Below are positions 1-64,000 of a DNA stretch of 64,000 bases, one piece after another. The position numbers and the translations under genes were made by a program. The DNA is from PVC group bacterium. GTDB lineage: Bacteria; Verrucomicrobiota; Kiritimatiellia; CAIKKV01. Each line of letters starts with the position of its first letter. The first letter of the stretch is position 1. The stretch spans positions 62,001-126,000 of the forward strand of contig CAMDGM010000004.1 of the NCBI GenBank assembly GCA_945898015.1. Reading direction: 5' to 3'. Below the pieces are notes generated by a model. The model was not told the origin of the DNA, made no database searches, and saw only the letters and a program-made list of their open reading frames with translations.

Positions 1-2183
1 ATCCGAAGGCCGACGCGGATGCGTTGATCCGGCAGTTCCTGGAGGACAACTACGGCAGGGGCGCCGCACCGTATGTATGGGACTATCTGAAGCTGGCTCA
101 GGCGGCCTATGCCGACAGCGGCCATGTGCCGAATCCGTGCCGGTGGACGGGTTTCCTCACGACCACGCGGCTCAAGATATATTCCCCCTCGGTGCTGAAA
201 AAGATGACGACCCTCATGGACAAGGCCATGAACGCCGCGAGGAAGGAGAAGAATCCCGCCCTGTTCACGAACCTGGTCGAGGCCCGAGGCAGTTCCGTCG
301 ATCACCTCACCATCGACGCCGCCAGGGCGGAGGGCAACTGGGGGCCGGTGAAGAATCCGGAAGACGGCAAGCGCTGGTTCGTCCCCGCGGCAGACCCGCG
401 CATACCCGCTTGCCTGGCGCGGGTCAGGCAGAGCATCGTAGCGGGCGGCGGGGGCGAATTCGGCTTCCCGCGCAATTTGACCGCGTTCTCATGCGAAAAA
501 GGCGGGCCAGTAGTGGACTTGGATTCCGGCACGCTGTCGGCGGCGGTGTGTCCGGACCTCAAGGGGCAGGTGACGAGCGCGATGGATAAACGCAGCGGCA
601 AGGAACTGTTGGCCGTGGTGGGCGCGGAAACCGGCTATCGTGACATGTTCTCCGTCACCGCCCAGATCTGGCTTCCCGTTCCCGTGGCCGAGAAGGGCTA
701 TAACCAGCCGGGGTCGGAGTGGCTGGACGTCTGGAGCCGGTTCGTCAATCCATCCGGCAATAGCCTTGAAACCGATCTGACCCTCTCGCCGTCCTACTGG
801 GGGTTCGATCCCAACAATCACCTGCGTCGTTCCGTCACGGTCGGTGAAGGAGGGTTGAAAATCGAGCGGACATATGTCCAGAGCAAGGGCGGGAAGATGC
901 CCAGTCCCACCCGGTTTACGACCCGCTGGCTGCTGGCCGTGCCCGATCCCGCCAAGGCCAATGTGGCCGTGAGCGGCGGCGGCATCGCAAAGACGTTCGA
1001 TCTGCGGTCCGTGGCGTCCGCTGGAGTCGCCGGTGTCGCGAAGGCCGGCGAACGGAAGAGCGTGAGCGCCGCAACCGACAGGTTCGTCGTGGACAACGTC
1101 ACGGGCGCCGACGGGATGCCCGTCGTGCGCACGATTGCACTGCCGGTGGCAAGCAACAGCACGGACACGATCACGATCCAACTGGACCGTGGCGACGGCG
1201 TGGCGACCGTTCTGTCCACGCCTGCCGCGGGCTGGGCCACGGTGGAACTGCAACCCGTGGTGGACAAGAAGCACGTGCGCGTGACTCTGGTCGGCGTTCC
1301 GGTGGCCATGGGACCGGATCCTGTGACCAATGCCTTGCCGGCGCAAACGCTGAGCGCGAAGAAGGTGCCGGTGGTGAAGGTATTGTCCGACACGTCCGAC
1401 ATGAAACCAGCGACTCCCAAAATCAAGGATCTCGGAAACGGCCGCGCCATCAACGAACTGGACGGCGCCGAACTGGTGTGGATCCCCGCCGACGAGTTCT
1501 TGCGCGGCAGCCCGGAAGGCAAGGGGTGCAGCGACGAACGGCCCCAGAAGAAGATCTTCCTCGATGGCTACTGGATATACAAGCATCCGGTGACGCTGGC
1601 GCAGTACACGAACTTCTGTGCCGCCACGGGCAAGAAATTCGAGCCGACCTGGGGCCAGGACATGCATGCCGAGCCTGTTGGCGAGGCCGGAACCTATGCC
1701 GCGCTGATGAACTGGTTCGAGGCGGACGCCTATGCCAAATGGGCGGGCGCGGCCCTGCCGAGCGAGGCCCAGTGGGAGAAGGCCGCCCGGGGCACGGACG
1801 GCCGCGAGTACCCGTGGGGCAACGACTGGGACCCGGAGAAGGCGGTGGGCCTGGAGCGCACAACCTATCGCTTCACCTCGGGCCTGATGCCGGTGGGAAG
1901 CTCGCCCGCGGGCGCGAGCCCTTACGGGGTCGAGGACATGGCCGGCAACTGCTGGGAATGGGTGGCGGACTGGTATGCCCATGAATACTACGCGACGGCG
2001 CTGGCGAAGAATCCGACCGGCCCCGCAACGGGGACGCACAAGGTACTGCGCGGCGGCTTCGCGCTGTTCGACGAGCGGTTCAGCCGTTCGGCGGCCCGCA
2101 TGGTTCATCCGCCCCAGGTGCGCGACTGGACGGCCGTCGGCTTCCGGTGCGTGGTGAACGGCACGTCCAAGGCCGCTCCATGA
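1..2183 (+). CDS. DUF4838-like protein with C-terminal SUMF1-fold domain (5' truncated by window edge)
   Basis: The frame is open from the first complete codon at position 3, so the true start lies outside the window. The first visible residues (FLEDNYG, then AAPYVWDYLKL) resemble the end of a DUF4838 domain, found in large exported or surface carbohydrate-active proteins of Bacteroidota and the PVC group. A beta-rich middle section follows (about nt 450-1400). The last 240 residues (about nt 1440-2160) are a SUMF1/formylglycine-generating-enzyme fold: LVWIPADEF, LPSEAQWEKAARG, YPWGN, MAGNCWEW and VLRGG in the usual order. The C-terminal Cys pair used by genuine formylglycine-generating enzymes is absent after VLRGG, so sulfatase activation is unlikely and a binding or structural role fits better. 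The gene heads a run of carbohydrate genes. The SUMF1 call is firm; DUF4838 is tentative because only its end is visible. Confidence 0.75.
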   Translation, partial: PKADADALIRQFLEDNYGRGAAPYVWDYLKLAQAAYADSGHVPNPCRWTGFLTTTRLKIYSPSVLKKMTTLMDKAMNAARKEKNPALFTNLVEARGSSVDHLTIDAARAEGNWGPVKNPEDGKRWFVPAADPRIPACLARVRQSIVAGGGGEFGFPRNLTAFSCEKGGPVVDLDSGTLSAAVCPDLKGQVTSAMDKRSGKELLAVVGAETGYRDMFSVTAQIWLPVPVAEKGYNQPGSEWLDVWSRFVNPSGNSLETDLTLSPSYWGFDPNNHLRRSVTVGEGGLKIERTYVQSKGGKMPSPTRFTTRWLLAVPDPAKANVAVSGGGIAKTFDLRSVASAGVAGVAKAGERKSVSAATDRFVVDNVTGADGMPVVRTIALPVASNSTDTITIQLDRGDGVATVLSTPAAGWATVELQPVVDKKHVRVTLVGVPVAMGPDPVTNALPAQTLSAKKVPVVKVLSDTSDMKPATPKIKDLGNGRAINELDGAELVWIPADEFLRGSPEGKGCSDERPQKKIFLDGYWIYKHPVTLAQYTNFCAATGKKFEPTWGQDMHAEPVGEAGTYAALMNWFEADAYAKWAGAALPSEAQWEKAARGTDGREYPWGNDWDPEKAVGLERTTYRFTSGLMPVGSSPAGASPYGVEDMAGNCWEWVADWYAHEYYATALAKNPTGPATGTHKVLRGGFALFDERFSRSAARMVHPPQVRDWTAVGFRCVVNGTSKAAP

Positions 2184-2271
2184 AACGATGCTCAGAACGG
2201 TAGGCGCAAATTCCGACAGGAACCAAGCTAATGAAATTGGACGTAAAGAACACCAAATGGAGACAACGGAG

Positions 2272-3462
2272 ATGAAGTCATCAAAGTGGCTGGAGATGAC
2301 CGACAGGATCGCCGATCTTCAAAACACGGCAAGCCAGGCGGAGCAGTACATCAACGGGCATCTCTTCGATGTCGATGGACTCATGTACTCCTATGTTGAC
2401 GTCCGCACAGGAAGGCCGTTTGACGAGACGTATGTGGCGCACTTTAAGGAAGAAGCGCTCCAAGCGAAAGCCTGGCAGGCCAATCGGCGCGCCGATTCTG
2501 ATCCCGTGACCTACTGGTCGTATGAAGACTCGGTCATCACGGCGGGACATTACATGGTGGCCCTGGTTCTGAAGTACGAGGTTACAGGCGATGCCAAAGC
2601 CCTGGAGCAGGCCTTCAAGATCTGGGAGCGTTACCGGCTGTGCTATTACGCCTCCCAGGTGTACGGCGAGGGCAGTTTCCTGCGGCCCTATGGCGGCTTT
2701 GCCGGCGGCTTCGCCGGCATGAGCCGGTGGATGGAGCCGCTGGGAACCGATCAGGCCAGCCCCCTGTTAAGAGGACAATACGCCTTGTGGAAACATGCCC
2801 AAGGCGAGCAGAAGAGCGAACTGACCGATATCATGGTCAAAACGCTCTCCTGGTACGAACGGCAGAACTTCAAGTATCTCTGGTATAAGAGCATTGTCCA
2901 TTCATGGAACGATAGTGCGCATGCGGGCAGTTACTATTTTCCGGCCATCGTCTTTGCCGCCAAGGTCACGGGAGACGAAAAGTGGCGGAAACTCCAACAG
3001 GCGAAGTTGCCGGGGGCCAGCAGAGATGTTACGGCCACATTCAAATTTGGAGGCGACCTGATCATGTTGGCGGACCTGCTGGGGCCCGAGGAATTCGAGC
3101 GGGCCTGTCCCAAAGCCGTTCTCGACGGCGCCTATGAGGCAGAGCTCAAGTATCTGGCCACATTTTCCCTTCCTGGAATGAGAAGGGCCGAGGGTCCCGG
3201 GGTTCGTTCTGTCCACACGGTACAGTCTCTGTGCGGCCTGGCCGGCATCGGTTATCCCGGCGCGGCTGAAAAGGCGCTTGAAATAATGGCTACGGTCAAG
3301 AGGGTGCCCGACGATTTCACGGTCTTCCTGGCCGACGCTCCCGAGAAGCTTCCGGAGGCCGGATTCGTTCAGCTTCAAGCCTATGCCGTCGGCGTTCTGC
3401 TCGTCGTCTGGTATCGAAACTACTGGATTCTGCGCAAGGCGCTGCTGGCGCAAAAGAAATAG
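2272..3462 (+). CDS. Alpha-helical-barrel protein of a carbohydrate gene block, function unknown
   Basis: A 396-aa soluble protein without signal peptide or membrane segment. The mix of long helices, aromatic-rich turns (YWSYEDSV, GFAGGFAGMSRWMEP) and conserved HSWNDSAHAGSYYF suggests an (alpha/alpha) six-hairpin toroid as in GH88/GH105, GH127 or AGE-type proteins, but I recognise no catalytic motif. I chose the ATG at 2272 because GGAG lies nine bases upstream and the leader GGAGACAACG matches that of the next gene at 3526, whose protein also begins MKS. An in-frame ATG at 2257 and an upstream extension to 2188 are possible but have no good ribosome binding site. The stop of the preceding gene is 88 bases upstream, so co-transcription is likely. 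Polysaccharide breakdown is inferred from neighbours only. Confidence 0.7.
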   Translation: MKSSKWLEMTDRIADLQNTASQAEQYINGHLFDVDGLMYSYVDVRTGRPFDETYVAHFKEEALQAKAWQANRRADSDPVTYWSYEDSVITAGHYMVALVLKYEVTGDAKALEQAFKIWERYRLCYYASQVYGEGSFLRPYGGFAGGFAGMSRWMEPLGTDQASPLLRGQYALWKHAQGEQKSELTDIMVKTLSWYERQNFKYLWYKSIVHSWNDSAHAGSYYFPAIVFAAKVTGDEKWRKLQQAKLPGASRDVTATFKFGGDLIMLADLLGPEEFERACPKAVLDGAYEAELKYLATFSLPGMRRAEGPGVRSVHTVQSLCGLAGIGYPGAAEKALEIMATVKRVPDDFTVFLADAPEKLPEAGFVQLQAYAVGVLLVVWYRNYWILRKALLAQKK

Positions 3463-3525
3463 CGCGATCGACAGTTATCCTATGCAACCAGGAAGCGCGC
3501 AGGCAATCTGGATCAGGAGACAACG

Positions 3526-6075
3526 ATGAAGAGTCAATGGTTGACCTTGGATCACGATATGGGAGCTGAAATGCCGACGAACGTCAAGACCAGGCTTGCC
3601 GACTTCGACTGCACCCGCGAGTATGCCGCCGACCGGTATTTCTCCACGGGGGACGTCACGGTGGTCGAAGGGCCGGCGGGCCGGTACCGGGAGGCGGCGG
3701 GCAAGCCCCTGTCCCGGTTCGGCTACCGGTTCCGGATCGAGCATGTGGGCCGGCCGCACCTGGCGGTGATCCGGTATCCGGACGACAAACGGCGGTTCAT
3801 GATCGTCAATGACGGAACGACCTACGACCTTTCGACCGGAATCACCACGGGACATGCCTGGCCGCTCAGCAACGCCATGCGGGAAATCCGGCAGGTGTTC
3901 TGGCCGCGCTGGGAGGATTGCAGCCTGTGCTTCATGACCTGGGGCCACACCGAGCCCGCGGCGGTGGCGTCGATCGAGATCGTCGAACTCGACGACCTGC
4001 CTGAACTGAAAATCGGGACACCGCGGGGCCGGGAACTCGGCATTCAATACGAGGACCCGTGCGGCATCTGCGCGGCCGAAGGCGCCATGAATTACGCCGA
4101 GTGGCTCGACCGCGTGGTCGCTTACGCGAAACACACCGGTCAGGGTCTGCTTTCCTACCCGATCTGCTGGTATCACGGACCGCTCTTCCCCTCGCAACGC
4201 GAGCCGGCCGATGCCTTCCAGGTGACCGTGGCGCGGGATCGCAAGGGGTATGTGGCGTGGACCAGCCGTCCGCCGGACTGGCCGGCCGCGCTGCTCGAGC
4301 GCTTCGGCCGCGAAGGCCTCGCCTTCCAGGGCGTCCTGACCCTGCTGCGGCTGGGCAGTCTGATGGAGCGGATGAACACCGACCTCGACGCCATCAAGGC
4401 CGGGGCCGACACCATCAATAACATGCTGTGGTGCGACCAGGTGCAGGCCGGAACGATGGACTGGACGGCGGTCTACAACGTCCTAAACTACCCGGAGATT
4501 GTCCGGCGTGGCCTGGGCGTGCACGCAACCGACGATTTTCCATTCGCGTATGGCGAAAAGATAGGCATGCCGTACCACGCCGGTCCGATCTTCAATCCGC
4601 TGCATCCCGTCGTCCAGGACGCGATCGTCGGCTTTGTGGCGGAGATCGGCCGGCGCTATGGCCAATATCCCGCCTTCAAGGGAATCGCCATCAACTTCTG
4701 GGCGCCGACGATCATCTGGTTCGGTTCGCTGCACGCGGGCTATGACGATACCACCGCGGCGCTGTTCGAGAAGGAGACGGGGGTGAAGCTGCCGGTGGAC
4801 GCGAAGGCGCCGGACCGTTTCTCGAAACGCTACGAGTTCCTCACCTTCCACTGCAAGCCGCTGTGGGTCGAGTGGCGCTGCCGGAAGATCCGCGACCTGA
4901 TTTGCCGCCTGCGCGACGCCCTGACCGCGGGGCGCGCCGACCTGACCCTGACGCTGAACCTCTGGAGCGAGCCGCTCGTTCCCGTGCTCTATGGGAACGG
5001 CGAGCCGCGCCAGCAACTGTACGCCCGCCCGAACGGGAAAACGATCTATCGGGAGGCGGGGCTGGACATGGACCTGTTTACGGACGAGCCCAACATCCGG
5101 CTCGATCTGCAGACCGAAGGGGGCGGGCGCGACCGCACCGGGTTTTACCAGCCGCGGGAAAACACTCCGACGGAGTGGTTTCACATGTTCCGCGATCACG
5201 ACTACCTTGACCGCGAAACACTTGCCGCGACGCAGTCGCAGCGCGCGCCCGGGGTCTTCATTTTCAACGCGTGGCACGAGGCTTGGGGCCGCCACAAGTG
5301 GTTTCCGTGCGAAAAGAACGACTCCAACCTGCCCGGCGTGTCGGAGGTGTATGGCAAGCCGGCGGAGGGCGTGTTCCGCTGCAACTCCGAGTATCCGAAG
5401 GACGGGTTCTGGTGGGACTCGCAGGCGCGCATCGCGCCTGCCTTCCCGCCGCCGCCCCATTTCATGGAGCAATACGCTCACGCCGTCGCCGAACTGGATG
5501 CCTGCCGCATTACGCGCGGCGGCCTGTTCCTCGATAAGGCGCATTCCGAAGAATTGCGCGGCTTCGCGGCGGCGTACCGGAATCTGCCGGCGGAGAAATT
5601 CGAAACCGTCGGCCATTCCACCGATCCCGTTGCGGTGCGAACCCTGGCGCCGCAAGGTGACGGCCGCCGATACATCTACCTTGTCAACCGCGAGCACTAT
5701 CCGCTCAAGATCCGGGTTTCCCTGGACCGGCCGGCGGAATTGACGAACCTGGCGGACGGGTCGAGGGTCGGGACGTCGACCGACTGGGGCGTCGAACTGC
5801 AGCCGTACGAGTTGCGGTCATTCGCCGCCGAGTCAGGAGTGGGGCTGACAGGCTTTACGGTCGAGGCGCCCGCGGAGATTGTCGCCGGCCTGGAGCGCGA
5901 CACCGCGAACGCCCTGGAGGCCATTGCCGCCACGCGCCGGGCCGGGCACTTCATCGCCGGCCTTGACCGGATCGAAGGCGATCTCCGCCGGTGTCTGGGG
6001 GAACGGCGCTTTTCCCGGTTGAGGCACCTGCTGACTGGCTATCATGTCAGCAAATGCCACGCCTGGATGCGATGA
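3526..6075 (+). CDS. Large glycoside-hydrolase-like protein (probable TIM barrel), family unassigned
   Basis: An 849-aa protein starting at an ATG with AGGAGA nine bases upstream. The first 150 residues look like a beta-sandwich; residues about 180-620 have the alternating pattern of a TIM barrel (LSYPICWYHGP, AFKGIAINFW, LTLTLNLWSEP, GVFIFNAWHEAWG), and the rest is a beta-rich tail containing YIYLVNREHYPLKI. Acidic residues at the ends of predicted strands (NLWSEP, NAWHEAW) are candidate catalytic residues, but I cannot assign a CAZy family. No signal peptide is visible, so it would act in the cytoplasm or be exported by an unrecognised route. It sits 63 bases after the previous gene and before a GH127-like gene, which supports a role in glycan breakdown. 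Confidence 0.65.
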   Translation: MKSQWLTLDHDMGAEMPTNVKTRLADFDCTREYAADRYFSTGDVTVVEGPAGRYREAAGKPLSRFGYRFRIEHVGRPHLAVIRYPDDKRRFMIVNDGTTYDLSTGITTGHAWPLSNAMREIRQVFWPRWEDCSLCFMTWGHTEPAAVASIEIVELDDLPELKIGTPRGRELGIQYEDPCGICAAEGAMNYAEWLDRVVAYAKHTGQGLLSYPICWYHGPLFPSQREPADAFQVTVARDRKGYVAWTSRPPDWPAALLERFGREGLAFQGVLTLLRLGSLMERMNTDLDAIKAGADTINNMLWCDQVQAGTMDWTAVYNVLNYPEIVRRGLGVHATDDFPFAYGEKIGMPYHAGPIFNPLHPVVQDAIVGFVAEIGRRYGQYPAFKGIAINFWAPTIIWFGSLHAGYDDTTAALFEKETGVKLPVDAKAPDRFSKRYEFLTFHCKPLWVEWRCRKIRDLICRLRDALTAGRADLTLTLNLWSEPLVPVLYGNGEPRQQLYARPNGKTIYREAGLDMDLFTDEPNIRLDLQTEGGGRDRTGFYQPRENTPTEWFHMFRDHDYLDRETLAATQSQRAPGVFIFNAWHEAWGRHKWFPCEKNDSNLPGVSEVYGKPAEGVFRCNSEYPKDGFWWDSQARIAPAFPPPPHFMEQYAHAVAELDACRITRGGLFLDKAHSEELRGFAAAYRNLPAEKFETVGHSTDPVAVRTLAPQGDGRRYIYLVNREHYPLKIRVSLDRPAELTNLADGSRVGTSTDWGVELQPYELRSFAAESGVGLTGFTVEAPAEIVAGLERDTANALEAIAATRRAGHFIAGLDRIEGDLRRCLGERRFSRLRHLLTGYHVSKCHAWMR

Positions 6076-6169
6076 ACGTCCGAACCGGAAACCTAAGCAA
6101 GCGGCCTTCAATTGAGGATGCGAGCACGGAAAGACAAACACGCGTGTGCGGCTCGGCTGCGGCGGCAAT

Positions 6170-6208
6170 GAAGATGCGGTCGTGAATAGAGGAGGACATG
6201 ATTGATGC
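6170..6208 (+). repeat. Conserved 39-bp translation-initiation segment, copy 1
   Basis: This segment contains a GAGGAGG Shine-Dalgarno sequence and ends at the start codon of the GH127-like gene. It matches 8047-8085 at 35 of 39 positions, with the start codon in the same place in both copies. Intergenic sequence around the two copies is otherwise unrelated. Confidence 0.8.
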
Positions 6209-8034
6209 GCCAATATCTTATGCAGACACCAGCAATACCAGGTTTCATTAGCCAATCCCAAGACGTTGACATCCATCGCTGGATCGAGCCGGGACAACTC
6301 AGCGACGTCAAATTCAACGCCCCGGACATGGTCCAGATGGCTCGCTGGGCAATGCACTACCTGGTGTGTAATCCGCAAAGACCGCTGGATTATGAATGCC
6401 GGTTCATCATTTCACCGCTTCGCTTCCCTCCAACGCTGGGAGATAACGTCCATGATGATATCGCGGTGGGCGATACTGAGAGCCGAATGGAGTTGGCCTA
6501 CATCTATATGCGAGAGATGACCGGCATGGATGTCGGTCGGAAAATCGAGAGCAGTATCCGGAAGCGTTTGATTTCTTATTTGAGGGATGACGGGCTTTGT
6601 TGGTGCTCGGCGTGTGCGTGTGGTTGCGGTACAAAAGTAGCCGCGATGACATGGACAACCTCGCATCTGCTGCTGTCAACATTGGAACGTTACACCCGAA
6701 CCGGCGACAGGAAACTGCTTCCAATGGCTCGAAACATGTTTAAAGGCTTGAAATCCTTGGCCACCAGCAAAGGAGGGATGAAATTTTATGAAGGGGGGGC
6801 AGCCCCTTGGGCTGATGGCAAATGGTTTTATGAATGCAGCTGCCATTATCCGATGCTGACAGGGGTTGTCCAGTATTGGAAAGTCACCGGTGATCCGGAC
6901 GCTCTGGACTTTTCTCAATCCATGGCAGAAGGAACTATTGCCGGATTACAGCCGAACCTTGGAGTCTGCCGCTTGAAGCCCGACGGCAGCCACAGCAGTT
7001 ACAACGGCCACCTGACGATGCGCGGCTTGGTCGGGATCGCCCAGTTGGGCCATCTTACGGGTGATGCACGTTACGTGGAATGCGTACGCCGGACCTATGA
7101 GTTTAACCGTGCCACTGGAACCGATTGGGGTTGGTATCCCGAAAACATCTTTGAACGAGACCGCAGATACTATTCCGAAACATGCTTTGACGCAGACATG
7201 GTCGAAGCGGGCATCGCCATTGCCAATTCAGGATATCCAGATTATTGGGATCACATTGAAAGGACAGTCCGCAATTATCTTCGCGAAAGTCAATTTTTCG
7301 TAACTCCTCAATACCGCAAGATGTACGAGAGTGTCCATCCGGAATTGGACAGCCGTCAGGTAGACCAGGCCATGAACATGATGCGGAAATATGAGGGCGG
7401 TTTTTTGGCGCGCCTCACCCCGAATGACCGCGTTTATCTTCGCAACAACGTTCTGGAAATGTCCATGATGGGGTGTTGTCCGCCGGAAGGAATGCGCTCG
7501 CTGTATCTCGCCTGGATCAATACAGTTGTTGACAAGGGTGAAAATGTATTTGTCAACATGGCGCTGGACCGCGAGAGCACCGCATGTTCAGTAAAGACGT
7601 TCGCCCCAAAACAAGGACGGCTGGAAGTGACGGCGCTCCGGAATGCGATATTTCACCTCCGTCCCCCTGCCTGGGCGCCGCAGGAGAAGATTCATGTGTA
7701 CTTAAACGATAACAGGATAACAGCGGATTGGTGCCGTTCCTACATCCGTTTCCAGCCGGCAAAGTCCGGTGACCGGCTTCGCATTGATTATCCCATGCCC
7801 GAATTTACCCAACGGGTGCCGGTCGGATACGATGGCTCCGAAGATGTCTATCACGTGAGATGGATAGGAAACGATGTCGTGGACATTACACCTCACGGAA
7901 AACATCTGCCTATTTTTCAAGATTCCTGCGGGAAGATGCCTGCTTTGACCGATCCGAATCAATGGGAATCTGGAAGCATCATAAACACTAATGGAAATCA
8001 GATTCTGTCTGATGCTGACTGGAAACCTTATTAA
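6205..8034 (+). CDS. GH127-like (DUF1680-related) glycosidase
   Basis: A 609-aa protein without an obvious signal peptide. The middle has the helical-toroid pattern of beta-L-arabinofuranosidases (HLLLSTLERYTRTGD, NGHLTMRGLVGIAQL). An E-T-C motif at residues 325-327 and a C-C-P-P-E motif at 424-428 match the zinc site of GH127 enzymes, where one Cys of the pair is the nucleophile and Glu, Cys and Cys-Cys bind zinc. The C-terminal beta-sandwich ends with LRIDYPMPEFTQRVPVG, as in DUF1680 proteins. The ATG at 6205 has GGAGG about ten bases upstream; the in-frame TTG just before it is less likely. Substrate (arabinofuranoside or another sugar) cannot be read from sequence. Codon use is slightly more AT-rich than in neighbouring genes. 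Confidence 0.75.
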   Translation: MRQYLMQTPAIPGFISQSQDVDIHRWIEPGQLSDVKFNAPDMVQMARWAMHYLVCNPQRPLDYECRFIISPLRFPPTLGDNVHDDIAVGDTESRMELAYIYMREMTGMDVGRKIESSIRKRLISYLRDDGLCWCSACACGCGTKVAAMTWTTSHLLLSTLERYTRTGDRKLLPMARNMFKGLKSLATSKGGMKFYEGGAAPWADGKWFYECSCHYPMLTGVVQYWKVTGDPDALDFSQSMAEGTIAGLQPNLGVCRLKPDGSHSSYNGHLTMRGLVGIAQLGHLTGDARYVECVRRTYEFNRATGTDWGWYPENIFERDRRYYSETCFDADMVEAGIAIANSGYPDYWDHIERTVRNYLRESQFFVTPQYRKMYESVHPELDSRQVDQAMNMMRKYEGGFLARLTPNDRVYLRNNVLEMSMMGCCPPEGMRSLYLAWINTVVDKGENVFVNMALDRESTACSVKTFAPKQGRLEVTALRNAIFHLRPPAWAPQEKIHVYLNDNRITADWCRSYIRFQPAKSGDRLRIDYPMPEFTQRVPVGYDGSEDVYHVRWIGNDVVDITPHGKHLPIFQDSCGKMPALTDPNQWESGSIINTNGNQILSDADWKPY

Positions 8035-8046
8035 AATCAAGCGCGC

Positions 8047-8085
8047 GAAGATGCAGTCGTGAATGGAGGAGGACATTACTGATGC
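8047..8085 (+). repeat. Conserved 39-bp translation-initiation segment, copy 2
   Basis: The second copy of the segment at 6170-6208, with 35 of 39 bases identical. It includes GGAGGAGG and ends at the ATG of the next gene. Confidence 0.8.
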
Positions 8086-8981
8086 CAACATGGACCTGTG
8101 CCTTGGAACTGGGATCGGATCGGAAACCCGTTGCCGGCAGCGCTGAAGCCCTGGCCGCCGCAATTCGTCGGGGCGCCGACCTGCGCGTCTACACGGAATT
8201 CCTTCACAACGAGCATATCGATGTTGAGAGCGACAATTCCGAGCGCATTCGGGAGACGGCGCAATTCGCGGTGACCTATCTGATGGAGAACCGTTGGGCG
8301 GCCGGCATCATGAGTCTGCGCCAGCCGGTCAGCTTGCCCGACCGCTTTGGGCCGCGGCCGTCCATGTCGTTCTTTCTCTATAACCAGAATGGCGAGCAGG
8401 CCATTGCCCGTCCGCACCTCGATGGCGCGCCAGCTTCGGGACAGCCGGGGTCTTCGCCCTCGGAGGCGCCGCCCGCCATGCCCAAGTACCACGCCATGAA
8501 CGCGTGGGACGCCCTGACCAACGCGCCGTCAAGCAACTTCGTATACGACTTCGACGTCTTCCGCTATTATGTCAGCGACACCTGGCGGGAGGTACTCGCT
8601 CACGACGCACAGGGGCGGATCAAGAGCGGCTCGGTCGAAACGCTGGCGGAGGCGTTCACAAAGGGGCAGGCGGTGAAAGTCGCCGTGGGGGAACTGGCGC
8701 GCTCGTGGTCTGGACGTCCCGATGACGCGATGCCCCATGAGGTGTTTGTGGAAATTGGCTCCTGTTACTACTACACCGCCCAGCGCCTATTCGTGGCCGG
8801 CAGCCATCCCGTCATCCGCGTGGCTCCCGGCATTCCGCTGCGGTATGAAAGCCGGGCGTGGGACTTCGGCTGGCTCCTGTTGCGCACGGACGGTCAGGTC
8901 GTGTACCGGCGCTGCGATCCGTACGCGCTGGATTTTCAGGACATCCCGCTGCACCTTCCGGTCCGTTGGTTTGTGAGGTAG
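8082..8981 (+). CDS. Conserved hypothetical protein of carbohydrate gene blocks
   Basis: A 299-aa soluble protein. I do not recognise a named domain. Its N-terminal part (AAIRRGADLRVYTEF, EHID, AAGIMSLRQP, GFGPRPSMSFFLYN-type wording) reads like a conserved globular domain, with a proline- and serine-rich insert near residues 125-140. The second half contains a WDALTNAPSSNFVYDFDVFRYYVSDTW-like stretch and a late segment with paired aromatic residues, consistent with a beta-rich fold. There is no signal peptide or membrane helix. The start at 8082 is fixed by the strong GGAGGAGG in the duplicated leader. It is 47 bases after the GH127-like gene and is followed by two gene remnants, so it probably shares their transcript. 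No function is proposed. Confidence 0.7.
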   Translation: MPTWTCALELGSDRKPVAGSAEALAAAIRRGADLRVYTEFLHNEHIDVESDNSERIRETAQFAVTYLMENRWAAGIMSLRQPVSLPDRFGPRPSMSFFLYNQNGEQAIARPHLDGAPASGQPGSSPSEAPPAMPKYHAMNAWDALTNAPSSNFVYDFDVFRYYVSDTWREVLAHDAQGRIKSGSVETLAEAFTKGQAVKVAVGELARSWSGRPDDAMPHEVFVEIGSCYYYTAQRLFVAGSHPVIRVAPGIPLRYESRAWDFGWLLLRTDGQVVYRRCDPYALDFQDIPLHLPVRWFVR

Positions 8982-8991
8982 AGATGTGATC

Positions 8992-9183
8992 ATGAACGAG
9001 AAAGAATTCAGAGACGTGGAGCCTTCGTTCCGGCCTGCGCCGTTTTGGGCGATCAACGACCGGATCGCTTCGGAAGAGGCGGCACGGCAGATGGCGGAGG
9101 CGATGAATGGTTTGCCGCCATGAAGGCGGCCATGAAGGAGGTTGCTCGGCGGGGCGGAAGTTCTGGTGTGGGACGCCATGTGA
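8992..9183 (+). pseudogene. Remnant of the 5' end of a glycoside hydrolase gene
   Basis: An ATG at 8992 opens a 43-codon frame whose protein (FRPAPFWAINDR, then EEAARQMAEAM) matches the typical opening of large GH106-like or related glycosyl hydrolases (PFWSWNDRLEPEEL-type). It stops at 9121-9123. A shift of frame just before that stop continues as WFAAMKAAMKEVARRG and, with another shift, AEVLVWDAM before TGA at 9181. This order corresponds to the next conserved helix and strand of the same family, with about 20-25 codons between them missing. The remaining several hundred codons are absent. I read this as a decayed gene with an internal deletion and frameshifts. Family assignment is from memory of such N-termini and is moderate. 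Confidence 0.6.
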
Positions 9184-9242
9184 CCGGCGTGTGATATCTG
9201 ATTATGGATCTCGACAGTGTCAGAAAAGAAGGTATGCGCGGA

Positions 9243-9551
9243 ATGAACAAGTACGACATATTTGACGAAGCCAAACGGGAATACGTGATTACACGACCGG
9301 ACACTCCGGCGCCGTGGATCAACTATCTCATGGGAAGTGACCTCTGCGTGCTGATGTCTCAGACCGCGGGCGGCTTGGCGTTTTACAAGGAACCCGCCGA
9401 AGGACGACTCACCCGCTATTGCTTCAACGGTCTGCCGGTGGCCATCAGCGGCAACCGGCTGCCGCTCATGGAGAAAACGAGAGTCGCCGTTCTGGCCACG
9501 CTTTCTCATCCTGCGAAACGGCCGGCTGCCCGGAAGGAGAAGATCCGATGA
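9243..9551 (+). pseudogene. Remnant of the 5' end of a GH94/cellobiose-phosphorylase-like gene
   Basis: From the ATG at 9243 the protein reads MNKYDIFDEAKREYVITRPD, then PWINYLMG, AGGLAFYKEP and LTRYCFNGLP. This is the characteristic N-terminus of GH94 (cellobiose or chitobiose phosphorylase-like) proteins, which are normally about 800 residues long. After about 60 residues similarity stops; the frame continues with unrelated basic residues and ends at 9551, overlapping the start of the M55 gene. The remaining 90 percent of the gene is missing. An upstream in-frame ATG at 9204 exists but adds residues not expected for the family. The truncated product is unlikely to fold. Together with the previous entry it marks deletions inside the block. 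Confidence 0.65.
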
Positions 9552-10366
9552 AAGTCTACGTTCAAACCGACATTGAAGGCGTGGCTGGCGTGGTGTTCTT
9601 CGAACATTACGACCCGTCGCCCGAGAATGTGCAGCATCGCCAGCGCATGCGGCGCCTCCTGACCGGGGAAGTCAATGCGGCCGTGACTGCGGCGTTCGAG
9701 GCGGGCGCCACCGAGGTGATCGTCAACGACAGCCATGGCAGCGGCTACAATGTCCTGTTCGAGGAACTGGATGCCCGCTGCGAGATCATCCACGGTCGCA
9801 ACTGCAGCGGGCCGCACTGGCTGCCGGAATTCGATGACTCCTTCGAGGCTTTGGTGCTTGTTGGGATGCACGCCATGGGGGGAACTCCGAAGGCGATCCT
9901 GCCGCACAGCCGGTGGGAGGTCAACGACGGCGAGATATTCCTTGGTGAGGCCAGTATGGCTGCGGCCCTGGCGGGGCACCGCGGCGTTCCGACGGTCTTC
10001 GCCAGCGGCGATGACAAGATCGTGGCGGAACTGCGTGAGAAGATTCCGGCCGCCCGATACGCCCAGGTGAAAAAGGCGCTGGGGGCCTACCAGGCGCGCA
10101 GCCTCATCCCTGCCCGGTCCCGGGAACTCATCGCCCAGGGAGTGAAAGAGGCTCTGGAGCATGCCGGCGATATCGAGCCCTACCGTATTCGCGGTCCACT
10201 GCAGCTCAACTTGATCGATTCGCCGAACCATGCTCCGCCGTTCACGCGAGTGCTCGACAAGTCTGTCGAGGCCGCCAACATCGAAGATGCATTCATGCAG
10301 GCGTTAAAGGCGATGCCATGGAACAAATTCAACGTCGAACTTCCCGATGGCTTCCAGTTCCCATAG
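9548..10366 (+). CDS. M55 family D-aminopeptidase (DppA-like)
   Basis: A 272-aa zinc peptidase of the DppA family, which releases D-amino acids from short peptides such as D-Ala-D-Ala. The N-terminal motif has Asp8 and Glu10 (QTDIEGVAG), followed by the family motifs NDSHGSG and VGMHAMGGT carrying the histidine ligands, and FASGDDK. Length is typical. The start ATG has AAGGAG eight bases upstream and overlaps the stop of the preceding gene remnant (ATGA). No signal peptide is present, so it is cytoplasmic. In this setting it may process peptide parts of amino-sugar polymers or peptidoglycan fragments; that role is inferred. A second M55 gene lies at 43,042. Confidence 0.88.
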   Translation: MKVYVQTDIEGVAGVVFFEHYDPSPENVQHRQRMRRLLTGEVNAAVTAAFEAGATEVIVNDSHGSGYNVLFEELDARCEIIHGRNCSGPHWLPEFDDSFEALVLVGMHAMGGTPKAILPHSRWEVNDGEIFLGEASMAAALAGHRGVPTVFASGDDKIVAELREKIPAARYAQVKKALGAYQARSLIPARSRELIAQGVKEALEHAGDIEPYRIRGPLQLNLIDSPNHAPPFTRVLDKSVEAANIEDAFMQALKAMPWNKFNVELPDGFQFP

Positions 10367-10452
10367 CACTTCAAGCTTTCAGAATTCAGCAGTTGGCATT
10401 CAGAATGAAACCGACTCCCGAATGCTGGATTTAGTTAAAGGAGATTGACAAC

Positions 10453-11613
10453 ATGAGCAGAATGTTCAACATCGCAGTCGTCGGTTGCGGGGCCATGGCG
10501 CAGGGGATGCATCTGCCCAATGTCGCGCGCCATCCCGGAATCCATCTGCGTTGGTGCTGTGACGTGGACCACAAGACGCTTGATCACGTGGCCACGACGT
10601 ACCACCCGGATCGGACGACGACAAATATCGCCGAAATCGCGGCGGACAAGGAGTGTGACGCGGCCATTGTCGCCACGCATCCGGCCGGCCGGCTCGAAAT
10701 CGTCCGGACCCTGGCGGCCGCGGGGAAGCACATCTATGCCGAAAAGCCTATTGCGGACAACTTTGCCGACATGCTCTCAATTCAGCAGATCGTCAAGAAA
10801 ACCGGCATCGTCTTTACCGTCGGTCACAATCGCCGGATGGCGCCGGCTCTTCGCGAAGCGCGCGACATTTATCGGAACCACCGGGATCACCCGCAATCGG
10901 AGCCTTGGCGCTGGGACCGTGTCGGCGCCAGGCGCCCCCGGTTGCCCCAGGAGCAGCAGACGTGCATGCTGCAGCGGATCAACGACGATTCCCTGTCCTG
11001 GAAAGAGTGGGTCTTTCAGGAGAAGGCGGGCGCTCTCCTCTTGGAACTCAATCACTTTTCGGACCTGGCGTGTTACTTCATCGAACGGGAGCCGGTTCTC
11101 GTGAGCGCGACAGGCGACGCGATCATGAATGTCGTGGTCAACATCACATTCGCGGACGGGTCCCTAGGCGTCATTTTCGATGCGTGTACCGGGACCTTCG
11201 GGTATCCCAAAGAGTTGTGCGAGATCTATCAGGGAGGCGCCGTCATTGCGGTGGACCATTGCATGGAGGTGCGCACGGCCGGCATTCCGGGCCAGCCGTT
11301 CCGGCGCGTCTATCCATCCGCCACCGATCCTGCTGTCGCGGGGATTGAAGCCTGGTATGACCGCACGATCGAAGCGATGCGCAAACCGGTCGATCCTCGG
11401 TTTCCCTTGGCCGCCCCCGGTCCGAACAAGGGACACTTTGAGCTTCTGGATGCCTTCGTGCGGGCGTGCCGCAACGAGGGGGAGAACCCGTGCGATGCCG
11501 TGGCGGGCACCCGGGCGGCGGCCATCGTTCTGAAGGCGGAAGAAAGCCTGCGCCGCGGCGGAGCGCCTCGGAAAATGGAGGCGGCGGACTATGTCGCGGA
11601 GACGGTCCGATGA
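10453..11613 (+). CDS. Gfo/Idh/MocA family oxidoreductase
   Basis: A 386-aa protein with the N-terminal Rossmann motif VVGCGAMAQGMH at residues 9-20, an EKPIADN motif (the family's conserved EKP) near residue 97, and a C-terminal alpha/beta domain. Members oxidise or reduce sugars, inositols and amino sugars with NAD(P)(H). The start has AAAGGAG 10 bases upstream. An insertion rich in Arg, Trp and Pro near residues 150-175 (RWDRVGARRPRLP) replaces part of the usual substrate domain, so substrate cannot be predicted. It follows the M55 gene by 86 bases and precedes the NagB-like promoter region, fitting a sugar-conversion role. Confidence 0.88.
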   Translation: MSRMFNIAVVGCGAMAQGMHLPNVARHPGIHLRWCCDVDHKTLDHVATTYHPDRTTTNIAEIAADKECDAAIVATHPAGRLEIVRTLAAAGKHIYAEKPIADNFADMLSIQQIVKKTGIVFTVGHNRRMAPALREARDIYRNHRDHPQSEPWRWDRVGARRPRLPQEQQTCMLQRINDDSLSWKEWVFQEKAGALLLELNHFSDLACYFIEREPVLVSATGDAIMNVVVNITFADGSLGVIFDACTGTFGYPKELCEIYQGGAVIAVDHCMEVRTAGIPGQPFRRVYPSATDPAVAGIEAWYDRTIEAMRKPVDPRFPLAAPGPNKGHFELLDAFVRACRNEGENPCDAVAGTRAAAIVLKAEESLRRGGAPRKMEAADYVAETVR

Positions 11614-11735
11614 GCGGCGATTCCCCATTGCCGGAGAAAGCCGCGCCGCCGGTGAACCGATAACGACCGGCGGGAACGGCGAGCCATTACGCAAGACGGT
11701 TTTAGTTTCGATACAGCCGCGGGCCGGCGAAAAAC

Positions 11736-11781
11736 GGCGCATGAACCTTCGGCGCATGAACCTTCTGGCGCATGAACCTTC
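11736..11781 (+). repeat. Three tandem copies of a 15-bp repeat (GGCGCATGAACCTTC)
   Basis: Copies lie at 11,736-11,750 and 11,751-11,765, with a third at 11,766-11,781 that carries one extra T. The array ends exactly where the -35 box of the adjacent promoter candidate begins, the usual position for an activator binding site. Expansion of a neutral tandem repeat is the alternative. Confidence 0.85.
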
Positions 11782-11810
11782 TTGACACCACCGGCGGCTC
11801 GGGCTACTCT
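11782..11810 (+). promoter_or_regulatory. Sigma70-type promoter candidate for the NagB-like/ceramidase-like pair
   Basis: TTGACA at 11,782-11,787, a 17-base spacer and TACTCT at 11,805-11,810. The -35 box is a perfect consensus; the -10 keeps the first, second and last consensus bases. The same TTGAC...TAnnnT pattern occurs at 17,125, 43,900 and 62,215 ahead of other gene blocks. Confidence 0.5.
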
Positions 11811-11918
11811 TTCTTTTTATGCCGTGCGCCTGTAAGCCAGCTCGCTCCTTGTGCCGCATGCCCGTGGAGCATGGCAGGGCGCTCGGTAGTGAAGCGCACG
11901 CGTGCGAGGAGTAATCGG

Positions 11919-12875
11919 ATGAGCCCATTTTCTTTCAAAAGCGCCGACTGGGTGCCTTACAAGGATTTCGATCCCGCTCTGCTGGAGCGGCTGCGCCGGA
12001 TGGGCGAGGCGGAATACGAGCGGCGCGAGGACGCCCATCATCCCGACTTCCGGATCAAGGTGCTGGAGAACTTTGGCGCGGTCTGTACGGCCGATCGTTT
12101 CACGAATATCAAGGAATCGGACGAGAAGAACCGGAAATTCGTCATGATCTGCGGCAACCCGAATCCGCACTCGTATATGCCCCTGGCCGAACTGATCAAC
12201 CTTTACCGGATCAACTGCCGCAATCTCTACGTCTTCACGATGGACGAGTGGGCGGACGAGGCGGGCCATATCGCCCCCGAGACGTACAAGGCCGGCTTCA
12301 CCTACTCGTTCCTGAAGTATTTCTACGACAAGATAGACCCGAAGCTGCGCCCGCCGCGGAAAAACATCTATCATCCGACCGACGCGAATATGAAAGACTA
12401 TTCCAGGCTGCTCTACGAGGTGAGCGACGGCGGCAACTATACCCTTTACAGCGGGCCGGGCTGGACGGGCCACATCGCCTTCATCGATCCCTGTCCCGAA
12501 TTCAACCGCCCCGGGATCACGATCGACGAGTATCTGGATCAGCCGGCGCAGGTTGTCTCGCTCCATCCGCTGACCATCGCCCAGAACTCGCTGCATGGCG
12601 TCTTTGGCTGCAGCGGCGACGTGGGCAACGTGCCGCCGAAGGCGGCCACATTGGGCCCGCTGGATGTGAAGCGCGCGAAGAGGCGCTTCGAGCAGCACGG
12701 GCTGAGCACCATGGGAACGTTCTCCTCCTGGCAGCGGATGGTCAGCCGCCTGATCTGTCACGGCCCGGTCACGCCGCTGGTGCCGGGATCGATCCTTCAG
12801 CTCTTTCCCTGCACGCTCTACGTCTCGCCCCAGATCGCCAAACCGATCGCTTGCATGGAAACGGTCGGATACTGA
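11919..12875 (+). CDS. NagB-like glucosamine-6-phosphate deaminase family protein, divergent active site
   Basis: A 318-aa protein of the glucosamine-6-phosphate deaminase/isomerase family, whose classical members convert glucosamine-6-phosphate to fructose-6-phosphate and ammonia. GNPNPHSYMPL is the phosphate-binding region, and FTMDEWADE carries the Asp equivalent to E. coli Asp72. GPGWTGHIAFIDP aligns with the catalytic GxGxDGHIAFNEP: His is kept, but the Asp141 equivalent is Thr and the Glu148 equivalent is Asp. The reaction may therefore differ from standard deamination. The start is set by AGGAG seven bases upstream. It overlaps the next gene by one base (TGATG), so the two are translationally coupled. 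It is probably cytoplasmic and acts in amino-sugar use. Confidence 0.78.
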   Translation: MSPFSFKSADWVPYKDFDPALLERLRRMGEAEYERREDAHHPDFRIKVLENFGAVCTADRFTNIKESDEKNRKFVMICGNPNPHSYMPLAELINLYRINCRNLYVFTMDEWADEAGHIAPETYKAGFTYSFLKYFYDKIDPKLRPPRKNIYHPTDANMKDYSRLLYEVSDGGNYTLYSGPGWTGHIAFIDPCPEFNRPGITIDEYLDQPAQVVSLHPLTIAQNSLHGVFGCSGDVGNVPPKAATLGPLDVKRAKRRFEQHGLSTMGTFSSWQRMVSRLICHGPVTPLVPGSILQLFPCTLYVSPQIAKPIACMETVGY

Positions 12876-14215
12876 TGAACCGGGAAAACAAATGCGTCTT
12901 GCGGGCGGGCGCCGCGGCGGTGGATATTTCTCCGCGCAAGAGCCTGTTCCTCTGCGGATATCCCAACGTCAAGCGCGACAGCTCGGGGATCCACGATCCG
13001 CTGATGAGCTCCGCGCTGTTTCTGGATGATGGCGCGAGGCAAGCGGTCTTCATCGCCAACGACATTATCTATATTCCCAAGGGGCTTGGCCGGCTGGCCC
13101 GGGCGCGCATCGCCGGGGCGACAGGGGTGCCGGAGGGCCGGATCATGATCACGGCCACCCACACCCATTCCGGACCGCTCACGGTGGCGCGGAACTACCC
13201 GTCCGCGGATTCCGTGACGCCGGCGCCGGATGCGGATTATGTCGCGCAACTCGAGGACGGCATCGTTCAGGCCGCCGTCGCCGCCGTTCGGGCCGCGCGG
13301 CCCGCGGAGGCGGGCTTGGCGGCGGCGGATGCCGCGGGGGTGGGCACGAACCGGCGCGTTCCGCACGGGCCGGCGAATCTGCGCGTGCCGGTGCTCAGCG
13401 TGCGCGATGCCGCCACGCATGCGCACCTGGCGCTCATGACCGTCTGCTGCATGCACCCGACGGTGCTGCACGAGAACTCCACGCTGGTCAGCGGGGATTT
13501 TCCGGGCCTGGCGCGGCGGTATCTGCAGCGGCACGTGGTGGGGGCAGGGTGCCCGGTGTTGCATCATTCCGGTCCGGCGGGCAACCAGAGTCCGAGGCAC
13601 GTCACACGCGGCAACACGTTCGAGGAGGCGGAGCGGCTGGGAACGATTCTCGGGAAGGCCGTGGAAAAGGCGCTGAACGGCGTGGCCTATCGCACGGCTC
13701 TGGCCCTGGGGTTTGCCGGCGCGAACGTGGAGTTGCCACGGCGGAACTTTCCGCCGGCAGCCGAAGCCGAAGCGGACGAGCGCGCCTCCCGGGAACGGCT
13801 TGAGCGGATGCGGCGGGATGGGAGCCCGCGCGCGGAGACGCGCACCGCGGAATGCGACTGGTTCGGGGCGGCGCGCCGGTCCGCCCTGGCCCGGTTTGCG
13901 GCGAATGGCGGGCTGGACAAAGCCGCGGCCGCGTGCATGCCGGCGGAGATCCAGGTGATCCGCGCGGGGCCGTGGTCATTTATTGGCTGGCCCGGCGAAA
14001 TCTTCATCGAATTCGCCCTGGAGGCGGTTCGGGGGTTCCCGGACGCGTTCGTGATCGCTTATGCCAACGGCGAAACAGACGGGTATCTCGTGACCGCCGA
14101 AGCGGTGGCCGAAGGCGGCTACGAAGCGGCGACCGGCCTATTCAAGAGTCCCGAAAGCGGTGATTTGCTGGTGAAGAAAACGCGGGAACTCCTGGCTCTT
14201 TCCGGGAATGCCTAA
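12875..14215 (+). CDS. Neutral-ceramidase-like protein (neutral/alkaline non-lysosomal ceramidase N-terminal domain)
   Basis: A 446-aa protein with the zinc-binding THTHSGP motif near residue 92, a second histidine region (CCMHPTVLHEN), a GDFPG turn and HSGPAGNQSP, which corresponds to the family's G-D/N-x-SP motif. PVC genomes carry many such proteins next to sugar-degradation genes, and most are not proven ceramidases; an amidase acting on N-acyl groups of amino sugars is equally plausible. There is no signal peptide, unlike secreted ceramidases, and the C-terminal immunoglobulin-like domain of full-length enzymes is missing, so it is shorter than typical. The ATG overlaps the stop of the NagB-like gene. 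Residues 270-320 are rich in Arg and Glu and look like an insertion. Confidence 0.75.
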   Translation: MNRENKCVLRAGAAAVDISPRKSLFLCGYPNVKRDSSGIHDPLMSSALFLDDGARQAVFIANDIIYIPKGLGRLARARIAGATGVPEGRIMITATHTHSGPLTVARNYPSADSVTPAPDADYVAQLEDGIVQAAVAAVRAARPAEAGLAAADAAGVGTNRRVPHGPANLRVPVLSVRDAATHAHLALMTVCCMHPTVLHENSTLVSGDFPGLARRYLQRHVVGAGCPVLHHSGPAGNQSPRHVTRGNTFEEAERLGTILGKAVEKALNGVAYRTALALGFAGANVELPRRNFPPAAEAEADERASRERLERMRRDGSPRAETRTAECDWFGAARRSALARFAANGGLDKAAAACMPAEIQVIRAGPWSFIGWPGEIFIEFALEAVRGFPDAFVIAYANGETDGYLVTAEAVAEGGYEAATGLFKSPESGDLLVKKTRELLALSGNA

Positions 14216-14544
14216 ACCGGGGTGGCACCGTGCATCCATGCGGCGGAGTGACCTTCTGAAGGATCAGGAGGATAAATACTTCTCTCACACGATCATGCAG
14301 TGCGTAGACGTTATGGATCTGCAGGACATCAAGGCCCTCATGGAGCAGTACATTCAGCTTGAAACTGATGAATTTCGCGCTTCACATGGACGAGACGCTC
14401 AGTCCATTTTTCCGGGCTAGCGTTCAGCGGTGCCTGATGAATACGACCCCGGATCAGGACGAAAACTCGCGTATCAATTCGCTGGATCTGAACCTGACGG
14501 GAAAGCCGCAAAATCAGGATTCGAACCCTGCTCAAAAAAAGGCA

Positions 14545-14565
14545 TATCTTTGACGTATCTTTGAC
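14545..14565 (+). repeat. Two direct copies of TATCTTTGAC next to the att-like site
   Basis: Copies at 14,545-14,554 and 14,556-14,565 are separated by one base. Short direct repeats at this distance from an att core are what tyrosine integrases and excisionases bind (arm-type sites); this use is inferred. Confidence 0.6.
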
Positions 14566-14666
14566 TTTATGCCATTTCCATGCAAATCATTTCAAACGAC
14601 ACCATCGGAGGCGTCGATGGCTATGAAAAGGCGTAACTGACTGTATTGCAATTAATTATAATTATA

Positions 14667-14694
14667 TCAAATCGTTTCAAATCGTTTCAAATCG
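14667..14694 (+). repeat. Near three copies of the 10-bp repeat TCAAATCGTT
   Basis: Two full copies at 14,667-14,676 and 14,677-14,686 are followed by eight bases of a third. A related CAAATCATTTCAAACG lies at 14,584-14,599. The array ends 36 bases before the tRNA fragment. Confidence 0.75.
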
Positions 14695-14729
14695 CACGGA
14701 AGAAAATGGCGGAAAAGAGGGGGAGTGGA

Positions 14730-14774
14730 TTCGGGACCAAAAGGTCGAGGGTTCAAATCCCTCCGCCCCGACCA
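14730..14774 (+). other. 3' half of a tRNA-Pro(CGG) gene: probable attachment-site scar of an integrated element
   Basis: Reading 5' to 3': anticodon loop TTCGGGA (anticodon CGG, G37), anticodon stem 3' strand CCAAA, five-base variable region AGGTC, T-stem GAGGG/CCCTC around loop TTCAAAT, acceptor 3' strand CGCCCCG, discriminator A and encoded CCA. G72 and A73 are proline features. Everything 5' of the anticodon loop is missing: bases upstream cannot form TTTGG, a D-arm or CGGGGCG. A clean break at the anticodon loop is the classic result of site-specific integration into a tRNA gene. Given its orientation, the intact tRNA and the element should lie to the left, so this marks the element's right end. 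It cannot function as a tRNA. Confidence 0.8.
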
Positions 14775-14847
14775 TTCCTCGCAGGGCTTACATGCCCTGC
14801 TCGTCATGGCAAGCCATTCCTTTGCGAAGGAAGCCCTGCGAGGAATG
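14773..14847. repeat. 17-bp perfect inverted repeat (REP-like palindrome)
   Basis: CATTCCTCGCAGGGCTT at 14,773-14,789 is the exact reverse complement of 14,831-14,847. The 41 bases between contain further small palindromes (GCCATTCC, CTTTGCGAAGG). It resembles the extragenic palindromes common in bacteria that begin GTCATTCC on the other strand. It lacks a T-run, so it is not a typical terminator. It begins inside the CCA of the tRNA fragment. Confidence 0.75.
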
Positions 14848-14876
14848 ACCCTGAGGAGTCTTCGACGAAGGGCCAT

Positions 14877-15173
14877 ATGCACAAGCCCAAACCATTCCCA
14901 AGCTCAACGACCATTTGGTTCACCTACATCCTGGAATGCCGTGACGGCTCTTATTATGTCGGCATTACGAACGATCTGCAATCCCGTGTTGACGAGCATA
15001 ACGCCGGCGCGGGAGCCTCGTGGACGCGTATTCGGCGACCCGTGAAGCTTCGATTCGCCCAACCGTTTCCGGACAAATCCGGTGCCCGGCTGCGGGAGAA
15101 CGAAGTCAAGGGCTGGCGTCGCCAGAAGAAGGAATTGCTTATTCATTCCGAGATCAACGTGGTCCCTGAATAG
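14877..15173 (+). CDS. GIY-YIG nuclease family protein (small UPF0213-like type)
   Basis: A 98-aa protein consisting almost entirely of a GIY-YIG domain: TYILECRDGSYYVGITNDL supplies the TY...YVG core, followed by an Arg and EHN (RVDEHNAG) and a Glu near ARLRENEVK that matches the catalytic Glu of the family. Small stand-alone members (YhbQ/UPF0213 type) are widespread; a DNA-repair or DNA-processing nuclease role is known for a few. I chose the ATG at 14,877, just before MHKPKPF, because the upstream extension runs through the tRNA fragment and palindrome. The ribosome binding site is weak (GAAGGG). It is the first gene on the presumed chromosomal side of the att-like site and has no partner in an operon. 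Confidence 0.82.
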   Translation: MHKPKPFPSSTTIWFTYILECRDGSYYVGITNDLQSRVDEHNAGAGASWTRIRRPVKLRFAQPFPDKSGARLRENEVKGWRRQKKELLIHSEINVVPE

Positions 15174-15265
15174 CTTGAAGGTAGACCGTTTTTTATTGGG
15201 CTTTTTGCCAACCTAGACCGTTTTTGCTCCAACCCCCTACCAAAAACGATCTTACCCCGCCATTT

Positions 15266-15314
15266 TGTCCGATTGGCGATCCTGGACAATTCGTTGGACG
15301 ATTCGTCACTTCAG
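15266..15314 (+). repeat. Diverged repeat, copy 1 (second repeat family)
   Basis: Similar to 16,888-16,938 at roughly three quarters of positions over about 50 bases, sharing ATTGGCG, TGGACAA and GTCACTTCAG in the same order. Its position relative to the 98-bp repeat differs between the two flanks. Confidence 0.5.
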
Positions 15315-15371
15315 TTCGGGGTGAAACGGGGGTCAAAACGGGTCAGCCGAGGGGTTCCGAGAGGGTTCTCT

Positions 15372-15469
15372 ATCCGCTATTCGCTATCGGTTGTGCCTGC
15401 CATCTGGAGGGGCGAGCCGGAGTAGCAGACGAAGCGTCGCTACCCGGCAAGCTCCTGCGAGACCGTCTT
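15372..15469 (+). repeat. 98-bp direct repeat with internal hairpin, copy 1
   Basis: Identical to 16,643-16,740 except for one base. Its core folds as GCCGG, GTAGC, GACG, loop AAG, CGTC, GCTAC, CCGGC with two single-base bulges, about 14 base pairs. It lies upstream of the glycosidase-like gene at 15,581. Repetitive extragenic hairpin or a remnant of a small mobile element are the main options. Confidence 0.9.
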
Positions 15470-15580
15470 CCCGCCATCCCCTCCGCAGCACGCAGGACTC
15501 GGTGCCGGTCTTTTCATGCCTATTCAAGTCGTCTCTTCCTCCTTGCATTTTGAATTGATGCCCCCGTATCCTTGAATCCC

Positions 15581-16552
15581 ATGAACTCCTGGACCATCCC
15601 AAACGTCGGCCCCATCCTTGCGCCGGGGCAGTTGCACCCGGCTTTCGACAAGGCGCACGCGGGCGCCGCCCATGTGCTGCGGCACGGCGACACCTGCCAC
15701 CTCTACTACTGGGGGCGCGGCGACCAAGGCAACGTCATCCTGCGCGCGGAAAGCCCGGCGGCAGACCCCAACCGGTGGTCGCCCGCGGGCGGCGTCCTCC
15801 TCAAGGCACAGCCCGAAACCGATTACAACGCGGACGGGCCCAGCTTCCCGTTCGTGCTTCCCGTCACGGACACGCGCTGGCTGATGTATGTCTGCACGTG
15901 GGGAAGGAAGCGGGTCGAAAATCGCCTGCCGAACTCGACCGGCGCCGCGATCTCGGATGACGCCGGCCGCACGTGGCTCTACGCCGGCGAGGCGCCCGTT
16001 CTTCCGCTGGACCGCCCCTGGGACCGCAGCGGCACGGGCAGCGTCTGGGTGCTGCTGGAAAACGGCCTCTTCCGGATGTACTATACGGCCATCGGCCGCT
16101 ACTTCCCCAAGCCCCCCGGCGTGCAGACCGGCCACGGGGACGTGATCCCGGAAATCGGCATCGGCTATGCGGAATCGCGCGACGGCCTCGTCTGGACCAA
16201 GCCCGTTGCGGACCTGCTGGTGCGGCCACGCGGGTTCGCCGTGGAGCCATACGAATACATCTGTTCCAAGCCCTGCGTGGTGAAGGACGGCCCGGGCTAC
16301 ATCATGTGGGTCAACACCTTCGGCACAGCCTACCGCGTCCACCGGCTGACCAGTCTCGACGGCCTTCACTGGACCTGGGCGAAACGGCAGGGGCCGGATG
16401 GCGAGCTGGGGACGGGCAGCCCGGGCGCGTTCGACGACCACCAGCGCTCCTACCCCTGCATGCTCCGCCATGAAAACGAATGGCGCTGCTGGTACACAGG
16501 CAACGCCTTCGGCCGGACGGGAATGGGCTACGCGGTGGCGCCCGCCTCGTAG
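15581..16552 (+). CDS. Five-bladed beta-propeller glycosidase-like protein (GH43/GH32/GH130-like fold)
   Basis: A 323-aa protein without signal peptide. It shows repeated blade motifs of furanosidase/mannoside-phosphorylase-like propellers: HVLRHGDTCHLYYWG, RWLMYVCTWG, AAISDDAGRTW, GLFRMYYTAIG, GYAESRDGLVW, YIMWVNTFG, LTSLDGLHW and EWRCWYTGNAFG. The alternation of a YY/W strand with SxDGxxW is typical for GH32/43/68/130-type folds. Catalytic Asp and Glu residues cannot be assigned with confidence. The ATG at 15,581 is preferred over an upstream TTG at 15,572; neither has a clear Shine-Dalgarno sequence. The gene stands alone between two copies of a 98-bp repeat, so it may have been moved as a unit. 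Confidence 0.72.
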   Translation: MNSWTIPNVGPILAPGQLHPAFDKAHAGAAHVLRHGDTCHLYYWGRGDQGNVILRAESPAADPNRWSPAGGVLLKAQPETDYNADGPSFPFVLPVTDTRWLMYVCTWGRKRVENRLPNSTGAAISDDAGRTWLYAGEAPVLPLDRPWDRSGTGSVWVLLENGLFRMYYTAIGRYFPKPPGVQTGHGDVIPEIGIGYAESRDGLVWTKPVADLLVRPRGFAVEPYEYICSKPCVVKDGPGYIMWVNTFGTAYRVHRLTSLDGLHWTWAKRQGPDGELGTGSPGAFDDHQRSYPCMLRHENEWRCWYTGNAFGRTGMGYAVAPAS

Positions 16553-16590
16553 CGTTGCGGGCGTTCCAGGGGAACCAAATTCGCGCGCCT

Positions 16591-16613
16591 GCCCTGAGCG
16601 CAGTCCGAAGGGC
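16591..16613. repeat. Short palindromic repeat of the CCCTGAGCG...GAAGGG type
   Basis: GCCCT and AGGGC arms enclose GAGCGCAGTCCGA. This wording matches a family of short extragenic repeats seen in many environmental genomes. It lies 38 bases after the stop of the glycosidase-like gene. Confidence 0.5.
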
Positions 16614-16642
16614 CGCCCGTGCGTCTCGCCCCATTTCGTGCC

Positions 16643-16740
16643 ATCCGCTATTCGCTATCGGTTGTGCCTGCCATCTGGAGGGTCGAGCCGGAGTAGCAGA
16701 CGAAGCGTCGCTACCCGGCAAGCTCCTGCGAGACCGTCTT
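16643..16740 (+). repeat. 98-bp direct repeat with internal hairpin, copy 2
   Basis: Same orientation as copy 1 at 15,372-15,469, with one substitution (GGGTCGAG in place of GGGGCGAG). Sequence identity stops sharply at both ends. Confidence 0.9.
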
Positions 16741-16887
16741 GATCGCCACCCGCTCCCCCCTCGGCGGGTTTCTGGGGCTGGACAGCACGTCATGCCCGTC
16801 CTCGCCTTCCAGCCCGCCGTAGGACTCGGTATATGTCCATTCAATCAGGACGATCTGCCGTTTGTCGTCCGTCCGCTCGAACAGCAC

Positions 16888-16938
16888 TGTCTGAAATTGG
16901 CGGTTTTGGACAAGGTGTTAGATGAGTTGTCACTTCAG
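16888..16938 (+). repeat. Diverged repeat, copy 2 (second repeat family)
   Basis: Related to 15,266-15,314 (shared ATTGGCG, TGGACAA, GTCACTTCAG). It lies downstream of its 98-bp repeat, whereas copy 1 lies upstream of its own. Confidence 0.5.
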
Positions 16939-17124
16939 GTTGTGGAAAAATGATTGCGAAAACAGGCTTTTTCGCGTTGTTTTGTCTATTTTTGTCTTGC
17001 AAACACTCGGTCCACTTGCTGCGAAGCGCCCATTTGAATGGGGCAGTCGCTCCCCGACAATCGGATTTCGCCCGATTTTTCCTATTCTGGAATTAATACG
17101 TTTGTATCTATGTTAGTATTTATG

Positions 17125-17153
17125 TTGACCGCTCGGTTAATTTGGGGTAGCTT
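17125..17153 (+). promoter_or_regulatory. Sigma70-type promoter candidate for the exported-protein operon
   Basis: TTGACC at 17,125-17,130, a 17-base spacer and TAGCTT at 17,148-17,153, 27 bases before the ATG at 17,181. It lies in the AT-rich part of the intergenic region, and no other promoter-like sequence is evident up to 42.7 kb. Confidence 0.5.
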
Positions 17154-17180
17154 TTGAGACTTAACAGGGGGGTCTATTCG

Positions 17181-18971
17181 ATGCCGACAGCTTTTTTATG
17201 GGGTAGGCTTTTCTCCAGCGTTCAAATCGTTTTGTTTTTGACAAGTCTCCCGTTGGCCGCCCAGTGGTTCACCCAGGAGATTCCGTTGTCACCGGGGTGG
17301 AACGGTGTGCAGTTGTGTGTGCAGCCTGCGCAGGACGAGTGCGCGGTGCTGTTCAGCAACACGGCGGTGGAGAAGGTCTACTGGTGGCACCGGACCGGCG
17401 CGGGCATGGAGTTTGATCTGGATCCCCGCGATCCGCTGCCCCGCTCCGCCGACTGGAATTACTGGTTCTCCACCAATGCCGCCATCAGTTCGTTCGGGAG
17501 CCTGGTGGCGGGCGAATCCTATTCGATCCGCGTGGCCGATAATGCGGCTCCGTTCGTCCTGCGGATTACCGGCAAACCCGTTCTCAACACCATACGCTGG
17601 ATTCCCGGGGAGCCGAACTTGGTGGGTCTTCCGATTTCCACCAACTGGCAGATTAGCTTCAGTGAATTTTTCTCTTTTTCATCTGATTTTTCGATCAACA
17701 GTTCCACCGCCACGATTTTCCGCATTTCGGGACTTACCGATAGTCCGCAGCGAGTTTGGACTCCCGCCACGGAATTGGCCCGCGGCGGCGTGGCTTACTG
17801 GATCACCGCCGGGAAGAACGCTCGGGACTACAGCGGGGCGATCCAGGTCGAGACAGCGCCTTCGTCACGGATGCTTGATTTCGGGGATTCCGTGTCGCCC
17901 CGGTCGCTCATTATCCGGAACCGGAGCTCCGCCAGCCGGACCGTCCGGATCGAGCACCTGGCTTCGGAGAACCCCCCGGTGTCGTCCGGTTTCCCGGCGT
18001 TGATGGGAAAGACGCCCCTGATTTACAAGCCGCTAGGGGATTTAAGCGGGGGGTATCAATCCTTGCCTTCCCTGCTGGTGACCAATGTTCCGGGCTTGAG
18101 CCAGTTGGAATTGAGCCTGGCGCCCGATTCCCAGGCGCTGGCGGGGGGCGTTCCCGGTTCGACCTGGCAGAGCGTGATCCGGATTACGTCTGGGACCGCC
18201 TCCGACATCCAGTTGGGCGTGTCCTGTGATGGCAGCTTGTCCTCCCAGCTTGATCCGGCTGGCCTTTGGGTGGGCAGCGTCAGCGTGACGCATGTCGAGC
18301 GCGCGCCGACCCGCATCGGGGCTGACAACGTGTGGAAGGACGATGGCCCGGTTTCCGTTTCCGAACCGTATACCTTCCGGCTTCTCATGCATGTGGATGC
18401 GGCTGGAACGCCGCGGCTCCTTCAGCGCGCCCTGCTGGCGTATCGGCATGATGCATCCGAAACGGATACGACGGCTTCGCTTTCCACCAACGGCATCCTG
18501 ACGATCCTGATCGACGAGAAGGACGCCACGGCCTATGCCGCCCAGCATTCCAACGCCCGGATCGTGCGGGTGAGTTCGACCTGTTTCCCGATCATGGACC
18601 CGCTTCCCATGTCCGGCACGTTCGGTTCGTCAAACACCCTGTCTGCCCTGGTGACGCTCCCCTACAACGACCCCGTCAACCCCTTTGTCCACCGCTACCA
18701 TCCGCAGCACGACAATCTGCGGTACGATAACGGCGTGGCGACCAACCAGGAAGAGGGGGTCGAGTCCTACACCGTCACGCGGGATATGAGCTTTAATTTC
18801 GCCCTTCTCGATCCCGTACGCGGCATCGCCAACCGGCAATGGGGCGTCACGGAATCCGGCGGTGTTTTCGAAGAGACGGTTGCGGGACTCAACAAGACCA
18901 TTCGGATCAAGGGGACTTTCAAACTCGAACGAGTCAGTCGCGTCAGCGAGTTTGGCGCGATGGAACAGTGA
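17181..18971 (+). CDS. Exported beta-rich protein of unknown function, first gene of a six-gene operon
   Basis: A 596-aa protein. The N-terminus has a charged start and a hydrophobic segment (VQIVLFLTSLPLAAQ) with likely signal-peptidase cleavage near residue 28. The mature part is beta-rich with many Ser, Thr and Asn residues. It opens with EIPLSPGWNGVQLCVQP, which reads like the family of PVC exported proteins that begin with a statement of a value field, and later has two immunoglobulin-like stretches (residues about 230-330 and 380-560). I recognise no enzyme motif. The ATG at 17,181 has AGGGGGGT upstream; the in-frame TTG at 17,154 falls within the leader. A 23-base gap separates it from the tail-collar gene, so both are probably on one transcript. 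Confidence 0.78.
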   Translation: MPTAFLWGRLFSSVQIVLFLTSLPLAAQWFTQEIPLSPGWNGVQLCVQPAQDECAVLFSNTAVEKVYWWHRTGAGMEFDLDPRDPLPRSADWNYWFSTNAAISSFGSLVAGESYSIRVADNAAPFVLRITGKPVLNTIRWIPGEPNLVGLPISTNWQISFSEFFSFSSDFSINSSTATIFRISGLTDSPQRVWTPATELARGGVAYWITAGKNARDYSGAIQVETAPSSRMLDFGDSVSPRSLIIRNRSSASRTVRIEHLASENPPVSSGFPALMGKTPLIYKPLGDLSGGYQSLPSLLVTNVPGLSQLELSLAPDSQALAGGVPGSTWQSVIRITSGTASDIQLGVSCDGSLSSQLDPAGLWVGSVSVTHVERAPTRIGADNVWKDDGPVSVSEPYTFRLLMHVDAAGTPRLLQRALLAYRHDASETDTTASLSTNGILTILIDEKDATAYAAQHSNARIVRVSSTCFPIMDPLPMSGTFGSSNTLSALVTLPYNDPVNPFVHRYHPQHDNLRYDNGVATNQEEGVESYTVTRDMSFNFALLDPVRGIANRQWGVTESGGVFEETVAGLNKTIRIKGTFKLERVSRVSEFGAMEQ

Positions 18972-18994
18972 ACAGCATCAGGAGACGACAGGCT

Positions 18995-20185
18995 ATGAAT
19001 AACCGGAAAATGATGGTACAAGTGGCGGCTGTTTTGGCATTGGCGGCGGCGTCTGCCTGGGCGGAGATGCCGGATTCGAGAACGCAGGTCACGCCGGGCA
19101 TTATCAACTACCAGGGGCGTCTTTTGACTCCGCAGGGCGGCCTCTATATGGATGGTGTTTACAGCATTGAGTTCCGCCTGTATGAGTCGTCCACGGGTAC
19201 GGGCTCGGGGTTGTGGGCCCGCGTGTATCCCGTCTATGTGAAAGACGGTTATTTCAACGTCATGCTCGGCGCCAAGGGTTCCTCCGCCTCCTCTGTGATT
19301 CCCGCGTATCGCGAGGAAAGTGAGCTTTGGAAGGCGCTTTGGTATGATTCGGACAATAGCAGCCAGGCCAATGCGCGGTTTCTGGGGCTCAAGGTGACCG
19401 CAGTCCCCGCCGGCGCGCCGACGGTCCCCGCTGAGGAAGCCTTCCCGAGGCAGCAGCTCCTGAGCGCGCCGTTCTCCGAGCGCGCCCAGATGGCCCAATA
19501 CGCCCGGGCGGCCTACGACACCTTCACGGTGGGAACCACATTGCTGGCGAACGGGATGATGACGGCGGCCGGCGGACTGACGGTGAGTGGCGTGGCTACG
19601 TTTACGAATACCATCGTCAATGGAACGATGACGCTCAATAAGGGGCTGACGGTGAATAATGCGGAGGCCCTGTTCAACAAGGGGATCACCGTCACCGGAA
19701 GCACCGCCTACGTTAAGTCCGGACTGGACGTCGCCGGCGTCGCCACGTTCCGGGGCGGCATGAACACCGTCAATTCCAAGGTCCAGGAAGAGGGCAACAG
19801 CCTCATTCCAGCCGGCGTGATCGTCATGTGGCACGGTGCCACGCCCCCGGCCGGTTGGGCGCTGTGCAACGGCGCCAACGGCACCCCGGATCTTCGGGGC
19901 CGCTTCGTTGTGGGGTATAATCCCGCCGTTACGGATTACAACACGACCGGGAAAACGGGCGGTGAAGCCGCCCACACGCTCAGCGTGGCCGAAATGCCGA
20001 GCCACGCCCATGACTATTGGGACGTGCGGGATAGTGATTCTTATCCCGGTGGTGGCGATGGGGAAGGGGCGGGTAATGCGTCGGGACGCAAAGACACCGA
20101 TCGGACCACGGCCGCAAAAGGGGAAAATCAGGCGCACGAAAACCGGCCTCCGTATTTTGTGCTGGCGTATATCATGAAACTGTAA
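18995..20185 (+). CDS. Exported protein with C-terminal phage tail-collar domain
   Basis: A 396-aa protein with a signal peptide (VQVAAVLALAAASAWA, cleaved near residue 23). Residues 30-160 form a beta-rich domain starting NYQGRL, seen in other exported proteins of this lineage. The middle (about 180-260) has repeated TVxGxATF-type short beta repeats that resemble a trimeric fibre shaft. The C-terminal 125 residues are a tail-collar domain: IPAGVIVMWHG, PPAGWALCNG, TPDLRGRFVVGY, and MPSHAHD with the RPPYFVLAYIMK ending. In phages this domain joins fibres to the tail. Here the signal peptide and exported neighbours argue for a surface fibre and against a prophage, and no other phage gene is present. 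The ribosome binding site is AGGAG. Confidence 0.85.
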   Translation: MNNRKMMVQVAAVLALAAASAWAEMPDSRTQVTPGIINYQGRLLTPQGGLYMDGVYSIEFRLYESSTGTGSGLWARVYPVYVKDGYFNVMLGAKGSSASSVIPAYREESELWKALWYDSDNSSQANARFLGLKVTAVPAGAPTVPAEEAFPRQQLLSAPFSERAQMAQYARAAYDTFTVGTTLLANGMMTAAGGLTVSGVATFTNTIVNGTMTLNKGLTVNNAEALFNKGITVTGSTAYVKSGLDVAGVATFRGGMNTVNSKVQEEGNSLIPAGVIVMWHGATPPAGWALCNGANGTPDLRGRFVVGYNPAVTDYNTTGKTGGEAAHTLSVAEMPSHAHDYWDVRDSDSYPGGGDGEGAGNASGRKDTDRTTAAKGENQAHENRPPYFVLAYIMKL

Positions 20186-20224
20186 TGACCCACGGACGCA
20201 GCACGAATGGGGGTGGGCAGAATC

Positions 20225-23200
20225 ATGCATAACGACAACATAGTGAGCGGGGCGAATGACGGAACCCGGACGGCCCGTTGGCGTTCGCGTTTCAGTCTTC
20301 TGGCGCTAGGATTCCTGATTCTTACGGCCTTGCAGGGGATTGCCGCGCCACCTCTGCTTCAATCGGCCAATCGGAACGTGTTTTATCCCGACGGGATGGT
20401 CACGAATGAGTCCTGGTGGGCGCCTTTCACCAACACGCCCTCGTTCGCGAGCAATCAGGTGGTCGGGTTCTCAGCCATCGGAGGCGCGGGGATCGAGACG
20501 ACCACCAACGCGGCGGACGTCTACCCCGTGATCGGCACGAATCTCGTGATCGCCATGTCGTCCTTTGGCGAGCCCATCGTGGGCATTGGCGCCAATTTCC
20601 AGCTCGGCGACACGCTGTCGCCGCCGCTTGGCGTCAACAGCAACGCGACGCCGGTTCTGGATTTCCTCGGCGGATCAACCAATGCGGTCTGGCTGGGTTA
20701 TGCCGGCCAGCTGATCGCCTCCGACATGGGCGCCGTGCAGGTGAGCTGGACGCTCATGAACGGGACCACGCAGACCATCACCTACACGGTGTCGCCGAAT
20801 CCCACCCGCCGGCCGGTCCGGCTGTATTGGACGGAAGGCCAGAATGCGGGGCCGACGATCTCCTTTTCCAGCACTTATCGTGTGGACATCTTCTACAACA
20901 GCCAGATCAAGGGCACCAACGATGTGTGGATCGACGCCAACCAGTTGCACGCCTCGCCGACATGCGGGTCGGGCGGTCGCTTCCTGCTGACCTATTCGCG
21001 CGTGGATGAGGGATCCGGCAAACGCGAGCTTCTGGCCTACGAGATTGTGGAAGTGCTTCAGCCCATGTCCTCCGTGCGCTATGCGCTGGTCGGTGAACGG
21101 CTCCTGCCCCAGGAACGGCCCTATGGGACCGAGAGCCTCTTCGCCACCATCACGCGCGGCGTCATTGATCCCGCCCAACTGGAGACGCCCTATGTCTATC
21201 AGCATACGGTGGGGACAAAGAAGGGGTGGGTCTGGGCAATCCGCGAGACGCCGGTGAACGAGCCCTGGCGCATCGAGATTTACTGGAAGGCCAAGGAGCA
21301 ACTGGATGTGCTATGGCCGTTTGAAGTGGACATCTATGACGTGAAGTGGGGGGCCAACGCTCAGCTCTTCGTGCGCGGCGAGAAGGGTGACCCCGCTCCC
21401 AAGGTGTATTTCCCGACCTCCCTGCAGGTCGACCTGATGCCGCACACCCAGCCGGAGACGCACACGCCGGTGCTGAAAAACGGGGCCCTGTCCACCGTTG
21501 ACGAAGGCTATTGCCTGCTGAAATATGCGGTCGGAAACGATGTCTGGTTTGAACCCGTTCGATCCATTTCACACAATAATCCCCTCTTTGGAACCACTCC
21601 GACGGAATGGAACATTGCCCGCGAGTTGCGGCCCGTGGATCTGAACGGCGCTCTCCTGGAGGACACCTATGGGGAATGGCCCGGTTATCTTTACACCAAC
21701 GGCGTGAATTCTGGAAAAGCTTACAATGTCGGGAAGTACAATTATCCCGGCGGCTACCTGGAGTTGGCCGACCTGAATTCCTATCTGTTTCCCGTGAACA
21801 AGGGGGCGATTGAGGTCTGGTGGGGGAATCGCAGCAAGCAGGTCGGGCTGCCGAAGCCCGTCTTCTTCCCCAGTCTGGCCAACCGGTATTTGTGCGTCTG
21901 GCCGCCCCAGCCCCGGGAGATTGCGATCGCCAGCGGACTTGGAAACACGGGGTACACCGAGGATCGGCAGCTCTCCTGTATCCGGTTCGATCGGAGCGGC
22001 ATGGCTCTGGATGATGCCCAGTTTTTTGGCTGTCATCTCTCCCGGAACGCGCCGAATGGCCTGGCCATGACCAGTCAAATGACGCTGGAGCTCTGGCTGA
22101 AGCCGGACTCGCTGAGCGGGATGCAATACCTGATCGATAAGGGGAACAATTACAAGTTGCGGCTGAACGGCGCCGTTCCCGAACTGTATGCCGGAGGGCG
22201 CTGGTATCGCGCAACGGCCGGATTGACGGGCAAATGGCAACATCTCGCGGTGACGGTGGTCGGCCGGGGTGTAGTCACCTTTTATGTGGACGGCATGGAG
22301 GCGGGCACGATCCCGTTCACGGGGTCCCTGGCCTCCGATTCCGCTCCTCTCCGACTGGGCGCCCAAGCGAGCGATGGCACGACGCCTGAAGACTTCTATT
22401 CCGGCGCCATGGATGAGGCGCGCCTCTGGTCCGTGGCGCGTACGGCGACGCTGATCCGTGACCATATGAACATTTCCGTGGAACCGAGGGACAAGGGTCT
22501 CTGTGCCCGCTATCGCTTCGATGCGGGGGAGCAGGTCCGCGATGTGAGCGATTTCGGCAACCATCTGGACCTCCCGGAGGCCGGTGTGGCGTTTGAGACG
22601 GATGGCGTTTCGCAGGTCTTGCCGGGCATCGATCTCTCGGGTGTTACGATCGATCTCTACGTGCAGAACGACTCCAAGCTCGACGGCTATAATCCCAATG
22701 AGGAGCACGCGATCATTTTCCAGAGCACGGTGTATGCCTTGCGGTGTGATCTCAATATCACCAACGGGACGAGTTACTCATCCGACCCGTTCGTGCTGGT
22801 TGACTGCCAGAGCCCGTTGACCCTGGACAACCGGCCTTACATGGAGGCCTTCCGGGTCGTTCCCACCAACTCCGTCTATAAATTCGAGCGGTTCCTGAAT
22901 GCGGGGTTGATGATCCAGCCGCCGTTGCCCCTTTCGCTGATGGTTCCCTCGAACTGCTCGTCGAACAAGCAGGTGGCCGGCCCCCGGTTCCGTGATCGCA
23001 AGGGGTATTATTGGGCCAAGCAGGCGGGAGACAGGGGCGGAACCACCAATTACGTTTTCGACTTCTACTATCCGATGGTGTCCATGTTCAATTTCCCCGG
23101 GCAGTCCGTGCAACCCGCCGACGGCACTCAGATTCCCTGGCTGGATCGCCTGTCCGGAGACCAAACACCCCAGGACTTCACCTACATCGTCGAATGGCCT

Positions 23201-26200
23201 CTGGATCTTCCCGTTCTCCATATCGGGGACACCCTGACCATGGCTCGCGACGGTCTGCCGGCCATTCGGGGGCAATTAAGCGTGGACGTGCCCTATCAGC
23301 AATCCCTCGCGCTGGATTCCACCAAGCCCAGCGTCACGCTGATCGATCCCACGGCGGCCCGGATGGCGCCGATGATCGACGTCAAGCTTGTCACGCAGAC
23401 CATGAAAAGCTATCGGGACGTGCCCACCGCGTGCTGGTTCTTTAGCGATCTGCCGCCCGCCCTCCGCTCCCGCTTGTACTACAATCCCAATGTGTCAAGC
23501 AACGCGGCCTTGCAGCTGGTCGGCGAATACCGCACCCGCACCGACAACAACAATTACCTCCTCCTTAACTTGCTGGCCGGAACCAATCGCGCCGCAACGA
23601 TCAACGAGGATCTGGTTCGCGGCATTACCGGCGAGGGCGGAGACGCCTGGCGGGCCGGCATTGCGGCCCTGCCGGAGACGGCGCTTGTCATCCCGAACAA
23701 CACGACGCCTTTCGATTCGCTTGCGCTCCCCACGACGGGGCTCGGCACGGGCTATGTGACCGTTGTGTTCAACAACAGTCCTGATACGGAAATGGTCGAT
23801 CCCTCCGAAAACATCGACATGGTGATTTTCCGGGTCGATTCGACTCTTTACCGAGGCCAGCTCGACGTGATCCAGTCGATCAACCCCTTGGACAAGCTGC
23901 TTAGCGTCTATTATACGGCTGATTTCCGTGGTACGCCCGAGCGCTGGGAGTTCAAGTGGGAATATGCCGATCCCGTAAACGGATCGGCTCCAAGCGAAAA
24001 TAACAGCTCGCTGTGGCATCACTACACGATCGGGTCCGGCCTCAACTATACGACCATTGGCGACGCCGGCGTGTTCGGCCTCTCCGATCACTATCTCCGG
24101 TGCACGTACCGGGCGCTCGATCCCGCCGTAAGCGCGGTGGTCGGAACCAACTGGGCGGCCTGGACAAGCCCGGTTCTCTGCGAAGGCTGGATCAAGCGGG
24201 TTCTCAAGGCCATCAACCCGTTTGATCAGCGCATCCTCGACTTCATGAATTATGAGGTGCTGACCGATCTCAGCATGATTCAGCAGATCGGGAAGCCCTA
24301 CGACGGCGACATCCCGATGAATTATGACGCGCTGAACAAATTCGGCCTTATGCAGATTTACGAAACCCTCAATGAGCAGGCGGACAAACTGTCCGTGGAT
24401 GCCGGATTCCAAGCCGACGGAAGCCTGGCGCTTGCCCTTCTGATGGTCAAGGGCCGCCTCTCCGATCTCTATATGGTTCTGGGACATGAGGCTTACGGGG
24501 ATGCGATGGATCCGACTCTCTCCCTGGGCGCCAACGATCCGGTCAGCAGCGGCGATGCGCCTTCCCTGTTCTGCTTCCAGAATCAGGTGCCGGATCTGTT
24601 ATCCGAGGAATTGGCGCTGCTCCGCGGGCGCGACGACAGCATGAATCCCAATGTCAGCCAGTATCCCTGTTATAACCGGCTGCCGTGGAATATCACGGCG
24701 GATATCACCGGCGGCCAGGTCGCCTACATGTTGAATTACGGGATCAGCGACTTGAAAGGCAATAAGAACGGGGCGTTGGACGCGGATGACGCGATAACGC
24801 TGTTTCCCCAGGGCCATGGCGACGCCTACGGGCACTACCTGTCTGCCATCAAGGGGTATTACGCCTATTTGCATAATCCCTACTTCAGCTGGTACCCCCA
24901 GGTCGAAGGCCTTCTCGTGAAGGATGTCGAGGTGACCGTCTCGTACATGCACGAAAAGAAGTTCGCCGTGGCCGCCGCGGCCCGGGCCCGGGCTGGTGTG
25001 GGCGTGATCGAGGCGACTCGCCGCGCGGCCTACACGGGCGAGGGCGGTTGGACCACCGCTCGCGACAGCAACACGAATCGCGCCTGGGGCACGGCGGAGT
25101 GGGGGAGCCGCGTGGGCATGGGCGCCTATTTCGACTGGCTTACCGCCAACTCTCTACTGCCGTCGAAGGATGTGGATGAGAGCCACTCGGGGATCCGGAT
25201 CCTTGACCGGGCTAATATCCCGGAAATCACCGAGCTGGTCGAGATGGGAAATCGGGCGCAACAGCAGGTTGATTTTGCCGACGCCGGCCTCAACCCCCTG
25301 GGCTTGGCTCCCGACTCCGTGCCGTTCGACATCAGCAGCGCGGCCATCGATGCGGGCAAGACGCATTTCGAACAGGCTTACGACCGTGCCTTGACCGCCT
25401 TGCAGAACGCCGTAGCCGTGCGAAGCCGTATCAAGACCTCCGCTCAGGCGATCCGGGATCAGAATGAGGTTAACGATCTGGACACCACCATCCAGACCGA
25501 AGAAGCCCGCATTACCCGCCGCCTGCTGGAAGTCTACGGGTATCCCTACAGCGACGATATCGGCCCCGGCAAGCTCTATCCCCAGGGATACAACGGGCCC
25601 GATCTTTTCCACTGTCTGTATGTGGACCACAGCACGATTGGTCTCGTCATCCCGGCGGATACCAAAAAGATCACCTACAGTCTCGTTCAGGATTATTGGC
25701 AGATCGCAACCAACACGCTCGACCTGACCGGCGGCGGTTCGATCAAGGTCAGCGTGCAGGATATGTTTGATGTGCTAACCAATGTGATCAACCTCGTCGA
25801 TACGTACGCGACTAACGACACTGAAAAGGCCAGCAGTACTAACGATACCGATGGAACGAGCGGGACGAACACGACTGGCGGCGGGACGAGCGGAACCAAC
25901 ACGACCGATGGGACGAGCGGAACCAACACGACCGGTGGGACGAGCGGCACCAACACGACCGATGGGACGAGCGGAACCAACACGACCAGCGGGACCAACG
26001 GGATCAACAGCGCCGTCTTGTCGTCACTTGAACTCAGTGAAATCGTGATGTTGGCCAGCGATACCAATACGACCGGCGGAACCACCGATGAAGAGAAGAC
26101 CGACCCGGGCGGCGATACCACGGGGGATGGCAAGACCGACGAGGAGCCCAAGGAGGAGGAGAAGGAAAAGGTTAAATTGGGGGCGACGATCGATCTTCCC

Positions 26201-28186
26201 TGGATCGCGGACCTCGGCATCACCTTTTCATTTGGTGACTTCGTTCGGCAGTATGAAGTGGTGTCCGTGGAGCGGTTACCGTCACAAACATTCTCCTTGG
26301 AGTTGAATGTCGCCAACAACGGACTTCCCGTCAAGCCGGATTCCTACACGGGGACCCGACGTGCCGAGGGTGAAATCCAGATGGCGTTAAGTGAATACCT
26401 GGCGGCCAAGAGCGATCTGGATACCGCCGTGCGAGCGGCTCAAAGTATCGCCACCGAGCTTCGGCGCGAAGGAGAGCGGTCTTTGGCCGATGCCAAGTAC
26501 AGGGCGGACATGGAAGATTGGAAGGCGGCCGCCAGCGAGCAGACCAGCGGCATGCAGACCGCGGTTCGCCAGATTGAGGAGGCGACCAAGGCCATCAAGA
26601 TGGCGGATACGATCTACAGTCTGATTACGGATTCAGGAGTAGAATCCATGCCCACGGTGGTCGGTCTGGCCAGTGATGTGACGTCGGCTGCCCGCGGCTT
26701 CCTGAAAGCCATGTTCAGCAGTGTCAATGCCACCAGTGAAACGCTGGTCAAAGCCGGCGAGATGACCATTTCGTTGCTGCAAATGATGATCAATTCCATC
26801 AATGAGTCGATGGAAGCCGGGCTGACGCAACTGGGGACTTGGCATGAGCAGCACCTCGAGTCGTTGCGCATGGTCACCATCATGGAAAATGAGCGCGATG
26901 CGCTGATGGGGCTGACGGCGCAGTGGCAGCGCCTGGAGACCGCCCGCATGCGCTTGTCGGCGGCCATCAGTGAAGGCGACCAGCTTCAAATGGAAAGGGA
27001 ACGGCTTCGGATGAATTGGGCCGCCGATCTCAGTTCGAGGCGTTACCGCAACATGGCCTACCGCCTGTTCCAGAATGACGAACAGGTCCGTTACCAGCAG
27101 TCCTTCGACCTGGCCGCCCGGTATGTCTTCCTCGCGGCAAGAGCCTATGACTACGAGACGGGCCTGCTCGAGTCGGATTCCACGCACACGGCCGGCATGG
27201 CGTTCATGCGCCAGGTCGTCAAAACCCGTTCCCTCGGGCGCTTTAGCAGCGGGACCGAGGCCAATCCGGGTGTGCCGCTAGTAGGTGGAACGGTCGGGGA
27301 TGCCGGCCTCGCGGATGCCATGGCGCGCATGAATGCGAACTGGGGTGTGCTCAAGGGCCGCCTTAACTTCAATAACCCGCAGCAGGAAGCTGGCCGCTTC
27401 TCGCTCCGGCAGGAGCTGTTCCGAATCTCGACCAACGCCGCGAGCGACGCCAACTGGAAAGCCACGCTGACCGCCCACAAGGTGGCCAACCTCCGGGACC
27501 TGCCGGCGTTCATGCGGTACTGCCTGCCCTTTGACCCCATGCAGACGGTTGAGCCGGCCATCGTGATCCCCTTCTCGACGAGCGTTGATTTCCGCCGGAA
27601 CTTCTTCGGCCACTTGCTCGCCGGTGGGGATAACGCGTATGATTCCACTCATTTCGCCACGAAGATCCGTTCTGTCGGCGTCTGGTTCGGCGGCTTCAAT
27701 GCCGCCTTCCAGGACGGTTTGGCGAACCAGCCGCGCGTCTACCTGGTGCCGGCGGGAGTCGATTCGATGCGAGTTCCGATTGGATCATCGGCCCGGACCC
27801 GGCAATGGTCGGTCGTCGATCAGGCCCTGCCTGTCCCATATCCTATCAATCAGTCGGATTGGGAGCAACCGGACTGGAGTAATCTCAAGAACGTTCTCGG
27901 CAACGACCTGTACCAGATCCGGCGTTTCCCCTCCATGCTGGCCTATCATGACAGCGGGGATGCGGATGCCCATCTCCAGGTGACTTGGAATTCGCGCCTC
28001 ATCGGCCGGTCGGTCTGGAACTCCCAGTGGTATCTGATCATCCCCGGCGGCACGCTGCTGTCGGATGCCAACGAGGGAATCGAGCGGTTTATCAACGGCC
28101 GGAAACTCCCGTCGGGAGTCCGGGACGGAAACGGTGTCCGGGACATCAAGCTCTATTTCAACACCTACTCGTATTCGGGGAACTAA
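20225..28186 (+). CDS. Giant exported protein (about 2,650 aa) with LamG domain, low-complexity linker and coiled-coil region
   Basis: A signal peptide (SLLALGFLILTALQGIAA) lies near the N-terminus; the ATG at 20,225 gives a shorter N-region than the in-frame ATG at 20,207, and both are possible. Residues about 590-720 are a LamG/concanavalin-like domain (TLELWLKPDSL, WQHLAVTVVG, FYVDGMEAG, MDEARLWSVART). Flanking regions are beta-rich. Residues 1,330-1,720 are largely helical, with an EF-hand-like NKNGALDADDA. A TSGTNTT low-complexity stretch at about 1,880-1,930 is followed by an acidic linker. Residues 2,050-2,350 are helical with heptad-like spacing (LETARMRLSAAI, MERERLRMNW), then a compact C-terminal domain. 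The stop overlaps the next ATG (TAATG). Function is unknown; an extracellular adhesin or scaffold is inferred. Confidence 0.8.
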   Translation: MHNDNIVSGANDGTRTARWRSRFSLLALGFLILTALQGIAAPPLLQSANRNVFYPDGMVTNESWWAPFTNTPSFASNQVVGFSAIGGAGIETTTNAADVYPVIGTNLVIAMSSFGEPIVGIGANFQLGDTLSPPLGVNSNATPVLDFLGGSTNAVWLGYAGQLIASDMGAVQVSWTLMNGTTQTITYTVSPNPTRRPVRLYWTEGQNAGPTISFSSTYRVDIFYNSQIKGTNDVWIDANQLHASPTCGSGGRFLLTYSRVDEGSGKRELLAYEIVEVLQPMSSVRYALVGERLLPQERPYGTESLFATITRGVIDPAQLETPYVYQHTVGTKKGWVWAIRETPVNEPWRIEIYWKAKEQLDVLWPFEVDIYDVKWGANAQLFVRGEKGDPAPKVYFPTSLQVDLMPHTQPETHTPVLKNGALSTVDEGYCLLKYAVGNDVWFEPVRSISHNNPLFGTTPTEWNIARELRPVDLNGALLEDTYGEWPGYLYTNGVNSGKAYNVGKYNYPGGYLELADLNSYLFPVNKGAIEVWWGNRSKQVGLPKPVFFPSLANRYLCVWPPQPREIAIASGLGNTGYTEDRQLSCIRFDRSGMALDDAQFFGCHLSRNAPNGLAMTSQMTLELWLKPDSLSGMQYLIDKGNNYKLRLNGAVPELYAGGRWYRATAGLTGKWQHLAVTVVGRGVVTFYVDGMEAGTIPFTGSLASDSAPLRLGAQASDGTTPEDFYSGAMDEARLWSVARTATLIRDHMNISVEPRDKGLCARYRFDAGEQVRDVSDFGNHLDLPEAGVAFETDGVSQVLPGIDLSGVTIDLYVQNDSKLDGYNPNEEHAIIFQSTVYALRCDLNITNGTSYSSDPFVLVDCQSPLTLDNRPYMEAFRVVPTNSVYKFERFLNAGLMIQPPLPLSLMVPSNCSSNKQVAGPRFRDRKGYYWAKQAGDRGGTTNYVFDFYYPMVSMFNFPGQSVQPADGTQIPWLDRLSGDQTPQDFTYIVEWPLDLPVLHIGDTLTMARDGLPAIRGQLSVDVPYQQSLALDSTKPSVTLIDPTAARMAPMIDVKLVTQTMKSYRDVPTACWFFSDLPPALRSRLYYNPNVSSNAALQLVGEYRTRTDNNNYLLLNLLAGTNRAATINEDLVRGITGEGGDAWRAGIAALPETALVIPNNTTPFDSLALPTTGLGTGYVTVVFNNSPDTEMVDPSENIDMVIFRVDSTLYRGQLDVIQSINPLDKLLSVYYTADFRGTPERWEFKWEYADPVNGSAPSENNSSLWHHYTIGSGLNYTTIGDAGVFGLSDHYLRCTYRALDPAVSAVVGTNWAAWTSPVLCEGWIKRVLKAINPFDQRILDFMNYEVLTDLSMIQQIGKPYDGDIPMNYDALNKFGLMQIYETLNEQADKLSVDAGFQADGSLALALLMVKGRLSDLYMVLGHEAYGDAMDPTLSLGANDPVSSGDAPSLFCFQNQVPDLLSEELALLRGRDDSMNPNVSQYPCYNRLPWNITADITGGQVAYMLNYGISDLKGNKNGALDADDAITLFPQGHGDAYGHYLSAIKGYYAYLHNPYFSWYPQVEGLLVKDVEVTVSYMHEKKFAVAAAARARAGVGVIEATRRAAYTGEGGWTTARDSNTNRAWGTAEWGSRVGMGAYFDWLTANSLLPSKDVDESHSGIRILDRANIPEITELVEMGNRAQQQVDFADAGLNPLGLAPDSVPFDISSAAIDAGKTHFEQAYDRALTALQNAVAVRSRIKTSAQAIRDQNEVNDLDTTIQTEEARITRRLLEVYGYPYSDDIGPGKLYPQGYNGPDLFHCLYVDHSTIGLVIPADTKKITYSLVQDYWQIATNTLDLTGGGSIKVSVQDMFDVLTNVINLVDTYATNDTEKASSTNDTDGTSGTNTTGGGTSGTNTTDGTSGTNTTGGTSGTNTTDGTSGTNTTSGTNGINSAVLSSLELSEIVMLASDTNTTGGTTDEEKTDPGGDTTGDGKTDEEPKEEEKEKVKLGATIDLPWIADLGITFSFGDFVRQYEVVSVERLPSQTFSLELNVANNGLPVKPDSYTGTRRAEGEIQMALSEYLAAKSDLDTAVRAAQSIATELRREGERSLADAKYRADMEDWKAAASEQTSGMQTAVRQIEEATKAIKMADTIYSLITDSGVESMPTVVGLASDVTSAARGFLKAMFSSVNATSETLVKAGEMTISLLQMMINSINESMEAGLTQLGTWHEQHLESLRMVTIMENERDALMGLTAQWQRLETARMRLSAAISEGDQLQMERERLRMNWAADLSSRRYRNMAYRLFQNDEQVRYQQSFDLAARYVFLAARAYDYETGLLESDSTHTAGMAFMRQVVKTRSLGRFSSGTEANPGVPLVGGTVGDAGLADAMARMNANWGVLKGRLNFNNPQQEAGRFSLRQELFRISTNAASDANWKATLTAHKVANLRDLPAFMRYCLPFDPMQTVEPAIVIPFSTSVDFRRNFFGHLLAGGDNAYDSTHFATKIRSVGVWFGGFNAAFQDGLANQPRVYLVPAGVDSMRVPIGSSARTRQWSVVDQALPVPYPINQSDWEQPDWSNLKNVLGNDLYQIRRFPSMLAYHDSGDADAHLQVTWNSRLIGRSVWNSQWYLIIPGGTLLSDANEGIERFINGRKLPSGVRDGNGVRDIKLYFNTYSYSGN
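25850..25997 (+). repeat. In-frame 27-bp tandem repeat encoding DGTSGTNTT units
   Basis: About five copies of a 27-base unit coding Asp/Gly-Gly-Thr-Ser-Gly-Thr-Asn-Thr-Thr, some with a one-codon change in length. All changes keep the frame. It links the helical middle to the acidic linker of the giant protein and is prone to slippage. Confidence 0.85.
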
Positions 28187-28998
28187 TGAAACGGATACTC
28201 CCAGTCTTGTTGTTCGTCTCTCTCGTGGCGGAAGCGGGGACCCCGCTTCCGGCCCAGGTCGTTTACGGCCTCGTGCGGACGGCCTACGGCTTTCCCTACA
28301 TGGACTCCGCGCGGGTTGTCGTTACAAAAGGAACCACGGAATGCGCCCGATACGATATCGGCGGCATCCTGCCAGACGGGTTGAATTACCGGCTGACGCT
28401 GGACATGGACAGCGGAGGCACGCCCTACGCCCCGTATGCCGTCAAGACCGGTGACGCGCTGACCCTTTCCGTCGAGCTCGGCGGAGTCGCCTCACCGCTG
28501 ATGCCGACCAACCGGCTGGTCGCGGGCGCGCCCGGGTCCATCGTCCGTCTTGACCTGTGCACGGGCACCGATGCGGACCGTGACGGGCTGCCCGACGAAT
28601 GGGAGGGGGAGCTGTGCGCAAACTCCAACGGCCGGCTTGCCGGAATCGCCGATGTCAACCCGAACGACGATTTCGATGGCGACGGACTGACCAACGAGCA
28701 GGAGTTCAAGGCTTGCACCTTCGCCTTCCTCCGCACCGATGTGCTTCAGATCCGGGATTTTCAGAAAATCTCGGATACGCGCTACAAGCTGCGCTTCCTT
28801 TCCAGCCCGGGCATGACCTACAAGCTTGTGGCCACCGGATCGCTCAAGTCAGGATCCTGGTATCCGCTTCGGTTAGCCCTCCGGGAAGGCGAACCGGTTT
28901 CCTATCGGGAAGTGGTGGGGGACGGCAACTACCAGACCGTCATCGTTGAATCCGAAGGCAGCATGATGTTCGTCCGGCTCATCGCGCAAGCGCCATGA
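28186..28998 (+). CDS. Exported protein with calcium-binding (thrombospondin type 3-like) motifs
   Basis: A 270-aa protein with a short signal peptide (RILPVLLFVSLVAEAG). Residues 20-120 form a beta-sandwich (VVYGLVRTAYGFPY). Residues about 125-170 contain two Asp-rich loops, DADRDGLPDEWE and DFDGDGLTNEQEF, the standard calcium-binding repeats of PVC exported proteins that often precede a C-terminal strand. The last 90 residues (YKLRFLSSPGMTYKLVATG, then SGSWYPL) are a small beta domain commonly seen at the C-terminus of Verrucomicrobia-type exported proteins. The ATG overlaps the preceding stop and its own stop overlaps the next start (ATGA), so it is translationally coupled on both sides. 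It is probably located at the cell surface with its neighbours. Confidence 0.78.
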   Translation: MKRILPVLLFVSLVAEAGTPLPAQVVYGLVRTAYGFPYMDSARVVVTKGTTECARYDIGGILPDGLNYRLTLDMDSGGTPYAPYAVKTGDALTLSVELGGVASPLMPTNRLVAGAPGSIVRLDLCTGTDADRDGLPDEWEGELCANSNGRLAGIADVNPNDDFDGDGLTNEQEFKACTFAFLRTDVLQIRDFQKISDTRYKLRFLSSPGMTYKLVATGSLKSGSWYPLRLALREGEPVSYREVVGDGNYQTVIVESEGSMMFVRLIAQAP

Positions 28999-29459
28999 GT
29001 AGCTGCTCCGCCAATTCCTCTCCGCGTCTTATGGCCCTTGCCTTGGGGGGCGTGCTGTGCCTCGGCGTCTCCGCCGCCCGAGGGGACATGTGGACCAATG
29101 CCGCCGGCCAAGCCGTGGACGCGACGTTGATGGCCCTCGAAGGTGAAAATGCGGTTTTTAAAGGGGCTGACGGCAAGCGGTTCGTGATGCCCCTCGCGAG
29201 TCTTTCCCCCGCCGCCCGGCAAGGGGCGCTTAATGCGGTTGGCCGGATTGAGGTGCCCGCGCGGCTGCGTCCTGATTTTGATCTGTGTGTCAACACCCTG
29301 AAACGACTTGGCGAACTGCGGAAGGCCGGTCAGCTGGGGGATGACATCGAAGCGGAGCAGCGGAAAGCCGCTCTGGACCGGCTGAAACTGGCTTTTGAAC
29401 GGTTGGGAGTGGCGGACGCCAGTCGCGACCAATTGTTGATGAAGGCACGAAATCAATAG
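28995..29459 (+). CDS. Small exported SHD1-like domain protein
   Basis: A 154-aa protein with a signal peptide (LMALALGGVLCLGVSAARG). Residues 32-72 (MWTNAAGQAVDATLMALEG, VFKGADGKRFVMPLASLSP) match the SHD1-like domain found in many Planctomycetes and Verrucomicrobia exported proteins, a small beta-barrel of unknown binding partner. The rest is helical and charged. The ATG overlaps the stop of the preceding gene. It is the smallest member of the operon and may be an adaptor for the giant proteins; that is inference. Confidence 0.75.
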   Translation: MSSCSANSSPRLMALALGGVLCLGVSAARGDMWTNAAGQAVDATLMALEGENAVFKGADGKRFVMPLASLSPAARQGALNAVGRIEVPARLRPDFDLCVNTLKRLGELRKAGQLGDDIEAEQRKAALDRLKLAFERLGVADASRDQLLMKARNQ

Positions 29460-29475
29460 CCTTGAATGAGGTGAT

Positions 29476-32400
29476 ATGACCACGATTCGAAAGATTCTGT
29501 TTAGCATGGTGCTTCTCCTGCCGGTTTTTGCCGCGCGGGGTGACTCCGTCCCTACTGTTGTCCGGGTCAGCCCGCTGGGTTGGAGCGACTCTGCCACGAG
29601 CGGCGCCGTCGTGGACGTCGAGCTCGATGCCGTCCTTTCCGGAACGACCAATTTTGTTCTCCACAGCTCTTGGCGGGGAGCGCGTGCCGGCACCGTCACG
29701 GGCGACGGCCTCCATAACATCTTCACGCCCGCGGCGCCGCTGCTTCCCGGGGAATCGTTCGAGAGCGTCCTGTTCGGGGGGGCGGGACCGGCGTTTTCGT
29801 GGCGTTTTCAAACGGCTCCGCAGGGCGGCGGCGCCTCCTTTACCACCAATTCGATCACGACTCTGATCGAGTTGGCCGGTGTGGCCCGTTTCCGGAACAT
29901 CGCTCTGGCGGATGTCAACGGCGACAACGCGATCGACGTTGTGGCGCCGGCTTGGGGATCGAACAAGGTGTTTTTTGCTTCGTCGTCGCCCGCGTTCTCC
30001 TCGAATTCGGTCCTGGGGCGCGCGATCCAGGATGTCGCCGTCGGCGATTTCAATATGGATGGACGCCCCGATCTGCTGCTGGGCTGCGCCACGCAGGCTT
30101 TTGTCGTGGCCCTCAATACGGCCGGGGGCTATGTCGCCGGAAGCGTGCAGACGGTCAGCGGCGTCACCGGCCCGCTGCGCTCGGTTGCGGTCGGCGACCT
30201 TGACCGGAACGGAAACCCCGATGCCGTTGCCATTTCGGAAACTTCCGGCCATGTCATTCCGCTGCTGAGCAATGGGGCCGGCGCGTTGACCTCGGGTGTT
30301 CCTATCGCCTGCGGCGCGGAGGTGTCGAAAGCGATGTATGCGCTCGACGTGGGTGATCTTGACCGTGACGGCATTCCCGATGTGGTGGCGGTGGGACCCG
30401 CCGGCCGTCTGGTGACCCTGAAAGGCAAGGGCGACGGCACCTTCGACGCGCCGGCCGCGCAAACCGTCAGCGACCAAACCCTCTACGCCTGTCGCATCGC
30501 GGATTTCAATCAGGACGGCTATGCCGATATTGCGGCCGTTGGGGCGGGTGGAGTGGTGGCGGTGGGGATCGGAAGCAGTTCGAATATCGTGTATTCCGAG
30601 CTCAACCACGGGTTGACCCTGTCGACCCTGTACGGCCTGGCCGTGGCCGACTGCGATGCCAATGGCTTTCCCGACATCGTCGTCTGCGGCGGAACCAGCG
30701 TGGCGGTGCTGCTCGGCGCTAACGGGACCTTCACCGCGAAATTGCCGACCGTCGAAATCCCCGGGGAACTCCTGCGCGATGTGGAGGTCGGCGACCTCAA
30801 CCAGGACGGATGTCCGGATATTGTCGCGTGCGGCCTCTCGTCAGGGAAAACGTATGTTTTGTGGAACGCGCCCGCGCCGGTTCCGTTGATCAAGGGGAAT
30901 GGCCTGGATGTCGTGAGCGGGGAGGCGGCCAGCGTTGACAAGGGGACGGACTTCGGCGTCGTGCCGGTTTATACGATACGGACGAATCAGTTTCAATTGA
31001 TCAACCGGGGCAAGGGCACGCTCCTGGTCTCCGATGCTGTTCTGAGCGGCGTGGCAACCTCCACCATGAAGGTGGTCAGCATGCCGGCGTCGGTTTCGCC
31101 TGGCGCGACGCAGGTCTTTAGCGTGGTGTATTCGCCGGAGACGACCGGAACCGTCGCCGCCGTGCTCACGATCACGAACAACAGCCTGGCGACCGTGACC
31201 AACGCCGCTTCGCCCTATATCCTCCACTTTTCGGGCCAATCCGTCAGGAGTTGGCCCCGCCTCCTGACCATCGACGGGACGAACGTTGTTTACGACGGCA
31301 CGGCCAAGCCGGTCGTGGTCACGGTCGATCCGGTGACGAATTACACCGTCCTGTACAACGGCCTGGCCGAGACACCCACCACAGCCGGGGTCTATATCGT
31401 CATTGCCGAGGTGAATACGGCGCTCTGCTATGGCAGCGTGACCAGCGTCCTGACGGTTGCCAAGCGTCCCTTGTCGGTATCCTGCTCGAACGCCAGCCGG
31501 GCCTATGGTGAAACCAATCCTGTGGTTTCCGTCACCTTGACCAATTTCGTTGACGGCGAAGGGCTGACCAACCTTATCAGCGCGCCGGTCGCCGCCTGCG
31601 TGGCCACCAGTAATTCGCCTGTCGGAACCTATCCCATCGGCGGAACGAACGGCCTGGCCGAAAATTACAGCTTCGTTAACGTGAGCGGAACGTTAACCGT
31701 CACGCAGACGCTCCTGACCGTCAAGGCCGATGCCAAGGCGCGTTTGATGGGCGAGGCGGACCCGGTCTTCACGGCGACCATCACGGGGTGGAAGAACGGC
31801 GAAACCACGAATGAATTCACGACGCCGCCGGTCGGAACCACGACCGCGACCCTTGGCAGCCCTTCCGGAACCTATCCGATCACCTTTTCCGGCGGCGTCG
31901 CCACCAACTACTCGTTCGCGTATCTGAGCGGAACGCTGACCGTTTACGGCGTCACGGCGAAGGTGACGATAACCAATACCGACTTCACCTATGATGGAAC
32001 CCCGAAATCCGTGACGGTCACCACCCTTCCGACGAATCTCGCCGTCCAGGTGACCTACGATGGCGTGGAGACTCCTCCGGTGACGGCGGGCGTCTATGCC
32101 GTTTTTGCCCAGATCCTGGGGTCCGATTATTCCGGGTCGACCAACGGCACGCTGACCATCCAGAAAGCGCCCCAAACCGTGACGACGTTCCTTCCGACCG
32201 AGGGCGTCTATCCGGCGGATCGCCTTCTCACGCTCTCGGCTTCGGGCTCGCCCTCCGGAATTCCCGTGTCTTTTGCGGTTGTCTCGGGCCCCGCCTGCAT
32301 GGCGTCGACCAATCAGCTCCGTTTTCTCGGCTTGGGCGCGGTGGCCGTGGCCGCCTGGCAGCCCGAGGGCGCCAACTGGCTGGCCTCCCCGGCGGTAACC

Positions 32401-35400
32401 AACCCGTATTCGGCCCTGGAAACGAATGCCGTCCATTTCGCCGCCCTGGCGGGGCAGACGTCTCAATGGCCATATGCCAGCTGGGAGACGGCCGCGAGCA
32501 ATATCCAGGCCGCCGTGGATGAGGCCTCTTCCGGAGAAACGGTCCGGGTTGGAGCGGGCCTGTACGCGACAGGAGGCCGCCCGGCTCCGGGCTCGGCGCT
32601 GACAAACCGGCTCGTCATCGACAAAGCCATTCAGGTTTTGGCCGAGTACGGGCCTGCCGTCACCATCATTGCCGGCCAGCCCGGCGCCGGCGTGGAAGCG
32701 TCTCTCGGCGCGGATGCCGTTCGGTGCGTATTCATGACCAATGGCGCCGTGTTGGCTGGATTCACTCTCACGAATGGCTTTACAGCGGGCGAATCTGCGG
32801 CGGCTTCCGATCAGGCGGGCGGTGGAGCCTTCCTGTCCTCCGGCAGCGTGCTCAGCAATTGCGTCATCGTCGGCTGCGGAGCCGTCTCGGGCGGCGGATT
32901 CCGGGGGGGCGCTGCCACCCGGTGCGTGCTGTCTGGAAACCGGGCGCTGGCGGAAGGCGGCGGCGCTTCGGAGGCTGCCCTCACGGCTTGCCTGTTGTGG
33001 AATAATGCGGCGCCGTATGGCGGCGGCACGTTCCAGTGCGAGTTGAATGCCTGCACGCTCGCGGACAATACCGCGCTCTTCGGTGGCGGAACCTACGAGG
33101 GTACGCTGGTGAACGGCATCGTCTGGTACAACACCGGCTTTGATTGTTTCGGAACCGTGGCGTCCCACGTCAACGCGGGATCCGGCGTTTCGGCCGGTCT
33201 CGACGGGTGCCTGGTTGCGCCGCCTCAGTTCGCGAATCGCGCGCAGGGGGATTACCGCCTCGCCTACGGCTCGCCCTGCATCAACGCTGGCACCAACAGC
33301 GCTTCGCCCGCCGGCGCGCTGGATCTGGATGGCGCGGTCCGCCCGATTCATGCCGTGGTCGACATGGGCGCTTATGAATTTTTCGGAACCCCGGGCTTGC
33401 CCGTTTTATCGGCGCTGTCGGGCATCCGGGCTCACCAGATTGACGTCGCATGGCTGGCGTCGACGGACAGCGTGCGCGTGATCGGGTTCCGGATCGCAGT
33501 TTCCAACCAGACCGCCGCGGAGACCCAGATCGAGACCGTGGTGCCGTCGCCGGCCCTTTCGGGCGCGGTGACCGGTCTGGCGCCGAACACGGTTTACTCC
33601 TGCCGCATTCGCCAGGAAAACGTGTATGACGTGGGCGCCTGGTCCGGGTGGCAGTCCTTCACCACCCTCACCGAGGCCGCGATCATCACGGTCACATCCC
33701 GGACGTTCAGCGTCACGTATGCCGCGGGCCATACGGTCACCCAGTCCGTGGCCGTGGCCAATGCCGGCGCCACGCCCTGCGTGTGGAGCGGCGCGGTGAC
33801 CTATGAGGGTACGGCGAAGGATTGGCTCACCGTGGCGCCGGCCGGCGGAACCGTCCCGGCCTTCGACTCGACCGGGGTCCTCTTCGTGGTCAATGCCGCC
33901 GGCCTCCGCGTCGGAACATACACGGCCCAACACACGCTGACTTCGCCCAACGCCACCAACAGCCCGGTGGTCCAGGTGGTCTCGCTGACCGTGACGCGCG
34001 CCGTCGACACCATCACCTTCGGGGCCACCAATCAGGTTTACAGCGGCGCCAGTCGCGTCGTCACCGCCACCGCGGGAAGCGGTGAGTCGGTGGCTGTCAC
34101 CTATAACGGGTCCGTCACGCCGCCCGTGGATGCCGGCGTGTATGCCGTGACCGGCGTGGTCGACACGGTCGACTGGACCGCCGCCGCAACGACGTGGCTT
34201 ACCGTCGCGCGGGCGCCGCAGGCCATTATGGGTTTCCTGCCCGCCTCCGGCGACGTGCCCAGCACGAATGCGATGAGCCTGAGCGCGACCGAGGGGGGGT
34301 CTGGGAATCCCCTGGTGTTTGCGGTCGTGTCAGGTCCCGCCCGGCTGCTTCCTGAAAATCAGGTCCGTTTTTCGGATTATGGAGAGGTGCGCGTGTCCGT
34401 TGATCAGGCCGGCAACTCGAACTGGCTGCCGGCCCCGTCGGTCACCAACGTCTATCGGATTATCCCGGTGACGGGTCTTCTGCATTATGCGGCACGGGTG
34501 GGCCAGGCCCCGCTCTGGCCTTACGCCACGTGGGATGGGGCGGCTAGCAATATTCAGGACGCGGTGGATGCCGCGTGGGATGGTGATGCCATTGCGGTCA
34601 CCAACGGCGTCTACCAGGCCGGCGGCCGGGTGGCGCCGGGCGGCACCATCACGAACCGGATTTGCATCACGCGCGCCATTGAGCTATACGGCGTGAACGG
34701 CGCGGGCTCCACCGTGGTGGTCGGGGCGCCCGGGACGGATGCCGGGCTTGATGCCGTGCGCGGGCTTTATGCCGGAACCAACGCGGTCATCCGGGGCCTC
34801 ACCTTCACCGGCGGCCGCACGGCGGGGTCCACAGGCGGCCAGGCCCAGGACCGCTCGGGCGGTGGCGTCTATCTGGCCGGCGGCGCCGAACTGCGCCATT
34901 GTATCGTCCGGGAGAACAGCTCGTCCGTGTATGGCGGCGGCGCGTTCGTCCAGCAAACCGGCCGGGTCAACAATTGCCTGCTGACGGGCAACACCAGCGC
35001 CCGGGGCGGCGGCCTCTGTCTTTACGCCGGCGGTGAGGCACTCCACTGCACGATCGCCTCGAATGAGGCCACGACGGCCGCCGGTGGCGCCTATTTGCCG
35101 AATGGGGGAACGATCGGCCACGGCATTGCCTGGGGGAACCGGGCGCCGGTGGGAAGTCCGCAGAACCTGCAATCGATGAGCGGTTCCATTGTCTATACCT
35201 GCGCGGGCGACGGCGTCACCGACGGCGTCGCGGGCTGCCTGATCGCCGACCCGATGTTCGTCCCCGACAGCTACACGCTCGAGTCCGAGTCGCCGTGCGT
35301 GAACGTCGGGGATAACGCGCAAGCCGCGACCACGAACGACTTGAAGGGCGATCCCCGCATCGTGTCCACCCTCGACCTGGGCGCCTATGAGTATGTCGTC

Positions 35401-38400
35401 ACGGCGGCCGCCCCGAAGGGCCTGGACATCTCGGACTTGACGGGATCGTCGGTGAAGCTTCACTGGCGCCCCGGCGACAACATGCCGGTCACGGCCTATA
35501 ACATTGAAATAGAAACGCTGGAGGGGGTGAACGTCTTTTCCTCCCAGTTCTCCGGAACGACGACCTCCACGGTGGCCGGCGGGTTGAGCGACAGCAGTCC
35601 CTACCGCTGGAGGGCGCAGGCCTCGAACTCACAGGGCGTCAGCCTGTGGACGTCCTGGAAGAACTTTATCACGCGCGGGATTATCCTGACAGTCACGCCG
35701 GCCTCCTGCAATATCGGCGGCGGGTTGGAAGTCCTCGTGGAAGGCCGCGGGCTCAGCCTGACTTCCGATATCCAGACGGTCTCGCTCGCCGGGGTTCCGG
35801 CTTCCATTTTGGGCCAGGGAACGAACTGGGTTCGCGTCATGGCTCCCGCCGCCACGACGCCCGGTACGGGCGATGTGGCGGTTTCGTCGGTGTCGGGCGG
35901 GAATCTGCTCCGGAGCAATGCCTTCACGTTCCTGCCGGCGTCGGCTCCCGTGATGCTTCCGCCTTCCAATCTCACGGAAACCAGTCTGGTGGCCCGGTGG
36001 GAATCCCTGCCCGGGGCTATCAGCTACCGGTTCCAGGCTTCATCGGTTTCAAACTTTGACTCGTTCCTGCCCGGTTACGAGGGCACCAATGCGCTCGTCG
36101 ATCTGACCCGGCTTGACGTGGCCCCGCTCGTTCCGGGAACGAATTATCTGCGCCTGCAGGCCTGGTTCGCGGAAGGGTTTGGTCCGTTCTCTCCCACGCT
36201 GACGGTGAAGCGCCGCCTCCAGTCCCTGGTCATCACCGGCACGAACGTTGTTTATGACGGCACCGGGAAGTCGGTCATCGTGACGGTGGCGCCCGACTCG
36301 CTCTCGTCCTCCGTTGCGGTCCTGTATAACGGTTCCGCCACGCTTCCCGTGACCGCGGGTGTCTATGCGGTTGACGCCGAAGTCAACACGGAGAGCTATT
36401 ACGGGATACAGACCGGCGTGCTGAGCATCGCAAAACGGGAATTGATCGCCACGGGTGCGGACGCCAGCCGGACCTATGGGGATACCAATCCGGCTCTATC
36501 CTATACGTGGTTCAATTTCGCCACGGGCGAGGGGCCCACCAATCTCGTTGAGCGGCCCGGCGCCGCCTGTACCGCCACAACCAATTCGCCCGTCGGCACC
36601 TACTCCATCGACGTGTCGGGTGGCTCGGGCGCGAACTACCGCATCGTCTGTTCGAATGGAACGCTCTCCGTCACGCAGGCCCTGCTTACGGTCACGGCTG
36701 ACGACAAGACCTGGCTGTATGGAACGACAAATACGGCTTTCACCCTGACGATCACGGGATGGAAGAACGGGGAGGGGACGAACGTCCTCACGGTGCAGCC
36801 GGTGGCCGCCACGTTGGCCACGCCGCTCAGCCTCTCGGGGGACTATCCGATCACGGTTAGCGGCGGGAGCGCTCTCAATTACGCCTTCCAGTATGTGCCC
36901 GGCACCCTCACGCTGAACCCGATTGAGGCGGTTGTCACGATCAGCGTTACCAACCTTGTTTACGATGGTAATCCGAAACCGGTCACGGTGACTACCGACC
37001 CGACAAATCTGGTCGTGGTGTTGACCTACAACGGCCTGGAAACGACGCCGGTGACGGCGGGGGTTTATGCGGTCCATGCCGTGATCAAGGAGCGCAATTA
37101 TTCCGGATTCACCAATGCCACGCTGACCATCCGCAAGGCTGATCAGAATGTCACCTCCTTCCTTCCGGCGAGTGGCGCCTACCCGGCGGACCAGCTCCTG
37201 GCGCTTTCGGCCACCGGGTCGCTCTCCGGAATACCCGTCACCTTTGCCGTCCAGTCGGGGCCGGGCGTCATGGAATCCGATCACGAACTTCGCTTCCAGG
37301 GGGTCGGTCCCGTGGCGGTGGTCGCGCGGCAGGCTGCTGATGCAAACTGGAACGCCTCGCCGGCCGTGACGAACACGTATGAGGCCGTCGATACAAACAC
37401 GGTCTATTATGTGGCTAAAGCGGGCCAGTCGCCACGGTGGCCTTACGTCAGCCCGGAAACCGCCGCCAGCAACATCCAGATCGCCGTCGACCAGGCATCG
37501 ACCGGGGAGACTGTCTGGGTGGGCCCCGGCCTGTATGCCGACGGCGGTCGTCCGGCCGCGGGCGCGGCGCTGACAAACCGGCTTGTGCTCGACAAGGCCG
37601 TCTTCGTCCTGTCCGTGGCCGGGCCCGCCACCACCGTCATCGCCGGCCGGTCGGGCACCGGGGGAGAGGCGCCCCTCGGCGCCGATGCCATCCGGTGCGT
37701 CGTCATGACCGAGGGCGCTGTATTGGCAGGCTTCACCCTGACAAACGGATTCACGGCGGGCGCTCTGGCGGGGCTTTCCGAGCAGGTGGGGGGTGGCGCT
37801 TACCTCGCGTCCGCCGGCGTGATCAGCAATTGCGTTATCACGGGTTGCGGGGCCATTTCGGGCGGCGGACTCCAGGGCGGCAGCGCCTTGCGGTGCCGCC
37901 TGACGGGCAATGCGGCGATTAACGAAGGTGGCGGCGCCGCGAACGCCCGGCTGTCGACGTGCCTGCTGTGGAAGAATACGGCGCCCTACGGCGGCGGCGC
38001 GTTCCGGTGTGAGCTGACCTCCTGTACGCTGGCGGACAACACCGCTCTCTATGGCGGTGGAACCTATGAAGGCGGGTTGGTCAACGGGATTGCCTGGTAC
38101 AACACGGGCTGGGACTGCTTCGGGACCCACGTGGCGTATGTCAACGCGGCTACCGGCATCACGGCGGGCGTCGGCGGATGCCTCTCCGCAGCGCCGGTGT
38201 TTGCGGACCGCGCCAAGGGGGATTACCGCCTCGCTTACGGCTCGCCCTGCATCAACAGCGGCACGAACGGTGCCTTGCCGGCCGGCGCTCTGGATCTGGA
38301 TGGTGCAGTTCGCCCGATCCACGCCACGGTCGATATGGGCGCCTTTGAGTTCTTCGGAACGCCCGGCGTGCCGCTTCTGTTGGCGACATCCGACATCCGT

Positions 38401-41400
38401 GCGCATCAGGCCGCCGTGTCGTGGCAGGCGGCAACCGACGAGGTGCGTGTGATCCGTTTCCGGATCGCGGTCTCCAACCTGCCGGCCGGGCCCGGTCGGG
38501 TGGTTCTGGTGGAGGCCCCGGCCCTCTCCGGTGTAGTGACCGGCCTGGCGCCGAACGCGGCCTACGCCTGCCGCATTCGTGCGGAAAACGATTACGATGT
38601 GGGCAGTTGGTCGGGCTGGCAGTCCTTCACCACCCGGACCGAAGCCGTGATCCTGGCGGATCCCGCCCTGTCGTTCAACGCCACGTATGCGTCGGGCCTC
38701 TCGTCCACCCAGACCGTGCAATTGGTGAATCCGGGCGCGACGCCGTGCGTCTGGAGCGGCTCCGTGTCTTATGTGGGCGCCTCATCCGGCTGGCTGACCG
38801 TGGCGCCGGGCAGCGGGACCGTCGACGCGTTCGGCTCCACCGGGCTGACGTTTGTCGTGTGGGCCACCGGCCTTGACGCCGGAACGCACACGGCAAGGCA
38901 TACCCTCAGCTCGCCCAATGCCACCAATAGTCCGGTGGTCCAGGTGGTCACGCTTCAGGTCGCGCGCGCCACCGACACGATCACGTTTGGGGCGACCAAC
39001 CAGGTTTACAACGGGACCGCCCGCTCTGTGCCCGCCACCTCGTTCAGTGGCGACCCGGTTAAGGTGACTTATAATGGATTGACTAATCCGCCGGTGGGGG
39101 CGGGTTCCTACACGGTGACCGGGGTGGTGGATACGCTCAATTGGACCGCCGTTCGGTCGACGCGGCTTACGATCGCGCGGGCACCCCAGGCCATCACGGG
39201 CTTCCTGCCCGCCTCCGGGGATGTGCTCAGCACGAATATCCTGACGCTGAGCGCGACTGGCGGGGGATCCGGGAAACCTCTGGTGTTCTCGATCGTCTCG
39301 GGACCTGCTTCGCTGTTGCCCGGCAACCGGGTGCGCTTCTCGGATTATGGTGACGTGCGTGTGGCCGTGGGCCAGATCGGCACGGTCAACTGGCTGCCGG
39401 CGCCGTCGGTGACAAACGTCTATCGGGTGGTTCCCGTTTCGGGGCTGACGCATTATGTGGCGAGGGCCGGGCAGGCCCCGCTCTGGCCCTATGCGGCGTG
39501 GAATGAAGCCGCCAGCAATATCCAGGATGCGGTGGACGTCTCCCGGGACGGCGACTTCGTCACGGTCAGCAACGGCGACTACCAGGCCGGTGGCCGCCCG
39601 GCGCCCGGCGGCACCATCACGAACCGGATCTGCATCACTCGCGCCATCACGCTCGCCAGCGTGAACGGGTCGGCGGTCACGCGCGTGTTCGGAGCGGAGC
39701 CCGCCACGGTTTCCGGATTCGACGCCGTGCGAGGTTTGTATGCCGGAACGGGCGCCGTCATCCGGGGGTTCACCTTCACGGGCGGCCATACGGCCTTCGC
39801 CTCGGATCTGTCGCAAGACCGGTCGGGCGGCGGCGTGTATCTCACTGGCGGGGCCGAACTGCGCCAGTGCATCGTCACGGACAACCAGTCTGCCGAATAT
39901 GGCGGCGGCGTGCTCGTGCGGGGAAGCGGCCTCGTTAACAACTGCCTGTTGACCGGAAACCGGAGTGACCAGGGCGCCGGCCTCTGCCTGTTCGCGGGTG
40001 GTGAAGCGGTCCACTGCACGATGGCGTCCAACACGGCCACCACAGCGGCCGGCGGTGTCTACATTCCGGATGTCGGCACCCTGGTCAACTGCATCGTCTG
40101 GGGCAATCTGGCGCCTCCGGCGGCCCGGCAGGATCTCGTGTCCCTGGGCGGATCGGTTGCCTTCACCTGCGCGTCCGACGGCCTCACCGCCGGAGTCGCG
40201 GGCTGCCGGATCGCCGACCCCCTGTTCGCCCCCGGCGGGTATCGCCCCGGCGCCGCGTCCCCCTGTGTGAATGCGGGGAACAACGCCCGGGTTCTGACGG
40301 ATACCGACCTGAAGGGAGATCCGCGCGTGGTGGGAACGGTCGATATGGGCGCCTACGAGTATCTTACCAGCCCGGCTGTCCCTACGAACCTGGCCGTATC
40401 GGATCTGACGCTTGCCTCCGCCACGCTTTCCTGGAAGCCTGGTGATGTCATGCCGGTCACGGACTATGAGATTGTAATGGAAGAACTCGGCGGCTCGAAT
40501 GTTCTTTCCGAGACCGTGCCCGGCACGGAGGAATCGCTCGCGGTCGTCGGTTTAAGCCAGGGAACCGGTTACCGCTGGCGCGCCCGGGCCTCGAACTCTC
40601 AGGGACCCAGCGACTGGACGACCTGGCAGCTCCTGTTCACGCATGGATTCATCGTGGGGGCTGATCCCGCTTCCTGTAACATCGGCGGCGGCGTGGAAGT
40701 CCTCATCGAAGGGCAGGGGCTTGGATACGCCTCGAATATCGTATCCGTTTCCCTCTGCGGCGTTCCGGCCGCCATTCTGGCCCAGGGGGATGACTGGGTG
40801 CGCGTAATGGCGCCCATGGCCCCGGTTTCAGGGGTGGGTCACATCCGGGTTTCTTCGCCGACCGGCGGCGACTCGGTGTTGAGCAATGCCTTCACCTTCC
40901 TGGCGGCGCCCGCCCCCGTCCTGCTGCCCCCCACGGATATCACCGCCTCCAGCCTGATGGCCCGCTGGAAGGCGCTGGCCGAGGCCCAATCCTTCCAACT
41001 GCAGGTCTCGGCCCGGCCGGACTTCGCGTCCTTGCTCCCGGGTCTTGAGGGAACGAATGCGCCAGCCTATGCTCGTCAGCTTGACGTTCAGGGCCTGGTG
41101 TCCGGAACGAACTATATGCGTCTCCGGGCCCGTTTTGCGAACGGATATGGTCCCTTCTGCGCCCCGTTCGGCGTTCCCTCCGGCGCGGAACAGCCCTGGG
41201 TCCGTAATCTGATTGGCGCCGACCAGGCGACCGCGGGGCAACTCAGGACCTATGACCTTTCGCCTGTCTTTGCCGGATCCGGACTGGTCTTTTCGGTATC
41301 CTGTAATCAGTTCGATATCGCGGCTCCGAGCGTGGACGGGAGCACGCTTACGCTGGTGGCCGGTCCCGGACATGGCCTGGCCAGGATTATCGTTGCCGCC

Positions 41401-42696
41401 ACACAGACAGACAGCGGTTACAGCGTTTCCACCTCCTTCCTGCTGGATGTGGCGCCGGCGCCGTTCGAGGCCCTCCGGATCAATTGCGGCGGGAAGAAGA
41501 CGGGCTTGTGGACGCGCGATCGGGGCTTTTCCGGAGGTGTTGTTTTCGGGACGAATGCAGTGATTCAAAACACGTCGGCCTCCTTCCCGCAGGCGGTCTA
41601 CAAGGACTGCCGGGTTGCGAGCAATCTGACCTACAGCTTCCCCGATGTCCCGAATGGCACTTACATCGTCCGGCTCGCTTTTGCGGAATTGGTTAAAGAC
41701 CGGATCGGGGCGCGCGTGTTCAAGGTCAAAATCGAGGGGACGACAGTCCTGCCTCTGCTGGACGTCGTGGCGGTGACCGGGGGTAAATTCAGGGCCTACC
41801 TGCCGAAGTTTACTGTTGCCGTGAGAGACGGGAACGGGATGCAAATCAAGGGGGTCGGGCTGAACGGGTCGGAGGCCTTCTTCAACGGGATCACGATCGT
41901 GCCCGTCCCGCCGTCCGGCATGTTCGCCGTTCCGTCTGGGGTGAACACGGGCACGGACCCGGATGCCGGGCCCTATTCGGTGACGAACCGGGGGACGTTG
42001 TTCGTGGACGCCACGGAAGTGACGAAGCAGTTGTGGGACGAGGTTCGCGCGTGGGGCCTGACTCATGGCTATACGGATCTGGCGGAGGGTGCCGGAAAGG
42101 CCCCGGATCACCCGGTGCAGGGCGTGAACTGGTACGATTGCATCAAGTGGTGCAATGCCCGCAGCCAGATGCAGGGCTTGTCTCCGGCCTATTACACGAC
42201 CCCCGACAAGATCGGGGTCTACACAAACGGACAGCTCGACCTGACCGTGAAGTGCGTGGATGTCTGGGCGGGGTACCGGCTGCCGACCGGGTCGGAATGG
42301 GAGTATGCCGCCCGTGGCGGCGCCACCGGCCTTCGCTTCCCCTGGGGGAATGAGATTGATCATTCGTTCGCGAACTATTTCAGCGACTCCGCGTATGCGT
42401 ATGACACGGGTCCGACCCGGGGATATCATCCCGACGCCAATGTCGGCGTCGTCCCCTACACCCTGGCGGCCACGGCGTTCGGCGGATACGGCTTTAAGGC
42501 CGGCTTGTATAACATGGCGGGCAATGTGGCGGAATGGTGCTGGGACCGGGATTCCTCGGCAGGTACGAATCGCCTGGTGCGGGGTGGGGCCTGGTCTTCG
42601 GACGCCTCCTGGTCCCGAATCTCTCAGAGCCTGATGACGGATCCGGTCCTGCGCACTGACGATGTGGGCTTCCGGGCCGTTGTGCCCAGGCCTTAG
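29476..42696 (+). CDS. Giant exported surface protein (4,406 aa): FG-GAP/VCBS, MBG, beta-helix, Fn3, IPT, malectin and SUMF1-fold domains
   Basis: Signal peptide at residues 1-22. Residues 135-460 are FG-GAP/VCBS-type propeller repeats (ADVNGDNAIDV, GDFNMDGRPDL, GDLDRDGIPDV). Residues 495-590 are a HYDIN-like domain. Two tandem units (about 595-2250 and 2251-3905) each hold MBG domains (NVVYDGTAKPV), a right-handed beta-helix starting ASNIQAAVDEA, an Fn3-like domain, a BACON-like domain (WLTVAP), a further MBG and beta-helix, and an IPT domain (PASCNIGGG). Residues 3,996-4,147 resemble malectin (LRINCGG, YIVRLAFAE). Residues 4,156-4,405 are a SUMF1 fold (YRLPTGSEWEYAARGG, MAGNVAEWCW, RLVRGGAW) without the catalytic Cys pair. 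GAGGTGAT precedes the ATG. It ends the operon and probably binds glycans. Confidence 0.85.
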   Translation: MTTIRKILFSMVLLLPVFAARGDSVPTVVRVSPLGWSDSATSGAVVDVELDAVLSGTTNFVLHSSWRGARAGTVTGDGLHNIFTPAAPLLPGESFESVLFGGAGPAFSWRFQTAPQGGGASFTTNSITTLIELAGVARFRNIALADVNGDNAIDVVAPAWGSNKVFFASSSPAFSSNSVLGRAIQDVAVGDFNMDGRPDLLLGCATQAFVVALNTAGGYVAGSVQTVSGVTGPLRSVAVGDLDRNGNPDAVAISETSGHVIPLLSNGAGALTSGVPIACGAEVSKAMYALDVGDLDRDGIPDVVAVGPAGRLVTLKGKGDGTFDAPAAQTVSDQTLYACRIADFNQDGYADIAAVGAGGVVAVGIGSSSNIVYSELNHGLTLSTLYGLAVADCDANGFPDIVVCGGTSVAVLLGANGTFTAKLPTVEIPGELLRDVEVGDLNQDGCPDIVACGLSSGKTYVLWNAPAPVPLIKGNGLDVVSGEAASVDKGTDFGVVPVYTIRTNQFQLINRGKGTLLVSDAVLSGVATSTMKVVSMPASVSPGATQVFSVVYSPETTGTVAAVLTITNNSLATVTNAASPYILHFSGQSVRSWPRLLTIDGTNVVYDGTAKPVVVTVDPVTNYTVLYNGLAETPTTAGVYIVIAEVNTALCYGSVTSVLTVAKRPLSVSCSNASRAYGETNPVVSVTLTNFVDGEGLTNLISAPVAACVATSNSPVGTYPIGGTNGLAENYSFVNVSGTLTVTQTLLTVKADAKARLMGEADPVFTATITGWKNGETTNEFTTPPVGTTTATLGSPSGTYPITFSGGVATNYSFAYLSGTLTVYGVTAKVTITNTDFTYDGTPKSVTVTTLPTNLAVQVTYDGVETPPVTAGVYAVFAQILGSDYSGSTNGTLTIQKAPQTVTTFLPTEGVYPADRLLTLSASGSPSGIPVSFAVVSGPACMASTNQLRFLGLGAVAVAAWQPEGANWLASPAVTNPYSALETNAVHFAALAGQTSQWPYASWETAASNIQAAVDEASSGETVRVGAGLYATGGRPAPGSALTNRLVIDKAIQVLAEYGPAVTIIAGQPGAGVEASLGADAVRCVFMTNGAVLAGFTLTNGFTAGESAAASDQAGGGAFLSSGSVLSNCVIVGCGAVSGGGFRGGAATRCVLSGNRALAEGGGASEAALTACLLWNNAAPYGGGTFQCELNACTLADNTALFGGGTYEGTLVNGIVWYNTGFDCFGTVASHVNAGSGVSAGLDGCLVAPPQFANRAQGDYRLAYGSPCINAGTNSASPAGALDLDGAVRPIHAVVDMGAYEFFGTPGLPVLSALSGIRAHQIDVAWLASTDSVRVIGFRIAVSNQTAAETQIETVVPSPALSGAVTGLAPNTVYSCRIRQENVYDVGAWSGWQSFTTLTEAAIITVTSRTFSVTYAAGHTVTQSVAVANAGATPCVWSGAVTYEGTAKDWLTVAPAGGTVPAFDSTGVLFVVNAAGLRVGTYTAQHTLTSPNATNSPVVQVVSLTVTRAVDTITFGATNQVYSGASRVVTATAGSGESVAVTYNGSVTPPVDAGVYAVTGVVDTVDWTAAATTWLTVARAPQAIMGFLPASGDVPSTNAMSLSATEGGSGNPLVFAVVSGPARLLPENQVRFSDYGEVRVSVDQAGNSNWLPAPSVTNVYRIIPVTGLLHYAARVGQAPLWPYATWDGAASNIQDAVDAAWDGDAIAVTNGVYQAGGRVAPGGTITNRICITRAIELYGVNGAGSTVVVGAPGTDAGLDAVRGLYAGTNAVIRGLTFTGGRTAGSTGGQAQDRSGGGVYLAGGAELRHCIVRENSSSVYGGGAFVQQTGRVNNCLLTGNTSARGGGLCLYAGGEALHCTIASNEATTAAGGAYLPNGGTIGHGIAWGNRAPVGSPQNLQSMSGSIVYTCAGDGVTDGVAGCLIADPMFVPDSYTLESESPCVNVGDNAQAATTNDLKGDPRIVSTLDLGAYEYVVTAAAPKGLDISDLTGSSVKLHWRPGDNMPVTAYNIEIETLEGVNVFSSQFSGTTTSTVAGGLSDSSPYRWRAQASNSQGVSLWTSWKNFITRGIILTVTPASCNIGGGLEVLVEGRGLSLTSDIQTVSLAGVPASILGQGTNWVRVMAPAATTPGTGDVAVSSVSGGNLLRSNAFTFLPASAPVMLPPSNLTETSLVARWESLPGAISYRFQASSVSNFDSFLPGYEGTNALVDLTRLDVAPLVPGTNYLRLQAWFAEGFGPFSPTLTVKRRLQSLVITGTNVVYDGTGKSVIVTVAPDSLSSSVAVLYNGSATLPVTAGVYAVDAEVNTESYYGIQTGVLSIAKRELIATGADASRTYGDTNPALSYTWFNFATGEGPTNLVERPGAACTATTNSPVGTYSIDVSGGSGANYRIVCSNGTLSVTQALLTVTADDKTWLYGTTNTAFTLTITGWKNGEGTNVLTVQPVAATLATPLSLSGDYPITVSGGSALNYAFQYVPGTLTLNPIEAVVTISVTNLVYDGNPKPVTVTTDPTNLVVVLTYNGLETTPVTAGVYAVHAVIKERNYSGFTNATLTIRKADQNVTSFLPASGAYPADQLLALSATGSLSGIPVTFAVQSGPGVMESDHELRFQGVGPVAVVARQAADANWNASPAVTNTYEAVDTNTVYYVAKAGQSPRWPYVSPETAASNIQIAVDQASTGETVWVGPGLYADGGRPAAGAALTNRLVLDKAVFVLSVAGPATTVIAGRSGTGGEAPLGADAIRCVVMTEGAVLAGFTLTNGFTAGALAGLSEQVGGGAYLASAGVISNCVITGCGAISGGGLQGGSALRCRLTGNAAINEGGGAANARLSTCLLWKNTAPYGGGAFRCELTSCTLADNTALYGGGTYEGGLVNGIAWYNTGWDCFGTHVAYVNAATGITAGVGGCLSAAPVFADRAKGDYRLAYGSPCINSGTNGALPAGALDLDGAVRPIHATVDMGAFEFFGTPGVPLLLATSDIRAHQAAVSWQAATDEVRVIRFRIAVSNLPAGPGRVVLVEAPALSGVVTGLAPNAAYACRIRAENDYDVGSWSGWQSFTTRTEAVILADPALSFNATYASGLSSTQTVQLVNPGATPCVWSGSVSYVGASSGWLTVAPGSGTVDAFGSTGLTFVVWATGLDAGTHTARHTLSSPNATNSPVVQVVTLQVARATDTITFGATNQVYNGTARSVPATSFSGDPVKVTYNGLTNPPVGAGSYTVTGVVDTLNWTAVRSTRLTIARAPQAITGFLPASGDVLSTNILTLSATGGGSGKPLVFSIVSGPASLLPGNRVRFSDYGDVRVAVGQIGTVNWLPAPSVTNVYRVVPVSGLTHYVARAGQAPLWPYAAWNEAASNIQDAVDVSRDGDFVTVSNGDYQAGGRPAPGGTITNRICITRAITLASVNGSAVTRVFGAEPATVSGFDAVRGLYAGTGAVIRGFTFTGGHTAFASDLSQDRSGGGVYLTGGAELRQCIVTDNQSAEYGGGVLVRGSGLVNNCLLTGNRSDQGAGLCLFAGGEAVHCTMASNTATTAAGGVYIPDVGTLVNCIVWGNLAPPAARQDLVSLGGSVAFTCASDGLTAGVAGCRIADPLFAPGGYRPGAASPCVNAGNNARVLTDTDLKGDPRVVGTVDMGAYEYLTSPAVPTNLAVSDLTLASATLSWKPGDVMPVTDYEIVMEELGGSNVLSETVPGTEESLAVVGLSQGTGYRWRARASNSQGPSDWTTWQLLFTHGFIVGADPASCNIGGGVEVLIEGQGLGYASNIVSVSLCGVPAAILAQGDDWVRVMAPMAPVSGVGHIRVSSPTGGDSVLSNAFTFLAAPAPVLLPPTDITASSLMARWKALAEAQSFQLQVSARPDFASLLPGLEGTNAPAYARQLDVQGLVSGTNYMRLRARFANGYGPFCAPFGVPSGAEQPWVRNLIGADQATAGQLRTYDLSPVFAGSGLVFSVSCNQFDIAAPSVDGSTLTLVAGPGHGLARIIVAATQTDSGYSVSTSFLLDVAPAPFEALRINCGGKKTGLWTRDRGFSGGVVFGTNAVIQNTSASFPQAVYKDCRVASNLTYSFPDVPNGTYIVRLAFAELVKDRIGARVFKVKIEGTTVLPLLDVVAVTGGKFRAYLPKFTVAVRDGNGMQIKGVGLNGSEAFFNGITIVPVPPSGMFAVPSGVNTGTDPDAGPYSVTNRGTLFVDATEVTKQLWDEVRAWGLTHGYTDLAEGAGKAPDHPVQGVNWYDCIKWCNARSQMQGLSPAYYTTPDKIGVYTNGQLDLTVKCVDVWAGYRLPTGSEWEYAARGGATGLRFPWGNEIDHSFANYFSDSAYAYDTGPTRGYHPDANVGVVPYTLAATAFGGYGFKAGLYNMAGNVAEWCWDRDSSAGTNRLVRGGAWSSDASWSRISQSLMTDPVLRTDDVGFRAVVPRP
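31258..41190 (+). repeat. Internal tandem duplication of about 4.96 kb inside the giant gene
   Basis: Unit 1 (about 31,258-36,220) and unit 2 (about 36,221-41,190) have the same domain order, with matching landmarks 4.96 kb apart: AACGTTGTTTA at 31,282 and 36,244, and the IPT motif near 35,700 and 40,670. Protein landmarks such as ASNIQDAVD and GGTITNRICITRAI are near-identical between units, while overall identity looks moderate. Confidence 0.85.
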
Positions 42697-43041
42697 CGCG
42701 CCGCATATGATTCCCGGATCCTCCCCTAGCTTGAAATGGAGCTGGACTCCTTTGGCCGTTAGCCGGGACGACGCTTGCCAGGGCACCTGAGTAGCGGATC
42801 ACCGGGAGCACATCGGTCCGAGTCATCGCGCGCCCAGGGGCAAGGGCCAGTTCGCGTTTGCGTATGGGGCAAAAGATCGCTACTCTACACCATGGGAATC
42901 ATGCTTTGGCAATATGATTCGGTCCGGGCCGCGGAAGCGGTCCGGCGTTCACGGACAGAGCCGCCTTGAGCCTCTGCATCGCGATCGACGACGCGCGCAG
43001 CCAGAAATGGCTACGTCCTGAAAAACAACACGGGAGATTTT
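42697..43041 (+). other. 345-bp intergenic region with a promoter candidate, no gene
   Basis: No hairpin followed by a T-run marks the end of the giant-gene operon. A promoter candidate (42,858-42,886) precedes a 25-codon frame at 42,891 without recognisable features. The last 17 bases carry GGGAG, the ribosome binding site of the M55 gene. Confidence 0.5.
42858..42886 (+). promoter_or_regulatory. Weak promoter candidate upstream of the second M55 gene
   Basis: TTGCGT, a 17-base spacer and TACTCT. The -10 is identical to that of the NagB-like promoter, but the -35 keeps only TTG. It lies 155 bases before the start codon, implying a long leader if used. Confidence 0.3.
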
Positions 43042-43827
43042 ATGAACATGGTCGTGATGGTGGACATGGAAGGCATCAGCGGCATCTGCCGCAAGTCGCA
43101 GGTTCGATCGGACGGTGAGCATTACCAGGCCGCGCGGCGCTATCTGACGTGGGACATCAATGCCTGCGTGGATGGCTGTTTCAAGGGTGGCGCCACGCAG
43201 GTCACCGTGCGTGACGCGCACGGCAGCGGATTCAATTTTATCTGGGACGAGCTGGATTCCCGGGCTGTTTATGCCCAGGGCGCGGGCCGGTGCGGGGCGC
43301 GTCTCCCAGGCCTCGGCAAGGCCGATGGCCTGATCCTGCTGGGCTACCATGCCATGGCCGGCACGCAGCAGGCCATCCTGGAGCATACGATGAATTCAGC
43401 AGAGTGGCAGAATTTCTGGCTGAACGGCCGCAAAGCCGGCGAGATTGCGATTGATGCCGGGATGGCCGGCGACTGCGGGGTGCCGACCCTGATGGTGAGC
43501 GGCGACGACAAGACGTGCCGCGAAGCGCGGCGCCTGATCAAGGGCGTGATCACGGTGGAGGTGAAGCAGGCGCTGGACCTGGAATACGGAATCTTGCTGC
43601 CCAAAGAGGAGGCGCACCGGCGCATCCGCGACGGGGCGGCGCGAGCCGTGAGTCAATACCGCGCGATCCGGCCTTTCAAAGTGTCCCGCCCTGTGCGGAT
43701 GCGGCTCGAACTCGTTTCCCGCGGGGTGGTGCCCGTCGGGCGGCCCGGGGTGCGCGTGATTGACGGTCGCACCTACGAGGTGAGCGGGCCCAGCGTCGAG
43801 GCCGCGCTGAGACTATTGGGCGGGTAG
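43042..43827 (+). CDS. M55 family D-aminopeptidase (DppA-like), second copy
   Basis: A 261-aa cytoplasmic zinc peptidase. It has Asp8 and Glu10 (VDMEGISG), RDAHGSGFN, LGYHAMAGT and VSGDDK at the family positions. It is clearly diverged from the copy at 9,548 and is a paralogue of a different subgroup, not a recent duplication. GGGAG lies seven bases before the ATG. It is a single gene between the exported-protein operon and the redox operon, which has its own promoter at 43,900. Expected substrates are short D-amino-acid peptides, perhaps from peptidoglycan turnover. Confidence 0.88.
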   Translation: MNMVVMVDMEGISGICRKSQVRSDGEHYQAARRYLTWDINACVDGCFKGGATQVTVRDAHGSGFNFIWDELDSRAVYAQGAGRCGARLPGLGKADGLILLGYHAMAGTQQAILEHTMNSAEWQNFWLNGRKAGEIAIDAGMAGDCGVPTLMVSGDDKTCREARRLIKGVITVEVKQALDLEYGILLPKEEAHRRIRDGAARAVSQYRAIRPFKVSRPVRMRLELVSRGVVPVGRPGVRVIDGRTYEVSGPSVEAALRLLGG

Positions 43828-43899
43828 CAGTCGTAAGCCGATGCTTGCGAACGGATGGGTGGAGTATCATCCTGAATTCGTCCTGCAATCTCGCATTCG

Positions 43900-43929
43900 T
43901 TGACGATCCCCTCGTGAGTTTGGTACCCT
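43900..43929 (+). promoter_or_regulatory. Sigma70-type promoter candidate for the redox operon
   Basis: TTGACG at 43,900-43,905, an 18-base spacer and TACCCT at 43,924-43,929, 25 bases before the ATG at 43,955. It fits the TTGAC...TAnnnT pattern of the other block promoters. Confidence 0.5.
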
Positions 43930-43954
43930 ATCCCCATAAAGTAGGAGTATTCAA

Positions 43955-45181
43955 ATGAGACGTGGCGGGTCCGCTTTTCTGGTGACTGTGTTGATGTGTG
44001 CGGCAGTCGGCTCCACCATGGCCCGGGGCGGCGATTGGCCGGGCTGGCGGGGATCAAATCGAGACGGGAAGGCGGCGGAGGCTGGTCTGCTGAAGACGTG
44101 GCCGGTCGGGGGGCCGGAACTGATCTGGAAGGCCACCAACATCGGCAAGGGTTATTCCTCCGTGGCCATTGTGAAAGATGGGGTTTACACCAGCGGCGAT
44201 GTCGGCGAGGATCTAATGCTCGTTGCGCTGGACAGCAAGGGGCAGCTCCAGTGGAAGACCGTTCAGGGGCCGGCCTTTTCCGCCAGTTATGGGGGTGCCC
44301 GTTCCACGCCGGTTGTGGACGGTAATCGGGTTTATCTGGTCGGCGGGGGCGGGTCTGTGACTTGTCACGACACGGCGGATGGCAAGTTGATCTGGAAGCG
44401 GGAGCTGAAGGACTTCGGAGGAGAATCCGGCAAGTGGGGTTATTCGGAATCCGTGCTCGTTCTGGATGATAAGGTGATCGTGACGCCCGGCGGCAAGACG
44501 GCCATGGTGGCTCTCGATAAGGCCACGGGGAAGAACGTTTGGCGGAGCGATGTTGAGGCCAATGCTCACTACTCGTCGGCCATTGTGATCAGGGAAAAGG
44601 GCTGCGCGATCATCGTGCAGGGGACTGGCAGTGGCCTGATCGCCGTCAACGCGAAGGATGGCAGGAAAGTATGGTCGAACGGGTTCAGCGCCGGCAACAC
44701 GGCCAACTGTCCCGATCCGGCATATGCCGACGGCTACCTCTTCTGGGCCAACGGCTATGGCAAGGGCGGCATCTGTTTCAAAGTGGACGTCAAGGATGGC
44801 GCATGGTCGTTCACCGAGGCCTGGCAGACCAAAGACATGATCTGTCATCACGGTGGCTACGTGATCGACAAGGGCTTTATCTACGGAAACCACAATGGCG
44901 GATGGTCCTGCCTTGACCTGAAAACCGGCCAGCCGAAGTGGAAGGACCAGAAGGGCGTCGGCAAGGGGTCGCTGTGCTTCGCCGACGGTATGCTCTATCT
45001 GTTCGGGGAAAAAGACGGACAGGCAGGCCTGGCCGCCGCGTCGCCGGATGGGTTCACGATGAGCGGCCAGATGAAGGTGGCCGGCACCGGCTCGAGCTGG
45101 ACGCACCCAGTGGTCGCCAACGGGAAGCTCTACATCCGCTACGACAGCACCCTCTACTGTTTCAATGTGATGGCGAAGTAG
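43955..45181 (+). CDS. Exported PQQ-like/BamB-type beta-propeller protein, first gene of the redox operon
   Basis: A 408-aa protein with a signal peptide (FLVTVLMCAAVGSTMARG). The mature start WPGWRGSNRDG and LLKTWPVGGPELIWK is the standard opening of PQQ-like propellers in Planctomycetes and Verrucomicrobia. Blade motifs with a terminal Trp recur: ALDSKGQLQWK, TADGKLIWKRE, ALDKATGKNVW, NAKDGRKVWS and DLKTGQPKW. It lacks the cytochrome c domain and active-site Asp/Glu pattern of quinoprotein dehydrogenases, so cofactor binding is unproven. AGGAG precedes the ATG. A 24-base gap leads to the next propeller gene, and from there overlaps run through the operon. It is likely periplasmic. Confidence 0.85.
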   Translation: MRRGGSAFLVTVLMCAAVGSTMARGGDWPGWRGSNRDGKAAEAGLLKTWPVGGPELIWKATNIGKGYSSVAIVKDGVYTSGDVGEDLMLVALDSKGQLQWKTVQGPAFSASYGGARSTPVVDGNRVYLVGGGGSVTCHDTADGKLIWKRELKDFGGESGKWGYSESVLVLDDKVIVTPGGKTAMVALDKATGKNVWRSDVEANAHYSSAIVIREKGCAIIVQGTGSGLIAVNAKDGRKVWSNGFSAGNTANCPDPAYADGYLFWANGYGKGGICFKVDVKDGAWSFTEAWQTKDMICHHGGYVIDKGFIYGNHNGGWSCLDLKTGQPKWKDQKGVGKGSLCFADGMLYLFGEKDGQAGLAAASPDGFTMSGQMKVAGTGSSWTHPVVANGKLYIRYDSTLYCFNVMAK

Positions 45182-45205
45182 GCGCTGGAATTCAAGGAAT
45201 ACGGA

Positions 45206-46489
45206 ATGAGCGGCATGACGCAGGTAGCGGCGTTGGTGATCGCCATGGGGTTGGCCCCCTTGGCGGCGCGAGCCGAGACGGGGCCAGGCGGGAATGACGG
45301 GTTCTGGCCCGGCTTCCGCGGGCCGGGCGGGAGCGCCGTGTCCCGGGATACGAACACCTCCGTGGCCTGGGATATTCCGTCCGGGAAGGGCCTGCTGTGG
45401 AAGGTCGACCTGCCGCTCCCCGGCGCCGGTTCGCCGATCGTCTGGGGCGACCGCGTCTTCCTGTCCGGAGCCGATACCCAAGGGCACGGAGCCGTCTTTG
45501 CGTTTGAGGCGAAATCCGGCAAACTGGCCTGGAAGGGCGACGTCCCGCTGACGGGAGAGCCGCGGATCTTTGACGAGAACACCACCCTCGCCGCATCCAC
45601 GCCCGTGACCGACGGCAAGCGTGTTTACGCCGTGTTCGCGACCGGCGCCATCGCTGCGTTCAATCTTGATGGATCGCCGGCATGGAAAGACGACCTCGGC
45701 GTGCCGGAGTTGCAGTATGGCTACGCCTCGTCGCCGGTGCTCCACAAGAATCTCCTGATCGTGCAGTTCGATCAGGAGGCGGAAGGTATGGCGGAGCTGA
45801 TCGCGTATGACACGCAGACCGGTAAAGTCGCCTGGCGCACCAAGCGGGCCATGGGCGCCTCCTGGTGTTCGCCGATTGTGGCCGAAACGGCGAAAGGGCC
45901 TCAGATCGTGGTTGTCTCCTGCGGGGGGGTCGCCGCGTATGAACCGGCGGACGGAAAAGAGATCTGGACCGTCAAGCGCGAGTCTCGCGATATCGTGTGC
46001 ACGCCTGTCTTCAATAATGGCCTGGTTGTGGCCACGCTGGGCAGCGTCGGCACGCTGGCGATCCGGCCGGACGGCCGGGGCGACGTGACCGCCACGCATG
46101 TGGTCTGGGAAAACGGGGACGCCGGCTCGGATGTGGCCTCACCCGTGGCGTTTGGAGACGGGGTGTTCGTGCCCTCGTATGCGGTGATGGCCCTGAATGC
46201 CGCCTCTGGCAAAAAAGAGGCCGAGCTGGAGCTCAACGGCACGGTTTATGCCTCGCCGATCGTGGCCGGCGGCAAGCTGTACCTGATCGATCGAGATGGC
46301 GCGGTGACGATTGCCAAGGCTGATAAGACCCTCGGTATCCTGGGGAAGACCGCGATCGGGGAGCCGGTGGATGCGACGCCCGCCGTGGCCAACGGCTGCC
46401 TGTTTGTCCGCACTCACAAGCGGTTGATCGGCATCCAGCCTGCCGGAGGCGATGCATCCGGCAAGACACCTCAAGCCGGGCCGAAGTGA
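45206..46489 (+). CDS. Exported PQQ-like beta-propeller protein
   Basis: A 427-aa protein with a signal peptide (AALVIAMGLAPLAARA) and a mature start FWPGFRGPGGSAVS. Blade motifs include GAVFAFEAKSGKLAWKG, AFNLDGSPAWKD, AYDTQTGKVAWRT, AYEPADGKEIW and ALNAASGKKEAEL. The domain is a single eight-bladed-type propeller, similar in length to the preceding gene but not a close copy. It overlaps the next gene by four bases (GTGA). A periplasmic location and a partnership with the other propellers of the operon are inferred. I see no cofactor or catalytic signature. Confidence 0.82.
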   Translation: MSGMTQVAALVIAMGLAPLAARAETGPGGNDGFWPGFRGPGGSAVSRDTNTSVAWDIPSGKGLLWKVDLPLPGAGSPIVWGDRVFLSGADTQGHGAVFAFEAKSGKLAWKGDVPLTGEPRIFDENTTLAASTPVTDGKRVYAVFATGAIAAFNLDGSPAWKDDLGVPELQYGYASSPVLHKNLLIVQFDQEAEGMAELIAYDTQTGKVAWRTKRAMGASWCSPIVAETAKGPQIVVVSCGGVAAYEPADGKEIWTVKRESRDIVCTPVFNNGLVVATLGSVGTLAIRPDGRGDVTATHVVWENGDAGSDVASPVAFGDGVFVPSYAVMALNAASGKKEAELELNGTVYASPIVAGGKLYLIDRDGAVTIAKADKTLGILGKTAIGEPVDATPAVANGCLFVRTHKRLIGIQPAGGDASGKTPQAGPK

Positions 46490-47970
46490 GCGGGATTGAT
46501 CCAGGCACAAGCGGCCAAGGCGGCACCAGCCGGCGGATCGCTCGTGTGTCCGCCTTCATCGCGTCGGCGGTTATGTCCGCCTTCGGCGCGGTGGCCCTGT
46601 TCTACTGGCTGGGCCAGACTCCGGTCGAGGTTATCGTTCCGAATGTGCCGGGCATGGACGGCCGGCCCGCGGCGTTGCCGGTGCGGGATTCCGTGCGCAT
46701 CGGCACGATTTTCGAGAACGGCCCGGGCAAGCCTTCTCGACTTCCCGGCGCCTGGCCCTCTTTCCGAGGGGCGGATTTCGCGAACATTGCCACGCCGTCC
46801 GCGCCTCTGGCGGAGACCTGGCCCAGCAACGGCCCGCCCGTGCGGTGGGCCGTGGACCTGGGCGAGGGTTATGCCGCGCCGGCGGTCCGGGATGGTCGCG
46901 TTTACGTGCTGGACTACGATGAGTCGCTCAAGGCCGACATGCTTCGCTGTCTCTCGCTGGACGATGGACGGGAGCTTTGGCGGCGCGGGTATACGGTGCA
47001 GATCAAGCGGAACCACGGCCTGTCTCGAACGATTCCGGCGATCTCCGACCGCTGCGTGGTCACCATCGGGCCTCGCGCTCACACCATGTGCGTGGAGGCC
47101 GAGTCGGGCCGTTTCCTCTGGGGCATTGACATGGAGCGGCGCTTCGGGACTCGCGTGCCCGACTGGTACACCGGACAGTGTCCGCTGATCGACGGGAATA
47201 TCGCCGTGCTGGCGCCGTGCGGCACGAATGTGTTCATGCTCGGCGTGGACCTGGCCACCGGCGTGACCGTGTGGCAGACGCCGTCGTCGGGCGAGTGGAA
47301 GATGTCGCATTCCTCCATCGTGCCGGGAACCATCTTGGGGCGCCGGATGTATGTGTACGCCGCGGTCGGAGGTCTGGTTGGCGTGGCTGCCGATGGCCCG
47401 GATCGTGGCCGCGTGCTCTGGCAGACAGCCGAGTGGCGGGCTCCGGTGATTGCTCCGGCCCCGGTGATTCTGCCCGATGGACGCATTTTCGTCACCGCCG
47501 GCTACGGCGCGGGCGGCATGGTGTTCAAGGTCGCTCGTGAGGAAGAGTCGTTCACGGTGACGGTTGTTCGGAAGTTCGGGCCCAGGGACGGGCTCGCCTG
47601 CGAGCAGCAGACTCCTGTTTATGACCAGGGCCGGTTGTTCGGCGTGTTGACCAAGGACTCCGGCGCTAATCGCACCCAGTTTGCCTGCGCGGATCACGAT
47701 GGCGCCATCCTGTGGACCAGTGGCAAGGATACCCGGTTCGGCTTCGGGCCGTTCATGGTGGCCGGGGACCGTTTCCTGATCCTGGACGATGACGGCGTGC
47801 TGACCATGGCACGGGTCGATGCGGAACGGTTCCTGCCGATGGCCCGGGCGCGGGTGCTCGCGGGAACCGACTCGTGGGGTCCCATGGCGCTGGCGGGCAC
47901 CCGCCTGCTGCTGCGCGACTCGCGACGCATGATTTGCCTTGAACTCGGAGAAACGGAGGAAAACCTGTGA
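46486..47970 (+). CDS. Membrane-anchored PQQ-like beta-propeller protein
   Basis: A 494-aa protein beginning with GTG at 46,486, which overlaps the previous stop. An N-terminal transmembrane helix (VSAFIASAVMSAFGAVALFYWLG, residues about 22-44) has no clear cleavage site, so the propeller is probably tethered to the periplasmic face. The mature part opens WPSFRGADFANIA and has blades CLSLDDGRELWRRG, VEAESGRFLWG, GVDLATGVTVWQT and CADHDGAILWTS. It has several extra cysteines (for example MLRC, CVVT, HTMC, GQCP, APCG), more than in a typical member. It overlaps the next gene by four bases. Confidence 0.8.
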   Translation: MSGIDPGTSGQGGTSRRIARVSAFIASAVMSAFGAVALFYWLGQTPVEVIVPNVPGMDGRPAALPVRDSVRIGTIFENGPGKPSRLPGAWPSFRGADFANIATPSAPLAETWPSNGPPVRWAVDLGEGYAAPAVRDGRVYVLDYDESLKADMLRCLSLDDGRELWRRGYTVQIKRNHGLSRTIPAISDRCVVTIGPRAHTMCVEAESGRFLWGIDMERRFGTRVPDWYTGQCPLIDGNIAVLAPCGTNVFMLGVDLATGVTVWQTPSSGEWKMSHSSIVPGTILGRRMYVYAAVGGLVGVAADGPDRGRVLWQTAEWRAPVIAPAPVILPDGRIFVTAGYGAGGMVFKVAREEESFTVTVVRKFGPRDGLACEQQTPVYDQGRLFGVLTKDSGANRTQFACADHDGAILWTSGKDTRFGFGPFMVAGDRFLILDDDGVLTMARVDAERFLPMARARVLAGTDSWGPMALAGTRLLLRDSRRMICLELGETEENL

Positions 47971-48974
47971 CACAAAACCAACCTAAGATAGTTGTGGAAA
48001 GCCGGCCGCAGCGCTGGTTGCGCTTCGGCATCGGGGCGGCCTTGGCCGGGCTCGCGGCGGTGATCGTCTGGCTCGCGTGGCCGCGTAACCGGCCGGTCGA
48101 ACCCGCCGGGAGTTCTCAACTCGACCTCGTGGCGCTGAAGCAGGTGGACCCGAACCGCATGATGGGCCGGGAACAGTCGCCGGTTCCGGCCCAGGTGGAA
48201 GGGCCGCACGCGCTGGCGGTGGACAGCGCCAATCGCATCTACGTGGGCGGCGACTCGGCGATTGCCGTGTTGGAGCCGGACGGGCGTCTGCTCCGCCGAC
48301 TGCCGGTGGAACAGGCCGTTTCGTGCCTCGCCGTGGGGAAGGGAGGCGATATCGTGGTGGGTTACCGGGACCGGATCGTCGTGCTCGGGGCCGACGGCAT
48401 CGTGAAGTCCGGTTGGGCGCCGCCCGGTTCGAATGCCGTGCTGACGTCGGTGGCTGTGGCGGGGGAGGATATTTTCGTCGCCGACGCCGGTCAGCGCCTG
48501 GTGTGGCGATTCGGCTTAGACGGACGCGTTCAGGGGCGCATCGGGGCCAAGGACCCGGCGCGGGATATCTCCGGCTTCATTGTTCCCAGCCCGTATTTCG
48601 ATCTGGCCATCGGGCCTGACGGTGCCCTGTGGGTGGTGGATCCCGGCCGGCATCAACTGACCCGGTACTCGCCGGAAGGCGATCCGATCAGCTCCTGGCA
48701 GCGCGAGGGCGAGGATATCGAGGGCTTCAGCGGCTGTTGCAACCCCTCCCACATTGCCATCCGAGCCGACGGCTCGTTTGTCACCAGTGAGAAAGGGCTG
48801 GTGCGCATCAAGATCTACGCCGCGACCGGCGCCCTGGTGGGCGTCCTCGCCAAACCCGACCACTTTGCCGCGGAGACGCGCGGCATTGACCTGGCGGTGG
48901 ACGGCAACGGGCGGATTTTGGCCTTGGACCCGGATAAGGCCGTGATTCTGGTTTTTAAGACGGGGGGGCGATGA
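47967..48974 (+). CDS. Membrane-anchored NHL-repeat beta-propeller protein
   Basis: A 335-aa protein starting with GTG at 47,967. A transmembrane helix (FGIGAALAGLAAVIVWLAW, residues about 20-38) follows a basic N-terminus. The rest is a six-bladed NHL-type propeller: PHALAVDSANRIYVGG, SVAVAGEDIFVADAGQRLVWRF, DLAIGPDGALWVVDPGRHQLTRYS, HIAIRADGSFVTSE and DLAVDGNGRILALDPDK. A CC pair sits near residue 255 (GFSGCCNPSHI), a motif often seen in NHL proteins found next to iron-sulfur and electron-transfer genes. It overlaps its neighbours by four bases on each side. It is likely to face the periplasm. Function is unknown. Confidence 0.8.
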   Translation: MTQNQPKIVVESRPQRWLRFGIGAALAGLAAVIVWLAWPRNRPVEPAGSSQLDLVALKQVDPNRMMGREQSPVPAQVEGPHALAVDSANRIYVGGDSAIAVLEPDGRLLRRLPVEQAVSCLAVGKGGDIVVGYRDRIVVLGADGIVKSGWAPPGSNAVLTSVAVAGEDIFVADAGQRLVWRFGLDGRVQGRIGAKDPARDISGFIVPSPYFDLAIGPDGALWVVDPGRHQLTRYSPEGDPISSWQREGEDIEGFSGCCNPSHIAIRADGSFVTSEKGLVRIKIYAATGALVGVLAKPDHFAAETRGIDLAVDGNGRILALDPDKAVILVFKTGGR

Positions 48975-49210
48975 AGGCGATCACACGGCGCCATTGTCTG
49001 CGGGTGACGGGCCGGGGCCTGGTGTTTGGCGGACTCGGTCTACTGGCGGCACTGCTGGGCCGGCGGGTTGAGTCGCCTGGTCGGCGGGACGCATCCTGCT
49101 CGGGCGGCGGCCGCTGTGGCGCTTGCCCCGTTCTGATGGGTTGCGAGTTGCCGAGGGGGCTGTCGGCCCGGATCGTGCTGAGGCCCGGGCGGAGGACAGG
49201 CGATGGCTGA
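48971..49210 (+). CDS. Small Cys-rich protein with Tat-like or membrane N-terminus
   Basis: A 79-aa protein overlapping the NHL gene by four bases and the ferredoxin gene by eight. The N-terminus has TRRHCLRV followed by a Gly/Leu-rich hydrophobic segment (GRGLVFGGLGLLAALLG), which may be a Tat signal or a membrane helix. After it comes CSGGGRCGACPVLMGC, four cysteines in C-x6-C-x2-C-x5-C spacing, capable of binding a metal or iron-sulfur cluster. The tail is basic. I know of no named family. Its position directly before the Tat-exported ferredoxin, with overlaps at both ends, strongly suggests a real gene and a role with the ferredoxin. Confidence 0.65.
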   Translation: MKAITRRHCLRVTGRGLVFGGLGLLAALLGRRVESPGRRDASCSGGGRCGACPVLMGCELPRGLSARIVLRPGRRTGDG

Positions 49211-49790
49211 ACCGGTCAGGAAGGTCACGCTCTCCCGTCGCGCGTTTCTGAAAAGCAGCGCCGGTGTCACGGCGCTGGCGGCCGCGGCCGCCGGGCTCGG
49301 GCTGCGCCGCTCCGCGATAGCCGGCGACACGGTCTGGCAGATCGATCCGGACAAATGTGTCCAGTGCGGCCGCTGCGCGACCTCCTGTGTCCTGGCACCC
49401 TCGGCCGTCAAATGCGTGCACGCCTACGACGTGTGCGGCTATTGCAACCGCTGCGGCGGATTCCACACGCCAACGGCCAAAGTGACCGATACGGCGGCTG
49501 AAAACCAGCTCTGCCCGACGTCGGCCATCCGGCGCACGTTCGTGGAAGACCCCTATTATCGGTATGATATCGTGGAGGCGCTGTGCATCGGGTGCGGCAT
49601 GTGCGTGAAGGGGTGCGGGTCGTTCGGCAACGGCTCTCTGTTCCTTCAGATCCGCCATGACCGCTGCGTGAACTGCAATCAATGCACCATTGCCCGGGAC
49701 TGTCCGGCGCAGGCTATTACCCGCGTGCCGGCCTCCCGTCCGTATCGGTTGCGTGGCGTGCAGGGAAGGAGTCGGGATGCGCAGGTCTGA
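49203..49790 (+). CDS. Tat-exported polyferredoxin, NapG/MauM-like
   Basis: A 195-aa protein. SRRAFLK at residues 11-17 is a textbook twin-arginine motif, followed by an Ala-rich hydrophobic core ending AIAG near residue 41. Cluster motifs: C52-x2-C55-x2-C58-x3-C62; CGYCNRC near 78; CIGCGMCVKGC near 127; and CVNCNQC with a later CP near 155-167, so three or four [4Fe-4S] clusters are likely. Layout and length match NapG/MauM ferredoxins, which pass electrons between a NapH-type membrane protein and periplasmic partners. It overlaps the NapH-like gene by 14 bases. No nitrate reductase genes (NapA, NapB, NapC) are present, so the electron acceptor is unknown. Confidence 0.85.
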   Translation: MAEPVRKVTLSRRAFLKSSAGVTALAAAAAGLGLRRSAIAGDTVWQIDPDKCVQCGRCATSCVLAPSAVKCVHAYDVCGYCNRCGGFHTPTAKVTDTAAENQLCPTSAIRRTFVEDPYYRYDIVEALCIGCGMCVKGCGSFGNGSLFLQIRHDRCVNCNQCTIARDCPAQAITRVPASRPYRLRGVQGRSRDAQV

Positions 49791-51144
49791 TTCCATCGGC
49801 GCCGGGCTCGGCCTGTGGTTGCGGAGCGTTACGGTGGCGGCCCTGCTGGCGCTGGCCGCGGTGGGGGTGCAAGCTGCGCCGCCGCCGGCGCGCTTTCCGC
49901 AGCCGGAATTTGAAAGCGGTTACGTCCAGCCGCTCACGTCGGTGCCTTTGCCGCGATCCCTGGCTCTTGAGTATGCCGACGTGGGCGTATTGACGGCCGC
50001 GCTGGCGCTCGCGAGCTGGCTTGCACTCCGCCGACGATCGCGCGGTGGCCTGGTGGCGCTGACGTTGTTCACCGTCGGCTATTTCGGCTTTTTCCGCCGC
50101 GGGTGCGTCTGCCCGGTCGGCGCCATCCAGGATGTCGTCACCGTGCTCGCGGACCCGGCGCAGGCCATTCCCTGGACCGTGGCCGCATTTTTTCTCCTGC
50201 CGCTGGTTTTCGCCGCCCTGTTCGGGCGGGTGTTCTGCGCCGCGGTCTGTCCCCTGGGCGCCTTGCAGGAACTGGTGCTCTGGAAACCCGTGCGCGTCCC
50301 GTCATGGCTGAGTGCGCCGCTGAAAATGATGCCGGTCATTTACTTGGGCCTTGCCGTGCTGCTGGCGGCGACGGGTGCCGACTATCTTATCTGTCGCACC
50401 GATCCGTTCATCGGCTTCTACCGGCTCGGAGGCCCTCGCCCGATGCTTCTGGCGGGCGGTCTGCTTCTGGTGTTAGGCCTGTTTGTCGGCCGCCCCTACT
50501 GCCGGTTCCTGTGTCCGTATGGAGTCTTGCTGGGCTGGGTGTCGCGCTTCGCGTTCCGGCACGCCACCATCACGCCGGATGGCTGTGTCAACTGCCGTCT
50601 TTGCGAGCCGGCGTGTCCGTATGACTGCGTCCGTGTGCCGGAGTCCGAACCGCCGCCGGAACCGCGCGGAAAGACGCGGCGCCGCCTGGTCCGGGCTCTG
50701 GCGATGATCCCGTTCCTGACGCTGGCCGGGGCGGGAATCGGCGGGGCGCTGCAGGTGCCGCTGTCCCGGTCGCATGCGGAGGTCCGACTGGCCGAACAGG
50801 TTGCCCTGGAGGCGAGCGGACAGCCAACCGCCTGCACGGTCGAGAGTGAAGCCTTTCGAACATCGGGCCGCCCGCTGGCGGATCTGGCCGCGTCGGCCGG
50901 GCGCATTCGGCGTGCGTTCGGGATCGGTTCCGTCCTGCTGGGCGGTTTCATCGGCCTCCTGCTGGGGGTGCGGTTGGCCGGCCTGGTGCTCCCGTCGCGG
51001 CGCGCCTGCCACGATATGGACCGCGCCGAGTGCGTGAGTTGCGCGCGATGCTTTGCGTCGTGCAGTGTCGAACAGGCCAAGCGCACGGCCCTGGCGCGGC
51101 CCGTGGAACCGCCGGAATCCCCGGGAGGTACGCATGTCGGCTGA
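49777..51144 (+). CDS. NapH/NosR-like membrane iron-sulfur protein
   Basis: A 455-aa protein with about six to seven hydrophobic segments. Conserved family cysteines are present: C110-x-C112-P, C154-x3-C158-P and C242-x3-C246-P in loops between helices. A [4Fe-4S] motif follows at C270-x2-C273-x2-C276-x3-C280-P. After another helix a second motif is at C419-x2-C422-x2-C425-x3-C429. NapH-type proteins carry electrons between the quinone pool or cytoplasmic donors and periplasmic ferredoxins such as NapG, whose gene overlaps it by 14 bases. It is longer than E. coli NapH (287 aa) because of the N-terminal signal-like helix and the C-terminal part, closer to the NosR core. AAGGAG precedes the ATG. 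Confidence 0.85.
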   Translation: MRRSDSIGAGLGLWLRSVTVAALLALAAVGVQAAPPPARFPQPEFESGYVQPLTSVPLPRSLALEYADVGVLTAALALASWLALRRRSRGGLVALTLFTVGYFGFFRRGCVCPVGAIQDVVTVLADPAQAIPWTVAAFFLLPLVFAALFGRVFCAAVCPLGALQELVLWKPVRVPSWLSAPLKMMPVIYLGLAVLLAATGADYLICRTDPFIGFYRLGGPRPMLLAGGLLLVLGLFVGRPYCRFLCPYGVLLGWVSRFAFRHATITPDGCVNCRLCEPACPYDCVRVPESEPPPEPRGKTRRRLVRALAMIPFLTLAGAGIGGALQVPLSRSHAEVRLAEQVALEASGQPTACTVESEAFRTSGRPLADLAASAGRIRRAFGIGSVLLGGFIGLLLGVRLAGLVLPSRRACHDMDRAECVSCARCFASCSVEQAKRTALARPVEPPESPGGTHVG

Positions 51145-51712
51145 ACCTGTCACGACCCGCGCTCCCGCATCGGTTTCCAGAACGGCTTGTCGCTCGGCCG
51201 TTGCGGCGGTCACGGTCATTTCGGCCCTCTTCTGCGTGGTCGTCATCGTGTTGCTGCTCGTCGATCAGGCGCGGCTTGCGCAAGGTGATCCGCGCTACGC
51301 GACCGGGCTGCAGGAGCTGCGGCTTCGGTTCGTCGAGGCGCCGCAGGACGAGTCGTTGATACAGGCAATTCGCCTCGAGGATTGCCGGGTGCGCCAGCGC
51401 TATTTCGCGGCCCGGCAGCGCGTCGGGACGGGCGGCTGGTTGCTGCTGGGGGGGGGCTTGTTGCTGCTCGTCAGCCTGGCCGTGGGGTCCCAGCTGCGGG
51501 AGCCTGATCCGGATATCTCCAGGCTTGGGGCGGAGCGGGATGAGTGGGCCCGCCGCCGGGCTGCGCGTCTCGGCCTGGCGGCTGGAGCACTCCTGCTCCT
51601 GGTGACCGTTGTTGCGGTCGTGGGGTTCGCGTGGCGCGCCGCGCCGGACCCGCTCCCGATCCTGGCTGTCCCGTCTGAATCGCCAACCCCAACCCCGGCC
51701 TCTGAACCGTGA
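51134..51712 (+). CDS. Small membrane protein of the redox operon, unknown function
   Basis: A 192-aa protein with three hydrophobic helices: residues about 20-43 (AAVTVISALFCVVVIVLLLV), 100-118 (GGWLLLGGGLLLLVSLAVG) and 148-170 (LGLAAGALLLLVTVVAVVGF). A 55-residue loop after the first helix (RYATGLQELRLRFVEAP, EDCRVRQRYFAARQRVG) is probably periplasmic. The tail ends in Ser/Pro/Thr. GGAGG lies just upstream of the ATG. It overlaps the NapH-like gene by 11 bases and the NuoE-NuoF fusion by four. I recognise no family. The topology suggests a membrane partner for the NapH-like protein or an anchor for the cytoplasmic flavoprotein. Confidence 0.75.
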   Translation: MSAEPVTTRAPASVSRTACRSAVAAVTVISALFCVVVIVLLLVDQARLAQGDPRYATGLQELRLRFVEAPQDESLIQAIRLEDCRVRQRYFAARQRVGTGGWLLLGGGLLLLVSLAVGSQLREPDPDISRLGAERDEWARRRAARLGLAAGALLLLVTVVAVVGFAWRAAPDPLPILAVPSESPTPTPASEP

Positions 51713-54168
51713 ATCCGGAACCTCATAACCTGATAGCGCACCCGCCCGACATGCGGGAGATCGACGCGATCGTGGGTGCCGTCGGCCGCGAACCGGGCGA
51801 CCTGATCGCGATCCTGCAGGCGATCCAGCAACGGTATCACTATTTGCCGGACGCGGCCCTCCGGCGCATTCCTGAGATCACGACGATCCTACCCTCCGTT
51901 GTCCTGGGCGTGGCGACGTTTTACCCGACATTCCGCCTTCAGCCGTCAGGCCGTCATCGCGTCTGTGTGTGCCACGGCACCGCTTGCCACGTGAAGGGGT
52001 CCGAGCAGGTGCAGCAGGCGGTGGAGCGGCATCTCAAGATCGAGACGGGGCGGGATACCGACGCGTCCGGTGCCTATACAGTCGAACGCGTGGCGTGCGT
52101 GGGGTGCTGCACGCTGGCGCCGGTGGTTGTCATCGACTCCAGTGTGTATGGGCGCGTGACGGCGCCGGGAACAGCGGCGATGTTCCGGGATTTCGAGGCG
52201 CGCGGTGCGGACGCCGGTCTCGACGATGTCGTAGATGCAGCGCGTGACTGGCTGCCCGGCGTGCCGGAAATCCGCATCGGGGTCGGGTCCTGCTGCATCG
52301 CGGGGGGGAGCCTGAAGCTGCGCGAGTCCATGGTGGCGGCGCTGCGCGCCCGGCGTATTCAGGCGAACATCCGCGCGGTGGGTTGCGTGGGCATGTGTCA
52401 CCAGACGCCGATGGTCGAGGTGGTGTGGCCCGGGGCCGATGGCGACACCCGTTCGCGCCCTTCGGCGCTGACCGGTGGTCGGATGTCCGCTGGCGCGGGC
52501 GCCCGGGCGGCAGTCTTTTCCTGCGTGCAACCCGGTGATGCCGAGCGGATCGTGCGGCAGGCCTTTCCGCCGCGGGGCTTGCTTGTCCGCGCGGGGTCAG
52601 CCGTGCGCGTCACCCTTGACCGGATGCTTGAGGGGCCGGGCGGCGGGGCCGCCCCGTCCCGGCTTGATGTGCGCGAGGAACCGGTCTGCTCCTTTTTGGG
52701 CAAGCAGATACGGATCGCCACCGAGTCCTGCGGCCAACTCGATCCGCTCGATATCGATGCCTATGCGCGCGCCGGCGGGTTCGAGGCGCTTCACGCGGCG
52801 CTGGGCGACCTGGGCCCCGGCGAGACCCTTGACCGCATCCAGGCCTCCGGCCTTCGCGGCCGGGGCGGCGCCGGGTTTCCGACCGCCGTGAAGTGGGCTG
52901 CCACGCGGGGCGCGGCGGGCGATCTGAAGTATATCGTGTGCAATGGTGACGAAGGCGACCCGGGTGCCTTCATGAACCGCATGATCCTGGAGTCTTATCC
53001 CTATCGTGTGCTGGAGGGCATGGCGATCGCCGCCTGGTGCATCGGCGCCCGCGAAGGAATTCTATACGTGCGCGCCGAGTATCCGCTGGCGGTCCTGCGC
53101 ATGCGCGAGGCGGTCGCCCGCATGGAGGCGAGCGGCCTGCTGGGCGGGGGCCTGAGTGGTGGCCGCGGGTTGCTGCGCGTGCGGGTTCAGGAAGGCGCCG
53201 GCGCGTTCGTGTGTGGCGAGGAGACAGCCCTGATCGCCTCCCTCGAAGGCCGGCGTGGGATGCCGCGCCTGCGCCCGCCATACCCGGCGACGCAGGGGCT
53301 GTGGGGCAGGCCAACCAGTGTGAATAACGTCGAGACGCTCGCGCTGGTGCCCTGGATCATCCGGCACGGGCCCGAGGCGTTCGCCCGGCTTGGTACGGCG
53401 CACAGCAAAGGCACCAAGGTATTCGCGCTGACCGGCAAGGTGCGCCGCGGCGGGCTGATCGAGGTGCCGATGGGCATCACGTTGCGTGAAATCGTGGAGG
53501 AGATCGGCGGGGGCGTGGCGGAGGGCCGGACGTTCAAGGCCGTTCAGATCGGCGGGCCGTCGGGCGGTTGCCTGCCCGCGTCGCTGTGTCACCTGCCGGT
53601 GGATTACGCGGCACTGAGCGGCGCGGGTGCGATCATGGGATCCGGCGGGATGGTGGTGATGGATGATCGCGACTGCATGGTGGACGTCGCCCGCTATTTT
53701 CTGCGGTTCACCCAGGATCAGTCCTGTGGTCAATGCACCTTCTGCCGGGTGGGCACGCGGCGCATGCTCGATATTCTCAACCGCCTGTGCGCGGGGCAGG
53801 GGCAGCCGGACGACCTGGAGAAGCTCGAAGCGCTTGCCGCGAAGGTGAAAAGCGGCAGCCTTTGCGGGTTGGGCCAGACCGCGCCGAACCCGGTGCTGAC
53901 CACCCTCCGGTATTTCCGCGAGGAATACGAGGCGCATATCCGGGGCCGCTGTCCGGCCGGAAAATGCGCGGCGCTGATCCGATACGTGGTGACCGAAAAA
54001 TGCATCGGCTGTACGATCTGTGCCCAGCAGTGCCCCGCCGACGCCATTGCGCCGGTGCCCTATCGCCGGCATGAGATCGATGCGCAGGCCTGTACCCGCT
54101 GCGATGTGTGCCGGCAGGCCTGCCCGGTGGATGCCATCGAGGTGAGGGAGGCTGCATGCACACGCTGA
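51709..54168 (+). CDS. NuoE-NuoF fusion flavoprotein (HydC-HydB-like NADH dehydrogenase module) with C-terminal ferredoxin domain
   Basis: An 819-aa protein starting with GTG. Residues 1-175 are NuoE-like, with a [2Fe-2S] set C88-x4-C93 and C130-x3-C134. Residues about 180-250 are a second thioredoxin-like [2Fe-2S] domain (GSCCIAGGS, GCVGMCHQTP), as at the N-terminus of HydB. Residues 300-735 are NuoF: FMN site GRGGAGFP at 384-391, GDEGDPGAF, NADH site EGAGAFVCGEETALI, and the N3 cluster C673-x2-C676-x2-C679 with C719. The end has two [4Fe-4S] motifs from C765. It should oxidise NADH, or reduce NAD, via FMN and pass electrons to iron-sulfur partners. HydB and HydC are separate proteins in most bacteria. 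Location is cytoplasmic. Confidence 0.88.
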   Translation: MNPEPHNLIAHPPDMREIDAIVGAVGREPGDLIAILQAIQQRYHYLPDAALRRIPEITTILPSVVLGVATFYPTFRLQPSGRHRVCVCHGTACHVKGSEQVQQAVERHLKIETGRDTDASGAYTVERVACVGCCTLAPVVVIDSSVYGRVTAPGTAAMFRDFEARGADAGLDDVVDAARDWLPGVPEIRIGVGSCCIAGGSLKLRESMVAALRARRIQANIRAVGCVGMCHQTPMVEVVWPGADGDTRSRPSALTGGRMSAGAGARAAVFSCVQPGDAERIVRQAFPPRGLLVRAGSAVRVTLDRMLEGPGGGAAPSRLDVREEPVCSFLGKQIRIATESCGQLDPLDIDAYARAGGFEALHAALGDLGPGETLDRIQASGLRGRGGAGFPTAVKWAATRGAAGDLKYIVCNGDEGDPGAFMNRMILESYPYRVLEGMAIAAWCIGAREGILYVRAEYPLAVLRMREAVARMEASGLLGGGLSGGRGLLRVRVQEGAGAFVCGEETALIASLEGRRGMPRLRPPYPATQGLWGRPTSVNNVETLALVPWIIRHGPEAFARLGTAHSKGTKVFALTGKVRRGGLIEVPMGITLREIVEEIGGGVAEGRTFKAVQIGGPSGGCLPASLCHLPVDYAALSGAGAIMGSGGMVVMDDRDCMVDVARYFLRFTQDQSCGQCTFCRVGTRRMLDILNRLCAGQGQPDDLEKLEALAAKVKSGSLCGLGQTAPNPVLTTLRYFREEYEAHIRGRCPAGKCAALIRYVVTEKCIGCTICAQQCPADAIAPVPYRRHEIDAQACTRCDVCRQACPVDAIEVREAACTR

Positions 54169-55760
54169 CGCTGGACGGCCGCCCGGTCTCGATGCCCGAG
54201 GGTTCGACTATTCTCGAAGCCGCGCGCCGGCTGGGGATCGCTATTCCGACGCTCTGCCATAGGGACGGGCTCCCGCCGGGCACCTCGTGCATGGTCTGCG
54301 TTGTGGAGATCGACCAGTCGAATCGCCTGGTTCCTGCCTGTGCCTATCCTGTCCGGACGGGGTTGGTTGTCCGGACCGACACCCCGTCCGTGCGGGACGC
54401 GCGGCGCGCCGCTGTGGAGCTGCTGATGGGCGAGCATGCGGGGGATTGCGAAGGGCTGTGCCGCCGCGGTTGCCCGGCCGGCATGAACATCCCGCTGATG
54501 ATCCGCCAGCTTGCGGCCGGAAGGACGGCGGAGGCGCTGGAGACGGTGCGGCGCGATATCGCCCTGCCCGCTGTCCTGGGCCATATCTGCCCGGCGCCGT
54601 GCGAAAAGGTCTGCCGACGCGCCCGGCTGGACCAGCCGGTCTCCATTTGTCTGCTCAAGCGGTTTTCCGCCGACCACGGCCCGGCTGCCCCCGTGCGGGT
54701 GGCGCCGGACAGCGGCCGCCGCGTGGCCATCGTGGGCGCCGGACCGGCCGGTCTGGCGGCCGCCTTCTACCTGGGTCTGCTCGGCCACGCCTGCGTGGTG
54801 TTCGACGACCAGCCCGAGCCGGGTGGCGCCTTGCGGCGCGACGTTCCAATCGACCGGCTTCCCCGGGCCGTTTTGGACCGCGAGATTGAGGTGATCCGCG
54901 GTCTCGGCGTGTCTTTTCGCTCTGGTATCCGGATCGGGCGGGACCTGACGCTTGCAGACCTCCGCGGCGCGCATGACGCCGTGATTTTGACGGTTGGTGC
55001 GGCGGATGCGGCGCAGGCCGCGGCGCTGGGCCTGCCGGCTTCGCCGCAGGGTCTGCAGGCTGACAGTCACACGTTTGCGACTCCCGTTCCCGGCCTATTT
55101 GCCGCCGGCGGTGCGGTGCATCCCTTGAAAATGGCGATCCGCGCCTGCGCGGAGGGCAAGGCGTGCGCCGAAGCTTGCGATATGTATTTGAAAAGGGGTC
55201 AACCGGCCGCAGTGCCGCGGCGGTTCAACAGTGTCGTTTCCAAGCTCACGGATACGGAACTGCGGGATGCGCGAAGCCAGGTTTCGGAGGGTGCCCGGGT
55301 CGATCCGGCGGCGGGTGTGCCCGGTGGATTCACGGCAGCGGAGGCCGTGGCCGAGGCGAAGCGATGCCTGCGATGTGATTGCCGTAAGAGTGAGGCGTGC
55401 GGGCTGCGGGCCGCCGTCGAGACGCTCGGAGCCGACGCGCGGAGGTATGTGGAGCAGGAGCGGCAGCCGGTCGAGGTGCTGCGCCATTCGAACGGCCTCC
55501 TGTTTGAGCCTGGCAAGTGCATCAAGTGCGGCGTGTGCATCCGGCTCGCCCGACAGCACCCCGAGGTGCCGGGACTTGATTTTGCGAAGCGCGGCTTTCA
55601 GATGCGGGTCAGTCCTCCGGTCGGCGAGACGATGGCCACCGCGTTGGGCGGGGTCGCTGCCGCGGTGGTCGCGGCGTGTCCGACCGGCGCGCTGGCGTGG
55701 GACGAAGGGGAAGAAAAACCGGGCCTGGCACCCGATGAAAACCGGGGGGCGGCAGGGTGA
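54156..55760 (+). CDS. NuoG-like/GltD-like iron-sulfur FAD protein lacking the NAD(P)-binding domain
   Basis: A 534-aa protein. A NuoG-type [2Fe-2S] domain (C34, C45, C48, C62) is followed by a Cys-rich helical region as in GltD (CEGLCRRGCPAGMNIP, CPAPCEKVCRRA). The FAD motif VAIVGAGPAGLAAA lies near residue 190 and the FAD-closing motif VPGLFAAGGAV near 310. In GltD and NfnB about 150 residues with a second GxGxxG nucleotide-binding fold lie between these; here only about 60 residues separate DAVILTVG from VPGLFAAGG, so the NAD(P) domain is missing. The C-terminal domain has CIKCGVC and CPTGAL, a NuoG/HydA-type [4Fe-4S] set. It overlaps the fusion gene by 13 bases and probably forms a complex with it. 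Confidence 0.82.
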   Translation: MHTLTLDGRPVSMPEGSTILEAARRLGIAIPTLCHRDGLPPGTSCMVCVVEIDQSNRLVPACAYPVRTGLVVRTDTPSVRDARRAAVELLMGEHAGDCEGLCRRGCPAGMNIPLMIRQLAAGRTAEALETVRRDIALPAVLGHICPAPCEKVCRRARLDQPVSICLLKRFSADHGPAAPVRVAPDSGRRVAIVGAGPAGLAAAFYLGLLGHACVVFDDQPEPGGALRRDVPIDRLPRAVLDREIEVIRGLGVSFRSGIRIGRDLTLADLRGAHDAVILTVGAADAAQAAALGLPASPQGLQADSHTFATPVPGLFAAGGAVHPLKMAIRACAEGKACAEACDMYLKRGQPAAVPRRFNSVVSKLTDTELRDARSQVSEGARVDPAAGVPGGFTAAEAVAEAKRCLRCDCRKSEACGLRAAVETLGADARRYVEQERQPVEVLRHSNGLLFEPGKCIKCGVCIRLARQHPEVPGLDFAKRGFQMRVSPPVGETMATALGGVAAAVVAACPTGALAWDEGEEKPGLAPDENRGAAG

Positions 55761-57049
55761 AAATACTCCACATAGTTCCGGGAGCCGGCGGGGAGTTCTA
55801 CTGTGAAAACTGTTTGCGTGACGCCGGGCTGGTGCGGATGCTCATCCGGATGGGGCACGACGTTACCCTCGTGCCGCTTTACCTCCCGATGTTCGCTGAC
55901 GATGCGAATCTGGCCGGCAAGACGCCGGTGTTTTTCGGCGGCATCAATGTCTACCTGCAGCAGAAGGTTCCGTTGTTCCGGCATACGCCGCGCTGGTTGG
56001 ATCGCTGGATCGATTCTCCCTGGCTGCTACGCCTGGCGGCGCGGCAGGCTGGTTCCACGCGCGCGCGGGACCTGGGAGAGACGACTCTCTCGATGCTCCG
56101 CGGCGAGCAGGGCTACCAGGCCAAGGAACTTGACCGTCTGGTCCGCTGGTTGAGCGAGTGTGGTCCGCCGGACGTGGTCCACCTGTCCAACGCGCTTCTG
56201 ATCGGCCTCGCGGGTCGCTTGCGCCGGGAGTTGCGGGTGCCGATCCTCTGCTCGCTGCAGGACGAGGACAAGTGGCTGGACGCGATGAGGGAGTCAGAGG
56301 CCCGCGCCTGCTGGACGGCGATCGCGGAACGGGCCGCGGATGTGGATGCCTTTGTGGCGGTCAGCCGAGATTACGGCGATGCGATGGCCCGCCGCCTGGG
56401 GGTGGCGGCGGACAAGTTCCGCGTCGTCTATCCGGGCATTAATCCCGAGGGGTACCGTCCGGCTTCCCTCACGTTCGATCCGCCGGTGATCGGGTTCCTG
56501 TCGCGCCTGTCCCGGGGACAGGGGTTGGGAGAACTGGTGGAGTCCTTTATCGCGCTGAAGCGCGACCCGCGATTTGCTCGCGTCCGGCTGCGGGCGACCG
56601 GTGGTCAAGTCGGGGACGATCACCGGTTTGAGTCAGAATTGCGCCGGCAGCTGCTGTCTGCGGGCGTGGCGGATGACGTGGAGATCGTCCCCGTGTTCGA
56701 CCCGGCAAGCCGGGCGGCGTTCCTGGAGTCGTTGTCGGTGTTGTGCGTGCCGGTGCCGGGCGGCCAGGCCTTCGGGTTGTTCGTCATTGAGGCCATGGCG
56801 GCAGGCGTGCCCTCGGTGGAACCCCGGGTCGGCGCGTTTCCCGAGCTGCTGGAGGGCGGCGCGGGGATCCTGTATGATCCGTCCGCGCCCGGGGCGTTGA
56901 CGGCGGCGCTCGCCGCCCTGCTGGCTGATCCGGAAAAGGCGCGTGAGCTGGGGCGGCGCGCCCGCCAGGGTTTTCTGAACCGCTTCACCTTGGAGCGCAT
57001 GGCCGCGGACATGGTGCGGGTGTATGAATCTGTGCGGGGGCCGCAATGA
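55757..57049 (+). CDS. Glycosyltransferase family 4 protein
   Basis: A 430-aa GT-B-fold protein starting with GTG that overlaps the previous stop by four bases. MKILHIVPGAGGEFYCENCLRD opens the N-terminal domain, HLSNALLIGLAG and LCSLQDEDKW lie mid-protein, and the C-terminal nucleotide-sugar domain has VVYPGINPEGY, IGFLSRLSRGQGLGELVE and the family EX7E-type region FGLFVIEAMAAGVPSVEP. The donor and acceptor sugars are unknown. Cytoplasmic, at the inner membrane surface. Its place between a redox flavoprotein and a propeller gene is unusual and suggests that one product of the operon is glycosylated or that a glycan carrier is built for it. Confidence 0.85.
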   Translation: MKILHIVPGAGGEFYCENCLRDAGLVRMLIRMGHDVTLVPLYLPMFADDANLAGKTPVFFGGINVYLQQKVPLFRHTPRWLDRWIDSPWLLRLAARQAGSTRARDLGETTLSMLRGEQGYQAKELDRLVRWLSECGPPDVVHLSNALLIGLAGRLRRELRVPILCSLQDEDKWLDAMRESEARACWTAIAERAADVDAFVAVSRDYGDAMARRLGVAADKFRVVYPGINPEGYRPASLTFDPPVIGFLSRLSRGQGLGELVESFIALKRDPRFARVRLRATGGQVGDDHRFESELRRQLLSAGVADDVEIVPVFDPASRAAFLESLSVLCVPVPGGQAFGLFVIEAMAAGVPSVEPRVGAFPELLEGGAGILYDPSAPGALTAALAALLADPEKARELGRRARQGFLNRFTLERMAADMVRVYESVRGPQ

Positions 57050-58194
57050 AATCGTTTTACTATGCCCTTGTGTCGATCACTCTGGCTGGGATCGGACAGA
57101 TGGCGGCCGGTGATTGGACCACGTACCACGGGGACGAGGCGCTCCGTGGCGGCGTCGAGACGCGCCTGCCGGCCCAGCCGGTCCGGTTGTGGCGCTTCAA
57201 TGCCGGGGCTTCGGTGACGCGCACGCCGGTGGCGTCCGGGGATACGATTGTCGTGGTCTCTGACGCCTCCGAGGTCATCGCCCTTGACCTCCACGGTGTC
57301 AGGCGGTGGTCCGCGAAGATGGCGGCCGGCAAGAGGGCGGACGGTAAATCGACCTTCCGGGAGTTCCTGGCGCCGCCGGCTATTGTGGAAGGCGCTGTGC
57401 TGATCGGTTCATCCGATGGCGTTCTGGTGGCATTCGACTTGATGACCGGCGCCGTCAAATGGACCAATTCGGTCGGGACCGGTGTGGCGGGATCGGTCGT
57501 CGGTTTCAAAGCGGCGAACGGTTCGGGACGGGTGGCGGCGGTGTCGCAGCCTGATGGCGTCCTGCATGCGTTCGATTTCGCCACCGGGACGAGGGTCTGG
57601 TCGTCCGGGCCTACGGCCCGGTGCGATGGCAGCCCGGCGTTCAGCCGCGGGCGGGTGGTGTTCGGGAGTTGCGCGGCGGCGTTGCATGTGATCGATGTGG
57701 CGGACGGTCGGCTGATCCGGACCGTTGACCTCGGTCCCGACAGCCAGGTGGCGGGCGGCGTGGCCCTGAGCGGGGACTGGGCCTTTGCCGGCACGCGAAA
57801 CGGCGGCCTCGTGGGCGTGGATCTGCGCGACGGCGTGATCCGGTGGACCAATCGCGACGTCACCGGCGAGCTGTTTACAACGCCGGCTGTGAACGCCGAC
57901 CGCGTGGTGACGGCGGCCGACGACGGGAAGGTGCGTTGCCTGCGCCGCTCCGATGGCACGATGGAATGGGCGGCAGCGATCGGAGCCGGTCCGGCGACGT
58001 CGCCGGTCATTGCCGGCGATACGGTGGTTGCGGCTGGAGGCGGGACCCTGTTTCTGCTCAGCCTGTCGGACGGGAAAAAGCTCTGGTCTGCAGCGGTCAG
58101 CGACACCACCTCCGGGCCGGCTATTGTCTGCCGGATGATCGTGATCGGGGGAGACGATGGGATGGTCAGCGCATTTGGGGAGGAGACGCCATGA
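57046..58194 (+). CDS. Exported PQQ-like beta-propeller protein
   Basis: A 382-aa protein with a probable signal peptide (YYALVSITLAGIGQMAAG). The mature start DWTTYHGDEALRGG matches the variant opening of PQQ-like propellers. Blades: VIALDLHGVRRWS, LVAFDLMTGAVKWTN, HAFDFATGTRVWSS, HVIDVADGRLIRT, GVDLRDGVIRWTN, CLRRSDGTMEWAA and LLSLSDGKKLWS. It is a single propeller without cofactor motif. The ATG overlaps the glycosyltransferase stop and its own stop overlaps the ABC ATPase start (both ATGA). It is the fourth PQQ-like propeller of the operon and probably periplasmic. Confidence 0.82.
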   Translation: MKSFYYALVSITLAGIGQMAAGDWTTYHGDEALRGGVETRLPAQPVRLWRFNAGASVTRTPVASGDTIVVVSDASEVIALDLHGVRRWSAKMAAGKRADGKSTFREFLAPPAIVEGAVLIGSSDGVLVAFDLMTGAVKWTNSVGTGVAGSVVGFKAANGSGRVAAVSQPDGVLHAFDFATGTRVWSSGPTARCDGSPAFSRGRVVFGSCAAALHVIDVADGRLIRTVDLGPDSQVAGGVALSGDWAFAGTRNGGLVGVDLRDGVIRWTNRDVTGELFTTPAVNADRVVTAADDGKVRCLRRSDGTMEWAAAIGAGPATSPVIAGDTVVAAGGGTLFLLSLSDGKKLWSAAVSDTTSGPAIVCRMIVIGGDDGMVSAFGEETP

Positions 58195-58877
58195 GCGGAT
58201 CGGCGATGCTGGAATTGGACCGGGTGACGTATGCGTACGGTGCCGTGCCAGTCCTGCGCGGCGTGAGTCTGGCGCTTGCCGAGGGGGAATCGATGGCCAT
58301 TGTCGGGCCATCCGGCTGCGGCAAAAGCACGCTGCTTCATATTATCGGTTCGCTCGATCTTCCCTCGACCGGCACGGTGCGGCTGGATGGCGAGGATTTC
58401 GCACGTCTTGACGAGCGGGCGCTCGCGGCGCTGCGGAACCGCAAAATCGGCTTTGTGTTCCAGCTGCATCACCTGCTGCCCCAGTGTTCGGTTCTGGAAA
58501 ATGTGTTGGTCCCGCTGCTCGTGAGCGGCGTGACGCCGGCGGGATACCAGCGGGCGCGGCGGCTCCTCGACCGCGTGGGTCTCTCGGGGCGGCTGGGGCA
58601 CCGGCCGGCGCAGCTTTCTGGCGGCGAATGCCAGCGGGTTGCCGTCGTGCGCGCCCTGATCAACCGGCCGCGGTTGCTGCTGGCAGACGAGCCTACCGGT
58701 TCACTCGACCGCGCGTCTGCGGAGGCGCTGGCGGCGCTTCTTGCGGAACTGAACCGGGACGAAGGGGTGGCACTGATCTGCGCCACCCATTCGCGGCAGT
58801 TGGCCGCGCGCCTGGGCCGCGTGCTGTCCCTGGCGGATGGGGTACTTCAGTCCGGCGATGGGGGGGCGTTGGCTTGA
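58191..58877 (+). CDS. ABC transporter ATP-binding protein (LolD/MacB type)
   Basis: A 228-aa ATPase with Walker A GPSGCGKST near residue 38, Q-loop FVFQLHHLLPQ, signature LSGGECQR, Walker B LLLADEP and H-loop ATHSR. The FxFQxHHLLPxxxxxENV wording is typical of LolD and MacB-type ATPases that power lipoprotein or envelope export together with FtsX-like permeases. The next gene encodes such a permease and overlaps by one base (TGATGA). The signature has Glu-Cys where most have Gln/Gln, which is within family variation. It is probably on the inner face of the cytoplasmic membrane and moves a product of this operon or an envelope component. Confidence 0.9.
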   Translation: MSGSAMLELDRVTYAYGAVPVLRGVSLALAEGESMAIVGPSGCGKSTLLHIIGSLDLPSTGTVRLDGEDFARLDERALAALRNRKIGFVFQLHHLLPQCSVLENVLVPLLVSGVTPAGYQRARRLLDRVGLSGRLGHRPAQLSGGECQRVAVVRALINRPRLLLADEPTGSLDRASAEALAALLAELNRDEGVALICATHSRQLAARLGRVLSLADGVLQSGDGGALA

Positions 58878-61800
58878 TGATGAATCGCCTGATGCTCATT
58901 TGTCGTAGCCTCTCTTATAACTGGCGCCTGCATGCCAGCGTGGCGGCCGGCGTTGCCATCGCCACTGCGGCGTTGACCGGCGCCCTGCTGGTCGGCGATT
59001 CGGTTGACCATTCCCTGCGACGGTTTGCGCTTCAGCGTTTGGGGCGTACGGAATGTGCCCTGCGGTTGATCAACCGAACCGTATCCTGCCGCCTGGCGGC
59101 TGAACTGACCCGGCAGACGGGCTATCCGATCGCCGCCGTGCTTCAGCTCCGCGGCACCGTGATAGTCGGGAGCGACGGCCGGCAGGTCAACCAGGCGCAG
59201 ATTCTGGGCGTTGACAATCGCCTTGAGGAGTTCGGTGCCCTTCCTTCGCCCGGCGCCGGCGAAGCCGACGTGAACGCAGCCCTTGCCCGGCGCCTCGGTC
59301 TGCGTCCGGGCGATGAACTTGCGTTGAGGATTGCCAAACCGTCCCCATTGCCGCGCGAGGCGCCGCTTGCCGACCGCCGGGATCGCCCGACGGTGCGGGT
59401 GACGCTCCGGGTGCGACAGGTCGTTCCGGATGATCGCCTCGGCCGGTTCGGGTTCGCGGCCGACCAGACGTCCCCGGACAATGTGTTTGTGCCCCTGGCG
59501 TGGCTGCAGGAAAAATGCGGCCTGGCGGGGCGCGCCAACGTGCTGATGGCCGCCGCGCGGGACGGGAAGGCGCCCGACGCCGGGATGCTGGATGCCGCCC
59601 TGCGGGCGGTCTGGCAGCCGGCCGATTCCGGGCTTACGTTGCGCGAGGTGCCGGAGGCGGGAGTGAAGCAACTCGAGTCCGACCGGGTCTTTCTGGAGCC
59701 GGAAGTGGCGACCGGCGCCGGGCGGATCGCCGGTTCATCCGGCTCCCTGACCTATCTGGTCAACGCCCTCAGCGTGAACTCGAACGGGGTTGAGCGGATG
59801 ACGCCGTATTCGTTCGTGGTCGCCTGCACGCCCTCCGCCGACTCGCGCCTCGGGCCGGTTCCGGCGTCCATGGCGGACGACGAAATTCTGATTAACCGCT
59901 GGCTGGCGGAACAACTTGCCGCAGGCCCGGGGGACAGCCTGATGATGTCCTATTATGAGCTCCCGTCATCCGGCGCACTTGTCGAACGAACTGCCCGGTT
60001 CCGCGTGCGAGCGGTGATTCCGATGGCGGACGCCGCTTGCGAGCGGAGACTGATGCCGGCCTTTCCGGGGCTGACCGACGTGGAGAGTTGCTCAGACTGG
60101 GACATCGGTTTTCCGATGAATCCCGAGTGGCTCAAGGACGCGGCCAATGAAGCCTATTGGAAGGCCTACCGGGCGACGCCCAAGGCGTTTGTCACGCTGG
60201 CGACCGGGCAGCGCCTATGGGGCAACCGGTACGGCAACCTGACGGCCATCCGCTTCCTTCCGGGCGAAGCTGGTCAGCCGACGTCCGCAACGATTGCTGC
60301 GCTTGTGGATCCTGCGAAAATGGGGCTGCTTTTCCAACCCGTTCGCGCCGATGCGATCAAGGCCGTGGACGAGGCGATCGACTTCGGCGGCCTTTTTCTC
60401 GGGTTGAGTTTCTTTCTGGTCGGCGCGGCGCTGGCGCTGACGGCCCTCCTGTTTGCGCTGGGCGTGGAACAGCGCGCGTCGCAGACCGGGTTGTTGCTGG
60501 CTCTGGGATACACGCCCCGGGCGGTTCTTTTTCTTCTGCTGGGTGAGGGTCTGGGGGTTGCCGTTGCGGGCGTGGCGCTTGGGACGGCGCTTGGGATGGC
60601 GTATACCCGGTTGCTCCTGTGGGGATTGGCCGCCCTGTGGCCGGACGCCGTTGCCGGAGCCGTGGTGACATATCATGCCCGCCCGGAATCCCTGCTGACA
60701 GGCGCGGCGGCGGGGCTGCTTGGCGCTTGGGCGGCGATGGCTGTTGCGTTGCGCTGCCAGGCCCATCGTCCGGCCCGGGAACTCCTGTCCGGCGGATTTC
60801 CGGTGTCCGCCGTCGCGCCGCGTGGCGGTCGCGTGGCGCTGGCGCTGGCCCTGGCGGCCACGGTAGGCGCGTGTGGAATTGTGGCGCAGGCGGTGGGGAG
60901 AGACGGCGCGGTCGAGGCGTTTTTTGGCGCGGGCGCGCTGTTGCTGGCGGCTTCGTTCGGGTATGGGTGGTTTGCGCTCGGGCGCCTTGCGGCGGGTGGG
61001 CGTGCTGACCGACTGACGGTGACCGGGCTCGGGTTGCGCAACGCCGGTCGCCGGCCGGGACGCAGTCTGGCGGTGGCCGGACTGCTTGCCGTGGGATGTT
61101 TTATGGTCCTGGCGGTCGCCTCGATGCAGGAGGACGGCGCTGCCCGGGCGCGGGATCGCCGCTCGGGCACGGGCGGGTTTGCTTTTTATGGACAGACCAC
61201 GCTGGGCATGACGCGGGAAGCGGTTCGGACTGATTCGCCGGAGCGCGCGGAAGGCCGGGCCGGTGTGGAATGGGTTCCGATCCGGCGCTTTGATGGCGAC
61301 GACGCGAGCTGCTTCAACCTCAACCGGGCGAAGACGCCGAACCTGCTTGGCGTGGACGCCGCGGATTTTGTCCGGCGCGACGCCTTTGCGGATCCGGAGC
61401 TTTGGGATCTGCTGGACCGGCCGCTCTCGGACGGCGTGGTGCCTGCCTTGGCGGGCGATGCGGACACCGCCATGTGGGGCCTCAAGAAGAGCGCCGACGG
61501 GGGGGTGGGGAACGACCTTGAATATCGGGACGAACAAGGGCGGCGGTTTTCCGTGCGGTTGGTGGGCAAACTGCCCATGCGGACATCCGTGTTTCAGGGC
61601 TCCGTGCTGATATCCGAGCGGGCGTTTAACGCGAAATATCCCTCCGAGGACGGCTATCGCGTGTGGCTTGTGGATGCGCCCCCGGAGCGCGCCGGGACCG
61701 TCGCGGATCGCCTGGTGCGCGACTTCGATCGTATGGGATTGGATCTTGAGCCGGCGGACCGGCGGGTGAGGGCGTTTGGCGCCGTCCAGCGCGCTTACCT

Positions 61801-62173
61801 GCGCATCTTCCTCGCGTTGGGCGGACTCGGGTTGTTGCTCGGGAGCGCCGGCATGGGGTTGGTGGTGTTGCGCAACGTGCTGGAACGGCGCGGTGAACTG
61901 GCGGCCCTGCAAGCGATGGGCTTTGATCGTGCGGCCGTGCGGCGCGTGGTGTGGAGCGAACATGTCCTGTTGCTGGGGTGGGGAATCGCCGGCGGGTTGA
62001 GCGCCGCAGCGCTGGCTATTCTGCCCAGCTTGCGGGCGCCCGGCGCGGAGGTTCCCTGGGCGGGCCTGGCGGGGCTTGTGGTCGCCCTTGTGGCCTCGGG
62101 CCTGGGGTGGGTGATGGCGGCCGTGGCGTGGGCGACGCGCGGCCGTCTGCTGGATGCGCTGCGTCATGAATGA
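58877..62173 (+). CDS. Large FtsX-like ABC permease
   Basis: A 1,098-aa membrane protein, much longer than LolC/LolE (about 400 aa), of the two-unit FtsX type. An N-terminal helix (HASVAAGVAIATAALTGALLVGDSV) precedes a large periplasmic domain (to about residue 490, MacB-PCD-like). Three helices of an FtsX unit follow (LGLSFFLVGAALALTALLFALG, VLFLLLGEGLGVAVAGVALG, LLTGAAAGLLGAWAAMAVAL), then a middle helix pair, a second periplasmic domain, and a final FtsX unit (FLALGGLGLLLGSAGMGLVVL, EHVLLLGWGIAGGLSAAALA, AGLVVALVASGLGWVMAAVAW). GERRGELAALQAMGFDR-type wording marks the coupling helix. Two adjacent ATGs at 58,877 and 58,880 are possible starts. It ends the operon; 102 bases follow before the receptor gene. 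Confidence 0.87.
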   Translation: MMNRLMLICRSLSYNWRLHASVAAGVAIATAALTGALLVGDSVDHSLRRFALQRLGRTECALRLINRTVSCRLAAELTRQTGYPIAAVLQLRGTVIVGSDGRQVNQAQILGVDNRLEEFGALPSPGAGEADVNAALARRLGLRPGDELALRIAKPSPLPREAPLADRRDRPTVRVTLRVRQVVPDDRLGRFGFAADQTSPDNVFVPLAWLQEKCGLAGRANVLMAAARDGKAPDAGMLDAALRAVWQPADSGLTLREVPEAGVKQLESDRVFLEPEVATGAGRIAGSSGSLTYLVNALSVNSNGVERMTPYSFVVACTPSADSRLGPVPASMADDEILINRWLAEQLAAGPGDSLMMSYYELPSSGALVERTARFRVRAVIPMADAACERRLMPAFPGLTDVESCSDWDIGFPMNPEWLKDAANEAYWKAYRATPKAFVTLATGQRLWGNRYGNLTAIRFLPGEAGQPTSATIAALVDPAKMGLLFQPVRADAIKAVDEAIDFGGLFLGLSFFLVGAALALTALLFALGVEQRASQTGLLLALGYTPRAVLFLLLGEGLGVAVAGVALGTALGMAYTRLLLWGLAALWPDAVAGAVVTYHARPESLLTGAAAGLLGAWAAMAVALRCQAHRPARELLSGGFPVSAVAPRGGRVALALALAATVGACGIVAQAVGRDGAVEAFFGAGALLLAASFGYGWFALGRLAAGGRADRLTVTGLGLRNAGRRPGRSLAVAGLLAVGCFMVLAVASMQEDGAARARDRRSGTGGFAFYGQTTLGMTREAVRTDSPERAEGRAGVEWVPIRRFDGDDASCFNLNRAKTPNLLGVDAADFVRRDAFADPELWDLLDRPLSDGVVPALAGDADTAMWGLKKSADGGVGNDLEYRDEQGRRFSVRLVGKLPMRTSVFQGSVLISERAFNAKYPSEDGYRVWLVDAPPERAGTVADRLVRDFDRMGLDLEPADRRVRAFGAVQRAYLRIFLALGGLGLLLGSAGMGLVVLRNVLERRGELAALQAMGFDRAAVRRVVWSEHVLLLGWGIAGGLSAAALAILPSLRAPGAEVPWAGLAGLVVALVASGLGWVMAAVAWATRGRLLDALRHE

Positions 62174-62214
62174 GCGTGGCGGCTTGGCACTCCTTTTGAA
62201 ACGACGATTTTGGC

Positions 62215-62243
62215 TTGACGCCCCAGGCTCGCAGCAATAGGGT
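62215..62243 (+). promoter_or_regulatory. Sigma70-type promoter candidate for the TonB-dependent receptor gene
   Basis: TTGACG at 62,215-62,220, a 17-base spacer and TAGGGT at 62,238-62,243, 32 bases before the ATG. It follows the TTGAC...TAnnnT pattern and allows the receptor to be expressed separately from the redox operon. Confidence 0.45.
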
Positions 62244-62275
62244 GCGGAACAGTTTATTGTGGAGGAAAGACGGAT

Positions 62276-64000
62276 ATGTGCAAGGTAAAGAGTGGGAACG
62301 TCACCGAACGGGCCAGTATTAGCAACAGCATGGCCATATTCCTTGTCCGCTTCGCCGGAGCGGTTGCCGTTGGTTTGGTGCTGCCCAACGTGGCTGTTGC
62401 GGGCGAAACGACAGCCGGACAGTCCTGGACATCCCAGGTGGTTGTGGTGACGGCCCGCAAGTGGGTGGAGCCCCTGCAACAGGTGCCGGGATCGGTGGCG
62501 GTGCAGTCGGCCGACGATCTGGCCGCCGCCGGCGCAAAGGATTTGCGCGACGCGGTCCGCAGCGTGCCCAATATCACGCTCGGGGAGTTCACCACACGCC
62601 GGCTCACCTTCCCCTATATGCGCGGCATCGGGTCCGGGCAGAACGCTCCGGCGGTGATCACCTGTCTGGATGGCGTTCCCCAGCTCTCCTATGTCACGGC
62701 AAACCAGGAACTGCTCGGGGTGGAACGGGTCGAGTATTTGCGTGGTCCGCAGGGGGCGCTTTACGGGCGGGATACGCTGGGCGGTGTCATCAACATTGTG
62801 CCTCGCCTGCCGTCGGGCGAGTCCATCCGGTCCGTTTCGTTTTCGGCTGGCAGCGCCGGCCTGTTTGACGGCCGCTTTACCGCGGAAGGGGCGCTGGCCG
62901 GTTCCGGTGCGCTGGGCAGCCTGAGCGGCGGCACCGCCACCCGCGAGGGCTACACGCAGAACGACGTCACCGGGAACGATCTTGACAGCCGGGAGGCGTG
63001 GTTCGGCCGCGCGCAGATCTACCTTCCCGATCAGGGGCCGTGGGATTTCCGCCTGAGCGTCACGGCGGAGCGTGACCGGGACGGCGATTACGCGCTATAC
63101 GACCTGTCCAGCATTCGCGCCCGTCCGCATCATGTCCGCCATGACTATGAGGGGAATAATGACCGGGACCTGGTTCAGCCGGTCCTGACGGCTCGGCGTC
63201 TTGGCGGGGCGGTCGACCTGGTTTCCATCACGGCCTTTCAGGGGTGGCGAACGGACAGCAGCACCGATCTGGACACGACGCCCGTGGATTTGCAGCGCAA
63301 GAACGTGGAGGAGGACTACGGTGCCTGGATCCAGGAGCTGCGCTTAGCCTCGCCGACCGATGCCCCTGTTCAACTGACGGACCGGATCGCGATGCACTGG
63401 CTGGGTGGTCTTTTTGCGTTTGACAGTCAGTATGAGCAGAATGCGGTCACAGACTACCGGTCGGGGGGCGTTGCCATGGGCTTTTGGCCAGGGCCGTTCC
63501 GGATGGCCACCGACGCCGATCTGGACACCCTTGGCGCCAGCGTGTTCGGTCAGGTCACGTTCACGCTGGATGAGCGCTGGGAACTGGGCCTCGGCCTGCG
63601 GGACGATTTCGAGCATCACGCGGCGGACCTGGGCAGCCGGATTCCATCCGGTCCGGCGCTGTCGTCATCCGATCCGTCTGACGATTTCAATCAGGTCAGC
63701 CCGCGCGCCTCGCTCGGTTATCGTTTCACGCCGCAGGCCATGGCCTACACCCTTGTGTCCCAGGGGTATCGGGCCGGCGGGTTTAACGCGGTATCGCCGC
63801 CGGGCCGCGACTCCTACAACGAAGAGACCAGTTGGAATTATGAGGCCGGGCTGAAAACCGACTGGTTTGAAAAACGCCTGATCGCCAACGTGGCGCTGTT
63901 CCGGACGGAGTGGGACGATCTCCAGATCAATTCGCACGTGCCGGGTGGAAATGCCAGCGAATACTTCATCGAAAACGGCGGCGAGGCCGAGAGCCGGGGG
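62276..64000 (+). CDS. TonB-dependent outer-membrane receptor (3' end beyond window)
   Basis: An open frame of 575 codons from the ATG at 62,276 to the right edge. GGAGG lies about 10 bases upstream. A signal peptide (MAIFLVRFAGAVAVGLVLPNVAVAG, seen from residue 19) is followed by a TonB-box-like VVVVTA near residue 58. The plug domain then follows: VPGSVAVQSADDL, LRDAVRSVPNITLG, MRGIGSG, VERVEYLRGPQGALYGRDTLGGVINIV. The barrel has the usual strands and late motifs (SPRASLGYRFTP, YRAGGFN, ETSWNYEAGLKTDWF, FIENGGEAESRG). The plug motifs of iron-siderophore receptors are present, but so are those of vitamin, sugar and metal receptors; the ligand is unknown. The presence of a TonB receptor establishes a diderm envelope. 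Confidence 0.9.
   Translation, partial: MCKVKSGNVTERASISNSMAIFLVRFAGAVAVGLVLPNVAVAGETTAGQSWTSQVVVVTARKWVEPLQQVPGSVAVQSADDLAAAGAKDLRDAVRSVPNITLGEFTTRRLTFPYMRGIGSGQNAPAVITCLDGVPQLSYVTANQELLGVERVEYLRGPQGALYGRDTLGGVINIVPRLPSGESIRSVSFSAGSAGLFDGRFTAEGALAGSGALGSLSGGTATREGYTQNDVTGNDLDSREAWFGRAQIYLPDQGPWDFRLSVTAERDRDGDYALYDLSSIRARPHHVRHDYEGNNDRDLVQPVLTARRLGGAVDLVSITAFQGWRTDSSTDLDTTPVDLQRKNVEEDYGAWIQELRLASPTDAPVQLTDRIAMHWLGGLFAFDSQYEQNAVTDYRSGGVAMGFWPGPFRMATDADLDTLGASVFGQVTFTLDERWELGLGLRDDFEHHAADLGSRIPSGPALSSSDPSDDFNQVSPRASLGYRFTPQAMAYTLVSQGYRAGGFNAVSPPGRDSYNEETSWNYEAGLKTDWFEKRLIANVALFRTEWDDLQINSHVPGGNASEYFIENGGEAESRG

Follow-up and report, generated by a model that had tools for sequence, protein, structure and literature searches.

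A probable 38.1-kb integrative island at tRNA-Pro(CGG) in a PVC group bacterium

Islands that integrate into tRNA genes are recognized by the Islander signature, in which an intact tRNA gene and a displaced 3′ fragment in the same orientation enclose an integrase gene (PMC4383910). In the current study, we describe an interval with this layout in a PVC group bacterium whose 3.29-Mb genome is assembled in 72 contigs. Our starting point was a stretch of 64,000 nucleotides (C4:62,001-126,000, here called the window), the first 14.7 kb of which form the right-hand third of the island; the island as a whole occupies C4:38,650-76,775, and its right end, attR, lies in the window. Its length of 38.1 kb falls within the 2- to 200-kb range of Islander. 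An intact tRNA gene stands at one end (C4:38,618-38,694), a 3′ fragment in the same orientation lies downstream and reaches the tRNA 3′ end (exact over 46 bp), the integrase within the interval belongs to PF00589 and is of neither the Xer nor the integron type, and the fragment sits between called genes, outside any full tRNA gene and any conserved protein domain. Based on the exact att pair, the intact tRNA with its integrase, their orientation, the existence of sister elements and the conserved arm-like ends, we consider it highly probable that this is an integrative island which entered through a tyrosine integrase at tRNA-Pro(CGG), and that the fragment at 14.7 kb is its attR scar. It is a textbook-style, well-formed tRNA-targeted genomic island, carrying sugar-degradation and phage-defence genes. 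The literature that we searched, which is partial in coverage, contains no description of this element, and the exact ends of a mobile island are now fixed in a little-studied, uncultured lineage.

Attachment sites and flanking DNA

The preliminary description of the window had reported a tRNA-Pro(CGG) 3′ half lacking its 5′ half (window 14,730-14,774, 45 bases, TTCGGGACCAAAAGGTCGAGGGTTCAAATCCCTCCGCCCCGACCA), had proposed that an island ends there with its body to the left, and had suggested a leftward search for an intact tRNA-Pro(CGG) gene followed by an integrase gene. That search found both, in the predicted orientation and on the same contig. The 45-base segment matches the intact gene exactly (ARAGORN; anticodon at position 35), which lies 38.1 kb to the left of the displaced half. 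The shared sequence extends one base further, so that window 14,730-14,775 and C4:38,650-38,695 form a 46-bp exact direct repeat in the same orientation; its first base is that of the anticodon loop, and the copies diverge on either side of the repeat. Genome-wide, at up to three mismatches, the core pattern occurs at these two places only (C4:38,650 and window 14,730), and the reversed pattern, run as a control, gave no matches. Within the window, ARAGORN called no tRNA (the 5′ half is absent at 14,730) and an Rfam search returned nothing, as would be expected of a displaced fragment comprising only half a tRNA. With attL and the integrase located to the left, the position at 14.7 kb is confirmed as the right end, and the block at window 1-14.7 kb does lie inside the element, enclosed by the paired att sites. 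The features around attR are as follows (window coordinates).

14524..14595, + strand: putative arm-type block of attR; 72-nt match (78% identity) to the C23 block beside a displaced tRNA-Val half
14667..14694, + strand: tandem TCAAATCGTT, two copies and a partial third; probable second arm-type or accessory sites
14730..14775, + strand: attR core, displaced tRNA-Pro(CGG) 3′ half, exact repeat of C4:38,650-38,695 (attL)
14877..15173, + strand: GIY-YIG gene, outside the island; the first chromosomal gene past attR on the right

Integration would have taken place by recombination, catalyzed by the tyrosine integrase, between an attP core on a circular form of the island and the 3′ half of the chromosomal tRNA-Pro(CGG) gene. 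The island's own copy of the 3′ half would then keep the tRNA at the left end (attL, beside the integrase gene) complete, while the host's original 3′ half would be displaced to the right end as the attR fragment. The whole 38 kb presumably moved as a single unit, with the glycan block as imported cargo.

Two sets of 10-base direct repeats upstream of the core had also been taken to mark this end of the island. The repeats themselves are real: the first, TATCTTTGAC, lies at 14,545-14,554 and 14,556-14,565, and the second at 14,667-14,676 and 14,677-14,686, with its partial third copy running to 14,694 and a further imperfect copy at about 14,583. We counted 10 repeated 10-mers in the 200 bp preceding the core, compared with a mean of 0.06 in 5000 dinucleotide-preserving shuffles, none of which reached 10. 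They appear, however, to be arm-type sites rather than further boundaries. The 72-nt block, which contains one repeat pair, matches the C23 block with a score of 32 (shuffle maximum, 12). Its motif TTTGACGTATCTTTGAC (14,549-14,565) occurs once in the window, and close versions stand between the tRNA and the integrase gene both on C4 (TTTGGCGTTTCTTTGAC) and on C5 (TTTGACGTAACTTTGAC), where a second integrase of this family adjoins a tRNA-Val gene; a common motif is likewise present at the two ends of the related element in genome G005. Thus, arm DNA is common to two elements with different tRNA targets and the core is not, the pattern expected of arm-type sites. On this sequence evidence, we interpret the direct repeats as probable arm sites, to which the integrase would be predicted to bind.

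The sequence right of attR, from window 14,775, is TTCCTCGCAGGGC. An inverted repeat (TTCCTCGCAGGGCTT and its complement) lies directly past attR at window 14,775-14,845; it was considered as a genome-wide repeat and rejected, both arms being unique to this place in the genome. At the other end, a terminator-like hairpin (AACCTCAAGAA...TTCTTGAGGTTTTTT) follows the restored tRNA end at C4:38,700-38,734, and a similar one occupies the matching place on C5, as if the island supplied the terminator of the tRNA.

A search for the empty site among 57 relatives, none of them at the species level, found no locus orthologous on both sides. In G001, a relative from the same family, tRNA-Pro has a different gene context. 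In order-level relatives only the left flank is syntenic, and there an acyltransferase gene and a GT2 gene remain beside tRNA-Pro(CGG); the left boundary is therefore chromosomal. The order acyltransferase-GT2-tRNA-Pro(CGG)-GIY-YIG, with no insert, is found in one of these, genome G006, an arrangement which is only suggestive of an empty site, as its GIY-YIG protein is just 35% identical over 68 residues. Outside attR, the next sizeable gene after GIY-YIG has a counterpart of 59% identity in G001. With G+C contents of 0.620 in the island and 0.629 and 0.644 in the flanks, composition shows no contrast that would mark the island as foreign. The right flank, outside the island, also holds two giant open reading frames (ORFs), at window 20,207-28,186 (2659 aa) and 29,476-42,696 (4406 aa).

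Island contents and history of the cargo

From its left end, the island encodes the integrase; an AbiEii toxin and an AbiEi antitoxin, adjacent and both strong matches (AbiEi is intact at about C4:41,376-42,146, its frame opening with MKTKINQ); an AAA/DUF4143 ATPase that matches PADLOC candidate PDC-S01, a candidate defence ATPase; two transposase-type ORFs; and a GntR/periplasmic-binding-type regulator. Glycine-rich, laminin-G-like, BNR-repeat, Gfo/Idh and acetyl-xylan-esterase genes follow, along with unassigned ones, and lead to the DUF4838/FGE gene with which the window opens. From there to attR, the presumed cargo is as follows (window coordinates).

1..2183, + strand: DUF4838 and FGE-sulfatase domain protein; gene start left of the window, at C4:60,641
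2272..3462, + strand: 396-aa protein, no Pfam match
3526..6075, + strand: 849-aa GHL10-like protein
6205..8034, + strand: weak GH127-like protein, lower G+C
8082..8981, + strand: 299-aa protein, no Pfam match
9243..9551, + strand: 102-aa GH94 supersandwich fragment, probable gene remnant
9548..10366, + strand: M55 D-aminopeptidase family protein
10453..11613, + strand: Gfo/Idh/MocA oxidoreductase
11919..12875, + strand: 318-aa protein, no Pfam match
12875..14215, + strand: neutral/alkaline ceramidase-like protein, last sizeable gene before attR

We infer that the glycan genes were brought in as cargo. A search of 55 related genomes at E<=1e-30 found no relative of the 849-aa GHL10-like protein, and the acetyl-xylan esterase is absent from G001 at E<=1e-40, with partial matches only (at most 45% identity) in five more distant genomes. 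Together with the conserved gene beyond the GIY-YIG gene, this fits imported cargo, a comparison that covers three genes only. It suggests that glycan-degradation blocks, which are typical of these bacteria, can ride tRNA-targeted mobile DNA beside phage-defence genes.

One alternative is that the att sites are real and that the mobile part comprises only the ca. 5 to 6 kb proximal to the integrase (integrase, AbiE and defence ATPase), the glycan block having come later, by accretion, by tandem insertion with loss of an internal att site or by rearrangement, and not with this integrase. We think such a composite or trapped origin unlikely, but given the lack of G+C contrast and the presence of an integrase relic, we regard it as a serious competing account of the cargo's history. 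The relic, 54 bp from the 3′ end of a second integrase gene (C4:42,287-42,340), is 87% identical to the C5 integrase gene, lies between the AbiE genes and the defence ATPase, and indicates earlier remodelling of the island. Moreover, G+C content in the left 6 kb (0.56-0.60) is lower than in the rest (0.58-0.67), IS-type transposase ORFs separate the two parts, and on C5 the lower-G+C part of the element likewise adjoins host-like DNA. However, the core exists in two copies only, both at the outer ends, and the attR arm block, which belongs to this integrase family, sits to the right of the cargo; the GHL10-like protein is also absent from the 55 relatives and the esterase from G001.

It is very improbable that the island is a prophage or an integrative conjugative element with its own transfer machinery. 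By eye, the sister element in G005 does include clamp-like and DNA-polymerase-like proteins, and the lineage may include larger self-contained elements. In this copy, however, the Pfam matches of the 24 called island proteins comprise only integrase, AbiE, AAA/DUF4143, transposase, regulatory, metabolic and unassigned proteins. They include no relaxase, coupling-protein, type IV secretion or phage structural genes. No excisionase or transfer gene was recognized either by Pfam in the same 24 proteins or by PHROGs in the four leftmost ones, for which PHROGs returned integrase families and one weak ATPase only. Since no transfer genes were recognized, the island would depend on a helper phage or conjugative element to pass from cell to cell, or it may no longer be mobile.

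Remnants of tRNA genes do occur without islands, but the idea that the 45-base segment matches only by chance, or is an unrelated tRNA pseudogene, in ordinary chromosome is scarcely credible, and the att pair together with the integrase refutes it: the identity to an intact tRNA on the same contig is exact over 46 bp and in the same orientation, the integrase adjoins the intact copy, and arm DNA specific to the integrase family adjoins the fragment.

Sister elements

The closest counterpart lies in G005, a genome of the same order, in which an integrase of 50% identity occupies the corresponding position beside a tRNA-Pro(CGG) gene, and a displaced tRNA-Pro half lies 68.5 kb away. The two elements share their tRNA target, the crossover base (the displaced half starts at the same base as the window core) and the position of the integrase. 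They differ in that blastn finds no DNA similarity outside the att region; the G005 cargo looks different, and by eye includes replication-type genes. Another tyrosine-recombinase-like ORF (G005:C6:50,062-51,297) ends at the displaced tRNA-Pro half, where a second element may lie in tandem.

Two further members of the integrase family are found in the same genome as the island. On C5, a 79%-identical integrase (68,577-70,420) stands beside tRNA-Val(TAC), and the displaced tRNA-Val half, which also starts at the anticodon loop, is on another contig (C23:434-475); by eye, C5:1-49 kb looks chromosomal, which bears on the extent of this element. On C10 (55,510-62,086), a satellite-like 6.5-kb element with small helix-turn-helix (HTH)-type ORFs lies between tRNA-Pro(GGG) and its displaced 3′ half; its integrase, a more distant family member, lies at the opposite end from the intact tRNA. 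The G001 DNA past tRNA-Pro matches that beyond the displaced tRNA-Pro half on C10, but we rejected it as the empty site of the C10 element; this sequence recurs elsewhere on C10 and is a dispersed repeat.

The integrase and its relation to known systems

The integrase gene of the island (C4:38,859-40,451) is intact, encodes 530 aa, starts 164 bp past tRNA-Pro(CGG) and points away from it. The protein matches PF00589 (E=1.1e-12) and scores far below the XerC, XerD and integron cut-offs. It has an arm-binding-like N terminus and a SAM-like core-binding domain, and in an alignment of 26 members the catalytic residues R235, K260, H437, R440, H463 and Y473 are kept; among solved structures, those that match best are XerC-like, XerA and lambda integrase. 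At E<=1e-40 the family is found in 73 of the 288 genomes of the class, and in the loci that we fetched, same-strand tRNA genes just upstream of the integrases include Pro, Gly, Arg, Val and Leu.

The only unusual feature of the island is a helix-turn-helix insert in the catalytic domain of this protein. Most family members have the insert and others lack it. The spacing between the first arginine motif and HxxR forms two groups, about 190-234 in proteins with the insert and 107-136 in the others. Its helix-turn-helix signature consists of weak matches to many HTH Pfam families, and in an AlphaFold2 model of a relative (mean pLDDT, 86; pTM, 0.62) this stretch (residues 324-409) contains confidently predicted helices. 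A 70-row tree requires at least five gains or losses. As a partial and therefore weak test, the literature that we searched describes no such insert in an integrase catalytic domain. One tentative possibility, which we put forward as a conjecture, is that the integrase belongs to an undescribed branch of the tyrosine recombinases, found mainly in the PVC group (Kiritimatiellota, Verrucomicrobiota and Lentisphaerota), whose insert was repeatedly gained or lost and may contribute to the choice of tRNA target or stand in for a separate directionality factor. With a family that recurs at five tRNA types across the PVC group, the insert offers a concrete protein for testing how integrases recognize and change their targets.

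As for known systems, the AbiE genes resemble other type IV toxin-antitoxin systems in that AbiEii and AbiEi lie side by side; we saw no difference, and they are ordinary island cargo. The integrase shares its domain layout and all six catalytic residues with tyrosine recombinases of the lambda integrase and XerA type (PF00589), but unlike these it has ca. 80 to 90 extra residues, with the helix-turn-helix, between the β-hairpin lysine and HxxR. The island as a whole has the same layout as the Islander tRNA-gene islands (PMC4383910), with a crossover in the anticodon loop and a length of 38 kb; it departs from them in no aspect of layout, although its host lineage and integrase branch have been little studied.
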